From: Zygnema cylindricum | Taxonomy: Eukaryota > Streptophyta > Zygnematophyceae > Zygnematales > Zygnemataceae | NCBI GenBank assembly: GCA_037447655.1 | Contig: JBBHKE010002673.1 | Span: 1-64,000, forward strand | Reading direction: 5' to 3' | Length of the DNA: 64,000 bases | In this document: piece by piece, positions 1 through 64,000 of the stretch | Layout: each line of letters begins with the position of its first letter | How positions within the stretch are numbered: position 1 is the stretch's first letter | Notes under the pieces: generated by a model | Seen by the model: only the letters and a program-made list of their open reading frames with translations | The model's database searches: none | Told to the model about the DNA's origin: nothing | Program-made: the position numbers and the translations under genes

Positions 1-24
1 TTTCCATAAGATTTCTTGGAATCG

Positions 25-805
25 TTATCCCTCTGTTAGTTCCAATAGCTTATGCTTGAAAACTATTCCTTGAATCTCAATTGTACTTTTTCGTACCAAA
101 ATCATCTTGACAACGCAGTTCCAGATCCATTGATGATGTAGCAACCCTTGAACCCTGCTTTCATAATCATAAAGAAATTTCATTAAAATAGTATTCACCT
201 TTTCTTTCTCGGTCTCCTTTTTTCCTGCACTTTCCAACTCCATAAATAACTCGGCCAGGTTATTACAAAAATCAAACAAATTTCCTCTTTTATAATCATT
301 TGCTTGTACCTTGTGATGTGCCAGCTTCTGCAACTGAATCGTACCACTCTTGTAAATGATGACAAGAGCCTCCCACAGCTTGGCCGCCTTGTTCACATGA
401 ATGTGAGGTGTAGCAACTGCTTGAGTGAGACGCTCGAGAATAAAATGAGTTGCCACAATGTTGTTGAAGTCTTATATATCAGTATCATTTGCCTCGGTTT
501 TTTGAATATCCACTACCGGTATCGATCTAGTAGCTATCGGTGTGAGTTTCTCCTTCCCCTTCTCCTTCCTTTTGTCAAACACGATGTTTTCTCCATCATC
601 ATCTACCACCTTTGCCCCCTCGGATCCTCTTGTGAATCGAGATCCTCCAAATCCAGGTGGAATTCCCAACTTTGCAGTTGGCCGCTGCAAACGACCACTC
701 ACAATGCCCCATGCAATTTTTCAAAAAGTGCACCACTCATCATGGTTTTCTGGTTTATGAACCCCGTTCCATTGAAAATGGGCTCCCTAGAGGGGGGCCA
801 TAATC
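25..805 (-). pseudogene. Ty1/copia gag, degenerate, 5' part of an element running off the left edge
   Basis: The minus strand encodes a copia-type gag in pieces. An N-terminal part at 472-702 carries PGFGGSRF, matching the gags at 6.4, 35 and 63.3 kb. A second part at 25-456 contains KLWEALVIIYKSGTIQLQKL and FCNNLAELFMELESAG, the UBN2-type gag core. The frame breaks between the parts and again near 720-800, where the start region (M-A-P-L then stop) is mutated. The gag runs away from LTR F (806-1056), which would be its 5' LTR. Pol would lie beyond the left edge. Gag would form the cytoplasmic virus-like particle; this copy is clearly dead. Confidence 0.75.
791..805 (-). promoter_or_regulatory. 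Mutated primer-binding site of the leftmost copia
   Basis: Read on the minus strand this is GATTATGGCCCCCC, a decayed form of the GGTTATGGGCCCACC site seen intact at 6566, 35136 and 38299. It sits directly between the gag and the LTR end. Confidence 0.5.
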
Positions 806-1056
806 TGTAATTCTATGACCTCCATTTGTCCACAGAATGTCCAGCTAATATGAAGACTCTTGGATAATATTTGCCCTTTTGACTTTCTTACTTATTAAAA
901 ACCACCCTATGATGCAAAAAACTCTTACCGATTACAACCATGTGTATCCTTGACTCCCTTGAGTTGACAGCAAAAATAAACGTTGAAATTGCTCTGAGCA
1001 TTAAGTTATGGCTGGCCAAAGATAGCCCATAAATACAAAAGGTCTCTGAAAGAGAG
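806..1056 (-). repeat. LTR 'F', 3' (R/U5) part of a copia LTR
   Basis: The LTR begins in plus orientation with TGTAATTCTATGACC next to the PBS remnant and contains the conserved GACTCCCTTGAGT hairpin near 949-966. It stops abruptly at GAGAG, where LTR1L is inserted. The rest of the LTR resumes at 2052 and, in the right-hand duplicate, at 7588-8352. Confidence 0.65.
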
Positions 1057-2051
1057 TGCAATTTTGTGTCCCCCATTGGAATACAAAATACATGAAACCT
1101 CTAGATAGTTTTCAACTAGGATCATTGCTACCCAAGCAGACAAACACATAATCTGACTACACCCCTGCGCAGTCTGGACTCCCTTGAGTCCACAGCAAAA
1201 AAAATCTCTGAAAACGACCAACCAGGCGATTAATAATCAAGTTGCGAAGATGCCAATATTTATACACGCTTATTGGGAGACAGGCGGTTACCTCCTCAAT
1301 TCTCTAAGTCCCAAACCCCTCTCACAACCCCTCTCTACAGATGTACGAACCAATCAAAAGACAGTATAGTAAAGAAAGGTACAGAGGCCGATGTACTTTC
1401 TGTACGGCTTGTGTACGACAAGGCCATAGAGTGGACATCTGTGTCTTTCGGACTTGTTTTCATTCTCCCCGAGATTCGTGCTTCCCAATGATATCTTGCC
1501 ACGTGTCGCCAGGTCATGTCACGCCCTAAAACCGCCAAAGCGCCCATTCCGTGATCTCGGCTAAGATGACTGCCGTCGGATCCAAACAGGCTTTTAATAC
1601 AGGCCGTTCAAAAATAAGTGTCTGGTACATTTGTTGCGTGGGGACTTTTGTTCGCACTATATTCTAACTAGTCTCTATGTCCTTTATTTTTGTTTTCCAT
1701 TAATCGCATTAATGTTCCCAACTAATGTTTAAATAGTATTCCATCCCTATGTAGTCTAACGAACTTTTACGATAGATCAGTAAGAGCTGACGCCTAAGCC
1801 TTACTCTGCCGTTCGGATGTTCGAGTCTTGTCGGACTCAACCTTTTTTTAAGAGTGACTTATGTCACTCTTCAGTCCTGCCTATGGAGCTGAGGCAGCCA
1901 TGGCTCCACCGCCCTCTCTTTCTTTCGATGACTACAACAAGTATGGGGGCTAGAGAGAGAAGGTGGAGGCACGCTGCCTATGCGTTATCTTTTGTTAAAG
2001 ATTAATCTATTAAGACCTAGAAAATACCTTGTAAATATAGTGATTTCAACA
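1057..2051 (-). repeat. Solo copia LTR ('LTR1L') with 5-bp target duplication GAGAG
   Basis: 995 bp beginning TGCAATTTTG and ending TTTCAACA in plus orientation (TGTTGAAA...TTGCA in element sense). GAGAG lies on both sides (1052-1056 and 2052-2056), so this is an LTR inserted into LTR F. It is collinear with LTR1R, 5,536 bp to the right. It holds a TATA box (TATAAATA on minus near 1258), CACGTG near 1500, the tRNA-like module at 1761-1850 and the conserved hairpin near 1886-1982. Confidence 0.8.
1761..1850 (+). promoter_or_regulatory. tRNA-like module in LTR1L, antisense to the element
   Basis: A D-arm/A-box-like CAGTAAGAGCTG (about 1778-1789) is followed by a B-box-like GTTCGAGTCTT (1819-1829) and a run of seven T (1843-1849), the order and spacing of a Pol III type-2 unit. 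The T stem is poorly paired, so it is not a functional tRNA gene. Confidence 0.55.
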
Positions 2052-2225
2052 GAGAGGTGCCATAAAAATTCGAAGTCCTAAACTCCCTCTCTAAACCCTC
2101 TACTACTACTGTACCTAACCAATCATATGACTGTAAAGTACAAGAAGGTACAGGTGTCGGTGTTGTTGTTATTTATTAATCTATTAAGACCTAGAAATTA
2201 CCTTCTAAATCTAGTGATTTCAACA
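2052..2225 (-). repeat. Recombinant LTR scrap: LTR F piece joined to the 5' tip of LTR1
   Basis: 2052-2158 matches 7588-7694 (continuation of LTR F). At about 2159 it switches to 67 bp of LTR1 U3 end (2159-2225, ending TTTCAACA), which borders the internal region of the copia to the right. The arrangement fits unequal recombination between a solo-LTR allele and a full-length allele at the same GAGAG target. Confidence 0.55.
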
Positions 2226-4198
2226 CTCACATTATTTTCTAGTCTAATTTTAGTTTATCTTTTAATCCACACTTTTCTCTCAAGTATATTAGCTTGGGAG
2301 AGGGTACAGGTTTGGTCATCATATCAGCCACCATTTCCCCATCAGCTTTATACACAAGATTCACAACTTTGTTTTGAACTTTTTTCCCTCACAAAACTTA
2401 AGCTTATATCCATGTGTTTAGCCTTAAAATGATGTTTTGGATTGGCTGCAATCGCAATGGCAGCCTGATTATCACAAAATACTTTATGCACTCCTTTCTT
2501 CATGTACCCCAGTTATTGCAATAAAGACTTCACCCACATCAGCTCTTTCACAGTAGAACAAAAGGCCATGAACTCAACCTCCATAGTGGACTGAGCAACC
2601 ACCTTTTGATGCTTGCTACTCCAATAGCAAACACCTTCCACCACATATAACACATACCCAAAAGTGCATCTTCTCATAGGTGCATCCCCATACTTGGCAT
2701 CACTCCAAGTAGTGATGTCAGTGTTCTCCCCTCCCAAATTCAACCATAGATCCCTGGTCCCCACTACATATCTCATGACTCTCTTGGTTGCCTCCCAGTC
2801 TCTCTTCCTAGGATCACTAAGACTTTTATTGAGGATTCTAAGTGTTGATGCTATGTCCGATCTATTGCAATTTATAAAGTAGATTAAGCTTCCTACAACT
2901 TGTCTGTAAGGAATAGACTTCATAAACTTTCTCTCTTTTGGACTCATCTGATCATCTAGGATTATCACTCCTCCTTCTACACTCCCTTCACTTACTTTCT
3001 TCAAGTCCATGCGAGTGGTACAACTATTTGCCTTTTCCATCTGGAATCTCTCAAGCATAGTTCCTATAGCTTCTTTCTGAGTAAGTGTGATTATCTTGTT
3101 CCCCCTATCTCTTTCCATTTGAATTCCCAAAATGTATTTTGCCTCCCCTAGATCCTTTATGTCAAATCTGCTTCTAAGATCTTTCTTTAACTTATTGATC
3201 TTTTCCATAGACTTACTTAATACCAGCAAATCATCCACATAAATTTAACTAAAAATTACTCCATTATCCTCCTCTAACATGTGAATAGAGTGGTCAGAAC
3301 TGATCCGGATATATCCTACACCGGTGAAAAAGTCATCTAGTTTCTTATTCCATTGTCTGGGAGCCTGCTTCAGTCCATATGAGGACTTCATGAGTCTGCA
3401 GACTTTGCTCTCCTCTCCTTCCTCTACAAATCCCTCTAGTTGTCGCACGAAGATTTCTTCCTCTAGCTCACCGTTGAGGAAGGTGGTCTTAATATCCATT
3501 TCGTGTTTTTCCATGTCTTCCGCTGCAGCTAGACTGAGGAGAATCCTTACAGACAGGAACCGAACCACCAGAGCAAGAGTCTTCTCATAATCTATCCCCT
3601 CCTTTTGAGTGAACCCCTTTGCTACCAACCGGGCCTTATATCTCTCAATGGTATTATCTGGGTTTAATTTCAGTTTATACACCCATTTGCACCCAATCGG
3701 TTTTCTGTCTGGAGGGCAGTCCACCAGCTCCCAAGTATTCGCTTCCATGATGGAGGCCATCTTGTCATTTATGGCTCTAACCCATCTGTCTTTCTCAGGA
3801 CTGTCCATTGCCTCCGAGTATGACTGAGGCTCATCTGGGTGGGAGAGCTTTGTTACCTTGTGAGCAGCCTGTCTTTCCTGTAGTCTCTTGATGTTTCTTT
3901 GTCCTTTCTCAAAGTGTGAAGTTGGAATGGAGGGAAGTCTTGGGTTCCTCCCTATTGTCTCATTGGCTCCCTTATCCATGGAAACGTGTTCCGACTCCTC
4001 CTCTTTCTCCTCAGAGTGTATAGAGATATGAAGAGATTCTGGCATATCTCCCCTATCTTGGATCTCCCCTGAATTTGCAATCACATTTTCACTTACGTCC
4101 CTTTTGGAAAGATCAGACTCCTCCTCACTATCGGACTCAAAACTGATGCTGATTTTCTTAGTATATTTGAAGGGATCAAATGACTTCCCTGCATCCAT
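2226..4198 (-). pseudogene. Copia reverse transcriptase - RNase H, degenerate
   Basis: On the minus strand 3245-4198 carries the copia RT start (KWVYKLKLNPDNTIERYKAR, then GLKQAPRQWNKKLDDF). The catalytic YVDDLL is at about 3223-3240, just past an in-frame stop near 3246. 2513-3238 carries the rest of RT and RNase H, with TTWSDAKYGDAP and AQSTMEVEF. The frame stops again near 2513, but homology (DNQAAIAI) continues to about 2400. Expected activities are RNA-dependent DNA synthesis and RNA strand removal in cytoplasmic particles. Stops make it non-functional. The plus-strand copia at 42.3-44.2 kb is a close relative. Confidence 0.85.
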
Positions 4199-4236
4199 GA
4201 CTACTAGATGCTTTACCAGAATGATATCTTATTTTT

Positions 4237-5470
4237 CTAAGTCGAGACTCTGTATCCTTTGACGTCCTCATCATATCTCACAAAATACCCCAGTTTCCCT
4301 TTAGCATCTAGTTTCCACTTTTTCTTATCTGCGTCAAGACTGTAAACTTGACTACCGAAAACTTTCAGGTGAGAAATATCTAGATTCCTTCCAACCCATC
4401 TCTCATAAGGTTTATTTTCTTTAACGGCTGTAGTGAGGACGATATTTTTAATGTAGTTAACACAGTTCATGGCTTCTGCCCAAAATCTTCTTCCTATTTT
4501 CTTGTCAGCCAACATACTACACACACTATCTCCCAGAGTCCGATTCAACCTCTCAGCTATCCCATTTTGTTCTAGATTATTTGGTACAATTTTTTGATGT
4601 TGAACTCCCTCATCTCTCAAGTATTCCTCAAATTGGTTAGTGGTGTACTCTCCCCCATTATCACTCCTTATTCGCTTAAGTGGGGTTCCATGCAACTTCT
4701 CACTCCAAGCTTTATACTCTTTGAAGTACTTTGTGCTTCAGTATTTGTTTTTAGGAAATAGACTCTAGAGTATCTAGACCATTCATCAGTAATTGTCACC
4801 ATATACCTTTTTCCTACGACTGAAGGTACTCTTGGTGGTCCCTTGATATCTTTGTGCACCCGATTTAATACTTTCTCACTTCTATATGTGGTAGTTCTTC
4901 GAAAGGGGAGTCTGTGAGCCTTACCTTGGGCACAACCACTACAATCATCCATCATTTCATGATCCTCAAACTGAATGCCTTCTACTACACCGAGCTTCTT
5001 CATTTCCCTCATCCTATCAAAATGCACATGCCCCAACCGCTTATGCCAAATCATCAAGCTCGGAACACCACCATAGTAAGCACTCTTCTTTACATTACTC
5101 AGGTTAAGCCTAAACATTCCTTGGTTGCCCTTATCTGCAATGAAGTAGACTGCATCTCCATACTTAGCTCTAAAGACTCCCTTTCTAGTGAAGGTATCAA
5201 AATCTTTATCATCTAATACAGAGGTAGAGACAAGATTTTTACTCAACTGAGGAACGTAGAGCACATCTGAGAAGGTGCTTATAGAAGTCTTACCCTCCAC
5301 TAAGACTTTTAGATCTATCGAGCCAACTAGATTTGTACTAACTACTCTCCAATCCCAATACTCTATTTCTACATAAGCAATCTTTCTTAGCTTAGTGAAG
5401 AGGTGTTTGTCACGACACATATGCATGGATGCACCTGAATCAATAATCCATCCTTCTTTTGGAGCTTTTC
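4237..5470 (-). pseudogene. Copia protease end, GAG-pre-integrase and integrase, degenerate
   Basis: The protease signature DSGAS lies just upstream of MHMCRDKHLF (about 5415-5455). A GAG-pre-integrase zinc-binding stretch follows (WHKRLGHVHFDRM ... CSGCAQGKAH, 4668-5426). The integrase core shows HKDIKGP and RSDNGGEY, with the catalytic Glu in NGIAERLNRTL (4237-4695). A frameshift near 4690 separates the two parts. In the family this enzyme inserts the cDNA and makes 5-bp target duplications, as seen around LTRs here. Confidence 0.85.
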
Positions 5471-6580
5471 GAATGGCTCCAAGAGCACATTTTTTTTTTG
5501 TAAGGGATCTCCTTTTCCTCTAGATTGTTGTCGAGAAGGAGCTCCCAATCCTCCTCCTCAGAGGACTCGTCCTCCTCAGTCTCTCCTTTTACTCGTGTGA
5601 CCACGAGTGCCTTGTTTTTCCCTTTGGAAGAACCCCCTCCACGGTTTTCTTGGAGCCTCAGCTCTGACAGCTTGGTGCAATCAGCTATGAAGTGTCTCGG
5701 CTTTTTGTAAAAATGACAAAGACCCATTGGGGGCCTAGGTTCTCTAGATAGGTCACTTTTTCCTTTGAATCTGTTGTACGGCTTCTTCGGATCCGTCTTC
5801 CACAGGTCCGTTTCGGCAGCTAAGGCTTAAACGCTATTACCTCATCTATGAATCTCAATGGTGTTTTCCTGCACGAGTATTATTCGGACAACTGTGTTCC
5901 ACTTCCAATAACTGTCATCCATTTCCTGCACTCAGTACACTATGTTCTCATACAACTCAAGCAACTTCCTGATGAGGGTGTTAACTTTCATCTTCATTGT
6001 ACCTGTCCATCCAACACTTTCCATCTCCATACACAAACAAGAGAGATCATTACAATAGTCTAACATTTCTCCTTTTTTGTAAGTGTAACTCCCCAACCTT
6101 TGCTCGGTCAGCTAGAGCTCTTGAATGGTACCAGCTCTAAAGATCTCCACTAAAGTCATCCACAACCCCTCGGCCTACAAAATGTGAAGATGGGAGGTCG
6201 CTAAGGCTTGACTGAGGTGCCTTAGAATGAAATGCATGTCATTCATGTTTGTGTTTTCCCTTATTTGAATATCATTTTCCTCGGTCTTCACGGCCACCGC
6301 TCCGGGTGCCGTGGCTATAGGAGTGAGAGGGGTTTCCTTTCCTTTCCTTTTTTTGGACACACTGTTGTCCCCATCGTTTGTCTCCTCCGTTGGAGCATAT
6401 GCTGCTCCAGAAAACCTCATTCCACCAAACCCCAGTGGGTTTCCCAAAAATGGACGTTTCACTTGTCCACTAACAATACCCCACTATCTTTTTTCACACA
6501 AAGCCCCTGTCATCATTGCTTCCCAATAAATGAACCCAGATCCGTTGAAGATGGGTATCCTAGAGGGTGGGCCCATAACC
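5440..6580 (-). pseudogene. Copia gag with nucleocapsid remnant, degenerate
   Basis: Gag starts next to LTR1R. 6175-6462 encodes KRPFLGNPLGFGGMRF and the start of the gag core, while 5440-5727 holds a nucleocapsid remnant (CHFYKKPRHFIADC, a zinc knuckle whose second Cys is Tyr) followed by an acidic stretch. The middle (5,730-6,170) is recognisable only in broken frames. The probable start codon is the AUG inside the primer-binding site (6566-6580), because an upstream AUG at the LTR end runs into a TAA after four codons. Confidence 0.7.
6566..6580 (-). promoter_or_regulatory. Primer-binding site for initiator tRNA-Met (anticodon arm)
   Basis: Minus-strand GGTTATGGGCCCACC directly abuts LTR1R. 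It is complementary to the anticodon arm of eukaryotic initiator tRNA-Met rather than to its 3' CCA end. This is the half-tRNA priming arrangement established for Drosophila copia. Confidence 0.8.
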
Positions 6581-7587
6581 TGCAATTATGTGTCCTCCAT
6601 TAGACTACAAAATACAGGAAGCCTCTAGATTGTTTTTGACTAACCCGATTTCAACTAGGATCATTGTTACCCAAGCAAACAAACACACAATCTGACAGGG
6701 CCCCTGTGCAGTCTGAACTCCTTGAAGTCCACACCAAAAAGAATATCTGAAAACGCCCAACCAGGCGATTGATTATCAAGTAAATATGCCAATATTTATA
6801 CAAGCTTATTAGGAGAGAGGAGGCTACCACCTAAATCCTCTAAGTCCCAAACCCCTCTCACAACCCCTCTCTACAGATGTACGAACCAATTAAAAGACTG
6901 TATAGTAAAGAAAGGTACAGAGGCCGATGTATTTTTTGTACGGCCTGTGTACGACAAGGCAATGGAGTGGACATCTGTCTCCTTCGCACTTGTCTTCATT
7001 CTCCTCGAAATTCGCGCTTCCCAATGATATCTTGCCACGTGTCGCCAGGTCATGTCACGCCCTAAAACGGCCAAAGCGCCCATTCCGTGATCGCGGCGAA
7101 GATGACTGCCGTCGAATACAAACCGGCTTTTAATACAGGCCATTCAAAAATAAATGTTCGGTACATTTGTTGCGTGGGGACTTTTGTTCGCACTATATTC
7201 TAACTAGTCTCTATGTCCTTTATTTGTGTTTCCCATTAATCAGATAAATGCTCCCAACTAATGTTTAAATAGTATTCTATCCCTATATAGTCTAACAAAC
7301 TTCTACGATAGATCGGTAAGAGCTGACGCCTAAGCCTCGCTGTGCCGGGCAGATGTTCGAGTCTTGCAGGACTCAACCTTTTTTTAAAAGTGACTTAAGT
7401 CACTCTTCAGTCCTGCCTATGGAGCTGAGGCAGCCATGGCTCCACCGCCCTCTCTTTCCTTCAGTGACTACAACAAGTATAAAGGCTAGAGAGAGAAGGT
7501 GGAGGCAGGCTGCCTATGCGTTATCTTTTGTTAAAGATTAATCTATTAAGACCTAGAAAATTCCTTGTAAATCTAGTGATTTCAACA
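6581..7587 (-). repeat. 5' LTR ('LTR1R') of the copia at 2.2-6.6 kb
   Basis: 1,007 bp from TGCAATTATG to TTTCAACA, followed by GAGAG. It has the same modules as LTR1L: TATA box near 6793, GTAC-rich box near 6900-6960, CCACGTGTC near 7037, tRNA-like segment 7297-7386 and the conserved hairpin near 7422-7518. Confidence 0.8.
7297..7386 (+). promoter_or_regulatory. tRNA-like module in LTR1R, antisense to the element
   Basis: CGGTAAGAGCTG is followed by B-box-like GTTCGAGTCTT and a T7 run (7379-7385), collinear with the module at 1761-1850. Confidence 0.55.
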
Positions 7588-8352
7588 GAGAGGTGCCTTA
7601 AAAATTCGAAGTCCTAAACTCCCTTTCTAAACCCTCTACTACTACTGTACCTAACCAATCATATGACTGTAAATTACAAGAAGGTACAGGTGTCGGTGTA
7701 AAGTACAAGAAGCTACAAGTGCCGCTGTAAAGTAAAAAAAGCTACACGTGCCGCTGTACTTTTTGTACCACCATGGTACAGCATGGCCGTCCGGCTGACA
7801 CCTGTCAGTTCTTGAGCCATAGTTGCTCTCCCGTAATATTCGGTGTCCACTCCTGACTTGCCATGTGTTGTCCGCCGACATTAGCTCGCAAACCGCCAAA
7901 TCTCCATTCCGGTAGGCCAACTCCTCTGTAAGCCGTCGATCTTGAATCGACATTTGATTTCCTCCGTTGATTTTAAATGTCGTTTCGTTTATTCTTGTGG
8001 TCAAGTATATTGTGCGGTCTTTTTTGTTTTCATGTTCATTCTGTGCCATAAAACGTTAAATGGAATATGTCGCCGCGTAATGTTTAAATATTAATCACAC
8101 CCATTATACTTTAACGTTCATTAAGACCTAGCGGATAAGGTGAACGGCTATGCCGTACGGCGGTCTTGTGGAATGTCATAAAATCAAATCTTTGTCGTGA
8201 CCGCCTATCTTTTGCAGGGGCTGTGTATTCTGTTGTCTCCTTGTCTACCTGAGGCAGCCATAGTTGCCTGCCAGTCCTCAATGACTACGACAAGTATGAG
8301 GACCGAAGTAAGACCATAGACTAAAGAGATAGAATATAAAATACCTTTTTCA
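7588..8352 (-). repeat. LTR 'F', 5' (U3) part
   Basis: This continues the LTR begun at 806-1056 in the other duplicate: GTAC-rich repeats at 7660-7790, an ACGT-type box region, a tRNA-like segment (8120-8214) and the conserved GACTACGACAAGT hairpin (about 8251-8330). The end is eroded; no clean CAACA terminus is visible. Confidence 0.6.
8120..8214 (+). promoter_or_regulatory. tRNA-like module in LTR F with paired outer stem
   Basis: CCTAGCGGATAAGGTGAACG resembles a tRNA-Arg type D-arm. GGCGGTC (8159-8165) pairs perfectly with GACCGCC downstream, enclosing a T-arm-like ATCAAATC. TTTT follows (8209-8212). The stem sequence differs from LTR A but is still complementary. Confidence 0.5.
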
Positions 8353-10660
8353 ATCGTCGAGCATCCTCTTGCGAAAGTGACAACTTTGGACCGCACCAAT
8401 GTTGATCGATGGGGAGGATTTGTTGTTTTGGGCACGTACCTTGTCTTTGATGTTATCTCTTTGTTGTTTTTTCTTTTTTTCCGTGTGTATTTTTATTCTG
8501 GCGTAATGTTATGTTGTGTGTGCGGGTTCGTCATTGCTTGTTGTTGGTTGAAAATTGCCTCCGCTAGAAAAAAAACAACAAGAAATATCACGAGTGTCAT
8601 CGGATACAAAATGTAACGTTTGTGAAAAAAGGCGCATTACAAAAGGGTCGACAGTGATTCACCGAACCACATGGCAAACAAAAGAATGTGTGGTGGATGT
8701 AAACAGACACCAAAAAACGTACTGGTGTACTTTTCCTCGTGATATATCTTTGTGGCTTTGTTAAAGAAAATGAAAGAGTTAACGAATTATTGTTATTCAT
8801 TTCTCTAAAAAAAATTGTAATTTGTTTTTCTTTTTGTTTTTATTAAAAGGTGTAAATTTGCCCGGAAACTCATCTTAAAGTGTTTAACCTGGTTTTTTTT
8901 TATTTGTAAAAAAAAATATATATAAATAAAACCAACACTTTCCCACTCAACTATTATGCACAACAAATAAAACAGATGCCATCAAAAGGCATATGAATAA
9001 AAAACGAGTAAAGATTTAGTGTGGAATTATTTTTTTATTTATGTGAAAGGATTAGTAATGAAGTTATATTTTTTTTCGTTGTACATTAAATTTGTCTCAT
9101 GAATGATGTATATTGTAATATCATATATATTAATAAATGTTTATTCATACAAGTTATATTTTTAAGGTTGTTAAGATGTTATGATTCTTATGTTGTTACT
9201 TAAAGTTATAAAAGCCACAAATAGTCTCAAAATTCTCTGTCAACACTCAATCTATCGCATTCGACGTGTGGTTTACAAGCTTTCGGTTTAGCTCATCTGC
9301 TTATAAGGATTTCTTACATTATACAATATGGTTCCACTAATTTATCCTATCTGTGTTATCGTAAATTGTTGTAAACACTCTTATGTTGTCGTAAACTTAG
9401 TTTGCCACGCTCAACGTAATAAGTTACATTTTTAGTTTTTTTATATCTAACTGTAGTTTATCTAATGGTAGAAATCTAAAATTTAACAAATTTAATAAAC
9501 ATTAAATATTTAATTCAAAGTTATTGAAATAGAATCGATATAAGTTTAGTACGGCCTTTGTTGAGCTTCACTAAAACTTAATATCATATCATTTCAAAAT
9601 CCTAAAAAATATCTATCAGGTTATGGTAACATATAAAATGATTTCATATCATCGCACGTATTGATGGTTTTATAAAATCAAATATCGCTAGAGGCCACCA
9701 ATGAGACATGGGGATTATATCCAAAGGATTAAAGGTGTGTGAGCTGTGTGGCCACCGCTCAATCTTCCCCAATTACCGAAATGTTAATTAAACAAGTTTC
9801 TTATTAAGTTATAATCTATGTGTCGACATAGATACTAGAGCGATGAAGGGTGCAGATGGGAGGCTTAGAAAATGAGCGATTTTAGAGTGGTGGAAAAGTG
9901 GGAAAATTTGATGATGATTGAGAAGAAACTAGAGGACTTTGCATGTTTAAATATATAAGTTAATAAACATCTTAATGCTTGTCAAAAACTAAATTTATCA
10001 CTTTTTAGGGTTTCATTATTGATTGTAATTATGTTGGTGGGGAATTCTATCTTCTTTTTTATGTTTTAGAATTTGTATGATTTATCATTAGAAACTTAAC
10101 TATTTTTATAGTTTTATTGATTTTACAAAACTTGATTTCTTGAAAGGAAATTGTTAAAGAGAAAAATAATCATAAATTGATACCGCTACCATACCATATG
10201 ATTGCAATAACTAGTGTGAAGGTTTAATGGGTATGTGTTATTAGAATAAGCACAATGATTGCACCATTGTTGTCATGAGCGTTGCGGTTAACCTTTTGAC
10301 GAGCACAATGTACAAGTTATTCACACATAAGGACTCGATATTGAGGTGAGATAGGAGTAAGCTAATGGTTATTGTACCATGTACCAATACGAGTGAATTT
10401 ATTGAACATTAATATTTTAATCTAATTTAGTGTTTTATATACACTATGTCACTTGTTGTTAACGACACTATTTATAACCGATTGCATTTAACTCTCTAAA
10501 TTAATATTTTTTTAAATAATTAATAGGAAAGGCAATTAACACATTCACATTGTCCATAGTTTGTATATTAACACTAATTTGGTCGCTAATTTTGTCGGTC
10601 GAAACTTATAAAACAGTGTCAACATTATTATTCAAGGGAATGGATTATAATCCGCCACAT
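8353..10660. other. Intergenic, AT-rich, no supported gene
   Basis: I see only A/T-rich DNA with short open frames and no recognisable domain, splice pattern or repeat boundary. Some of 10,440-10,650 (short inverted stretches such as AACACTATT) loosely recalls the repeat at 27.6 and 52.2 kb. Confidence 0.6.
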
Positions 10661-10808
10661 TTCTTTGGCCCAAATGAGAACTTTACTTTTTATTTTTGAA
10701 CTCTAATAAATCCTTATAGTTAATTTACGATGGATTCTTTGGCCCAAATGAGAACTTTACTTTTTATTTTTGAACTCTAATAAATCCTTATAGCTAATTT
10801 ACGATGGG
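10661..10808. repeat. Tandem duplication, 74-bp unit x 2
   Basis: TTCTTTGGCCCAAATGAG... starts at 10661 and again at 10735, nearly identical over 74 bp. It lies immediately before the inverted-repeat element at 10.83 kb. Confidence 0.9.
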
Positions 10809-10828
10809 CGGTATAGCAGTGTAGTGGT

Positions 10829-11345
10829 GTACTACACCGCGAATCGTAATTAGAGTAAAGAAATAATTAGTGTAAAAAAACGAAAAAAAATAATTAGAGT
10901 TATTAACTCTATTTTGGGTAATCGACCCATATTCAAAAAAAAAATTACTCTAATTTATCAATAACTCAAATTCGGGCAAAAATTTGGGCGCTGAACATAT
11001 CTACTGTGAATCAGGTATATGTACAGAATCTCACAAAACATACAGTTTCACGTCATTATGACGTTTGCACTACGCAGTTTGTTAAAACTCAGTTACATGA
11101 TAACGACCTGTATGAAATCATTATTTTTACTTTTTTACTTATTAAAGTACAATTTTGCTCGGTCATACACCGACCGTACGCCACACCATTCAAAACGACA
11201 TTGTATTAGAGTTATTAGCACGCATTCATGAAGTACCTTAAATAATGTAAAGTATAATTTAGAATAATGTACTTTATTTAAAGTGATAGATTCAAAATTT
11301 GGGGTGACGGAATTAGCATACATAACTCTAATTGTGATTTCCCAT
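10829..11345 (-). mobile_element. MITE-like element 'M1', copy 1 (inverted relative to the others)
   Basis: About 515 bp, homologous in reverse orientation to 24,946-25,466 and 45,873-46,358. One end carries CTACACCGCGAATCGTAATT; the other end is worn. Internal shared stretches include CGTCATTATGACG and ACTTATTAAAGTACAATTTT. It has no coding capacity, so it is presumed non-autonomous. Confidence 0.7.
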
Positions 11346-11361
11346 GTAATTTCCCGATGTA

Positions 11362-11495
11362 CACCGTGAATCGCTATTAGCGTTCTGTCAAGCTCATGTG
11401 CTTCACAGGCACCCCTTCAATCTTACCAATAATTCTCGGGCCTTTTTCCTCTGTACGGTCATTAAAGTACGGAAAAATACAAAAGTCAAAGCAAT
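11362..11495 (-). pseudogene. Fragment of an unknown conserved coding sequence, next to an M3-type end
   Basis: The minus strand reads PYFNDRTEEKGPRIIGKIEG then VPVKHMSLT, almost the same protein as the plus-strand copy at 11,940. It is preceded on the plus strand by ACACCGTGAATCGCTATTAG (11,362-11,384), an end sequence shared with small inverted-repeat elements at 45.5 and 53.3 kb. That suggests a gene fragment carried by such an element. Function unknown. Confidence 0.4.
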
Positions 11496-11934
11496 ACCAG
11501 GAGCCAATCACCGGCCAGGAATTGTTATCGTACGGACATAAGACAAAACATGTTGTACTACACTCAAGGCAAAAAGTTAGGCGACTATCTCCGGCTAGAT
11601 TAGAGGCCTCGTGGTTTTCTATGACAGAATCTTGAGCAACAAAGTTCTAAATTCACGTGAAACGCCTAACTTTGACTCACATTAATAAATGCTCTACCCG
11701 GCTGGTGGACCTGAACTAACGTCCTACTGATAGCCAACAGCAATATCTACAAGACTATCCCAAAACTTACGTGACGTTCCACGATGTAGCCCCCAATAGG
11801 ACAGTTGGCAACTGGTCACATGTAACAGGATGGTAATCTTTGGAACGGAGTAATTTTGTCGTCCCGCCTCCGTTAGGCGCGAAATAAAGTGCGTTCCGTT
11901 CAGTTAGAAAAATAGAAGATTCTGGTCCGGCTGA

Positions 11935-12281
11935 GTGCGCTCCTTTTTCCGTACTTTAATGACCGTACAGAGGAAAAAGCCCCGGGAATTCTTGCTAAGA
12001 TTAAAGGGGTGCCTGTGAAGCACATGAGCTTGACAGTTGTCGAGCGTGCCGGAGACATCGAAGGAGGGCCCACTGCCCCGGTAATTGGCTTTGGAGTCAT
12101 GCAAACAACCTTCCCCAAAATGCGAATGCTCACCACAACCATGCTTGTGCCCAATGATGCCCGCCTTGTTCTTGTGGGCATTGTATACAAAGGTGGTGAT
12201 GAGTGCTTGGGAAGGGCGAAAAGATATCCCCTCCCCCCTCTCCTTCCCCCTCCTAGACGGGGGAAAGGAGGGAACCCTTAG
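11935..12281 (+). pseudogene. Unknown conserved coding fragment, second copy
   Basis: An open plus-strand frame reads PYFNDRTEEKAPGILAKIKG, then VPVKHMSLTVVERAGDIEGG, then a hydrophobic stretch (RLVLVGIVYKGGDECLG). The inverted copy at 11.38 kb preserves the same amino acids despite nucleotide changes, so this frame was probably the coding one. A 31-bp piece also flanks LTR K at 45,316. I do not recognise the family. It ends in a C/G-rich tract that may be the purine tract of the neighbouring gypsy element on the minus strand. Confidence 0.35.
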
Positions 12282-12325
12282 AGGTGGAGCCGGGTCCTTG
12301 ATTTCCCCCCCTCTTAGTCAACTGT
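12218..12325 (-). promoter_or_regulatory. Possible polypurine tract of the gypsy element
   Basis: On the minus strand, downstream of the integrase stop, there are two purine-rich runs (AGAGGGGGGGAAA and GGAGAGGGGGGAGGGGA). Gypsy elements prime plus-strand DNA from such a tract directly before the 3' LTR. I cannot define the LTR beyond it, so this is a position-based suggestion. Confidence 0.35.
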
Positions 12326-12343
12326 GACTAAGACTTTGAAAAC

Positions 12344-12900
12344 TTACCCCCCCAATTCGCAGTTCCCGCAGAACGAGAGTGCTGGGGGTTTAGGACGAGG
12401 GTCCCAAGAGGAGGGGAGACAAGATTGATGCCAACACTGGTCGCATCGATCACAGACCAGTACAAAATTCTGGGAGGAAGATGAGTGGCTTTCGGAGGAA
12501 CACAAAGGGGGATCAGCAAAATAGGTAAGGTGAAAAGTAGGTTCGTCTTCTAATCCCCGGAGGTGACAGGGAGCCACATTGATCTGATTTTCCTTGATCC
12601 TCCGTCCATCCTTCCCTTCAAGGGTCAAGACCCCCTTATTGGAGACTTCCATTACTTTCAAAATCACCCTCCCCGCTGAAATGTCCAGAGTGTCTTTTTT
12701 ATGTTGCATCCGATACACAAAATCCCCAGGCAGAAATCGGCGTTGCCGCGGGACAAAATTCCCACTCCGGCGTTGCCAATACCAGAGTTGATCTCGGTGC
12801 TGAGCTGCTTGTAAACTCTCCATGGGCAGAGGCATTTCCCGGTGAAATACCTTGGCCCTGTCGGCAATCAATTTTTCAACTGTTCCCTAGTTGTCCATCT
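12344..12900 (-). pseudogene. Gypsy integrase C-terminal region with PHD-like zinc finger
   Basis: The minus-strand frame begins after the integrase core with IADRAKVFHREMPLPMES and continues through a basic, GPY/F-like segment (FLPGDFVYRM ... DGRRIKENQINVAPCHLRGL). It ends in CDRCDQCWHQSC followed about 17 residues later by CGNC, the second half of a PHD finger with its conserved C-x2-C-x4-H-x2-C spacing. Only one Cys (in PPLC) precedes it, so the first metal pair is incomplete or mutated. Chromoviruses carry a chromodomain at this position. A PHD reader would likewise be expected to bind histone tails and direct integration; that role is inference. Confidence 0.7.
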
Positions 12901-13719
12901 CCGGAAGGACCACTGCTTGGGCCGAGGCAGCGCCGGGGAGGATGGGATGCCGTCCGAACAAAATGAAATATGGTTGTAGGAGTGGAGGGATGCTTGCCGG
13001 CTAAATCGGTACCCCATGGCGATCCAAGGCACCCTTCTATCCCACTCTCCTAGATCCTCTCCCACAGCATATTTACGCAGTGACCGCTTCACTGTCTACA
13101 CGCACCTTTCGGCCAAACTGTCGGCTTGTGGGTGGTCTCGGCTGGTCAGTCAGTGGTCTATGGGGCACAATTCCAACAAGTTGGAGAATTCTCCCGCAAA
13201 TTCGGAGCCTTGGTCGGTCAGAACTTCAGTTGGGGCCCCAAATTGGGAAAGCACTCTTTGCAAGAATGCGTCCGCAATCGCCTTGGACTCCTTCCTAGGT
13301 AAGACCACCAATTCGATCCACTTGGAAAAATGCTCTATCATTACCAATACAAAGCGGTTCCCTCGTCTGCTAGTGGGGAGAGGACCCAGAAGATCCAGAG
13401 ACCACCGATAAAACATCCCCCTGATGGGAAGGGAATGAAGCTGAGAACCTCCCTTTTTGTCGAAAGCTGCTTTGACTCGGTCACAGGAGGAACACGTCTG
13501 CACAATGCGATTGACTTGGGTCCGCAACCCGTGCCACCAGTACGACCCTGCGACCAAGGAGGTGGTTCGTTTCTGCCCAAAATGGCCACACTGCTGGTAA
13601 AGGTTAAAAATAGGAGTCTCCCTGTCGGCCGGGGGAGGAACCACTTTCCTCAACCCATCAGCCCACTTCCGGATTAAGATGCCCCTTTCCCACTTGTATG
13701 TCGCCATTCGTGTTTGCAC
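12868..13719 (-). pseudogene. Gypsy integrase core, degenerate
   Basis: A zinc-binding N-terminus (HFGQKRT ... QTCSSCDRVK) is followed by the DDE core: WSLDLLGPLP (first Asp), VLTDQGSEFAGEF (second Asp) and, past an in-frame stop at about 13,150, HPQADSLAERC with the catalytic Glu. More stops follow, one just after AERCV. The order RT - RNase H - integrase is the gypsy order, unlike the copia remnants nearby. Confidence 0.85.
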
Positions 13720-13911
13720 CCGAGATAATTACACTCCTGACAAATGCTGAAGAGGGTAACCTTGTTGGACAGATTGGAGAGCCTCTTGATCGTTCCAAAT
13801 ATCTTTCCGTCCGGCCCCTATTGGCGCCTGCCCCTCCACGTATGCAGAGAAAGTTGACATTCCCCCCCCAGATTGAAGAAGCCAAATAAAGGCAGAGGAA
13901 GCTCGAATGAG

Positions 13912-15720
13912 TCACAAACTGATTTCAGGATCCTCATCATGGCGGGCCCCGGTGGAATCTCTAGTGGAAGGGTCAGGATTTCTGCTAAGTCCGTCGGCAT
14001 TCCCATGAATCTCTCCGGCCCGGTGGATTATGTCGAAGTCATATTCCTGCAGTATTAACACCCACCTGGCGAGCTTGCCAGTGAGCTTGCTGTTCTCCAT
14101 GATCCACTTGAGGGGTTGGTGATCCGTGATCAGAGTGAAATGGACTCCGTATAGGTATGGTCTGAAGTGTTGGATGGCCCATACCGCCGCCATTAATTCC
14201 CCGTGATAGCTGCTATAATTCCCCTCCACTCGGTTATTACTCCTACTGGCATAAGCTACCACATATTCAGCCCCAGCATCATCCAGTTGGACTAAAACAG
14301 CTCCCAATCCCAACCGGCTCCAATCAGTGTAAAACAGGAAGGGTCTTTGGTGATCAGGCATTCGGAGCACTGGGTGTTGCTTCAGGGAATCCTTGAGGAA
14401 CTGGAAGGCAATTTGTTGCTCCTCCGTCCACTGCCACTCCTCGTCTTTCCGCAGCAACTGGTTCAGAGGCTGAGCGTGGCTGCTAAATTTAGAGATGAAT
14501 CTCCAACAATAGTTAGCCATGCCTAAAAATGTGCGGAGTGCAAAGACGTCCTGAGGAGGGGGTAAGGCATCAAGGGATGCAACTTTGACCATATGGGGAC
14601 CCACTGTCCCGGGTGTAACTTCGTGTCCCAGGTAAATAATTTTTTGAACCCCAAAAATTCCTTTACCCGGGTGACATTTCAAGCCCGCTGCTTGGAGAGC
14701 TCGGAGTACAATCTGTATATGCTCCAGGTGTTGATCGAAGGTCTTCGAGAAGATAATAACATCGTCGATATAGCACCATGCACAGTCAATCCCATGGAGT
14801 GCCTCGTCCATGGCACGTTGGAATTTGGCTAGCGCATTCTTCAATCCGAATGGCATGTAGAGCCATTCATACAACCTGGACCCTGCCCAAAAAGTTGTCC
14901 TTTCCCGGTGCTTTGGCTCCATCGCGATCTGGTGGAACCCATTCTTCATGTCTAGTGTGGAGAAAATGGTGGCCCGGCTCGCGAGTCAAAAATCTCTTCC
15001 GGGGTAGGCATTGGGTATCGGTCAGGTATAGTTGCCGTGTTAAGCATCCGGTAATCTCCACACATCCGAAAGTCTATCGTTTTCCCAGATGAGTCCTTCT
15101 TGGGTGGGAGAACGGTTGGAGACGCAAATCCATGGAGTCCGGTACTTTCTTGCACCAATCCTGCTTCTACCAAAGTTTGTACCTTTGCCGTGATGAACTC
15201 TTTTTCCTTGAAACTGAGAGGGTACTGCTTTTGCCAAACAGTAGACGTCTCGTCTATTAAATCGATTTGGAGAGGGGTTCCTTTGTAGATGCGTACGTCG
15301 GTATCTGACCAGGAGAACACTTGTTTGTTCTTCTCCAACAGGTCGAAGAGCTGGGACTTTTGTTGAGGGTCTAACTGCTCCCCTAAGGTCCTATCCATCT
15401 TTCCGGGTTCCACTGCTGCCCAGGCCTCCGGGGGTCTACCCCAGCGGGAGATATCAAATTCTATCTCTACCTGCAGGTCTACCACATCTCCTCCCGTTAG
15501 AATGGTGCTGCTAACAACTTCCGCTAAGTTATCCCTTTCCGAGCCTCCGCTCCCCCCCACTGAGGAATCCCTTAATTTCGGTGAAATGCTGGGACTGGAA
15601 ATTTTTGATGATAAAAACAGTTTTCTTGCCTCCCTCCCCCCCTCAAGCTGCAAATGGGCCTGCACCGCTAACAACTTTGGAGCTTGAAGGTAGCGATTCC
15701 TCGATTGCGGAGACTGTAGG
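13912..15720 (-). pseudogene. Gypsy reverse transcriptase and RNase H
   Basis: 14,952-15,700 (minus) holds the linker after the methyltransferase and the start of RT (FRMCGDYRMLNTATIPDRYP). A one-base frameshift near 14,990 moves to 13,912-14,949, which carries MKNGFHQIAMEPKHRERTTF, the catalytic YIDDVIIF, GHEVTPGTVGPHMVKV, and RNase H (FYTDWSRLGLGAVLVQ, YHGELMAAVWAIQHFRPYLY, ITDHQPLKWIM). The catalytic Asp residues are intact. The upstream part is in the same frame as the methyltransferase, so both came from one polyprotein. Confidence 0.9.
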
Positions 15721-15734
15721 CTAGATAAGGCCAG

Positions 15735-16799
15735 AGAATGTTTTATCACCCAAGTTATTGCATTTAGATCCATGCTTTGTCCGAGTAGGTTGTACCGCTG
15801 GAGGTCTGAAATACCTGGTGTCGCTGTACTGGCAGGTTGGAATCTCATGGCTTGTTCTCCTTCTTTCACCGTTGGCGTTGTCCAAACTCCACTTTTGCTG
15901 TCAAATATCATTCCGGCAGCTCCCTTTCGATACGCATGGCTGTTAGGGAAGGAAACCAATGTTGGCAGTGCTCGCAGTGTTGCTTCTGGTTGGTTGCACT
16001 AGAAGAACGGAGGACGATCAGCCTTAGTTACCGGAATGGCCATCCGTCCTGGCCCAAAAATTTGTTGCAGGGTAATCTGGGGATCTGTTTGGTGGTTCTG
16101 TAAGAGCTGGTTCAGGACTGACTGAGGTATCAAATTCGTCCAGTATGCCCAAAATCTGTGAGCCCTCGATCCTAGTTGCGCCGCATCAAAAACAAGTGGA
16201 GCTCCTAGAATCTGCTTGACTTTATTCCAGCTATTTGCGACTTGTTTCCTCTTATCATCTCTCGGGTGGACATTCTCTAAAACGTACCCCACTGGTTGGT
16301 CTTGGGACTGTTGCAGCCAGGAAAGTAATTTAATCATCTGGAAGAAGGTTCGACTTCTGCTGTCCTGATGTCCCTCGCCTTTCCCGGCTAGAGAGTATCC
16401 TTGACATGGCCATCCTGCAATCACCAAATCCACGCGCTCCAGCATAGCGAGATGTGGCTTCAGGATATGATCTATATTTTGCGGAACACTTTGGTGAGAT
16501 CTGCGGATGGCGAATACCGGAAGTTGCTGGGGATACAATTGGTGGAGTTGTTGTAGTCAGTATTCACTGACGGCCCGAGCATCCGGTGAAATTTTCACGG
16601 CCACATATGACTCCACTTTGTGCCCAGCTTTCAAGATAGCTTCGAGGTCCGAGCTAATTCCAGAAAATAGGGATAACATCCGGAGTCCAAAATCCGGGAT
16701 AGATAATGACACCACTTGTCGATTGAAATTTTGATTTTTGGGCGGAACTGCCGAAGATTCCAACCGAGGTTCTTTTTCCTTCACAAAAACAGCTGTCAA
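15735..16799 (-). pseudogene. C5 cytosine DNA methyltransferase domain inside the gypsy polyprotein (DNMT3-like)
   Basis: Motifs appear in canonical order on the minus strand. Motif I is LSLFSGISSDLEAIL (about 16,680-16,640). Motif IV is AGWPCQGYS, with the catalytic Cys at 16,409-16,401. Motif VI is YVLENVHPR (16,270). Motif VIII is GSRAHRFWAYW (16,150). A target-recognition stretch leads to motif IX-like RALPTLVSF (about 15,985-15,945) and motif X RYNLLGQSMDLNAITW (15,800-15,750). The FW after motif VIII and the LLG-x-S motif X resemble DNMT3 more than DNMT1 or bacterial enzymes. Two in-frame stops (about 16,557 and 16,015) and one upstream (about 16,800) interrupt one continuous frame shared with the protease upstream and RT downstream. 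It would methylate cytosine C5, perhaps the element's own DNA; this copy is inactive. Confidence 0.85.
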
Positions 16800-16884
16800 G
16801 GATTAGTCCACTTCCCGCCGAAGTTTTGTTATTTGTAATAATCTGTTCAGGAATCCTTCTTCCCACCGCTTAGAAATAGGGAAT

Positions 16885-17562
16885 TGCAATTCTGTGTCCT
16901 CCATTGGACTACAGAATACAAGAAGCCTCTAGATAGTATTTAACTAACCCACTTTAAGCCACGACCACTGCTGCCCAAGAAGGCAAACTGACAATTTGAC
17001 TGCACCCCTATGCAGCCTGGACTCCCCTGAGTCCGTAGCAAAAAGAATCACTGAAAACAGCCAACCAGCCGATAAGTTATGAGTCGGCAAAAATGCCAAG
17101 TTTATACAAACTCTCAAAGAGAGAGAGGTTCCTATCTACCAAAATTCTCTAAGTCCTAAATCCCTCTCACAAACCCTATCTATTGAAGTACGAACCAATC
17201 GGATCACTGTAGAGTACATAAAAGTACTATGGGCGATGTACTTTCTGTACGGCTCATGTACGGCAATGCCATTAAGTGGACGCGTGTCCACTTTTCACTT
17301 GTCCTTATGTTCGCCGAATTCCTGCGACCAAATGTCATCCCTCCGCGTGGCGCCACGTCACGCCACGTCCATAAACGCCAAAAGTGACCATTCCGTGATC
17401 TCGGCATTGATGTACGCCGTCGGATCAGATTCGATATTAAATGTCCGCCGTCGAAAACAAATGTCCGATTCGTTTGTTTGCGTGCGAGATAATGTTCGCA
17501 CTATATAATACTTGGTTCCATGTTCTTTCGTTCGTAATTCCGTTAATCGAATTCATAGACGT
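16885..17562 (-). repeat. LTR 'B', left part, inserted in the gypsy element (target site GGAAT)
   Basis: Begins TGCAATTCTGTGTCC after GGAAT (16,880-16,884) and contains the GGACTCCCCTGAGTCC hairpin (about 17,019), a TATA box (17,100) and GTAC and ACGT boxes. It is cut at CATAGACGT, where LTR A1 starts. Its other end is at 39,838, again followed by GGAAT, so both parts once formed one LTR. Confidence 0.8.
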
Positions 17563-18737
17563 TGAAACTCTGAGACCTCCATTGGCCTTCAGAGTATGCA
17601 GATCCAAAAGAAGCTAATCTAGATAGTGCCGACTCCAAGTTAATATAAACCCAAATGACTAACCCCTTGACAGTCACAATCCCAATATAGATTCACCCCT
17701 GTGAAATAACACTTTCTGTGTGCTCAGTTCCACCACAGAATGCAAAGTTAGAATATGAGATTTGGACACATTCACCCACTTTGACTTTCCCTTATAAATG
17801 CAGCCACCCTGGCAGACAAAAACTCTGACCGACTCCACCCCAGTGTAGCCTGGACTCCCCTGAGTCCGCAGCAAAAAGAATCACTAAAAATGGTCAAGTA
17901 AATTGATAGTTATGGCTGCCCAAAGTTAGCCATTTATACAAGATGCTCTCTGGGAGAGGCGACTACCTACCCAAAATTTTCTAAGTCGTATTCCCTCTCT
18001 AAAACTCTATCTACTCAAGTACGGCACCAATCAAATTACTGTATCGTACAGAAAAGTACAGGTGCCGGTGTACTTTCTGTACGGCCATTGTACGACATGG
18101 CCAAAATGTCGACACGTGTCAAATCAGGATTAGTTCCTGTAATCTCCGGAATTCCCGTAATCCAATGTTATCACGCCACGTGTCATTTGACGTGGCAAAG
18201 ACCGTAAAACGCCAAAAGTACCTTTTCCGTGATCGCGGCGCCTATCGCGGCCGTCCGATCAAAACCGGCTATAATCCTAGCCGCTGAAATTCGATGCGCG
18301 GTATTTGTTTCGATATCGAAACAAATGCGCGGTATCCGTTCTGTCCCCATACCGTACTGCGTACTAATTCAAACTGTATCTATGCACGACGTATCTATTT
18401 GCCGTTAAACGAATTAATTTACATAAGACAATTTATATATTTATCAAACCTTCCATAACGTAGTATTAGTCCTAGACTTAACGGCTAAAGCTAACGGCTA
18501 CGGCGACTTGACGGACAGTAGGTACCAGGATCAACTCCTGGGTCCGTCAAGTATATTTTGGTAAATCTACCTAATCCACCCCCTGCCTTCTCTAGTGAGC
18601 TTAGGCAGCCATGGCTCTAGCTCCCTATCAAGCCTCCAGTGACTACAACAAGTGTGGGTGGCTTAGAGAAGGGAGTTAGGGACAGACTGCCTTTGCTCTT
18701 TTTCTATAAAGACCTAGAAAATACTCAAATATCAACA
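17563..18737 (-). repeat. LTR 'A1' (1,175 bp)
   Basis: From TGAAACTCTGAG to ATATCAACA, the same length as LTR A2 at 35,152-36,326 and nearly identical. Its right end, where an internal region should start, instead meets host DNA (CAAAGGTCC...), and the flanks are not duplicated. TATA box on minus at 17,932; R hairpin at 17,852-17,867; CCACGTGTC/GACGTGGC boxes near 18,176-18,197; a 24-bp perfect palindrome at 18,302-18,325 (half-site ATTTGTTTCGAT). Confidence 0.85.
18475..18560 (+). promoter_or_regulatory. tRNA-like module in LTR A1
   Basis: ACTTGACGGAC pairs over 11 bp with GTCCGTCAAGT downstream. Between them is a T-arm-like hairpin with a five-base stem and seven-base loop (CCAGG-ATCAACT-CCTGG; one stem mismatch-free in A2 with ATCAATT). 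TTTT follows at 18,556-18,559. It resembles the acceptor/T-arm half of a tRNA, read antisense to the element. Confidence 0.6.
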
Positions 18738-20799
18738 CAAAGGTCCACCGAGAGGGTCGTAAAGAAATGTATGTTTGATTTATTTATTTATTTTTCCAAG
18801 TGATTGTATATGTGTGTGTGTGTGTGTGTGTGCGCGCGTTTGTGCGTATGATTTTTGGAACTCGCTATATGGGGGGATGGGGAGTCAAGCGATTCATGGG
18901 GAGGGGGGGGGAGCTAGTAATGACCTAGGGGGGTCACACCTGTGGTTTCGCCAATGTGCGTGCGGTTGGCAGCGGCCGCAGGCCAGATCCGGAGGTACAT
19001 GGTTACGGGGAGTAGGTGCTGTCGCGTAGTGAAGGAGGAAAAGACGAAAGGGAGTAGATCCGGAGGTACATGGTTACGGGGAGTAGGTGTTGTCGCGTAG
19101 TGAAGGAGGAAAAGACAAAAAGGAGTAGATCCGGAGTTACATGGTTACGGGGAGTGATGTAGTATAACGTAGAATAAAAAAACTATATTTAAGTAAATAA
19201 TGGTGTACTTAGAGGTGCCTTACAATAATTCCAGGCTATGTTGACTTACTCGAGGCTAGAGGTGAGGTGTACAAATAGTAAGGTGCAGTGTTCCAGACTA
19301 GTTGACTAGGTATTGATGACTCTTTTATTGTATTACATGTAGTGGATTTACGTCAGATGTAATTCAATATGACATGGGATTTTGTTATTTTCTTGAAATG
19401 GTTGTCATGTTTCTTTAATAAATGTTAAAAAAAACATGAAAAGTGGTTTTTACTGGCGTCTTCTGTCATCTTCTTTCCATTTTTCAATTTCCAAAATGAG
19501 TTTTTAAGTCGATTGCCATATTGCAAAATGGCACTTCTAAATTTTAAACTCATTCATCCTGTCAAAACATAACCACTACAATGTCACCAGTTTCCGCATA
19601 TAACGGCTGCCAAAGCCTCTTTTGGGTTTTTTTTCTCAGGTACGTCCTCCGCCATGATTATATCTTAGCAGAGAAAATAAGCGCCTAGTTTGGCAAATCA
19701 ATATCGTGAATGTTGAGTTGCAGCTCGATATAGAACAGGCTACGCCACAAAAAACCACAAACGAGGTCAGCATGATGTGGGCTACACATTGTAACGTTCA
19801 AACGGAGTCTGCACACAATCCATCTAGGAAACAATATAACACCACTAAAAATGCTGTGAATTACCAACCATCAAGTGAAAGCTTATTCTGCAGGTACTTT
19901 TTGAACGTCCTCATCCTTATGAACATGGTCTTTGTGGATCTATGTAACCTACCTATAGATAACCTTTTTCTGTAAAAGGCTATACTCGGCTTACATGGAG
20001 GAGCAAACACATGACCAAACTGGAAATCCGTACATCCATTTTTACAGGCATTAGAGTTTACAATTGCATTAACTGGCAAGAAACAATTTCACACAAACAC
20101 ATGGGAAATAACGGACAGGAAGGACACCTCTGCAAATTTTCATCTTTTTGCCAATGAAGACTATGGCAAAGTAAAAGTTGCAGAAACAACTGGAACATTC
20201 TAAAAGGATTACAAAAATGATAAGCATGAGAATGATTATAATGAGATTATTTAACATGACAGAATTGTTTTCCTTGTGAGCACAGAAAGCTTAAATTCTC
20301 GAGAACAACGATATTTTTCTGTCAACACTATCCCTAATCTGGAAAGATAAATTATTTAGTTCAAAGGTTCTTCACATAGAAAATATAACTTATGAAACAA
20401 CTATATATAAACTGAATGGAACTCTATACTAATCCGAATGCTACAATTATTCACCATTAACAGGCATTAAGATCCCAAACTAACCACTACGGCTACATAC
20501 TTGCCATATTCTATGGTCCTCTGGTTCTTGTGAACATGCGCGTTCGTTTAATTTATTTCAAAGATTCACTGGTTTGTTTTTTCTCAGTGAGCCATCAAAA
20601 TTCTGAACTACCAGCTTTCCAACAGCATAGTGCACATAAACCTGTACAGAAAGTAACAGCCAATCTTAAAAACTAGCTTGCCAAGATAAGCTAGTTCTCA
20701 AAACTTAAACATATTCTGTTGATTGCATAAATACAAAAAACTGAACTTTGAGCATTTACAGCAAATTTCATCGCTATGGATTATTGAACTGCAAAAATC
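18738..20799. other. Intergenic DNA left of the EF-hand gene; simple repeats only
   Basis: Contains a (TG)n run at 18,811-18,832 and a tandem repeat of about 70 bp (next entry). The rest shows no domain or splice pattern; its right end probably holds the 3' UTR of the minus-strand EF-hand gene. Confidence 0.5.
18980..19157. repeat. Tandem repeat, about 70-bp unit, 2.4 copies
   Basis: The unit starting ATCCGGAGGTACATGGTTAC recurs with one or two changes; the last copy is partial. Confidence 0.85.
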
Positions 20800-21426
20800 C
20801 TACTTTGACTTGGAGTACATTTCATGGTGTGGTAAATCCATTAATCGACGAAACTCTTTGATATCAACATGGCCATCTCCATCCATATCTGTCCGTTGAA
20901 TCATCTCCATACATTCCTCAAATGTCACCTCCTCTCCAATACTATTCATCATCCGAAAAAGCTCTTCTGCACAAATTAATCCATTCCCATCGTGATCGAA
21001 AGCTTTGAATAATGCTTCAACTTCGTCTCCTCCTCTTAAATTAGTTGGCACCGTAACTGCCAAAAGATTAAGTTTAACAAACTCGTCTAAATCCAAACAA
21101 CCGTCTTTATCAGTGTCAAAATCATCAATCATCATCTTCACTTCTTCCCTGGATGGTGCGGAACCACAAGATGACAAAACATTTGCAAGTTCTTCAGCTG
21201 AAATGCGGCCATCCCCGTCTTGATCAAATCTTTTAAATGTTTGATATAGTTCCAGAAGAAAGTCTGTCTTAACTTCATCTTTTAAAAGGTTATCTTTGTT
21301 AGCAACTGATAATGCTTTCTTAAAATTATCGCGATTCATAGTTGAACAGGTTGGATTTTCATCTGCTTTTAGCTCTTTCTCTTCCGGAGCAGTTTGGCCC
21401 CATGGAAACCACCACATAAAAGACAT
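20800..21426 (-). CDS. CML: Calmodulin-like protein with four EF-hands
   Basis: An uninterrupted 208-codon frame on the minus strand. It has four canonical 12-residue calcium loops: DQDGDGRISAEE (68-79), DTDKDGCLDLDE (104-115), DHDGNGLICAEE (144-155) and DMDGDGHVDIKE (180-191). Each has Asp at position 1, Gly at 6 and Glu at 12, so all four should bind calcium. The order and pairing are those of calmodulin, but an N-terminal extension of about 60 residues (MSFMWWFPWGQTAPEEKELK...) and 208 residues in all place it among plant CMLs. A four-EF-hand calcium sensor would relay signals to target proteins; the target is unknown. The ATG at 21,426 is the first in frame and follows a purine-rich leader. 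No intron is needed. The gene lies in host DNA between LTR A1 and the RPC6 gene. Confidence 0.88.
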   Translation of the reverse strand: MSFMWWFPWGQTAPEEKELKADENPTCSTMNRDNFKKALSVANKDNLLKDEVKTDFLLELYQTFKRFDQDGDGRISAEELANVLSSCGSAPSREEVKMMIDDFDTDKDGCLDLDEFVKLNLLAVTVPTNLRGGDEVEALFKAFDHDGNGLICAEELFRMMNSIGEEVTFEECMEMIQRTDMDGDGHVDIKEFRRLMDLPHHEMYSKSK

Positions 21427-24400
21427 CCTTTCTTTCCTTCCTTGTCTTGTAGGAGCAAAACAAGTGTGCCTGTTTTAATATGGCAGGTAGGCAAGTAAAT
21501 GAAAAAAAAAGAAACGACGAGGCAATCCTAGAAAGAGGCCACGAAGGTCTTAAACCTAATAGCCCAAGAGTAAACTTAAAAGGTTGGCAAATTACTGGAA
21601 TTAGACGAAGTTAGGAGATGAATTTGCACTAAAAACAGGTGTGAATCTGAATTAAAGGAAAATCTTTATGATGATGTTGTTTGTCCCTTGCAGAACTGTC
21701 AGGGGATAGTATAGGGGACTGCCAAGAGCAAACTGGTAGAAACTGTAAACTGCAAACTGTACGGTGAAAATATTTCTATGTACGGTTCCACACCTCAACA
21801 GCTCTGGATTGTGTTCGTATGTCAAGTTTGACCAAAATGGTGCGCGTAAATAGAAAGGTTGAACGTGTACAGCCAAGGTATAGTCGTACATTATTCCTTC
21901 GACGTACGGCCTGTGCTCAGGTTCTTAACGAACGGTAACATAAATCTTCCGCGATACGCGTAAGCGCTCCTTCGCCGAAGCACACTGGCCGATGACAGGC
22001 GGGGTCTTCCAGGTCTTCCACCAAGGGTCCCGGTCCACATCCATGAACTCCGTGGTTGCGGACCTTATCTTGTTTACGGTTTTTTCTTTCTTCTTGTAGG
22101 CGGTCTTTGATATTTTTGTTTTAGTTCTTTGCTTTTGTTAGTATTGTTTCGTTTCGTTTCGTTTCGTTTCGTTGCGTTCTTGTGAGTTGTGACTCTTGAA
22201 GTCTCCAAATGTTTTTTTCAGCTTTACCCCATTTTGTACACAGATGGTTTTACCATCTCAATTTTTGCAATAGAGACTCTTTAGCGTAAGCGCCTAAACA
22301 ATGAAAAATAAAATGTTTTCCATTTTGAGATGAAATTAAAAATCACTAAATTATAAATTTCACTCTAGTAGGGGTTTCAATCTAGCGCTTTTCACCTTTT
22401 CATTTTGTTTTCACTTTGGGTACTGATATTAACTCCCCTTTGAGGTGTTAGTGGAGCATTTAAAATTAAATGAAAATATCGAAGATTTTTTACTAGGTGT
22501 TAAGATCACACCAAAAGGAGCATACTTCTGGTGTGGTTGTAATTTTTGGTTCTCCTCGTTAGTCATTCCAAATTCTCACATATAGGACTTGTTCGCGACG
22601 TGACGTTGGACGTTGTGGCAAACTCTCACGTGTAGGACACACTCCAGTCATTCACGCCAACACCAATAACAAAGCCAATAGTTTGGGCCCTTAAGCCTTT
22701 TCACCCCCAACACCCCACAAAAAATTGTTCACTACTTAATCATATGACGCTCTCGAACCCATTCATTTGGATTGAGAAACCTTTGCTTAATTTTTTTGGT
22801 TACTTCCCCTCATTTCTCAAATGGAGGACCCTTGATAATGGTTTATAAACTCTTACGAGATATTTATCCTCCAACGCTGTCCAAAATATGGTTTGTATCT
22901 ATATTGTATTTTTTTTTTTAAATGACCCTCGAATATGTCCCGATCACTGTAACACCATTTTTTGTAGGTGTACGCCTTACTACAGTCTATAAGCTTTCAA
23001 AGGTGTCCGTCACATTATTCTATAAAAAGTTTTGCGACGTGTTTTAGCCATATGAATTTCTCCCCAACTTGATTAGGCATTTCCTCAACATTTTTTCTCA
23101 CACCAATTTGGTGTTAATAAACGATAGGGTTGTGTGGCGGTCTTCCACGAGAATCAAACAAGTTTTGAGTTACACATTGATTGGGCATCCAAGTCCTCAT
23201 TTTTTATGCTTTCGACATTATCTATCACGATCATATTGTCCACCAACTATTTTGTGCACCCTATCCGATGAAAAAAAAACCATTCCATTCACTTGCGCTT
23301 TCTACTCGAGATTCACCACTTTCGTACTCACATGGGTGGGCCATTGAAAAACGTTGTTGTTTTTTAATTGGTTGCGTGCATAGGCCAATGGAATGCCTTT
23401 CAATTTGCTTTATTCGACGTATGTCATCCACACAATGTTGAGACGTTAAATTTTATTTTTTTATGTTCGCCGTTCTCTCTTGCCGCAAAAGACGCCCACA
23501 TTAAGTAATGAAGGCCCAACGGAGAAAATACAAATGAATACATGTCGTGTTATAAATCCCTTCTTGTTAAAGCATGATTTGTTACTTATAAGAGGTGGAA
23601 TATCTTAATGGTTCCAACGTTTACCAGAAAATGCCCAACCTCAGTTTGATATTGCCTTAAACCGTACAAATATGGACTATAAATGTATCTTATATTGTCG
23701 AATGATATATTATTCGTTATTTTCAGGTTTACAAAAAATCCATTTTCTCATTAATTAAGCACAACTCAAGTGTTAACATGTTGGTATACAATCGGGTGGT
23801 TATATGATATTATATTTTTTTAGGGTATGCATCTACTTTCTCAAGGCTTTTATAATAGTTTTAAGGAAGAGGGTCATAGAGGGATGATAATTTTGAGTTA
23901 AAATACAATTTCATATAAATAACTTGTGCGAGAGAGAATAGAAGAGCGGGGAACAAAAAGAGCAGCCATATATTGTGAAAATAATTGACGTGAAACATGG
24001 AAACAAATATTGCTTATTTCTTTCCCAACGAGTCTAACACAAATAAAGTTTAAACACAAATTGGTTGTTAGTTATAAACGTCAATTTTAAAATGCCGTGA
24101 GGTCAGTATTTTATATAACGAGGCGATGGACAGCGTGGAATGATTAAATGGTTTTGTTTGGCAAAACTTGTTAGGTTACAACACGAGATCCAAGCAAATA
24201 CAGGTGGCACGATATATTTCGTTTTTTTTTGTTGTTGCAATGTTTAATCTATTTTTATATTTGATTTGGTGACTCTTATTAAAAAATAGTCGTATAAGAA
24301 TAAGCACAAAGAGTGAACAATAAACACACATACAAACCACACGCCTAATCATACTATGCTTCTAAAAATTGGGTTTCATTTCGCGACAAAAGGTACATAT

Positions 24401-24945
24401 TTTTGTCTGCATAGAATATGGGACCTCTTAAACAGGAAAAAAAAACAACAACATATAGTTAAAAGATTCACCCACGCAAAAAAATAAATGTAAACTCTTG
24501 GTATTTTGAACGTACTTCATATTATTTGAAGTATACTCAAACAATTTACCCTCAGAAACAATACTGCAAGTTTCATTATCAATAATGAATACACAACAAG
24601 AAAAAATGCAACAAAGAAACAAGAAAAGAAAGGAAAAAAAAGGAAATAAAAGAAGCGAAAAAATCTAAAAGATAAGAAAAGAAAATGATCGTAAAAGCTT
24701 TTGCGAAAAAGAAAGTTGTTTCACCAATTCGTAACTCAGAGCAACATGCTTATTATATTATGCAAACAAATGTAAATAAAACATTAAATTAAAAGAAAAA
24801 CGGCACACATAGGTTACGCCATACTTAAGATTAAACGGAAAAATAGAAGAATGCATAACCTTATGTCCAAATAATTAACATTATTGGAAAGCAGTAAACG
24901 TGTCGCCAGTGCATAGTCGTCAGCGAAAAACGAGAATCTGTACTT
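21427..24945. other. Intergenic, no supported gene; (GTTTC)n microsatellite
   Basis: A GTTTC pentamer run sits at 22,145-22,172. The region upstream of the EF-hand gene should contain its promoter, but no clear TATA box stands out. Elsewhere only short frames and A/T-rich DNA are seen. Confidence 0.5.
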
Positions 24946-25466
24946 AACACTACACCGCGTATCGTAATTAGAGTTTTGTACGCTGATTCCGTCACCCCAA
25001 ATCTTGACTCTATCACTATAAATAGAGTACATTATTCTAAATTATTCTCTACGTTATTTATGGTACTTTTTGAATGAGCGTTAATAACTCTATTACAGTG
25101 CCGTTTTAAACAGTGTGGCGTAGGGTCGGTGTCTGACCGTGCAAAATTGTACTTTATTAAGTAAAAAAGTACAAATAATGATTTAGTACAGGCCGTTTTC
25201 ATGTAACTGCGTTTTAACAAACCGCGTAATGCAAACGTCATAATGACGTTAAACTGTATGTTTTGTCAAATTTTGTACTTGTACATAATGTAAAGTGGAT
25301 ATTCTGCGCCCAAATTTACGCCCAAATTAGAGTTATTGATAAATTAGAGTAAAATTCATTTTTAAAAAAGTTATACCACACAAATTAGAGTTGATAACTC
25401 TATTTTTTTTTACTTATTCTACTTCAATTTTTTTTTTACCTTAATTACGATTTGCGGTGTAGTGTT
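24946..25466 (+). mobile_element. MITE-like element 'M1', copy 2 (best preserved)
   Basis: 521 bp with terminal inverted repeats: AACACTACACCGCGTATCG at the left and CGATTTGCGGTGTAGTGTT at the right. Collinear with 45,873-46,358 and, inverted, with 10,829-11,345. Non-coding. I do not see a convincing target duplication. Confidence 0.75.
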
Positions 25467-26962
25467 GTGTATCTGCAGGGTTTTGCCGATAATCGATATG
25501 TACCTTTTTTTGGCTTGTCGATAATCGATATATTGGCACGGCATATTGAAACTGGTGTTATCGCTGATAACATCGGTTTTTTATAACTGTAACACTAGTA
25601 CCGATAAATATCAGCAATAGGTGTACAGTTCGTACCGTACAGCTGTACGGTTTATGCCGTGGAATTGAACCGCCGTTATTCAGTTACACAAATCACGGAA
25701 CAGATTGTTACACGTTGTATGCCACGCTATAAACTGTGAAATATATAATACATTATATTATAAAATACTATTATATAACGTACTATATTTTTTTCACTTA
25801 TCGCCGATCAAATTTGTTGGTCTCGGAGCGATATATCGAGACCCCTGACCGTTCGATAACCCATAACTATTGGTATCGGTGTCATTGCGATAAAATCCTT
25901 GCCGATACACAACACTACACACGCACTCACGCTAGAGGTCGCAAAAGTCAAAATTTTAGATAACGGAAACCGACCGTTTTTTTTTTTTTTCAAAATCTGA
26001 GTACCCGACGCTTGACCGGGTTATGTCACGCTCCAAAATTATTAACCGTTAACCGAAACGCGTTTACGAAAATAAAAGTTAACCGAAACTCGATTTCTCG
26101 CGACTACCCGTACCCGCCCGTACTCAAAAAAGTACAAAATTATAAAGAAAAGAATAATCATGATGTCACGTACTTCCACGATACCAAGAGTGCAAAGTAC
26201 AAGAATGTTTGATTGTACGGACAGTACAAAATTTTCATTTATTTCGTTTTTGCTTACCCGACCGTAACCGATTCTGTTTTTTTTTTCTGTGAATCAACCG
26301 CCCGAATCCGCCCGGCCCCCCAAATATGGCAACCGAATCCGTTCCGGATCCGACTCGGGCGGTCGGTTAACGGTCGGTCACGGTTTCGGTTGACCGTTTG
26401 CGTCCTCTGACTAGCACACACGCGCGCACACGCACAGACGACCAATGACCGATTCACTTTTTTGACATTTTCGAATTGTCAGCGTCGTCGTGTCATCTAC
26501 AGTAAATATCACCGAATTAAAGCAAATATCGCGATTTAAAAATTCGAAATTCCTCAACAAACAAAAACGAGCGCAATTACTCTCCCGGGGAGACATCGCG
26601 ATATACAACGAAAAATCGAGCGACAATAGTTACATACCTCCCGAAAACGTGTTTACTGTTTAGTTCAGAACATGTACAGCCGTCCTAACATTCAGAAACA
26701 ACGTTAAGTAAAAAGGAAAAAGAACTGCAGTACAGTATATTCCATCACTTTCAGTGAACTGTTATCTTTTATTAACCCTAATGGTGATGAAAAGTTCTAC
26801 TCCAGTTGTAGTGTTGTCGGTACTTTACTGTAGCGGAGCAGAAGTGAAAAGCATTTTATGATACGTACGCCCTAACTTGTGAATCTTTTCTGCATCATCA
26901 TCGGATGTCTTGAAGCTTTTTAGTTTTCAAACTCTTTGTAACCTCAATAAGAACTAACAATA
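25467..26962. other. Intergenic, presumably includes RPC6 promoter
   Basis: CGATAATCGATAT and ACCG/CGGT-rich stretches but no gene. The sequence just before 26,963 is plausible 5' UTR of RPC6. Confidence 0.4.
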
Positions 26963-27044
26963 ATGGCCTCCGGAGTCGAATCGGCCATTCTTGCTCTCTG
27001 TCGACAACACAATGAGGTATGCATGTGGATTTTACTTTGTGGAA

Positions 27045-27305
27045 GAATATTTTAGCATAAAAAATGGTTCAGTATGTGGACGAATAGTTTAGTATGGTTT
27101 AGTGTGTGGAAGGATGTTTTAGTATGTGGAAGAATAGTTTAGTATGTGGAAAAACATTTTAGTATGTGGAAGAATAGTTTAGTATGTGGTGGAATGTTTT
27201 AATATGTGGAAGAATAGTTTAGTATGTGGAAAAACATTTTAGTATGTGGAAGAATAGTTTAGTATGTGGTGGAATGTTTTAATATGTGGAAGAATGTTTT
27301 AGTAT
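27045..27305. repeat. Minisatellite in RPC6 intron 1
   Basis: Degenerate units of about 20 bp (TTTAGTATGTGGAAGAATAG and variants), roughly a dozen in tandem. Confidence 0.85.
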
Positions 27306-27544
27306 GCCTGCACTCTCTCCTCAATTCTGTTTTACATAATTTTTTCATTTGTTAGTATTTTATTGATACCTTCATATGAAACCTTTGAAACCTGAACAAC
27401 TTATACTTTTTTTAAACCCGTAGAACCCCTTTTTCTTTGATGTTTTCATGGTTCCTCGTAGAACCTTTTTTACTTTGAAGCTATTTGAAATGTCAAAGCA
27501 TGTGGTATCAAATAATTGTTCTTGATGAACGGCACGGGCCATCA

Positions 27545-27712
27545 TTTTAGAGTTAATTTCTCTAATTCTAGTGAGTGTTTTTTTCTTCCAAAACCATTAA
27601 CTAGTGTCGACAACACTATTTAAATAAGTGGCCCATAATGAGCCATGCGGCAGGAAATAAATTAGTGTGGTTAATTTTTCCAAAGTGTTAAGGCTAGTAA
27701 TTCATTAACTCT
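27545..27712. mobile_element. Short dispersed repeat 'M2', copy in RPC6 intron 1
   Basis: Shares TGGCCCATAATGAGC, TTAGTGTGGTTAATT and CAAAGTGTTAAGGCTA with 52,110-52,272 in an AFG3 intron. Non-coding, probably a small non-autonomous element. Confidence 0.5.
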
Positions 27713-29204
27713 CCTGTACTATCATTCAAGTACTTATCTTATGTCTGTCTTATTTCATTTTTATATCTCAATTTTTGTGTTCGAGTTGTTAGTGATTTTT
27801 TTAGACCCCTTATTCGTTTTCTTGGTTAAAATTTTATGAGGCGATTTTATGGTTTATTCAAAAGTTGTGGAAAAACTTAACTTTTTTTTCAGAATTCCAG
27901 TTTTCCCATTTTTCGGCTTGATGCTTTATATTGCTTTTTTTCTATTATTTGTTGTTCTCATTTTATTTTGACATTCACAACTTGAGACCACCCCGAGAAC
28001 CACATATTTTTTATCCTCCAGGTTTTTAACTTTTATTGAATATTTAAATGGAAGAAGAATAAAACCAAATGTTACAGAAGTGCACTGGATTGCTATTGGC
28101 GTCATTGATTTTATCCCCACTTAAAAACAATTTTTCTCTGTACTTATTCATCGAATTGTTAATCCCACGGTTCCGATTGAAAGATAAAATTCTCACCTTT
28201 TGATTGGCGACCTCCAATAGAAAATCGGACGTGTGCACGGAGAAAAAATGACAAGTGGTGAAAATAGATCAGCTCTAGTAGCGTTTCATGGTGTAGTTTC
28301 AGATCGAGAGGAAACAAAAGGGACCAAAAAAAAGGGATGAAAAGGCAAAAAAGGTTGTTTCTACTTTGAAGCCATTGGCTTGAGCATCCCCATTATTTCC
28401 ATTAGTTTAATTTTGGTAAAGGCTTTTTTTGTCTTGAACACACTAATTCCCGTTCCCTGAGTCGACAATTTTATACATGTATAATATTATCAATCAGTAC
28501 ATAATTTAGAGTGGATTGGATTTTTTCCGGAAAGGTCAATTGAGACTAATCAGGGAGGCTTTGTAGTCTCAGGGAGTGAAAAGAATCTGAAAAAAATCCA
28601 CACTAAAGAGTGTATTTTCTCTGTTCCACGAGAGGGGAAAAAAGTAATTTGTGCCATATCTATGCACCTCTTGATGTTTTTTTTTTTGTTTTTTGTTTTT
28701 TTTCCTTACAGGGGATCACCGATCAAATTATGAATACAGAATTGCCTCAATTTTCTTTAGAAGATCGAGTTAATGCCATTAATTCACTTCTTCAAAAGGT
28801 GTGGTATTACCTTTTCCCATTTTCTTTTTTTGTAATTTGGGTTTATACTATACCTCCCGATAGTTCTGATACAGTGTTAGTTTTTTTTTTGTTTCTTTTA
28901 CTTCAAAGAGGTATAGAAAAAAACGCTTAATCTAACTTTTTTTGGTTCATTTTTCTTTAAAATATGAATTATTTGTCAAATTATAGAAATAAGACATCTC
29001 ACATAATGCTTGTGAACCTTTTTTCATTCAATGTGGAAAAGCCCTTTTCTGAAATGGTCCTTAAAAAGTCTACAATGTCAAAAAAGTATAAAAACCAACA
29101 ACTAATATTCTTTGGGTTCGAGGCACATTTTTTTTCCAGGCAGACCTTGAGATTTTTAGTCATAATGTTGTGGTTCCAATTTATATGCCTCCCCATATAT
29201 ACCG

Positions 29205-29350
29205 CCTCCTCCTCCTCCTCCTCCTCGTCCTCCGCCTCCCCCTGTCTTTGTATATAAATATAAATATAAATATAAACATAAATATAAGTATAAATATAAA
29301 TATACATGTATATGTATATAATATATATGTATATACGAGTATTATATATT
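29205..29350. repeat. Microsatellites in RPC6 intron 2: (CCT)n then (ATAAAT)n/(TA)n
   Basis: A CCT-rich run at 29,205-29,240 is followed by AAATAT-type repeats to about 29,350. A second CCT run lies at 29,508-29,545. Confidence 0.85.
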
Positions 29351-31649
29351 TTTATGTTGTTTTGAGCTGCTAGGAAGTGATTGGTGAGAAATTACGGAAA
29401 TGTACCAATCTGAAATCTCATTTTATTTTGAGATTTTGTCTTCAGTAAGTTGAAAAGAATGAAATTGCAACAATGCCAATAAAATAATTTTGTCTAACGC
29501 CATAATTCTCCTCCTCCTCCTCATCCTCATCCTTTTCCTTATCCTCCTTTTTGTTCCCTTTGTTCCCCCTGACCCGTTTTTCCCTTTTGTTTGCTCATTT
29601 TTTTTGTTGCGATTTTTTCCTTTCAACATGTGGAATATTGCAGTCTTATCTAATCCGAATCCACGCTAATTTCCGGAAAACATTGAAACATTGTTGTCGA
29701 AAAGGATATTTTGCGACTTTTGTTGTTATTATGAAAAGCTATTATTGTTAGTACCAATTGTTACTATTATTTTCACGGATTCATCATTCGGATATTTGAA
29801 TTTTGGGTTTCATATTGGGCAAGACAAAATCCCATTTGACGAAATTTTTTGGTCGTTTTTTTTTCATTTAAATGCATTTCGTGTCTATGAAATTGGTGGA
29901 CGAAAACTGAACTTTCAAAAAAAAAAAGTTCTCACCAAAAATAACAAGTATTCACCATTCGAATATTCCTATATCCAGATTTTTTACAAGTATTTACCGA
30001 ATGCGGATGGTTATATTGTGACCATATGATCATTGTTATTATTGTTATTGTCATTAGTCTTTAGAGACCTATTTTTTATTAACTTTTTGTTTTTCTTATT
30101 ATTCTTAATTTTGTTAATTATGTTTTCCTTTACTTACTCTTACTTATTACTCTTTACTGTTACTGTTTAGATAATCGTGTTGTTGTTGTTGTTTTGAGGA
30201 GGAATCTCCTAGATTTTGTTATTCTTCATTCTTTTTTCTTATTTTGTTTTACTTTTTTTTGGGGGGGATGGGATGAGAGGAATTGTTGTGAATTTTTCAG
30301 CAATCTGTGCAGATATTTCAGAAGGGAGGTGTTCTCGTTTATAAAGAACAAGATCAACAGCAGTCTGCGAAGTAATTCCATTTTGGCCTCGACATGCAAC
30401 TCTACTTGCTTTAGTCACATTTTCTTTCATTGTCTTCTTCTTTAATTTTCACATTTTTTGACTCAAACGCTTCTTTTTTAAAATAGCGTTCCTTTGTCAC
30501 ATTTTTGGTAGAAAAGCTTCTTTGTTGAAATTTTCAAACAGATCTCTGTCGTCGTGGTTTTGGCAGGAGACTTTTGTCACACTTTTGAAATAAGCACGTT
30601 GACTCGAGAGGAAAATCATTATTCTGACAGGTGTCGTGTTCTCATTGGTCGCAGACTTCGAGGACTTAGTTCAGAAGACCTCCTTTTATACCAAATTATA
30701 CAGCAATCAGGCACTATGGGTAAGCTTATTCATGTGACAAAAGTCACACATTTTTTGTCAAGGCTTACTCCTTTCAAAACAGGAAGGATTATTTATGTGA
30801 CAAAGTCACAATTTTTTTTTATCAAGACTGGCTTCTTTTGAAACGGGAAAATGAGTATATGATTTATTTGTCAATAATTAACATAAACATGTGTGAATTA
30901 TAAGAATTTTTTCAGTTAATTGGGTCTGAGAGATGCATAGCAAAAAAACCGGAGCTATTTTCTTAGTAGAATTTTTCTGCATGTTATCAACATAACTTTT
31001 TCCTTTTGTGTTTATGTTTTGTTTTTGTTGTGAGATTTACATATACATTTTAAATGGATGGGGAAGGGTTGGAGGACAGGTATTTGGACGAAGGATATGA
31101 AAATGAAGAGTAATTTGCAACAACCCCAAATCACAAAGATTTTGAAAACCCTCGAAGGACGAAAATTGATTAAGGCTGTAAAATCTGTAGCTGTAGGTGA
31201 CTCTCTCTCTCTCTCTCTCTTTCTCTCTCACTCTCTCTCTCTCCCTCTCTCTCCTTCTCTCCCTACTTTTTTCTCTCGCTCTTGTTCTCCCTGCCAGCTG
31301 TTCTGTTTTCTGTGTATGTATACTAATTTTTGAATTTCGACATAAAATTTGATTTCAAAAAAGGATATGTTATTGGAAACTAAAGTATGTCTGAAACTGC
31401 TATCAGCTTGTCTTCACTTTCACCTTTTTTTTTCAATATTTCATTTGTATAGAACCGAGCCAAAATGCCAGGGTAAATATAACTTATCTGCAACATATGT
31501 CAAAATCTAGTTTTTTTTTGCTTCTTATGATCAACTTTTTTCCCATTACCTCGAAATCATTATTTTTTTCATCGTTTATGATCAATTTTTATCTCCACTA
31601 CTGTGCATATTTCCTTTCTTTAACACTATTTCACTTTTTTGTGCTCCAC

Positions 31650-31796
31650 TTTTATCTCCGCTATCGTGATATCTTACCTTATCTTATCTTTTCTTATCTT
31701 CACTGATCTAACCTAACCTAATCTTATCTTTTCTTAATCTTATCTTATCTCACCTTACATTACCTTACCTTATCTTATCTTAACCTATCCTGTCTT
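31650..31796. repeat. Degenerate TTATC pentamer tract in RPC6 intron 5, continuing at 33,147-33,180
   Basis: Repeats of TTATC(T) with variants. Solo LTR C interrupts it; the same pentamers resume on the other side. Confidence 0.75.
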
Positions 31797-33146
31797 TGAA
31801 ATTCTATGGGTTCCATTCCCCCACAGAATTCGCAGATCCAAAAGAAGCTAATCTAGATAGTGCCGACTCCAAGTTGATATAAACCCAAATGACTGACACC
31901 CTGAAAAACAGAACCCCAATACAGTTTAGCTAATCTAGATAGTGCCAACTCCAAGTTGATATAAACCCAAATGAATAACACCCTGCCCTGTGAAAGAAGA
32001 CTTTCTGTGTACTCAGTTCCACCACAGAATGCAAAGTTAGAATATGAGTTTTGGATAACATTCCACACTTTGACTTTCCCTTAGAAATGCAGCCACCCTG
32101 GCAGACTACACCCCTGTGTAGCCTGGACTCCCCTGAGTCCGCAGCAAATAGAATCACTGAATTTGCTCCCCTGGACTCCCCTGAGTCCGCAGCAAATAGA
32201 ATCACTGAATTTGCTCCCCTGAGCATTAAATTATGGCTGTTCAAAGACAGCGAATTTATACAGAATGCCTCAAGGAGAGAGGGCTTCCAAAAATGGCTAA
32301 GTACTAAGAACCTACTCAAATCATCATACACTATAAAATGTACATACAAAGTACGATAGCCGCCGTACTTTATGTACGGAATTATACGGCACCACTCTCG
32401 GTCTGCCACGTGGCAAATAAGTCGTCGCCATTCTGTCCCTTTCTTCTCCGGCAACCTATAGGATGGTGCCACGTGTCATTTTCCTCCATTTTCGCAAAAC
32501 GTCGCCAAAATAGCCATTCGGGCAGGCTGGCACTCACGCGTGCCGCCCGTTTGAAATACGGCGATCAGCGTCAACTGTTCGATCTTGACGACGCGCCAAA
32601 TCTTTTTCCGACCGTTGAATTTCTAAGGCCGTCGTCCTTTTTCACGTTCGTTGAAATTCTACCGACGTCAATTCGGTCCATTAAATGAAAGCGTCGTCAC
32701 TAACGTTGTATTAAAATATCGAGCCACATACGTCTATCATTGTCAACGCCTTAGTGGATAAGGCGAAGGATTACTAGTAGTTCTGTGCAAAGGCATCATT
32801 ATGGTCATCTCTTAGTTGGTATTCTCTACGTATAAATCTTTATATACCTATTGTACACTATATATCTCAACATTGGTCCTAGACTATAGGATAAAGCTAT
32901 CGGCTGTAAGTGATTTGACGGACAGTAGGTACCAGGATCAAATCCTGGGTCCATCAAATACCCTTTTTTTTGGTAAATCTACCAAACCTACTCTCTGTCT
33001 CTCTAGAGAGCTTTGGCAGCCATGACTCCCTCTCTAGCCTTCAGTGACTACGACAAGTGTGGGGGTTTGGAGAAGGGAGTTAGAGACAGACTGCCTCTGC
33101 CTTTTTCTATCCCAATATAGACCTAGAAAATACACAAATATCAACA
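31797..33146 (-). repeat. Solo copia LTR 'C' with target duplication GTCTT
   Basis: 1,350 bp from TGAAATTCTATGG to ATATCAACA, flanked on both sides by GTCTT (31,792-31,796 and 33,147-33,151). It has the family modules: R hairpin GGACTCCCCTGAGTCC twice (about 50-bp tandem duplication at 32,121-32,220), TATA box near 32,256, CCACGTGGC and CCACGTGTC boxes near 32,406-32,477, tRNA-like segment 32,876-32,971 and the conserved hairpin near 33,008-33,094. Confidence 0.9.
32876..32971 (+). promoter_or_regulatory. tRNA-like module in LTR C
   Basis: TTTGACGGAC / GTCCATCAAA outer stem (one G-T pair) around CCAGG-ATCAAAT-CCTGG, followed by T8 (32,964-32,971). A separate tRNA-Arg-like D-arm (CCTTAGTGGATAAGGCG) lies upstream at about 32,750-32,766. 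Confidence 0.6.
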
Positions 33147-33282
33147 GTCTTATCGTATCTTATCTAAACGTATCTTTTTCTTTCTTTTTTTTCATTTTGT
33201 TGCCATCAACTTTATCTCCGTACCATGAAATCTATTCCTATTTGCAGAGTAAAAACAGGAAAGTTTATATGCTTTTTGAATT

Positions 33283-33990
33283 TAAAACAATGCATTAGAT
33301 GAACTGAAATAATAATTGCATCACACATTTCATTTAGCACCTTACTTATCACAAATCTGATCAAAGATTTTATCCACCTCCTCCCCTTTTCATCCAACCA
33401 GAATCTACTTTCCCCTTTGCATTTCCAACAGTCAGCCCCATCCCCAACCTGCAACACATACCCGGATGATAACCCTTTTACAGGCACATCTTCACAAGCG
33501 ACATCACACCAAGTAGTGATGTCAAATCCATCCACCCCCAAATATTCCCAAAAAACACTAGTCCCCACTAAGCTCCTCATAAGATCTACATCTTCCGTAC
33601 TCATATTTTTATCCATGATAATTACCCCATTTTCTGAACTTCCCTCACTCTCTCCCATGGAATTCTTTCCACTATCACTTTCTAATTTAATTCCCAATAA
33701 ATATTTCTTCTCCCCTAAACCTTTAATCAAATATTTCTCTTCTCCCCTATCCTTTAAAACCTCTTCGAGTTTCACTTCTCCCCTTCCTCGGAATCCGTTG
33801 AAGTCTCCCTTTCCGACCAGTTTTCTGTTTCCCTATTGTCTATAAAATTATCCTCATTAATTTTATCTTTCCCGTTTTCACTTATGGATCCTAGATCTGA
33901 CTTTCTCATTTCTAAATCATACACTCTACACTCCTCGATATCCTCAAGTACCTCTTCTCTTTTTACTTCCCTTATACCTCCAAAGCACAC
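33283..33990 (-). pseudogene. Copia A internal remnant: eroded RNase H-like ORF, left copy
   Basis: Homologous to the right-hand copy (36,392-37,153) but split by a one-base shift near 33,775 and truncated at the RPC6 exon. It keeps FDITTWCDVACEDVP, the RNase H region of copia, with large gaps where the RT palm and integrase should be. Confidence 0.7.
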
Positions 33991-35147
33991 TGTTGCCTTC
34001 GAGCAATTTTTGTGTACTTTTCTCTCTTCCCTATTCTACCGATGTGAAGAAGCTCCAATTTTTCTTCATCCTCTTTCTCCTCTTCCACTTCGTCCTCCTC
34101 ATCCACATTCCAACTTCTAAGTTTTTCCAAACAAGGGCATTCCTCCATATAATGACCCGGTTCCCTACAAAAGAAGCAAACACCTTTTTTCAAAGCTCCC
34201 GTGTCTTTTCCTCTCCCTCTTTTTCCACCAAAGTTCCGATAAGGTTTACCTTTGTCTTTCTTCCTCTCATCACGCTTCCGCTCGTCACCACCGTTCCTCT
34301 CATCACGCTTCCGCTCGTCACCGCCGTTCCTCTCATCACGCTTCCGCCAATCTCCACCAGCTGAAAAAGCATTGACCCTGTCCCTTCCCCTACGAAGCTC
34401 AAAAGTGCTTTCCCTTACAAGAATTATCCCCATGGTAATGCTCCAAGTCCACGAGGAGACATCCATTCCCTGCATACGGTAAATGATGTCTTCGTACTCA
34501 TATGGAAGCTTTATGATTAGTGTATTAATCTTTCTCTCCTCAGATTCTACATATCCCGCACTAGCAAGCTCAACATATAACCCAGCAATATCATTGCAAA
34601 ACTGTATCATGCTACGGCCTTTATAAACATAGGCCTCTATCTCTTGTCTAACTAACTGCTGCCTCTGTATAGTCTCACTCTTATAAATCTGAATTAGTGT
34701 TTCCCATATCTCTGAAGACTTGACTAGACTTAAAAGAGTGATAGCTATAGACTTAGACACATATCTAAGTATGAGATGTTTTGCTATAGTGTTTTTATAT
34801 TCCCATATTTTCTTGTCATTTTCTTCAGTTTTAATCCCTACATGTGGTACCATAGCTGAGAGCCTAGCTCCCCTCACCATAGGTGTCCCTTTATCCTTCT
34901 CCCCTATTTCCCTTTCCACGGTCATGATCTTCCCTTCACCTTCCGTTGCACCTGAACTCCGGTTGGATTTCTGGGCAGCCCCAGATGATTCTCCATAGTG
35001 ATCTCCTCCAAAGCCCGGTGGCGGACACCTCACTTGTCCCGAAACAATTCCCCATAAGTGCTTCTCGAAAAGCAATCCCTCCATCGTAAACTCCCAATAA
35101 GTGAAGTGTGTTCCATCGAACATAGGCACCCTAGATGGTGGGCCCAT
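33972..35147 (-). CDS. Gag of non-autonomous copia A, left copy
   Basis: An open frame of about 391 codons from the AUG in the primer-binding site (35,147-35,145); an AUG eight codons upstream, inside the LTR hairpin, is also in frame. Order: GTHFTYWEFTMEGLLFEKHL (UBN2/DUF4219-like start), a gag core (IWETLIQIYKSETIQRQQLV), a charged repeat RDERNGGDERK (2.5 units) and a zinc knuckle CFFCREPGHYMEEC with correct C-x2-C-x4-H-x4-C spacing. Gag forms particles and binds RNA. The frame is intact and identical in protein to the right copy, while pol is almost gone, so it resembles gag-only (TR-GAG type) elements. Whether it is expressed is unknown. Confidence 0.8.
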   Translation of the reverse strand: MGPPSRVPMFDGTHFTYWEFTMEGLLFEKHLWGIVSGQVRCPPPGFGGDHYGESSGAAQKSNRSSGATEGEGKIMTVEREIGEKDKGTPMVRGARLSAMVPHVGIKTEENDKKIWEYKNTIAKHLILRYVSKSIAITLLSLVKSSEIWETLIQIYKSETIQRQQLVRQEIEAYVYKGRSMIQFCNDIAGLYVELASAGYVESEERKINTLIIKLPYEYEDIIYRMQGMDVSSWTWSITMGIILVRESTFELRRGRDRVNAFSAGGDWRKRDERNGGDERKRDERNGGDERKRDERKKDKGKPYRNFGGKRGRGKDTGALKKGVCFFCREPGHYMEECPCLEKLRSWNVDEEDEVEEEKEDEEKLELLHIGRIGKREKYTKIARRQQCALEV

Positions 35148-35151
35148 AACC
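35136..35151 (-). promoter_or_regulatory. Primer-binding site, copia A left unit
   Basis: Minus-strand GGTTATGGGCCCACCA, 16 bases complementary to the initiator tRNA-Met anticodon arm, directly after LTR A2. The AUG within it is in frame with gag. Confidence 0.85.
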
Positions 35152-36326
35152 TGAAACTCTGAGACCTCCATTGGCCCTCAGAGTATGCAGATCCAAAAGA
35201 AGCTAATCTAGATAGTGCCGACTCCAAGTTAATATAAACCCAAATGACTGACCCCTTGACAGTCAGAATCCCAATATAGATTCACCCCTGTGAAATAACA
35301 CTTTCTGTGTGCTCAGTTCCACCACAGAATGCAAAGTTAGAATATGAGATTTGGACACATTCACCCACTTTGACTTTCCCTTATAGATGCAGCCACCCTG
35401 GCAGACAAAAACTCTGACCGACTACACCCCAGTGTAGCGTGGACTCCCTTGAGTCCGCAGCAAAAAGAATCACTAAAAATGGTCAAGTAAATTGATAGTT
35501 ATGGTTGCCCAAAGTTAGCCATTTATACAAGATGCTCTCTGGGAGAGGCGACTACCTACCCAAAATTTTCTAAGTCCTATTCCCTCTCTAAAACTCTATC
35601 TACTCAAGTACGGCACCAATCAAATTACTGTGTCGTACAGAAAAGTACAGGTGCCGGTGTACTTTCTGTACGGCCATTGTACAACATGGCCAAAATGTCG
35701 ACACGTGTCAAATCAGGATTAGTTCCTGTAATCTCCGGAGTTCCCGTAATCCAATGTTATCACGCCACGTGTCATTTGACGTGGCAAAGACCGTAAAACG
35801 CCAAAAGTACCTTTTCCGTGATCGCGGCGCATATCGCGGCCGTCCGATCAAAACCGGCTATAATCCTAGCCGCTGAAATTCGATGCGCGGTATTTGTTTC
35901 GATATCGAAACAAATGCGCGGTATCCGTTCTGTCCCCATACCGTACTGCGTACTAATTCAAACTGTATCTATGCAGGACGTATCTATTTGCCGTTAAACG
36001 AAATAATTTACATAAGACAATTTATATATTTATCAAACCTTCCATAACGTAGTATTAGTCCTAGACTTAACGGCTAAAGCTAACGGCTACGGCGACTTGA
36101 CGGACTGTAGGTACCAGGATCAATTCCTGGGTCCGTCAAGTATATTTTGGTAAATCTACCTACTCCACCCCCTGCCTTCTCTAGTGAGCTTAGGCAGCCA
36201 TGGCTCTAGCTCCCTATCAAGCCTCCAGTGACTACAACAAGTGTGGGTGGCTTAGAGAAGGGAGTTAGGGACAGACTGCCTTTGCTCTTTTTCTATAAAG
36301 ACCTAGAAAATACTCATATATCAACA
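35152..36326 (-). repeat. LTR 'A2' (1,175 bp) shared by two tandem copia A units
   Basis: It is the 3' LTR of the right unit and the 5' LTR of the left unit, and nearly identical to A1 and A3. The conserved modules are present: TATA, ACGT boxes, palindrome, tRNA-like segment 36,058-36,156 and ACTACAACAAGT hairpin (about 36,190-36,281). Confidence 0.9.
36058..36156 (+). promoter_or_regulatory. tRNA-like module in LTR A2
   Basis: ACTTGACGGAC / GTCCGTCAAGT stem around CCAGG-ATCAATT-CCTGG, followed by TTTT; collinear with A1 and A3. Confidence 0.6.
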
Positions 36327-36391
36327 CTCCCCTTATTTTCTAGTCTACTTCCTTTCAACTCTTAGAAACAAATAAACAAACACTCCTTCCC

Positions 36392-37153
36392 CTATTTCCT
36401 TTTTCTTTTCTTTTTATATAACTTAAGAAAAATACTCTTGTATTTAAAACAATGCATTAGATGAACTGAAAAAATAATTGCATCACACATTTCATTTAGC
36501 ACCTTACTTATCACAAATCTGATCAAAGATTTTATCCACCTCCTCCCCTTTTCATCCAACCAGAATCTACTTTCCCCTTTGCATTTCCAACAGTCAGCCC
36601 CATCCCCAACCTGCAACACATACCCGGATGATAACCCTTTTACAGGCACATCTTCACAAGCGACATCACACCAAGTAGTGATGTCAAATCCATCCACCCC
36701 CAAATATTCCCAAAAAACACTAGTCCCCACTAAGCTCCTCATAAGATCTACATCTTCCGTACTCATATTTTTATCCATGATAATTACCCCATTTTCTGAA
36801 CTTCCCTCACTCTCTCCCATAGAATTCTTTCCACTATTACTTTCTAATTTAATTCCCAATAAATATTTCTTCACCCCTAAACCTTTAATCAAATATTTCT
36901 CGTCTCCCCTATCCTTTAAAACCTCTTCGAGTTTCACTTCTCCCCTTTCCTCGGAATCCGTTGAAGTCTCCCTTTCCGACCAGTTTTCTGTTTCCCTATT
37001 GTCTATAAAATTATCCTCATTAATTTTATCTTTCCCGTTTTCACTTATGGATCCTAGATCTGACTTTCTCATTTCTAAATCATACACTCTACACTCCTCG
37101 ATATCCTCAAGTACCTCTTCTCTTTTTACTTCCCTTATACCTCCAAAGCACAC
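36392..37153 (-). CDS. Eroded pol-derived ORF of copia A, right copy
   Basis: A 253-codon open frame overlapping the end of gag. Compared with the full copia at 2.5-4.2 kb it retains scattered pieces in order: KYLLGIKLES (RT), SSENGVIIMDKNM, FDITTWCDV (RNase H Asp) and RRWIKSLI. The catalytic YVDD, most of RT and all of integrase are deleted. Despite this the frame is open, which suggests either recent origin or selection. It is more likely a shrunken passenger than an enzyme. Confidence 0.55.
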   Translation of the reverse strand: MCFGGIREVKREEVLEDIEECRVYDLEMRKSDLGSISENGKDKINEDNFIDNRETENWSERETSTDSEERGEVKLEEVLKDRGDEKYLIKGLGVKKYLLGIKLESNSGKNSMGESEGSSENGVIIMDKNMSTEDVDLMRSLVGTSVFWEYLGVDGFDITTWCDVACEDVPVKGLSSGYVLQVGDGADCWKCKGESRFWLDEKGRRWIKSLIRFVISKVLNEMCDAIIFSVHLMHCFKYKSIFLKLYKKKRKRK

Positions 37154-38310
37154 TGTTGCCTTCGAGCAATTTTTGTGTACTTTTCTCTCTTCCCTATTCT
37201 ACCGATGTGAAGAAGCTCCAATTTTTCTTCATCCTCTTTCTCCTCTTCCACTTCGTCCTCCTCATCCACATTCCAACTTCTAAGTTTTTCCAAACAAGGG
37301 CATTCCTCCATATAATGACCCGGTTCCCTACAAAAGAAGCAAACACCTTTTTTCAAAGCTCCCGTGTCTTTTCCTCTCCCTCTTTTTCCACCAAAGTTCC
37401 GATAAGGTTTACCTTTGTCTTTCTTCCTCTCATCACGCTTCCGCTCGTCACCACCGTTCCTCTCATCACGCTTCCGCTCGTCACCGCCGTTCCTCTCATC
37501 ACGCTTCCGCCAATCTCCACCAGCTGAAAAAGCATTGACCCTGTCCCTTCCCCTACGAAGCTCAAAAGTGCTTTCCCTTACAAGAATTATCCCCATGGTA
37601 ATGCTCCAAGTCCACGAGGAGACATCCATTCCCTGCATACGGTAAATGATGTCTTCGTACTCATATGGAAGCTTTATGATTAGTGTATTAATCTTTCTCT
37701 CCTCAGATTCTACATATCCCGCACTAGCAAGCTCAACATATAACCCAGCAATATCATTGCAAAACTGTATCATGCTACGGCCTTTATAAACATAGGCCTC
37801 TATCTCTTGTCTAACTAACTGCTGCCTCTGTATAGTCTCACTCTTATAAATCTGAATTAGTGTTTCCCATATCTCTGAAGACTTGACTAGACTTAAAAGA
37901 GTGATAGCTATAGACTTAGACACATATCTAAGTATGAGATGTTTTGCTATAGTGTTTTTATATTCCCATATTTTCTTGTCATTTTCTTCAGTTTTAATCC
38001 CTACATGTGGTACCATAGCTGAGAGCCTAGCTCCCCTCACCATAGGTGTCCCTTTATCCTTCTCCCCTATTTCCCTTTCCACGGTCATGATCTTCCCTTC
38101 ACCTTCCGTTGCACCTGAACTCCGGTTGGATTTCTGGGCAGCCCCAGATGATTCTCCATAGTGATCTCCTCCAAAGCCCGGTGGCGGACACCTCACTTGT
38201 CCCGAAACAATTCCCCATAAGTGCTTCTCGAAAAGCAATCCCTCCATCGTAAACTCCCAATAAGTGAAGTGTGTTCCATCGAACATAGGCACCCTAGATG
38301 GTGGGCCCAT
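37135..38310 (-). CDS. Gag of non-autonomous copia A, right copy
   Basis: Same protein as the left copy 3,163 bp away, including the zinc knuckle CFFCREPGHYMEEC and RDERNGGDERK repeats. It starts at the AUG of the primer-binding site at 38,299-38,314. Its 3' end overlaps the start of the eroded pol ORF by about 19 bases in another frame, as expected for gag/pol frameshifting or simple decay. Confidence 0.8.
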   Translation of the reverse strand: MGPPSRVPMFDGTHFTYWEFTMEGLLFEKHLWGIVSGQVRCPPPGFGGDHYGESSGAAQKSNRSSGATEGEGKIMTVEREIGEKDKGTPMVRGARLSAMVPHVGIKTEENDKKIWEYKNTIAKHLILRYVSKSIAITLLSLVKSSEIWETLIQIYKSETIQRQQLVRQEIEAYVYKGRSMIQFCNDIAGLYVELASAGYVESEERKINTLIIKLPYEYEDIIYRMQGMDVSSWTWSITMGIILVRESTFELRRGRDRVNAFSAGGDWRKRDERNGGDERKRDERNGGDERKRDERKKDKGKPYRNFGGKRGRGKDTGALKKGVCFFCREPGHYMEECPCLEKLRSWNVDEEDEVEEEKEDEEKLELLHIGRIGKREKYTKIARRQQCALEV

Positions 38311-38314
38311 AACC
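38299..38314 (-). promoter_or_regulatory. Primer-binding site, copia A right unit
   Basis: GGTTATGGGCCCACCA on the minus strand, directly after LTR A3. Confidence 0.85.
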
Positions 38315-39321
38315 TGAAACTCTGAGACCTCCATTGGCCCTCAGAGTATGCAGATCCAAAAGAAGCTAATCTAGATAGTGCCGACTCCAAGTTAATATAA
38401 ACCCAAATGACTGACCCCTTGACAGTTAGAATCCCAATATAGATTCACCCCTGTGAAATAACACTTTCTGTGTGCTCAGTTCCACCACAGAATGCAAAGT
38501 TAGAATATGAGATTTGGACACATTCACCCACTTTGACTTTCCCTTATAGATGCAGCCACCCTGGCAGACAAAAACTCTGACCGACTACACCCCAGTGTAG
38601 CGTGGACTCCCTTGAGTCCGCAGCAAAAAGAATCACTAAAAATGGTCAAGTAAATTGATAGTTATGGTTGCCCAAAGTTAGCCATTTATACAAGATGCTC
38701 TCTGGGAGAGGCGACTACCTACCCAAAATTTTCTAAGTCCTATTCCCTCTCTAAAACTCTATCTACTCAAGTACGGCACCAATCAAATTACTGTGTCGTA
38801 CAGAAAAGTACAGGTGCCGGTGTACTTTCTGTACGGCCATTGTACAACATGGCCAAAATGTCGACACGTGTCAAATCAGGATTAGTTCCTGTAAACTCCG
38901 GAGTTCCCGTAATCCAATGTTATCACGCCACGTGTCATTTGACGTGGCAAAGACCGTAAAACGCCAAAAGTACCTTTTCCGTGATCGCGGCGCATATCGC
39001 GGCCGTCCGATCAAAACCGGCTATAATCCTAGCCGCTGAAATTCGATGCGCGGTATTTGTTTCGATATCGAAACAAATGCGCGGTATCCGTTCTGTCCCC
39101 ATACCGTACTGCGTACTAATTCAAACTGTATCTATGCAGGACGTATCTATTTGCCGTTAAACGAAATAATTTACATAAGACAATTTATATATTTATCAAA
39201 CCTTCCATAACGTAGTATTAGTCCTAGACTTAACGGCTAAAGCTAACGGCTACGGCGACTTGACGGACTGTAGGTACCAGGATCAATTCCTGGGTCCGTC
39301 AAGTATATTTTGGTAAATCTA
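38315..39321 (-). repeat. LTR 'A3', truncated, 5' LTR of the right copia A unit
   Basis: Collinear with A2 (shift 3,163 bp) until TTTGGTAAATCTAC, where it is replaced by LTR B sequence. The outer end with the conserved hairpin and TGTTGA terminus is missing. The tRNA-like module at 39,221-39,313 is retained. Confidence 0.85.
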
Positions 39322-39838
39322 CATAAACGCCAAAAATGATCATTCCGTGATCTCGGCATTGATGTACGCCATCGGATCAGATTCGATATTAAATGTCCGC
39401 CGTTGAAAACAAATGTCCGATTCATTTGTTTGCGTGCGAGATAATGTTGGCACTATATAATACTTGGTTCCATGTTCTTTCGTTCGTAATTCCGTTAATC
39501 GAATTCATAGACGTAACATTGTTTAAGTAAATATCAAACCTCATATATGCTAACGGACTTCTACGACAGACTGGTTAGAGCTATCACCTAAGCCGCGCTC
39601 TACCGGTCGGAGGTTCGAGTCCTGCCCGACTCAACCTTTTGTTGAGAGTGACATAAGTCACTCTTTAGCCCAGCCTGCTTAAGCTAGGACAGCCATGGCT
39701 CAGCCACCCTCTCTATCCCTCAATGACTACGCCAAGTATGGTGGGAAGAGAGAGGAGGCGGAGGCTGGCTGTCCACCTTTTCTATTTTGTACAAAGTTCA
39801 GACCTAGAAAATACCATATAAAAATAACAATTTCAACA
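39322..39838 (-). repeat. LTR 'B', right part, followed by GGAAT
   Basis: 39,322-39,514 repeats 17,370-17,562 (193 bp, six differences) and then continues past the A1 insertion point to the LTR end TTTCAACA at 39,838. GGAAT (39,839-39,843) matches the left flank at 16,880. It contains the best tRNA-like module of the window (39,560-39,642) and the conserved hairpin (about 39,690-39,775). Confidence 0.8.
39560..39642 (+). promoter_or_regulatory. tRNA-like module in LTR B (closest to a real tRNA)
   Basis: ACTGGTTAGAGCT (39,570-39,582) matches tRNA D-arms/A box. GGTCGGAGGTTCGAGTCC (39,605-39,622) has a perfect B box GGTTCGAGTCC; GTCGG pairs with CCGAC after the loop. TTTT follows at 39,637-39,640. 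No acceptor stem with the 5' side is visible, so I do not call a tRNA gene. Confidence 0.6.
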
Positions 39839-39953
39839 GGAATTGCTATATTATGTCTGCGATATCAGTGGCGCTGGCGAGCAGTTCCGTGGGTGTGTGA
39901 GTGGCATAGACGGGATAACATCCTGCGACGTGAGCATTATCTTTCCCCCTATT

Positions 39954-40409
39954 CTATAGATCCAGTGGAACCACCACCTTGACTCCTTCTGGATCTTCAG
40001 GATCCCTAACGGTAAACTGCTCCTTCCACACACTTAATCCCATATTCACCCTTGTCCAGGTGGCCATTCCCAATAAAATCTCAAATTGCTTACCTTCCAG
40101 CACCAAGAAGGGAAGCTGAATTCGGACCTTTTGACCTGCTTCGTCGGCGAACTCTATTAACATAGCTTTGATTATTCCGTGTTACAGTTGGCTCTCACTG
40201 CTAACAGTACTTAGACTGATGTCACTGTGGAAGATTTCCGGTCGGAGTGCTTCCAGCATTTGCTGTAGAGCCGATGTGGTAGATAGATTTCGGAGTGCTC
40301 CTATGTCAACCGCTGCGTCTTGATACCCGCCGTATCCGTTGAGTTTGAAATTCCCCGTCCGGTTGAGAATTAGAGCCACAGATAACGTTTTGTAGTCCCT
40401 ATCCATCAT
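39954..40409 (-). pseudogene. Gypsy aspartic protease, split from its element by LTR B
   Basis: The minus strand reads AAVDIGALRNLST, an altered retropepsin active site (D-I-G-A instead of D-S/T-G-A), and then the C-terminal FEILLGMATW. One stop separates the halves (about 40,182). Past the stop at 39,954 the same frame runs to the LTR B junction and, with the LTR and one GGAAT removed, continues in frame (ISKRWEEGFLNRLLQITKL) into the methyltransferase at 16.8 kb. The protease would cut the polyprotein. Confidence 0.7.
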
Positions 40410-40447
40410 AGGTGTCTTTAGGTCGGTTAACCAAAAAACGATCTGGC

Positions 40448-42327
40448 CTAATCGGCACGGTGTTTCTCCCCTCCTGAATGGATTTCCTCTCCGAGGGCCT
40501 GGATGAGAACTTCCTCCGGCAAGTTATGAGAAGAGGCCAGTGTTTTCACGTGAGTGAGAGCGTAAAGCACTAGATGCCTTACTAACATCACTGCTGGTTT
40601 CGAGGAAGGAGGTTGAATTTTTGGCGACGAAATGGAGGAATCTATTGCTTCCACCGGTTGATTCTTCTCCCCCCCCCCTGCTTCCTCAATTTCTTGGTCG
40701 GATTCTGGTGCGGGCGGCGTTTCTGGCATGTTATCCTCCGGGCGTTCCGCCAAATATTTTTCAAACCAGTCTTGGTTGTCACGCCTCTCTTCCTCCTTTG
40801 CTTGTTCCTCCATCTTCTTTGTTTTCGTTGTCCTGTAAATTTCGAATCTCGGAGGCAGTTAGGCTAGTGGAGGTGGGTTTGAAGATTTTATCTCGAGACC
40901 TATGTTGTCATTTAGGATGACGGCCCTGGGGGTGAAGGACAGAGGTCCAGTAGCGTTCATGTTGTGGTCTCGTGGAGTGAGCTTTTGCCTGTCCCTTCGC
41001 TGAGCCAAGGTTGTTGCGAAGCTGCCTGCGGTTGTCCCCCACACCAACATTCCAGGCTCCAGAAAGGAAGGTCTGTGCGTGATGTGCTTTAGGAGGTTCC
41101 AGGTCCCATCCCATCACCTCGTCATCGTCTTCGCCCGTTGCGGTTTCCTGTTCAAGCTCCGCCAGCTTCTGTAGTAATTCCTGTTTTCTCCGGTGGAGTG
41201 TTTGGGCGGCCATCAGAGTGGGAGCCCTGGAGGGCGATCCTAATCGCAGCGCTGCCAATTCTGCAGCCATGGCTGCCAATTGCTGGCTCTGCTGTTGGAT
41301 GATAACCTCCGAGGTTAATCGGGCTTGACCTGTTGGCTGTCATTCTAGGTTCTCCGAGGTGCGGCGTCCCCAAGGGTAAAGAAGCTGCAGCGGGAGAGGA
41401 TTCACGGCAGTTTCACCTTCTCCGGTGAACAGTGCATATTGCATCATCTCTTTAGGAACTCCATTCTTTCGGAAGCACTGCCCTTCCTTGTGACCCATGA
41501 AACTGCAAGCCTCACATTTGGATCCTTCGGTAGTATATTTGCCCCTCAATTCATTGGAGATTTGCCATCATCAAATTTCGGAAGTTTTATCTGTCGCAAC
41601 TGGGCTTGCGACATCTTTGCAGTCTCAGATCGTGGCGTCGGCCGGTAATTGTCTTTGTTTACCGGTGTTTTATCGTCTGACACTCCACCTTGCTTCCTTT
41701 CTTGCTGCCTCTTTGCCCTTTCAGTTCTCTCCTTCTCCCATTCTTTCTGCTTAAGAGCTAATTCCGGTTTGAGCTTCCGGAGGCATCGCTTCCATCCATG
41801 ACCTGTTTGTTGACAGTTTAAACAATTATAGTGGAAGACACGGTCATCGGCCCCCATGGCAGGTTTGGATCCGCTATCCACCACCTGTTTCCCCTTGAGC
41901 TTCCGCCAGGCTAAGAGTTCGGCCGACTCTTCATTTTCGAGAAGCATTTCTCAGGCAAATCCTGCAAAGTTCCCTCGGGTTTTTCCGGTTACCGCTTTTT
42001 CCTGGGCTTCTCGGTGGACAAAGTGATCATAAAGCTTCATTGCGGCCAGAGAGATTTCTTTGGCGGTTGAATTGACGTCCTAGATGGCCTGTCCTGCAAT
42101 CTAATTATCGAGGGCAGCCTGCCCCGTCGGCCCGAACGAATTTCGGACGGCGATGAAATATTTGGTTGCCATGGCCGGAAGATCAATGGTTGAGAGTTTC
42201 GTCTTTTGACAAAGGCTGGACAATCTGTTAAAAAGAGTTTGGGGTGTTTCACTCTTTTGGCAACGGAATTCGTGAATTCCTTGATAGCAGATTCATTCCT
42301 CTCGATGTAAAGGAGTCTCCAGCCCTT
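40448..42327 (-). pseudogene. Gypsy gag with two zinc knuckles, degenerate, 5' truncated
   Basis: The gag core (ATKYFIAVRNSFGPTG, then SAELLAWRKLKGKQ) lies at 41.9-42.2 kb. It is followed by zinc knuckle CLNCQQTGHGWKRC (41,800) and, after a frameshift, a second knuckle CEACSFMGHKEGQC (41,500). A Pro/Glu-rich linker (40,448-40,813) leads to the protease. Several stops and shifts break the frame. The 5' end is lost at about 42,327, where plus-strand copia K begins, so no 5' LTR or PBS of the gypsy element is present. Confidence 0.75.
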
Positions 42328-44264
42328 CAAATATACAAAGTCAGTAAAAATCAGATTTGAGTCAAAAAATTCAGATGACTTTGAGCTTCCTAACTATCCA
42401 AGTTTTAGAGAAGATGACATTCTTGCAGGTACAAATCAGACCGAAAAGGACTCGGCTGTGGAAACTCTAGTGACAACTCTACCCGAAGCGGAAGACGTGG
42501 TGGAAATTGGTTCGGAATCAAGGGATACGGGAGAAGCCGAGTTTGTTCGAAAGAATCCACGAGAACCATCTATTCCGGCCTCAGATTTTGAGGGGGGAAG
42601 GAGAAGTAGCAAAAGAATACAAGAAAAATATGTTAATAACAAGGTAACTAAACTATCTCATCAAGATGAACCTCAAACTTATGGAGAGGCGATGACTTGT
42701 CCAGAAAGAAACCGGTGGAAGACAGCCATCAATGAGGAGATGGCCTCAATTATGGCAGCCGATACTTGGGAGCTGGTGGATTGTCCACCTAACCGAAAAC
42801 CAATCGGTTGTAAGTGGGTTTTCAAATTAAAACTGAACCCAGATAACATAATCGAGCGCTACAAGGCCCGATTAGTGGCAAAGGGATTTACACAAAAAGA
42901 GGGAATTCACTACGAGGAAACCTTTGCCCCGGTGGTCAGATTTCCCTCCGTCCGCATACTTCTCAGCTTGACAGCAGCGGAAGACATGGAAGTGCACCAG
43001 ATGGACATTAAGACAGCCTTTTTGCATGGAGAATTGGAAGAGGAGATCTTCATGCGACAACCCGAAGGGTTTGTGGAGGAAGGAGAGGAGAGTAAGGTAT
43101 GCCGGCTGATTAAATCTCTTTATGGTTTGAAACAGGCGCCTCGACAGTGGAATAAGAAGCTTGATGAGTTTCTTACCGGTCTAGGATATATCCGGATCAG
43201 CTCAGATCACTCAATCTATGTTTTCGAAGATGAGGAAGGTTTATATTTATTGCAATTTATGTTGATGATTTGCTTGTCTTAAGTAAATCAATGGAAAAAA
43301 ATAATAAACTGAAAACCGATCTTAAGGGGAGATTTGAAATGAAGGATATGGGGGAAGCAAAATATATTTTGGGAATTAAAGTAGAGAGGACCGAAAAAGA
43401 AAAATTATAAGATTGACTCAAAAAGAAGCAATAGGGAACATGCTTGAAAAATTTCAAATGGATAAAGCTAATAGTTGTAAAACTCCAATGGAGTTGAAGA
43501 AGGGAAGTGAGGGGAGTGAGGAAGAAGGAGTCATAGTCTTAGACGAGGAATTATCTCCTGATGAACAGAAGTTCATGCAGACTATTCCTTACAGGCAAGT
43601 AGTGGGAAGTCTAATCTATTTTATGAATTGTACCCTGCCGGAATTAGCTGCAGCTCTAGGAGTGCTGAGTATAAGTCTAAATGCTCCCACTAAGAGGGAT
43701 TGGGAGGCAGCTAAGAGAGTCCTTAGATATTTGATAGGAACTAGGGATCTATGGTTGCATTTGGGTGGGGAGAATACTGACATCACTACTTGGAGTGATG
43801 CCAGTTATGGTGATGCTCCGATGAGGAGATGCACTTCTAGATGTGTAAAATGTGTGGGTGATGGGGCTTGCTGTTGGAGTAGCAAACAGCAAAAAATTAT
43901 TGCTCAGTCCACCATGGAGGCTGAGTATATGGCCTCTTTCTCTGCTGTAAAAGAATTGATGTGGGTCAAGTCTTTGCTTGGTGAGCTTGGTCACCTTAAA
44001 AGTGGTGTGCAGAAAATTTTTTGTGATAATCAGGCAGCAATCGCTATTTCTGCCAATCCTAAACATCATTTTAAAGCTAAACACATCGACATTAGACTCA
44101 GCTTTGTTAGAAAAAAAGTAGAAAACAAAATAATCAGCTTAGAGTACCAACCAGTAGTGAGATGGTAGCAGATATGATGACCAAACCTGTGCCTTCCCCT
44201 AAGCTAATTTTCTGCAGGGAAAAGTGTGGTCTGAAATTAAAGATTGACTAGAAAATAAGAGGAG
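42328..44264 (+). pseudogene. Copia K: reverse transcriptase - RNase H 3' half
   Basis: Starts in the linker before RT (FKYTKSVKIRF), then the RT core in 42,458-43,282 (WVFKLKLNPDNIIERYKARL, LYGLKQAPRQWNKK). A frameshift near 43,245 puts the catalytic YVDDLLVL in another frame. RNase H follows at 43,413-44,168 (TTWSDASYGDAPMRRC, AQSTMEAEYMA, CDNQAAIAI). The element is close to the minus-strand copia at 2.2-6.6 kb. Its 5' half is missing at the junction with the gypsy gag. A purine tract (AATAAGAGGAG) precedes the LTR. Confidence 0.85.
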
Positions 44265-45315
44265 TGTAGAAATTAAGGGTCTTTTAAAGTATTTTCTAGG
44301 TCTGAATAGAAATAAGAAAGAAGCCGAGGCAGTCTGCCTCTAACTTCTCTCTCCAACTTCTCAAACTTGTCGCAGTCACTGAGAAATTGGAGAAGGAGCT
44401 AGAGCCATGGCTACCTAGGATATCCAGAGGTTTACGGGAAAATATATTTTAGTTAGGGGTTTAATTTACTAAAAGATATGTGCCGGCGATAGGATTTGAT
44501 CCTGGCACCTGCCGGCCGGCAGATAGTTGGTAGCCGGTAGCCTTAGCCGTTAAGTGTAGGAGTAGTGTTATGTACTATGTGGTTTGATAATTACTTAAAC
44601 ATTTATACGTAGGATAGTTCATTTAAACTGTAACTGAGACATATATCCAGTAAATGTAAAAGTACAGATTCCAGTACGGATAAGAAACCAATACCGCGCA
44701 TTTAATTCTTTAGTGAAACGAATACCGCGCATGTATTTATTACGGCTACGATTAAATGTGAATTTAATCGGACGGCCGGAATTAACGTCGAGATCGCGGA
44801 AGAGGATTTCGGCGGTTTGTGGTCATCGCCACATCGGATGACACGTGGCGGAATGACATTAGATCGCGGCATCTCCGATGATTAAGGGAGCGAATCCGGA
44901 CATACCACGTGTCGACATTTTGGCCATGTCGTACAATGGCCGTACATAAAGTACACCGGCAGCTGTACTTTTGTGTACGAAATTGAAATCTGATTGGTTC
45001 CATACATAAGTAGATAGAGTCTGTGAGAGAGATAGGACTTAGAAAAATTAGAAGATAGGACCCTCTCTCCCTGAGAGCTTCTGCACAAAAGGTCAACTTT
45101 GACCCTCCATAACTTACTGCTTAGGGGAGCAAATTTAGAGATTCTATTTGCTATCGACTCAGGGGATTCTTGTCTTCACAGGGTTGAAGCTGGTCAGAGT
45201 TTTTGTCTGCCAGGGTGGCAGTTATTTTTTGCTAAAACACAAAGGGGTCAGGGTTATCCTAGAGGCTTTTTGGAAGCTGTCCACTCTGAGGACTTATGGA
45301 GGTCTCAGAGTTTCA
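44265..45315 (+). repeat. 3' LTR 'K' (1,051 bp)
   Basis: TGTAGAAATTAAGG to GAGTTTCA. In sense order: ACTTGTCGCAGTCACTG hairpin (44,330-44,415), antisense tRNA-like segment, ACACGTGGCG box (44,843), GTACTTTTGTGTAC box (about 44,966) and the ACTCTGAGG-ATGGAGG-TCTCAGAG terminal hairpin. Right flank CCGAT begins a 31-bp stretch also found (inverted) at 12.03 kb. Confidence 0.85.
44469..44560 (-). promoter_or_regulatory. tRNA-like module in LTR K, with a stem of unrelated sequence
   Basis: On the minus strand TGCCGGC pairs with GCCGGCA around a T-arm-like AGGATCAAATCCT; TTTT follows (AAAA at 44,470-44,473 on plus). The stem shares no sequence with LTR A yet keeps pairing. Confidence 0.6.
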
Positions 45316-45439
45316 CCGATGTCTCCGGCACGCTCGACAGTTCATGACTCTAATTGAACTAACCATTTTTTTTACCCAAATTCTCAAATAGAACTAATAA
45401 AAACCCTTTAAAAAGCAAATTATAGTAAATGATTTCCTT

Positions 45440-45545
45440 CAAAACCCGCAAATTCCCAATCAGCGTAAATAACGCTAATTGTTTCATTACGCTATCTGTT
45501 TCATTACGCTAATAGCGATTTACGGTGTTTTGTTATACTAATTAA
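45440..45545. repeat. Small inverted-repeat fragment, M3-type end
   Basis: CGTAAATAACGCTAATTG at the left and GCTAATAGCGATTTACGGTG at the right are imperfect inverted repeats; related ends occur at 11.36 and 53.26 kb. Confidence 0.45.
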
Positions 45546-45872
45546 CATACATGCACTTATGTCTGTCGACGTCAGGGGAAAAATCAGCTTCCTAAGCGCG
45601 CAGTAGACCGTGGATCGCTATACGGGTAAATATATTTTTCGCCACTTAAAACATATTTTTCCGTACACTTTTGTCCAATTTTAAGTTTAAGGGTACGTCC
45701 CCATGTAATCGGTACTTTGATAAATTATTTTGGACTGTATGAAAGATTCTCTGTACTACTTTGAAGAGCGTCACTATGTGCGAAAAAGAAATCGGAACTT
45801 TGAAATGTGACGATTGTAGACGCAGGTACAACTTTGTGACGGATGAAGACGACTACGAAACTTCCAACAACT

Positions 45873-46358
45873 TTACTGCGAACCGTAATTAGAGTTATGT
45901 ACGCTAATTCCGTCACCCCAAAATGTGACTCTATCACTATAAACAAAGTACATTATTCTAAATTATTCTTTACTGTATTTAAGGTACTTTTTCAATGAGC
46001 GGTAATTACTCTACTATAGTGTTGTTTTAAATAGTATGGCGTACGGTCGGTCTCTGACCGTGGAAAATTGTACTTTATTAAGTAAAAAAGTACAAATAAT
46101 GATTTAATACAGGTCGTTATCATGTAACTGCGATTTGACAAACCGCGTAGTGCAAACGTCATAATGACGTGAAACTGTACGTTTTGTCAAATTCTGTACG
46201 AACACCTAATTTACAGTAGAGATGTACAGTGCGCCAAATTAGAGTTATTGATAAATTAGAGTAAACTTCCTTTGTGAAAAAGTTTTATCTCATAAATTAT
46301 CGTTCATAACTCTAATTATTTTTTTGTTTTTTTACTCTGATTACAATTCGCGGTGTAA
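45873..46358 (+). mobile_element. MITE-like element 'M1', copy 3
   Basis: Collinear with 24,946-25,466, about 85-90% identical by eye, with ends TACTGCGAACCGTAATTAGA and TTACAATTCGCGGTGTA. Confidence 0.75.
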
Positions 46359-46379
46359 TGACGCCAACAAAAACAGTGT

Positions 46380-46700
46380 CAATTGTAGACGTTTAGATTT
46401 TTGTGAAATTGTAGATGTTTAGGGTTTGGTGACATTGTGACGTCATGCTCACTTGTGACAACGTCGACGTCACTGGTTCAATAACTTCCCGTCATGGTTT
46501 CTTGATTTCGTTTTTTCTGCTTTTCTTACTCGACTTGCCAATAAAAAAAAACCTAAAAATTGTCAAAAATAATAATTTTAAAATATCTTTCATTTTATAC
46601 CAATATTTTTGTGACTCATTCTAAAAAGTGTGAGATAAAAGTGATAGAGGAAGAGGGAGAGGGAAGAGGCGACGACGGCGCAAAATTTTGCAAAGGACCC
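46380..46700 (+). repeat. Dispersed repeat 'G', copy 1
   Basis: Shares an order of short matches with 59,100-59,450: TTGTAGACGT, GATGTTTAGG, TGACGTCA-type stretches, CATGGTTTC, ACTTGCCA, and a GAGGAAGAG purine end. Non-coding. Confidence 0.6.
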
Positions 46701-49700
46701 CATGAATGAAAGTGGAGGTCCGAGACTCCTGGAATTTTTTTTCCGTATATCCGTGTGAGGACCCTCCCTCGTCCTAAAATTTTTCCACTCTTGTGGAGCG
46801 TGCGTGGGTCATCTTTCATTCCCTGTTTGGGCGGTACTTTAACTAAAAACACCCCCTCGAGGTCATTTTGGATGAAGTTTTTGATGGGCTGGATTCTCTT
46901 GCCCGGGGGTCGAAAAGTGGAAAACGTCAAAACGCGTTCACATGACGACAAACATGCAGTACACTCAAAGTATAGAATTGACGTTTCACTGGACTTTGGT
47001 AAAAATTATTTTATCGTACGGCTGAAGTTTTTCTAAAATGTTCCTTGAATTTTAGGGCAAAACGACAGTGAAAAGTCGATACTTTAATACATGCAGACGT
47101 ACCCTAAGACCGTCAATTGGAAGTTGAGAATCTTACCTTGCAGTCGCAACCGTCAGATATAAAAATATACAAGTGTGTACGGAGAACAAATGTTTAAAGA
47201 GACGAAAAAAACATTAACAATGATAGCAATTCACGGTGTACAGTATCTTAAAAGTCAAAGGACAAATGCTACCCTAGTATCAACATAACTACGCTTTTAA
47301 AAAATGTATACGGATTGCTCGATACTGGGTAAGTATAGTATCTTGTTACGCGAGGGACTTAGGGTACTTTCGCATGTGCTAAAGTTATAGTTATTTTTTG
47401 TCGTATTCATCCATAACTTAGAAAAAAACGAGAAAATCCGCAGCCGTACCAAAAAATTGAAATTACCACCGTACAAGCTGCGTTACCTTAAAACTTTATA
47501 CGTACAATAGTTTGTCGTATAGCGCGATGCAATTTGTCGTCTAGCGCATTTCAACCCATTTTCGCGTCCTTCCAGCACATGTTCAAACTTTACATCAAAT
47601 CACCTCGCGAGGTGATTTTAAACATAGTCCAATAAAGAGAGCGAATAGGCAGATGCTGTCGCAGGTGTCGGAAGTTTTTTCATTTTTTTTGCGCGGAGTA
47701 CCAAAAAAAAAACCCCCATTGCACGTTTCCAGCCTGTGCGTACTGTTTTCCGTGGGCTGATTCCCGTACAAGGGCCATCTCTCTCAAGCACACGTGTCTT
47801 CACACAGACGGCGTAGGAAAAACATTGGGCACCTGCCCGCAAGTGGGAAGACGAAAAACGAAACCGCATTTTTGTGCGACAGCGAAAGGTATTTTAGAGT
47901 TTCGACACGTGGACAATGTGGTGTATGGACATTACGAAGTCACAAAAATTGTACAGCGTGCGGAGAGAGTGGAAGTTTTGCCTCATTTTGTGTACCACTT
48001 CATCTATCACATTGTTTCGTACACGTCTTCGTAAGTCACTTTTATAAGTAACAAGTTATTTGCGTTTTCATCCGAATGCTCTGAAATTTGTACGGAGAAT
48101 CTTCGCTAAAAAACAAAGTAACAAGACTAAGGGTGTGGCCCCGTGTGGCTGTAACTTAGCGAACTTACTTTGTATTTTAGCGCGGATCCGGCGGACCCGG
48201 ATTTCAGGTGTCTCTATGTGTTTACTCGAAATTGTTACTTAAGTTTGTGACGATTGTGTACGTCGACAATACCCGTGACGGCTGTCACCGTGTTGCAATC
48301 TGTCTTTGCCGCACCGTATTTTTTCGAAACTTTTTGAAGCGTCGCAAGACACGTCGTAATTTTTGAAACGATTTCGTATGTCGCATGTCTTTGCGTGACA
48401 TCGTAGACGTACAGCCTTGCAGCCGCGGCTGTACGACATGCCTTTGCGTAAACCTCTCGTCCGGCCGCCATGACTTCGCAGATTTTTCACCTTTGCGTGA
48501 AATGACACTGCAGCATCGAGACCCTTGCAAAAAAAATCCGTACAAGGTGCATGGGGAAAAAAACCAACAACCCTGTACTTTTTTCTTTCGTCAAAAAATT
48601 TTGAAAACTTTTCAGACATGGGAATATGTTTTGTTATTGGTACAAACAGTTTTACTTAGCTTAAAACACATTGCCGATGTTGTTTATGATAAGTTTGAAG
48701 ATGACGTGACAGTGGGTCGAAAAAGCACAAGACGACAAATTTTTGTACATCCTAAGTTCGAGAATGACGCAAATTGTACTTTACAAATTTGCGATTTCTT
48801 CGTACGGTCGCAGCTTAGGCAGTACGGCGCTAAGATATAAAGGAAAACGACAGAAAAAAACCCGAACTTAGCCCACATGGGGCCGCACCCTTACGGGCTT
48901 ACGGCAAATTATTGAAAAGCCGTCCCGCACCCCGAGCCGCGCATTTTCGAAACACGCCCTGTAGCTTTGTGGACACCGAAAATGTAGGTGGACACCCAAA
49001 AAAAAATCCGTACCAAAACCGATATACAGCCTTTTGCGGTCTACCAATTACGGGTATACATTGACAAACTATTGGTTAAATTAGAATCGATAGCATATTG
49101 CAATTGATATCAATCCATAAAAGATATTTTTTTGGATATGATGACCGTGACGTGGACTTTCTATTTTTCTCCGCGGAGATGTGCTCATGAGTTCATGACT
49201 TCATGCCGCTTCGGGAGTTACTAGACTCACGAACCAAAATGACGTCTCGGCACCGAGCAGTCGGTTTGCTTCGTCCAAGCTGTAAAGAATTGAAACCAGC
49301 ACGATGCCACGTCACCAACTTTATCATAAGTACCTGTACTGTACTTCTCACCGTTGGCGGGTTCTCCACGCGCGTTGTCAGAGATGGTGTTCGCTGCGCT
49401 ACTGTACGGACACGGAATATTAGACAGGGTTTGGGGGGGCTGGACACCCTAGGTGTTCTGAAAGTGTTGCACTTTCGTACGGCCTTTTCATTTTAGGTGT
49501 CCATTTAGCAGTTTCAAGGTTCACGAAGCAATTTGAATTTTCTTCGAAGTTTACGCATCTGGTATTTTAAGTTTTTAACGTACGTTATTGTACGAACTAA
49601 AGCTGAAAGATAAACGAACATAAGGCGAAAATAGCTCCCGGCCAGAATAAAATGACACATTTTAACTATGGGCCACACTGCCAATACCCGCCCGAAGTGC

Positions 49701-50597
49701 AGTGCACGGTGGCTGATCTATCATCTCACACTACGTTCAGTGCAGTACTGTACGGTACTGTACTGTAGCGACATTGCCGTACCCCACACGAAAGGGAAGT
49801 TTCTCGGTAATGGACACGAAATTACAGAAATGTAGTTTGCCTTCTATTTCCGCACGGTATTGTTTTTTTTATTCTTTACCTATACGAAAGCTCGCACTTT
49901 TAGAACACACGCGTGCAACTCACAACCCATCAATGCCACCATGGGAAATCCTCGTTCGGATGTGCAAAAAGTCAAAAACGCTACAGTATATGTGGATTCT
50001 TTACTGTACGCGTATTTTTTAAAATATCGTATAATACGCGTATAATAGGGGTGACCACGTATGCACTTTTGAACCTGGGAAACCTGTGTCCGGAAAACCG
50101 GACAAACTCAGAGCAAAAATCAAAGGCTTTTTTAGTTTTTTAAAGGTCTCATAATTACAGTTGTAATAATAATAATAATAATGAAAGCAAAGGTGTCTGT
50201 TAGGGAATATTTCCAGCCAAAAATTTCAGCTTTTTAATCTGTTTCAAGTATCATCGATTTGGTTCAGTTGTAGGTTTCAGTTCTAGCTATTTTTGTCAGG
50301 TTTTAAGTTGTTTCAATTTTGTTGCGGGAAAATATTTGATGGTCTGTACGATTGTTGAATTGGATATGTTCAGTAAGGGAGATAGTTGATTGAAAAGGAT
50401 GGTAGATTTTCTAGAATTGTAGGTTTTTTTTTTTGTTTCAAACTATCTCCTGTTCATACCAAAAGTATTAAGTTTTGCCTTTGCTTTCTCACTTACTAAA
50501 ATTGAGAGCTTTCCTTAGGCAGATACTGCCAGAATAGCTATATTTTTTGCTGTTTTTAGCCAATTTTCCTTCTTTAGTTTCACAAAAGCTTGTCAGT
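46700..50597. other. Intergenic/repeat DNA upstream of AFG3; no supported gene
   Basis: Many short open frames on both strands but none with a recognisable domain. Contains one inverted-repeat element (next entry). 49,735-49,780 is rich in GTAC/TACTGTA. The AFG3 promoter must lie at the right end, but I cannot place a TATA box with confidence. Confidence 0.5.
48128..48893. mobile_element. Inverted-repeat element flanked by TA
   Basis: Left end AGGGTGTGGCCCCGTGTGG and right end CCACATGGGGCCGCACCCT are inverted repeats with two mismatches over 19 bp. TA stands on both sides, as for Tc1/mariner-type targets. The inside has no transposase; non-autonomous. Confidence 0.5.
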
Positions 50598-57788
<7,191 letters not shown>

Positions 57789-59099
57789 AGACATAGGCAC
57801 ATAAAAATAAATGAGTGTAAGCAGAGAAAATTCTGTATCTGAAGAGAGTATCTTATGTGACGAGAGAATCTCATGTGAAAAAAGTCTTATGTGGAGAGAG
57901 TACCCCATTTGAAAGATGAGTCTCTTATGTGAATATACGAGATCGTCTGTTAAGAGGCTTGTGGTTATCATTGTCTTGACGAGTTAAGATTTAGGGTTTC
58001 TCGGTGGGACCGATATTAAAAATTTAACCTGTTTTATTCGTAACAGTATCAGAAGACGATGTTTTAATTGTGCCGCCGGTATTTCGGAGCTTTAGTTGAA
58101 GTTTTTAGGTTTTGCTAGTCGAATTTTTCTTTCGCTTGCTTTGCTGAAAAGATTAGGATTAAGGGTGGGCCTCGTATGTTGTACATTTCTTACTTCTGTC
58201 CTTTCTTCCCCTTCTTCTCCTTCTTCTCCTTTTGCTCCGTATCCTTCTCCTTCTTCTTCTCCTCCTCCTCCTTCGCCTTCTCCTTCTTCTTCTCCTTCTC
58301 CTTTTGCCTGTCTCCTCCTGCTTTTCTTCCTCCTTTTTATTCTCCTCCTCTTCTCCTCCTGTTCTCCTTCTCCTCCTCCTCCATCGTCATCTTCTTCCTC
58401 TCCTCCTCTACCTCCTCAATCCTCCATCCTTCTCTTTCTTCTTCTCCTCCTTTTTCTCCTCTTCGTTCACTTATTCTGCTTCTTCGGCATGGTCATTGGG
58501 AGTTTTTAGGTTTTCTGCCACTTTGGTGCTTCATGTCTTTTTAGGGGCTTTTTTTTTTGTTAAATGAGGTTGACCATCTCTGGTCAAGACGGTGTCTGTT
58601 GTTATATGTACTGATTTCTGTTGGTATATACACTTTGTTGTAGATGCAACTATGGCGGCTGGTATTCAAAACTTTTTTTGTACCTTGCTCTTTTCTCCTT
58701 ACTTTTTTTTTTGTTCGTTTTTCCTCCTTTTTTTCTTGATATGGACTTTTCTATGCTTTTTATGATGATCTTCGTTTTGATTTTGTCTTGCTGGATTTTT
58801 TTTTTATTTTTTTTCTTGCTCGGTTAATAACTGCCTTTCTTCTTTACTTTGAATCATACATCTAAAATCTTCAAAATCCGGATTGAGGTTTAAGGCCACT
58901 CAGAATTGAAGGAATTTTGCCTCCCATTGCTATTTGTGTCGATACTATATTGACCAGTGTGACCTATGTCACTTGACTGTACTGCAGTAATTGGCCAATT
59001 AATTTTTAATTTTCCGTACAAGTTTCAGAGCATTCGTTTGTAAAGAAATGAAATCGTAACTTTAGATTGTGACAGATGTAGACGTGGGTGTAATTTGTG
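57789..59099. other. AFG3 3' flank and low-complexity DNA; no gene
   Basis: 57,789-57,970 has repeated TCTTATGTGA and is probably 3' UTR. 58,195-58,475 is a long CTT/CTC-rich pyrimidine tract; open frames across it are compositional. Nothing else is recognisable. Confidence 0.6.
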
Positions 59100-59460
59100 A
59101 CGATTGTAGACGAGTTCAAAACTCGTGACAATTGATAACGTTTCTGAAATAGCGACGGTTGTAGACGTCTAGCTACTTGTGACGTTTTAGATGTTTAGGG
59201 GTCGTGACATTTTGACATCAAGCTCAAATTATGAAAACTTTGACGTCACTAATTCCAAAACATTCCGCCATGGTTTCCCGATTTTGTTTTTTCGTCCGTT
59301 TTCACTCTACTTGCCACCAAAATAAGCTAAAAGACAACCAAAAGAATTTTTATTTATAGATATTTCATTTGATACCTTTTTGCCTTTTTTCATTGCATAA
59401 ATTGTGAGATCAACATGTTAGTGGGAGAGGAAGAGAGAGAGAGAGAGGTGCTTTCACGGA
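59100..59460 (+). repeat. Dispersed repeat 'G', copy 2
   Basis: Related to 46,380-46,700, same orientation, ending in a GAGAGAGA run. Confidence 0.55.
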
Positions 59461-59973
59461 CTTCGCTTTTGTGAAATGGCGTCCGTTGGTCGAAACCCTT
59501 TCCACGGCCCCTGTACGGAAGGAAGCGCACAGAAAAGAGTCACGCACAGGCTGCAAACTTGCAGTGGGTTATTTTTTGGTACTCCGCTCACAAAAATTGT
59601 CAAAAACTTTTGACACGTGCGACATATTATTTTTCGTGCAACTCTAGAAAATTATTCCGATTCAGTAATGTACCGATTTCGGCTTCACGCTAAATCGAAT
59701 CGTACCTACTTCGACCCGCGATATTTAAGGTACACTATTGTGGGTGGGTTTGCGTGTCAACGCCTCTGCAAGTGCATTATTGTAGGTTGTCAGATTAGAC
59801 ACGTGGCATTTAGTCCTTGGAGTGTCACTTAGATTCTTTGGTTACTCTTAAGTAGTTCGTTCTTGCAAACGTAGATGTGAAGATTTATCATTCACAGGGG
59901 CGAGGAAAAAGACAAGGCTTTATCGATAAAGACAATTTCGTCCAGATTTACATTTTGTTTTCATTCTACTTTA
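59461..59973. other. No supported gene
   Basis: Contains short matches to 47.6-47.8 kb in reverse (GGTACTCCGC...), probably part of the same repeat family. No coding evidence. Confidence 0.4.
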
Positions 59974-60871
59974 TGCAATTCTGTGGTCTCCATTGACCCA
60001 CAGAAATGGGCAGCCTATTTAAAGCCTCTAGGATAATGTTTGCCCCTTTCACTTTCCCACTGAATAAGTGCCACCTAGGCACACAAATATTTTGACCACC
60101 CTCACCCCCGTGAGGACTCGACTCCCCTGAGCCAAACGCAAAAAGAATCAATGAATTTGCTCCCCTGAGCAGTAAGTTATGGCTGGTCAAAGATGACTTT
60201 TATAGTTACAAGCTCTCTTAGAGAGAAGTACCTAAATTTCACTAAGTCCTAGTCTATCTACTCACGTCTACCTACTACTAAACCCTAGTCCAATAGGAAC
60301 CGTGTATAGTACAAAAAGGTACAGTAGTCGATGTACTTTTTTTACGGCTATTGTACGACATGCCCTTCAAGGTGACGCCTATCAAATCAGGAGCCATGGT
60401 TTCTTCTCCCATCTTCCACGGTATCTAATAATGTAGCGCCACGTGGCATAGTGTGACGCTATCTCCAAAGGCCGCCAAAAAACTCATTATGGTTGGTAGC
60501 TGCAATGACGGCCGTCCGATCAATTAAATTTACATGGTTGGGATTCGCGTATGTGCATTAATTGTTTCACATGCGCCTCTTTGTCAAATTGGTGTGTTTT
60601 AGCCGACGTGTTAAACTATAAGTACTTATCAAACCTCATAAGTGTGTTGTTTCATCAATGCCTTCATGGTTAAGGCGCACAGCTATATTGAGCCTGCAGG
60701 TCGCAGGTTCAAATGTCGTGACACCCATTTTGGTAAAATGCTCTCAACTCCAATGTGCCACCTTCTAAATATGGCGACACCCATGGCATGTCTTTGATCC
60801 TCTCTCTCTCTCTCTCTCTTTAGATTCTAACTAAAATCGAGAAGTGAACTATTAATTACCTCTTTTCAACA
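59974..60871 (-). repeat. Copia-type LTR 'H'
   Basis: From TGCAATTCTGTGG to TTTCAACA. The terminal hairpin TTCTGTGG...CCACAGAA surrounds CAATGGAG on the minus strand. An R-type hairpin (GACTCCCCTGAG), GTAC and GCCACGTGGC boxes and a tRNA-like segment are present. The ACTACAACAAGT hairpin is replaced by a CT repeat. Flanks CTTTA and ATAAT do not match, so boundaries or insertion history are uncertain. Confidence 0.6.
60655..60733 (+). promoter_or_regulatory. tRNA-like module in LTR H
   Basis: CATGGTTAAGGCG (A-box/D-arm-like) and CGCAGGTTCAAATGTC (B-box-like), about 40 bp apart, then TTTT at 60,728-60,731. Confidence 0.6.
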
Positions 60872-61319
60872 ATAATGGATTCCTAAAAAGCCTTTCCTAT
60901 CTTGTTTTTACACCCCTCCCTCCTTCTATCCCTCCCTCTCTTCCATCCTCTCCTCCCTCCCCTTGGACAATTGATTGTCCAAGTTTGATGACTTCTCATT
61001 GAAGATGGACTACTTCTCCACGAAGAAGGCGACCTCTCGCAAAATTTTGTTGAACTTTCAGAGTAAATATTCGAACGATATATCGCCTTCCCGTCGGTGT
61101 GGTGTCGGTTTCGGTGGAGGACCCCTTCCTCCCCTTGGTTCCGATGCCGGATGAGGTTGAGGATTCTAACAATATCTCGGAGGCGGATTTCGAACTCCTC
61201 CCTCCTAGAATTTTGAATGCGCTTTAATACCTTGTCCCTTTTTTTTATAAAATATTGGAACTCTTCCGTCTTCTTACACTAGCGGAGAATGCCATTGAGT
61301 TGTGGGTCCCAAATATAGT
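60872..61319. other. No supported gene
   Basis: C/T-rich at 60,915-60,965, otherwise featureless. Confidence 0.5.
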
Positions 61320-62037
61320 TGTTGAAAATCATGTATTTTCTAGGTCTGAATAGGAAAACGAAAAGGAGAAAGTCAGCAAAGGCAGCCTGCTTCTCGCTCC
61401 ATTCTTCAGTCCCCATACTTGTTGCAGTCACTGAAAACCGAAGAGAGAGCTAGAACCATGGCTGCCTATGCTGTCCAATGAGACAGACTAGATACGTAGT
61501 TTGTATCAAAAGGTGATTGCCGCCACCAGGAATTGATCCTGGTACCTTTCGTCCGTCAACCTGGCCGGTAGCTTTATCATATAGGATAGGAATAGTGCTA
61601 AATTATGTAGGGTACGATAATTATATAAACATTAGCGCCGCAATATGTTTCATTTAACTGATTACGGGACGGAATGTATACGGAAATGAATTTGACCGCA
61701 CGAATTCCAGACCGCACGGAATTAACGAAACGACATTTTATTTCGACGACGAGTATTAAATGTCGATCTTCATCGAACGGCTGTGATAGGAGCCGAGATC
61801 GTAGAAATGGCGTTTTGACGTTTTTGGACGTTGCCACTCCGGATAACACGTGGCAACATCAAACAGGTTTTCGGAATTCTCGGAGCGCAAAAAACAAGTC
61901 TAGATGTGACAAATGTCATCTGTATAGTTATGTCGTACAACTGCCGTACATAAAGTACTCTAGCACCTATACTTTTATATACGGTAAAGTCCTGTGATTG
62001 GTCCGTACTTTAGTAGAAGGGGTTTTGGAGAGGGAAT
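61320..62037 (+). repeat. Copia-type LTR 'I', truncated by LTR J
   Basis: TGTTGAAAATC start, hairpin core ACTTGTTGCAGTCACTG (61,412-61,428), antisense tRNA-like segment (61,508-61,590), ACACGTGGC box (61,846) and GTAC boxes. It ends at GGAAT where LTR J begins; no R/U5 part follows. Confidence 0.75.
61508..61590 (-). promoter_or_regulatory. tRNA-like module in LTR I
   Basis: On minus, ACCAGGATCAATTCCTGGT forms a T-arm-like stem and seven-base loop; TTTT follows (AAAA at 61,508-61,511 on plus). The outer stem is not paired here. Confidence 0.5.
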
Positions 62038-63175
62038 TGTTGAGATTTATGTATTTTCTAGGTCTGTATTAGGATACGAAAAAGGCAGAGGCAGTCTGCC
62101 TCTAACTCCCTTTTCCAAGCCTCCACACATGTTGTAGTCATTGAAGGTTGGATAGGGAGATAGAGCCATGGTTGCGTAGGTCCTCTAGAAAAGACAGGGG
62201 GTAAATTAGGTGGATTTACCAAAAAAGTACTTGACGGACCCAGGAATTGATCGTGGTACCTACCGTCCATCAAATCACCCGTAGCCGTTAGCTTTGTCCG
62301 TTAAGTGCAGGACTAATGGTAACATGTATAGGGTTTGATATATATTTAAACAGTTACACTTACAGATTTCCATTAACTAGGTTAACGGAATATAGAGCAT
62401 AGAATCAGTTGTACCTTAAGTACCGGACGAAACAAATAGTACGGATATTTGTTTCGACGGTCCAGATAAAAAAGTTGATTTGAATCGATGGCTGTGGTAC
62501 GAGCCGAGATTCAAAAATGGCCGCCTTGGCGTTTTTCTGGCGCAGCCACTCCGGATGACACGTGGAAATGCGTTGGAGGATTGCGGGATCTCCGGGACGC
62601 GAGATGATAAGCTAGGATGTGACAAATGTCAAATTATGGCAATGCCGTTCAAGGACCGTAGAGAAAGTACTCCGGCACCTGTACTTTCTTGTATGGTAGA
62701 GTCATACGATTGGTTCGTACCTCAATACTAGCGGGCTTAGAGAGGGGTTTTAGGACTTAAAATATTTTGGTAGGTAGCCACCTCTCTCCCACTGAGCATC
62801 TGTATAAATCGGCAGACTATGCCATTTAATATCAACCCATTTAGTTGACCATTTTCAGTGATTCTTTTTGCTGCGGACTCAAAGGAGTCTAAGCTACACA
62901 AAGGTGTAGTCGGTTAAAGTTTTTGCCTGCCAGGGTGACTACATTTCTAAGGGAAATTCGAAGTGGGTAATGTTATCCAAAGCTCATATTCTAACTTTGC
63001 ATTCTGTAGGGGAACTAAGCATACAAAAATTATTCTTTCACACGGGTGAAGCTATATTGGGAATCAGACTGTCACAGTGTCAATCATTTGGGTTTCTATC
63101 AACTTGGAGGCACTATGTAGATAAGCTTATTCGGATTTGCAATTTCTGGGGGGAAATGGAGCCCACAGAATTATA
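62038..63175 (+). repeat. 5' LTR 'J' of the copia at the right edge
   Basis: 1,138 bp from TGTTGAGATTTATG to CACAGAATTATA (final CA decayed to TA). Order: hairpin core ATGTTGTAGTCATTG (about 62,130), antisense tRNA-like segment, ACACGTGG box (62,557), GTAC box (62,640-62,690), TATAAATC (62,803) and GCGGACTC...GAGTC hairpin. Confidence 0.8.
62220..62315 (-). promoter_or_regulatory. tRNA-like module in LTR J
   Basis: ATTTGATGGAC / GTCCGTCAAGT stem; relative to LTR A two C-to-T changes turn G-C into G-T pairs, so pairing is kept. T6 follows (A6 at 62,221-62,226 on plus). Confidence 0.6.
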
Positions 63176-63190
63176 GGTTATGGGATCACC
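63176..63190 (+). promoter_or_regulatory. Primer-binding site, right-edge copia
   Basis: GGTTATGGGATCACC, two bases different from the intact site. Its AUG is the first in-frame start of gag; the upstream LTR AUG is followed by a TAG. Confidence 0.75.
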
Positions 63191-64000
63191 ATCTAGGGTG
63201 CTTATGTTTGATAGAACAGACTTCATTTATTGGGAATTTATGATGAAGGGATTTCTTTTCGAAAAGCACTTACGCGGAACTATTTCGGGACAAGTGAGGT
63301 GTCCGCCACCTGGCTTTAGTGGAACTCACTATGGAGATTCATCTGAGGCCACCCAGAAAACCAATTGGAGCTCAGATGCAAAAAAAGGTGAAGGGAAAAT
63401 CATTGTCATGGAACGAGGGAAAGGGGAGAAGGGTAAAGGGACACTTGTGGTGAGGGGAGCTAGGCTTTCTGCTAGAGTTCCACTTGTACGAGTGATAACT
63501 AAACCAAATATTGAAGGAAATGATAGTAAAATTTGGGAGTATAAAAACACTATAGCAAAACATCTCTTACTTAGAAACGTGTCTAAGTTTATAGCTATCA
63601 TTCTTATAACCTTAACCTAATATTCAAAAATCTACGAAACACTAATTTAGACTTATAAGAATGAGACTATACAGAGGCACGAGATAGTAAAACAGAAAAA
63701 TAAAGGCTTATGTTTATACATGCGGTAGCATGATAGAGTTTTGCAATGATATTACTCCATTATATTTTGAGTTTGCTAGTGTAGGATATGTAGAATCTGA
63801 GGTGAGAAAGATTAACACACTAATCATAAAACTTCCTGATGAGTAAGAAAACATCATTAACCGTATGCATGAAATGGATTACTCCTCATAGAATTTGGGC
63901 ACTGCGGGGATGATTATTGTGAGAGAAATCACTTTGGAGCTTCGCAAGGGGAAGTGACACGATGAATGTATTAACAGGCGGAGGTGACTGGAGGAAGCGT
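63180..64000 (+). pseudogene. Copia gag, degenerate, runs off the right edge
   Basis: 63,180-63,620 encodes FIYWEFMMKGFLFEKHLRGT, SGQVRCPPPGF and KIWEYKNTIAKHLLLRNVSK, close to the copia A gag. After 63,620 homology continues in broken frames to the end of the window. It is the gag of the element whose 5' LTR is LTR J. Confidence 0.8.

Follow-up and report, generated by a model that had tools for sequence, protein, structure and literature searches.

Do the copia LTRs of this locus carry a Pol III promoter directed against the element, and is it a tRNA-like RNA or the promoter that is being kept? The initial annotation of the window (the whole stretch of DNA analysed here, 64 kb) described a tRNA-like module antisense to the element. 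The parts, their strand, their spacing and their presence over diverged families suggest that a selected antisense Pol III unit of the tRNA-gene type is probably present in U3 of each LTR of this copia lineage.

Data set and contents of the window

The data searched comprised the 64-kb window and 200 kb more from the same 353-Mb genome (2689 contigs). Families are defined as 20 clusters at 80%, and the 39 units found by anchors form the base for the placement and T4 counts. Thirty loci picked by module similarity were left out of the anchor and conservation counts; 24 of them, which had no overlap with the other sets, were used as cluster members in the swap tests.

The window holds copia elements (RVT_2, Retrotran_gag_2) and a gypsy-type element (RVT_1, integrase), as well as an m-AAA protease-like gene and a calmodulin-like gene. 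The calmodulin-like protein shares 40-46% identity with named plant CMLs, which make up most of its named relatives, and 83% identity with an 'lgn' protein; one match is labelled Nematostella. These relatives make a land plant the probable host. The copia element with both LTRs discussed below (element 1) has the following coding region:

2513..5426, minus strand, copia coding region of element 1 in broken form, with RVT_2, gag_pre-integrs and Pol_BBD; it sets the direction of the element as minus

Another copia element in the window encodes a gag ORF of 399 aa. No homologs of the gag protein were detected at E up to 0.001, and no RVT_2 relatives were found in viral contigs.

Several further repeats were observed. 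A gag region plus LTR occurs twice in tandem at 33212-39326, with a period of 3163 bp, to the right of a more diverged LTR, and seven more pairs spaced 3.1-3.2 kb were present among the 40 matches scored for one query; together, these pairs and the tandem suggest a gag-only element family. The LTR at 38315-39326 ends by a cut right behind the T-run of its unit. The sequences 16885-17562 and 39322-39839 belong to the same LTR family and are two cut copies flanking 21.8 kb of other elements; that they are one split LTR was ruled out by an overlap of 193 bp at 97% identity. A minisatellite with 20-bp units lies at 27031-27306. A small hairpin of the GGACTCCCCTGAGTCC type is found at 17850-17867, at 1174-1191 and in other copies of repeat D6, just downstream of a sense TATA-like box; it is present in most of the 8 D6 copies and is not perfect in all. 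Furthermore, GGTTATGGGCCCACC occurs directly past the 5' LTR at 35137-35151 and 6566-6580 (minus reading); we take it to be complementary to the anticodon arm of the initiator tRNA, presumably for half-tRNA priming as in Ty5 and Drosophila copia.

Twelve antisense units in the window

The units of the window, with their parts, are as follows:

1728..1849, plus strand, unit in the 3' LTR of element 1: TATA-like box 1728-1735, A core 1779-1787, B box 1819-1827 (GTTCGAGTC), T7 1843-1849
7264..7385, plus strand, unit in the 5' LTR of element 1: TATA-like box 7264-7271, A core 7315-7323, B box 7355-7363, T7 7379-7385
8083..8213, plus strand, unit in a cut LTR: TATA-like box 8083-8090, A core 8133-8141, B-like AATCAAATC 8182-8190, T4 8210-8213
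18432..18559, plus strand, unit: TATA-like box 18432-18439, A core 18483-18491, B box 18529-18537, T4 18556-18559
32839..32971, plus strand, unit: TATA-like box 32839-32846, A core 32889-32897, B box 32936-32944, T8 32964-32971
36021..36148, plus strand, unit: TATA-like box 36021-36028, A core 36072-36080, B box 36118-36126, T4 36145-36148
39184..39311, plus strand, unit in an LTR cut just past the T-run: TATA-like box 39184-39191, A core 39235-39243, B box 39281-39289, T4 39308-39311
39522..39640, plus strand, unit in LTR 39322-39839, which is without its R/U5 side: TATA-like box 39522-39529, A core 39573-39581, B box 39613-39621, T4 39637-39640
44471..44599, minus strand, unit in a plus-strand element: TATA-like box 44599-44592, A core 44548-44540, B box 44501-44493, T4 44474-44471
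60617..60731, plus strand, unit of a divergent family: weak TATA-like box 60617-60624, A core 60668-60676, B-like GTTCAAATG 60707-60715, T4 60728-60731
61508..61629, minus strand, unit: TATA-like box 61629-61622, A core 61579-61571, B box 61538-61530, T4 61511-61508
62221..62350, minus strand, unit: TATA-like box 62350-62343, A core 62299-62291, B box 62252-62244, T6 62226-62221

The initial annotation reported a B-box-like or T-arm-like segment with a T4-T8 run at twelve sites, and both were found at every one of them. The B box GWTCRANNC is exact in ten of the twelve units, the exceptions being AATCAAATC at 8182 and GTTCAAATG at 60707. A TATA-like box, absent from that first description, lies 50-51 nt before the A core in all twelve (narrow search, 9 positions); for the divergent unit at 60655, the wider search preferred another TATA-like match, 57 nt from the A core. 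The predicted RNAs are 81-100 nt long, and that of the 3' LTR unit of element 1 would extend from about 1762 to 1849, nearly the same stretch as the 1761..1850 first annotated.

All twelve units are located in copia LTRs and, as had been claimed, run against the direction of the element. Indeed, the direction was obtained from the unit's own R/U5 anchor in nine cases and from LTR alignments for the cut LTRs with units 8083-8213, 39522-39640 and 61508-61629; furthermore, the coding pieces of element 1 are on the minus strand and both of its LTR units on the plus strand. The host LTRs are about 1 kb long and the unit lies in U3. In unit 18432..18559, the B box is inside a perfect 5-bp T-arm. The three outer stems quoted in the initial annotation are present: GGCGGTC/GACCGCC in unit 8083..8213, ACTTGACGGAC/GTCCGTCAAGT in unit 18432..18559 and TGCCGGC/GCCGGCA in unit 44471..44599.

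Chance expectation and placement of the unit

A B box followed by T4 gave 12 matches in the window (10 at units, the others at 12793 and 57133), and 100 dinucleotide shuffles of the window gave a mean of 4.0 and a maximum of 11; this excess of three times the shuffled mean is by itself poor evidence. The combination of A core, B box and T4 gave six window matches, all at units, versus 0.01 in the shuffles, and six versus 0 when the TATA-like box was included. In the additional 200 kb, A core, B box and T4 gave 10 matches, nine of them at known units. The tenth (L035:478) lies about 108 bp before a weak hairpin-anchor match (586, E 0.0056), and stretch L035 bears, from 427, a further four-part unit outside the 39 counted.

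Since these patterns were composed after the units had been seen, anchors blind to the unit were used. A profile of R/U5, iterated from window 1110-1340 and run on the window and the 200 kb, had a unit at 32 of its 37 matches (window, 11 of 12; additional stretches, 21 of 25), corresponding to 30 distinct units; two LTRs were matched twice by the profile, and the antisense strand alone was searched there. The distance from anchor to unit is 371-485 bp in 29 of the 32, and two of the 32 score poorly with the profile (E 0.27 and 0.46) and were judged by eye. Among the misses, L041 and L050 are at the end of the sampled stretch, L048 is cut by the stretch end with part of the A core visible, in L047 another LTR begins after 0.4 kb, and in the window the LTR is cut at 17562 by the next LTR, before the unit's place. 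The first claim, that well-preserved copia LTRs of the window carry the module, is borne out by these matches. Four divergent LTRs also bear the unit, as judged by eye. The second anchor, a neighbouring hairpin described below, gave 34 matches at E up to 1e-4, 23 of them outside the window; the unit was seen by eye in all, with an exact B box in 26.

The order of a type-2 (tRNA-type) promoter, namely A box, B box and T4+, is present in the 39 anchor-found units as follows: the A core (at least 85%) in 35, an exact B box in 30 (absent in nine) and T4 in 36 (absent in three), so that single parts reach 30-36 of 39 and all three are found together in 25. At four shifted places in the same LTRs, all three parts occur in 1, 1, 1 and 0 of 39; on the sense strand at the 39 units, the counts are 0 for B, 1 for T4, 0 for A and 0 for all three, and in the shuffled windows the three parts never occur together. 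This excess at the unit, with none on the sense strand, indicates a strand-specific signal. Single parts at shifted places reach 6 of 39 for an exact B box (at -240) and 15 of 39 for T4 (at +130). The 36 of 39 for T4 at the unit compare with 7.5% of upstream 15-nt windows.

RNA structure of the unit

The initial annotation suggested a tRNA mimic and proposed to test covariation. For the D-stem, the arms scored 2.46 with their own partner versus 2.50 with partners swapped between families, that is, no covariation; the T-stem gave a small effect (3.14 versus 2.81, P 0.046, 12 clusters); the outer stem was more stable with its own partner (-9.06 versus -7.24 kcal/mol, 0.4% of 500 swaps, P 0.004). 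Covariation was thus found in the outer stem but not in the D-stem, and only weakly in the T-stem. The outer-stem signal is carried by seven of the 20 clusters (best 11% of swaps), including the three quoted stems, and is unremarkable in the most numerous cluster. The proposal that the outer stems reflect a selected RNA structure is thus supported in part only. The own folds of 11 window units have z values from +0.24 to -4.08; with these values and the seven clusters, a single conserved RNA fold for all units was rejected.

ARAGORN predicted 0 tRNAs in the window and the 30 loci, and the tRNA family RF00005 gave no match at E up to 10 in four units tried. Among four units, a mt-tmRNA match (E 0.29, sense strand) and a tmRNA match (E 4.5) are at chance level. 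At gathering score, Rfam gave no match, 5S included, in the window or in 14 of the 20 additional stretches. A true or pseudo tRNA (no tRNA model match, no D-stem covariation) and a 5S-type unit (Rfam empty at gathering score over the window and 14 of 20 stretches) were therefore rejected, and the suggestion of a tRNA mimic is not supported by the stem scores or by any tRNA model match.

The neighbouring hairpin

A second structure lies just past the T-run of the unit and has equivalents in other LTRs:

1892..1979, no strand assigned, long hairpin whose apical loop is conserved, located 3' of the T-run in antisense reading and followed by a second T4 (1990-1993)

This hairpin has about 30 pairs and the loop ACTACRACAAGT. 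Its arms scored -32.8 with their own partner versus -25.2 with those of others, and none of 500 swaps was equal (33 of the 39 LTRs in 12 clusters, one of the 33 being misplaced). Behind the hairpin, another T4+ run was found in 30 of 33 cases, versus 20% of upstream windows. Mismatches inside the hairpin comprise 45 G.T, 37 A.C and 61 others, with no strand preference. Five divergent LTRs have no such hairpin by eye and keep the promoter boxes. The conserved 16-mer of the loop occurs in viral contigs in 38 stretches, which is the estimated chance level; of these, 0 match the module or U5 models and 4 match the hairpin model, which itself contains the 16-mer.

Unit and hairpin could form one antisense two-part ncRNA gene, composed of a tRNA-type promoter, a leaky first T4, the hairpin of about 30 bp and the second T-run, a reading that we consider unlikely. 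If it were true, a read-through RNA of about 230 nt with a Dicer-type hairpin would be made, comparable to foamy virus U3, which might saturate or steer host small-RNA silencing of the element; a plant retrotransposon would then encode a Pol III counter-silencing or guide RNA of its own.

Spacing and conservation of the promoter parts

In 15 of the 20 families, the best TTTAAATA-like match starts 50-53 nt upstream of the A core (24 positions searched), and an exact TTTAAATA or TTTATATA is present at this distance in nine. The A core is separated from the T-loop by 40-50 nt (20 families, with one A core misplaced), and the T4+ run starts 12-20 nt past the T-loop in 18 of 20. In the largest family, the 5' part of the A core deviates from TRGYNNARNNGG. 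If G18-G19 of a tRNA correspond to the two G's of the A core, as we presume, the TATA-like box starts at about -33. This box might instead serve an antisense Pol II start.

Within U3, the conservation percentiles over the 20 families are 0.98 for the B box, 0.97 for the A core and 0.97 for the TATA-like box; another, neighbouring U3 motif, GCAGCCATGGC, outranks the boxes (0.992). The T-run columns reach a percentile of 0.60 only, because the position of the T-run shifts and only its presence is kept (18 of 20). In the aligned LTR columns of the 16 type-1 LTRs found by anchors, the values are 0.997 for B, 0.932 for T, 0.895 for the TATA-like box and 0.866 for A. Since the families are related, their agreement is not independent copy by copy; the four parts, the strand and the spacing are nevertheless present over families that have otherwise diverged. 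The letters of the promoter are kept and the tRNA stems are not, and hence it is the promoter that is conserved and not a tRNA fold. What was first described as a tRNA-like Pol III module is thus well supported as an antisense promoter with A box, B box and T-run, to which the TATA-like box is added, but not as a tRNA fold.

Preferred reading and rival explanations

The strand and spacing of the four parts, and their recurrence over families, lead us to infer that Pol III uses them. With a TATA-like box some 33 nt upstream of the expected start, then an A box, a B box and a T4+ terminator 12-20 nt past the T-loop, TFIIIC would bind the A and B boxes and TFIIIB the TATA-like box, and Pol III would produce an antisense U3 RNA of about 80-100 nt. 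The useful thing may, with perhaps even chances, be factor binding and short transcription, which would keep U3 accessible or bounded; these are favoured over a tRNA-like RNA because the promoter letters are kept and the RNA body drifts. U3 could thereby be held open, or a chromatin boundary marked, to the benefit of a Pol II promoter that presumably lies about 500 bp away within that LTR.

The boxes could also recruit TFIIIC alone, as extra-TFIIIC or insulator-type sites from which no productive transcription starts. The B box is the best conserved of the four parts, the RNA body and tRNA stems are not kept, and boundaries formed by B2 SINEs, as described in PMC8136502, are a precedent. However, a terminator and a TATA-like box at near-fixed spacing in most families are not required by such a site; being needless there, they argue for transcription, and a mere platform seems unlikely too.

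That the unit is a relic, a tRNA-derived piece that landed reversed in an ancestral LTR and was carried passively by LTR amplification, would fit the origin proposed by Kojima, SINE insertion into an LTR (PMC10886601), and copies of the same family share it by descent. This is improbable given that B box, A core and TATA-like box are at 0.97-0.98 of U3 conservation over 20 families and T4 is present in 18 of them, although the type-1 family alone ranks the TATA-like box and A core at only 0.87-0.90; moreover, no tRNA or SINE body would include the TATA-like box. A stand-alone SINE was likewise rejected, as the unit is found at one place of the LTR and the TATA-like box would be outside the SINE.

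Finally, selection could act on a structure, of RNA or of DNA, that is read in the sense direction, where U3 is part of the 3' end of the genomic RNA; the boxes would then be incidental. This is highly improbable: the neighbouring hairpin covaries strongly and shows no strand preference (G.T 45 versus A.C 37), but the unit's loop letters fit a B box in antisense reading alone (30 of 39 versus 0 of 39), the D-stem is without covariation and the T-stem has hardly any, and the boxes are kept in the five divergent LTRs in which no hairpin is visible.

Comparison with known systems

The closest system is Helenus (PMC10886601, Kojima 2024), a name given to short LTR elements of fungi, animals and Selaginella that lack coding sequence and whose LTRs are tRNA-like. 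These are TRIMs (TRIMp3) of 311-1263 bp, whose boxes A and B are taken as the promoter of the element itself; most fungal Helenus carry PBSs to tRNA anticodon loops, iMet foremost, as do Copia families of those fungi, and 'not a few' Repbase LTRs are stated to resemble part of a tRNA (PMC10886601). As in Helenus, a tRNA-like box A and box B are found here within the LTR. Helenus is coding-free, whereas copia gag/pol pieces are present here (RVT_2, gag_pre-integrs, Pol_BBD and the 399-aa gag ORF); its promoter is taken to drive its own RNA, whereas the present unit runs against the LTR and, as seen in element 1, against pol. The PBS-like stretch of the window would also pair, as we presume, with the anticodon arm of iMet. 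The tRNA-like antisense analogue, regarded as new in the initial annotation, is thus not entirely so, as tRNA-like sequence in LTRs is already published for short non-autonomous elements. The orientation of the promoter is left implicit there, and the word 'antisense' is absent from the main text of PMC10886601.

Cassandra and Ajax carry a 5S rRNA promoter in their LTRs (PMC10886601) and share with the present elements an LTR-borne Pol III promoter with conserved motifs; theirs is 5S-derived and used for the element's own RNA, whereas no 5S match was found here at gathering score (window and 14 of 20 additional stretches). Plant tRNA genes have A and B boxes, a downstream poly(T) and, in some, upstream TATA-like and CAA motifs, with TATA boxes in only 22-32% of angiosperm tRNA genes (PMC11700998). 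The unit resembles them in its A/T-rich upstream region, a TATA-like box in part of the cases, A and B boxes and a poly(T) terminator, and differs in that no tRNA model matches and the D-stem is not kept. Foamy viruses bear Pol III miRNA cassettes of about 150 nt in U3, which yield a hairpin RNA (PMC7693620). A Pol III-type cassette with a hairpin in U3 is likewise predicted here from sequence, but hairpins are the product in foamy viruses, whereas the long hairpin lies here beyond the T4 run.

Significance for the copia lineage

LTR-borne Pol III promoters are already known (Cassandra, Helenus), and it is the antisense placement that appears to be new here; among the matches listed from the open-licence PMC literature, none was seen to describe a Pol III unit placed antisense in copia LTRs. 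Copying of the element's own RNA is the supposed use of the known LTR Pol III promoters, which an antisense one cannot serve, and this makes it unusual. An antisense promoter kept in a protein-coding lineage, over strongly diverged families, would mean that the element profits by another route from Pol III factors or from a short antisense transcript, a possible gain being chromatin held open against silencing. With 1117 genome-wide first-look candidates for one query and 3935 for another (40 of each scored), the lineage may scatter TFIIIC sites through the genome.
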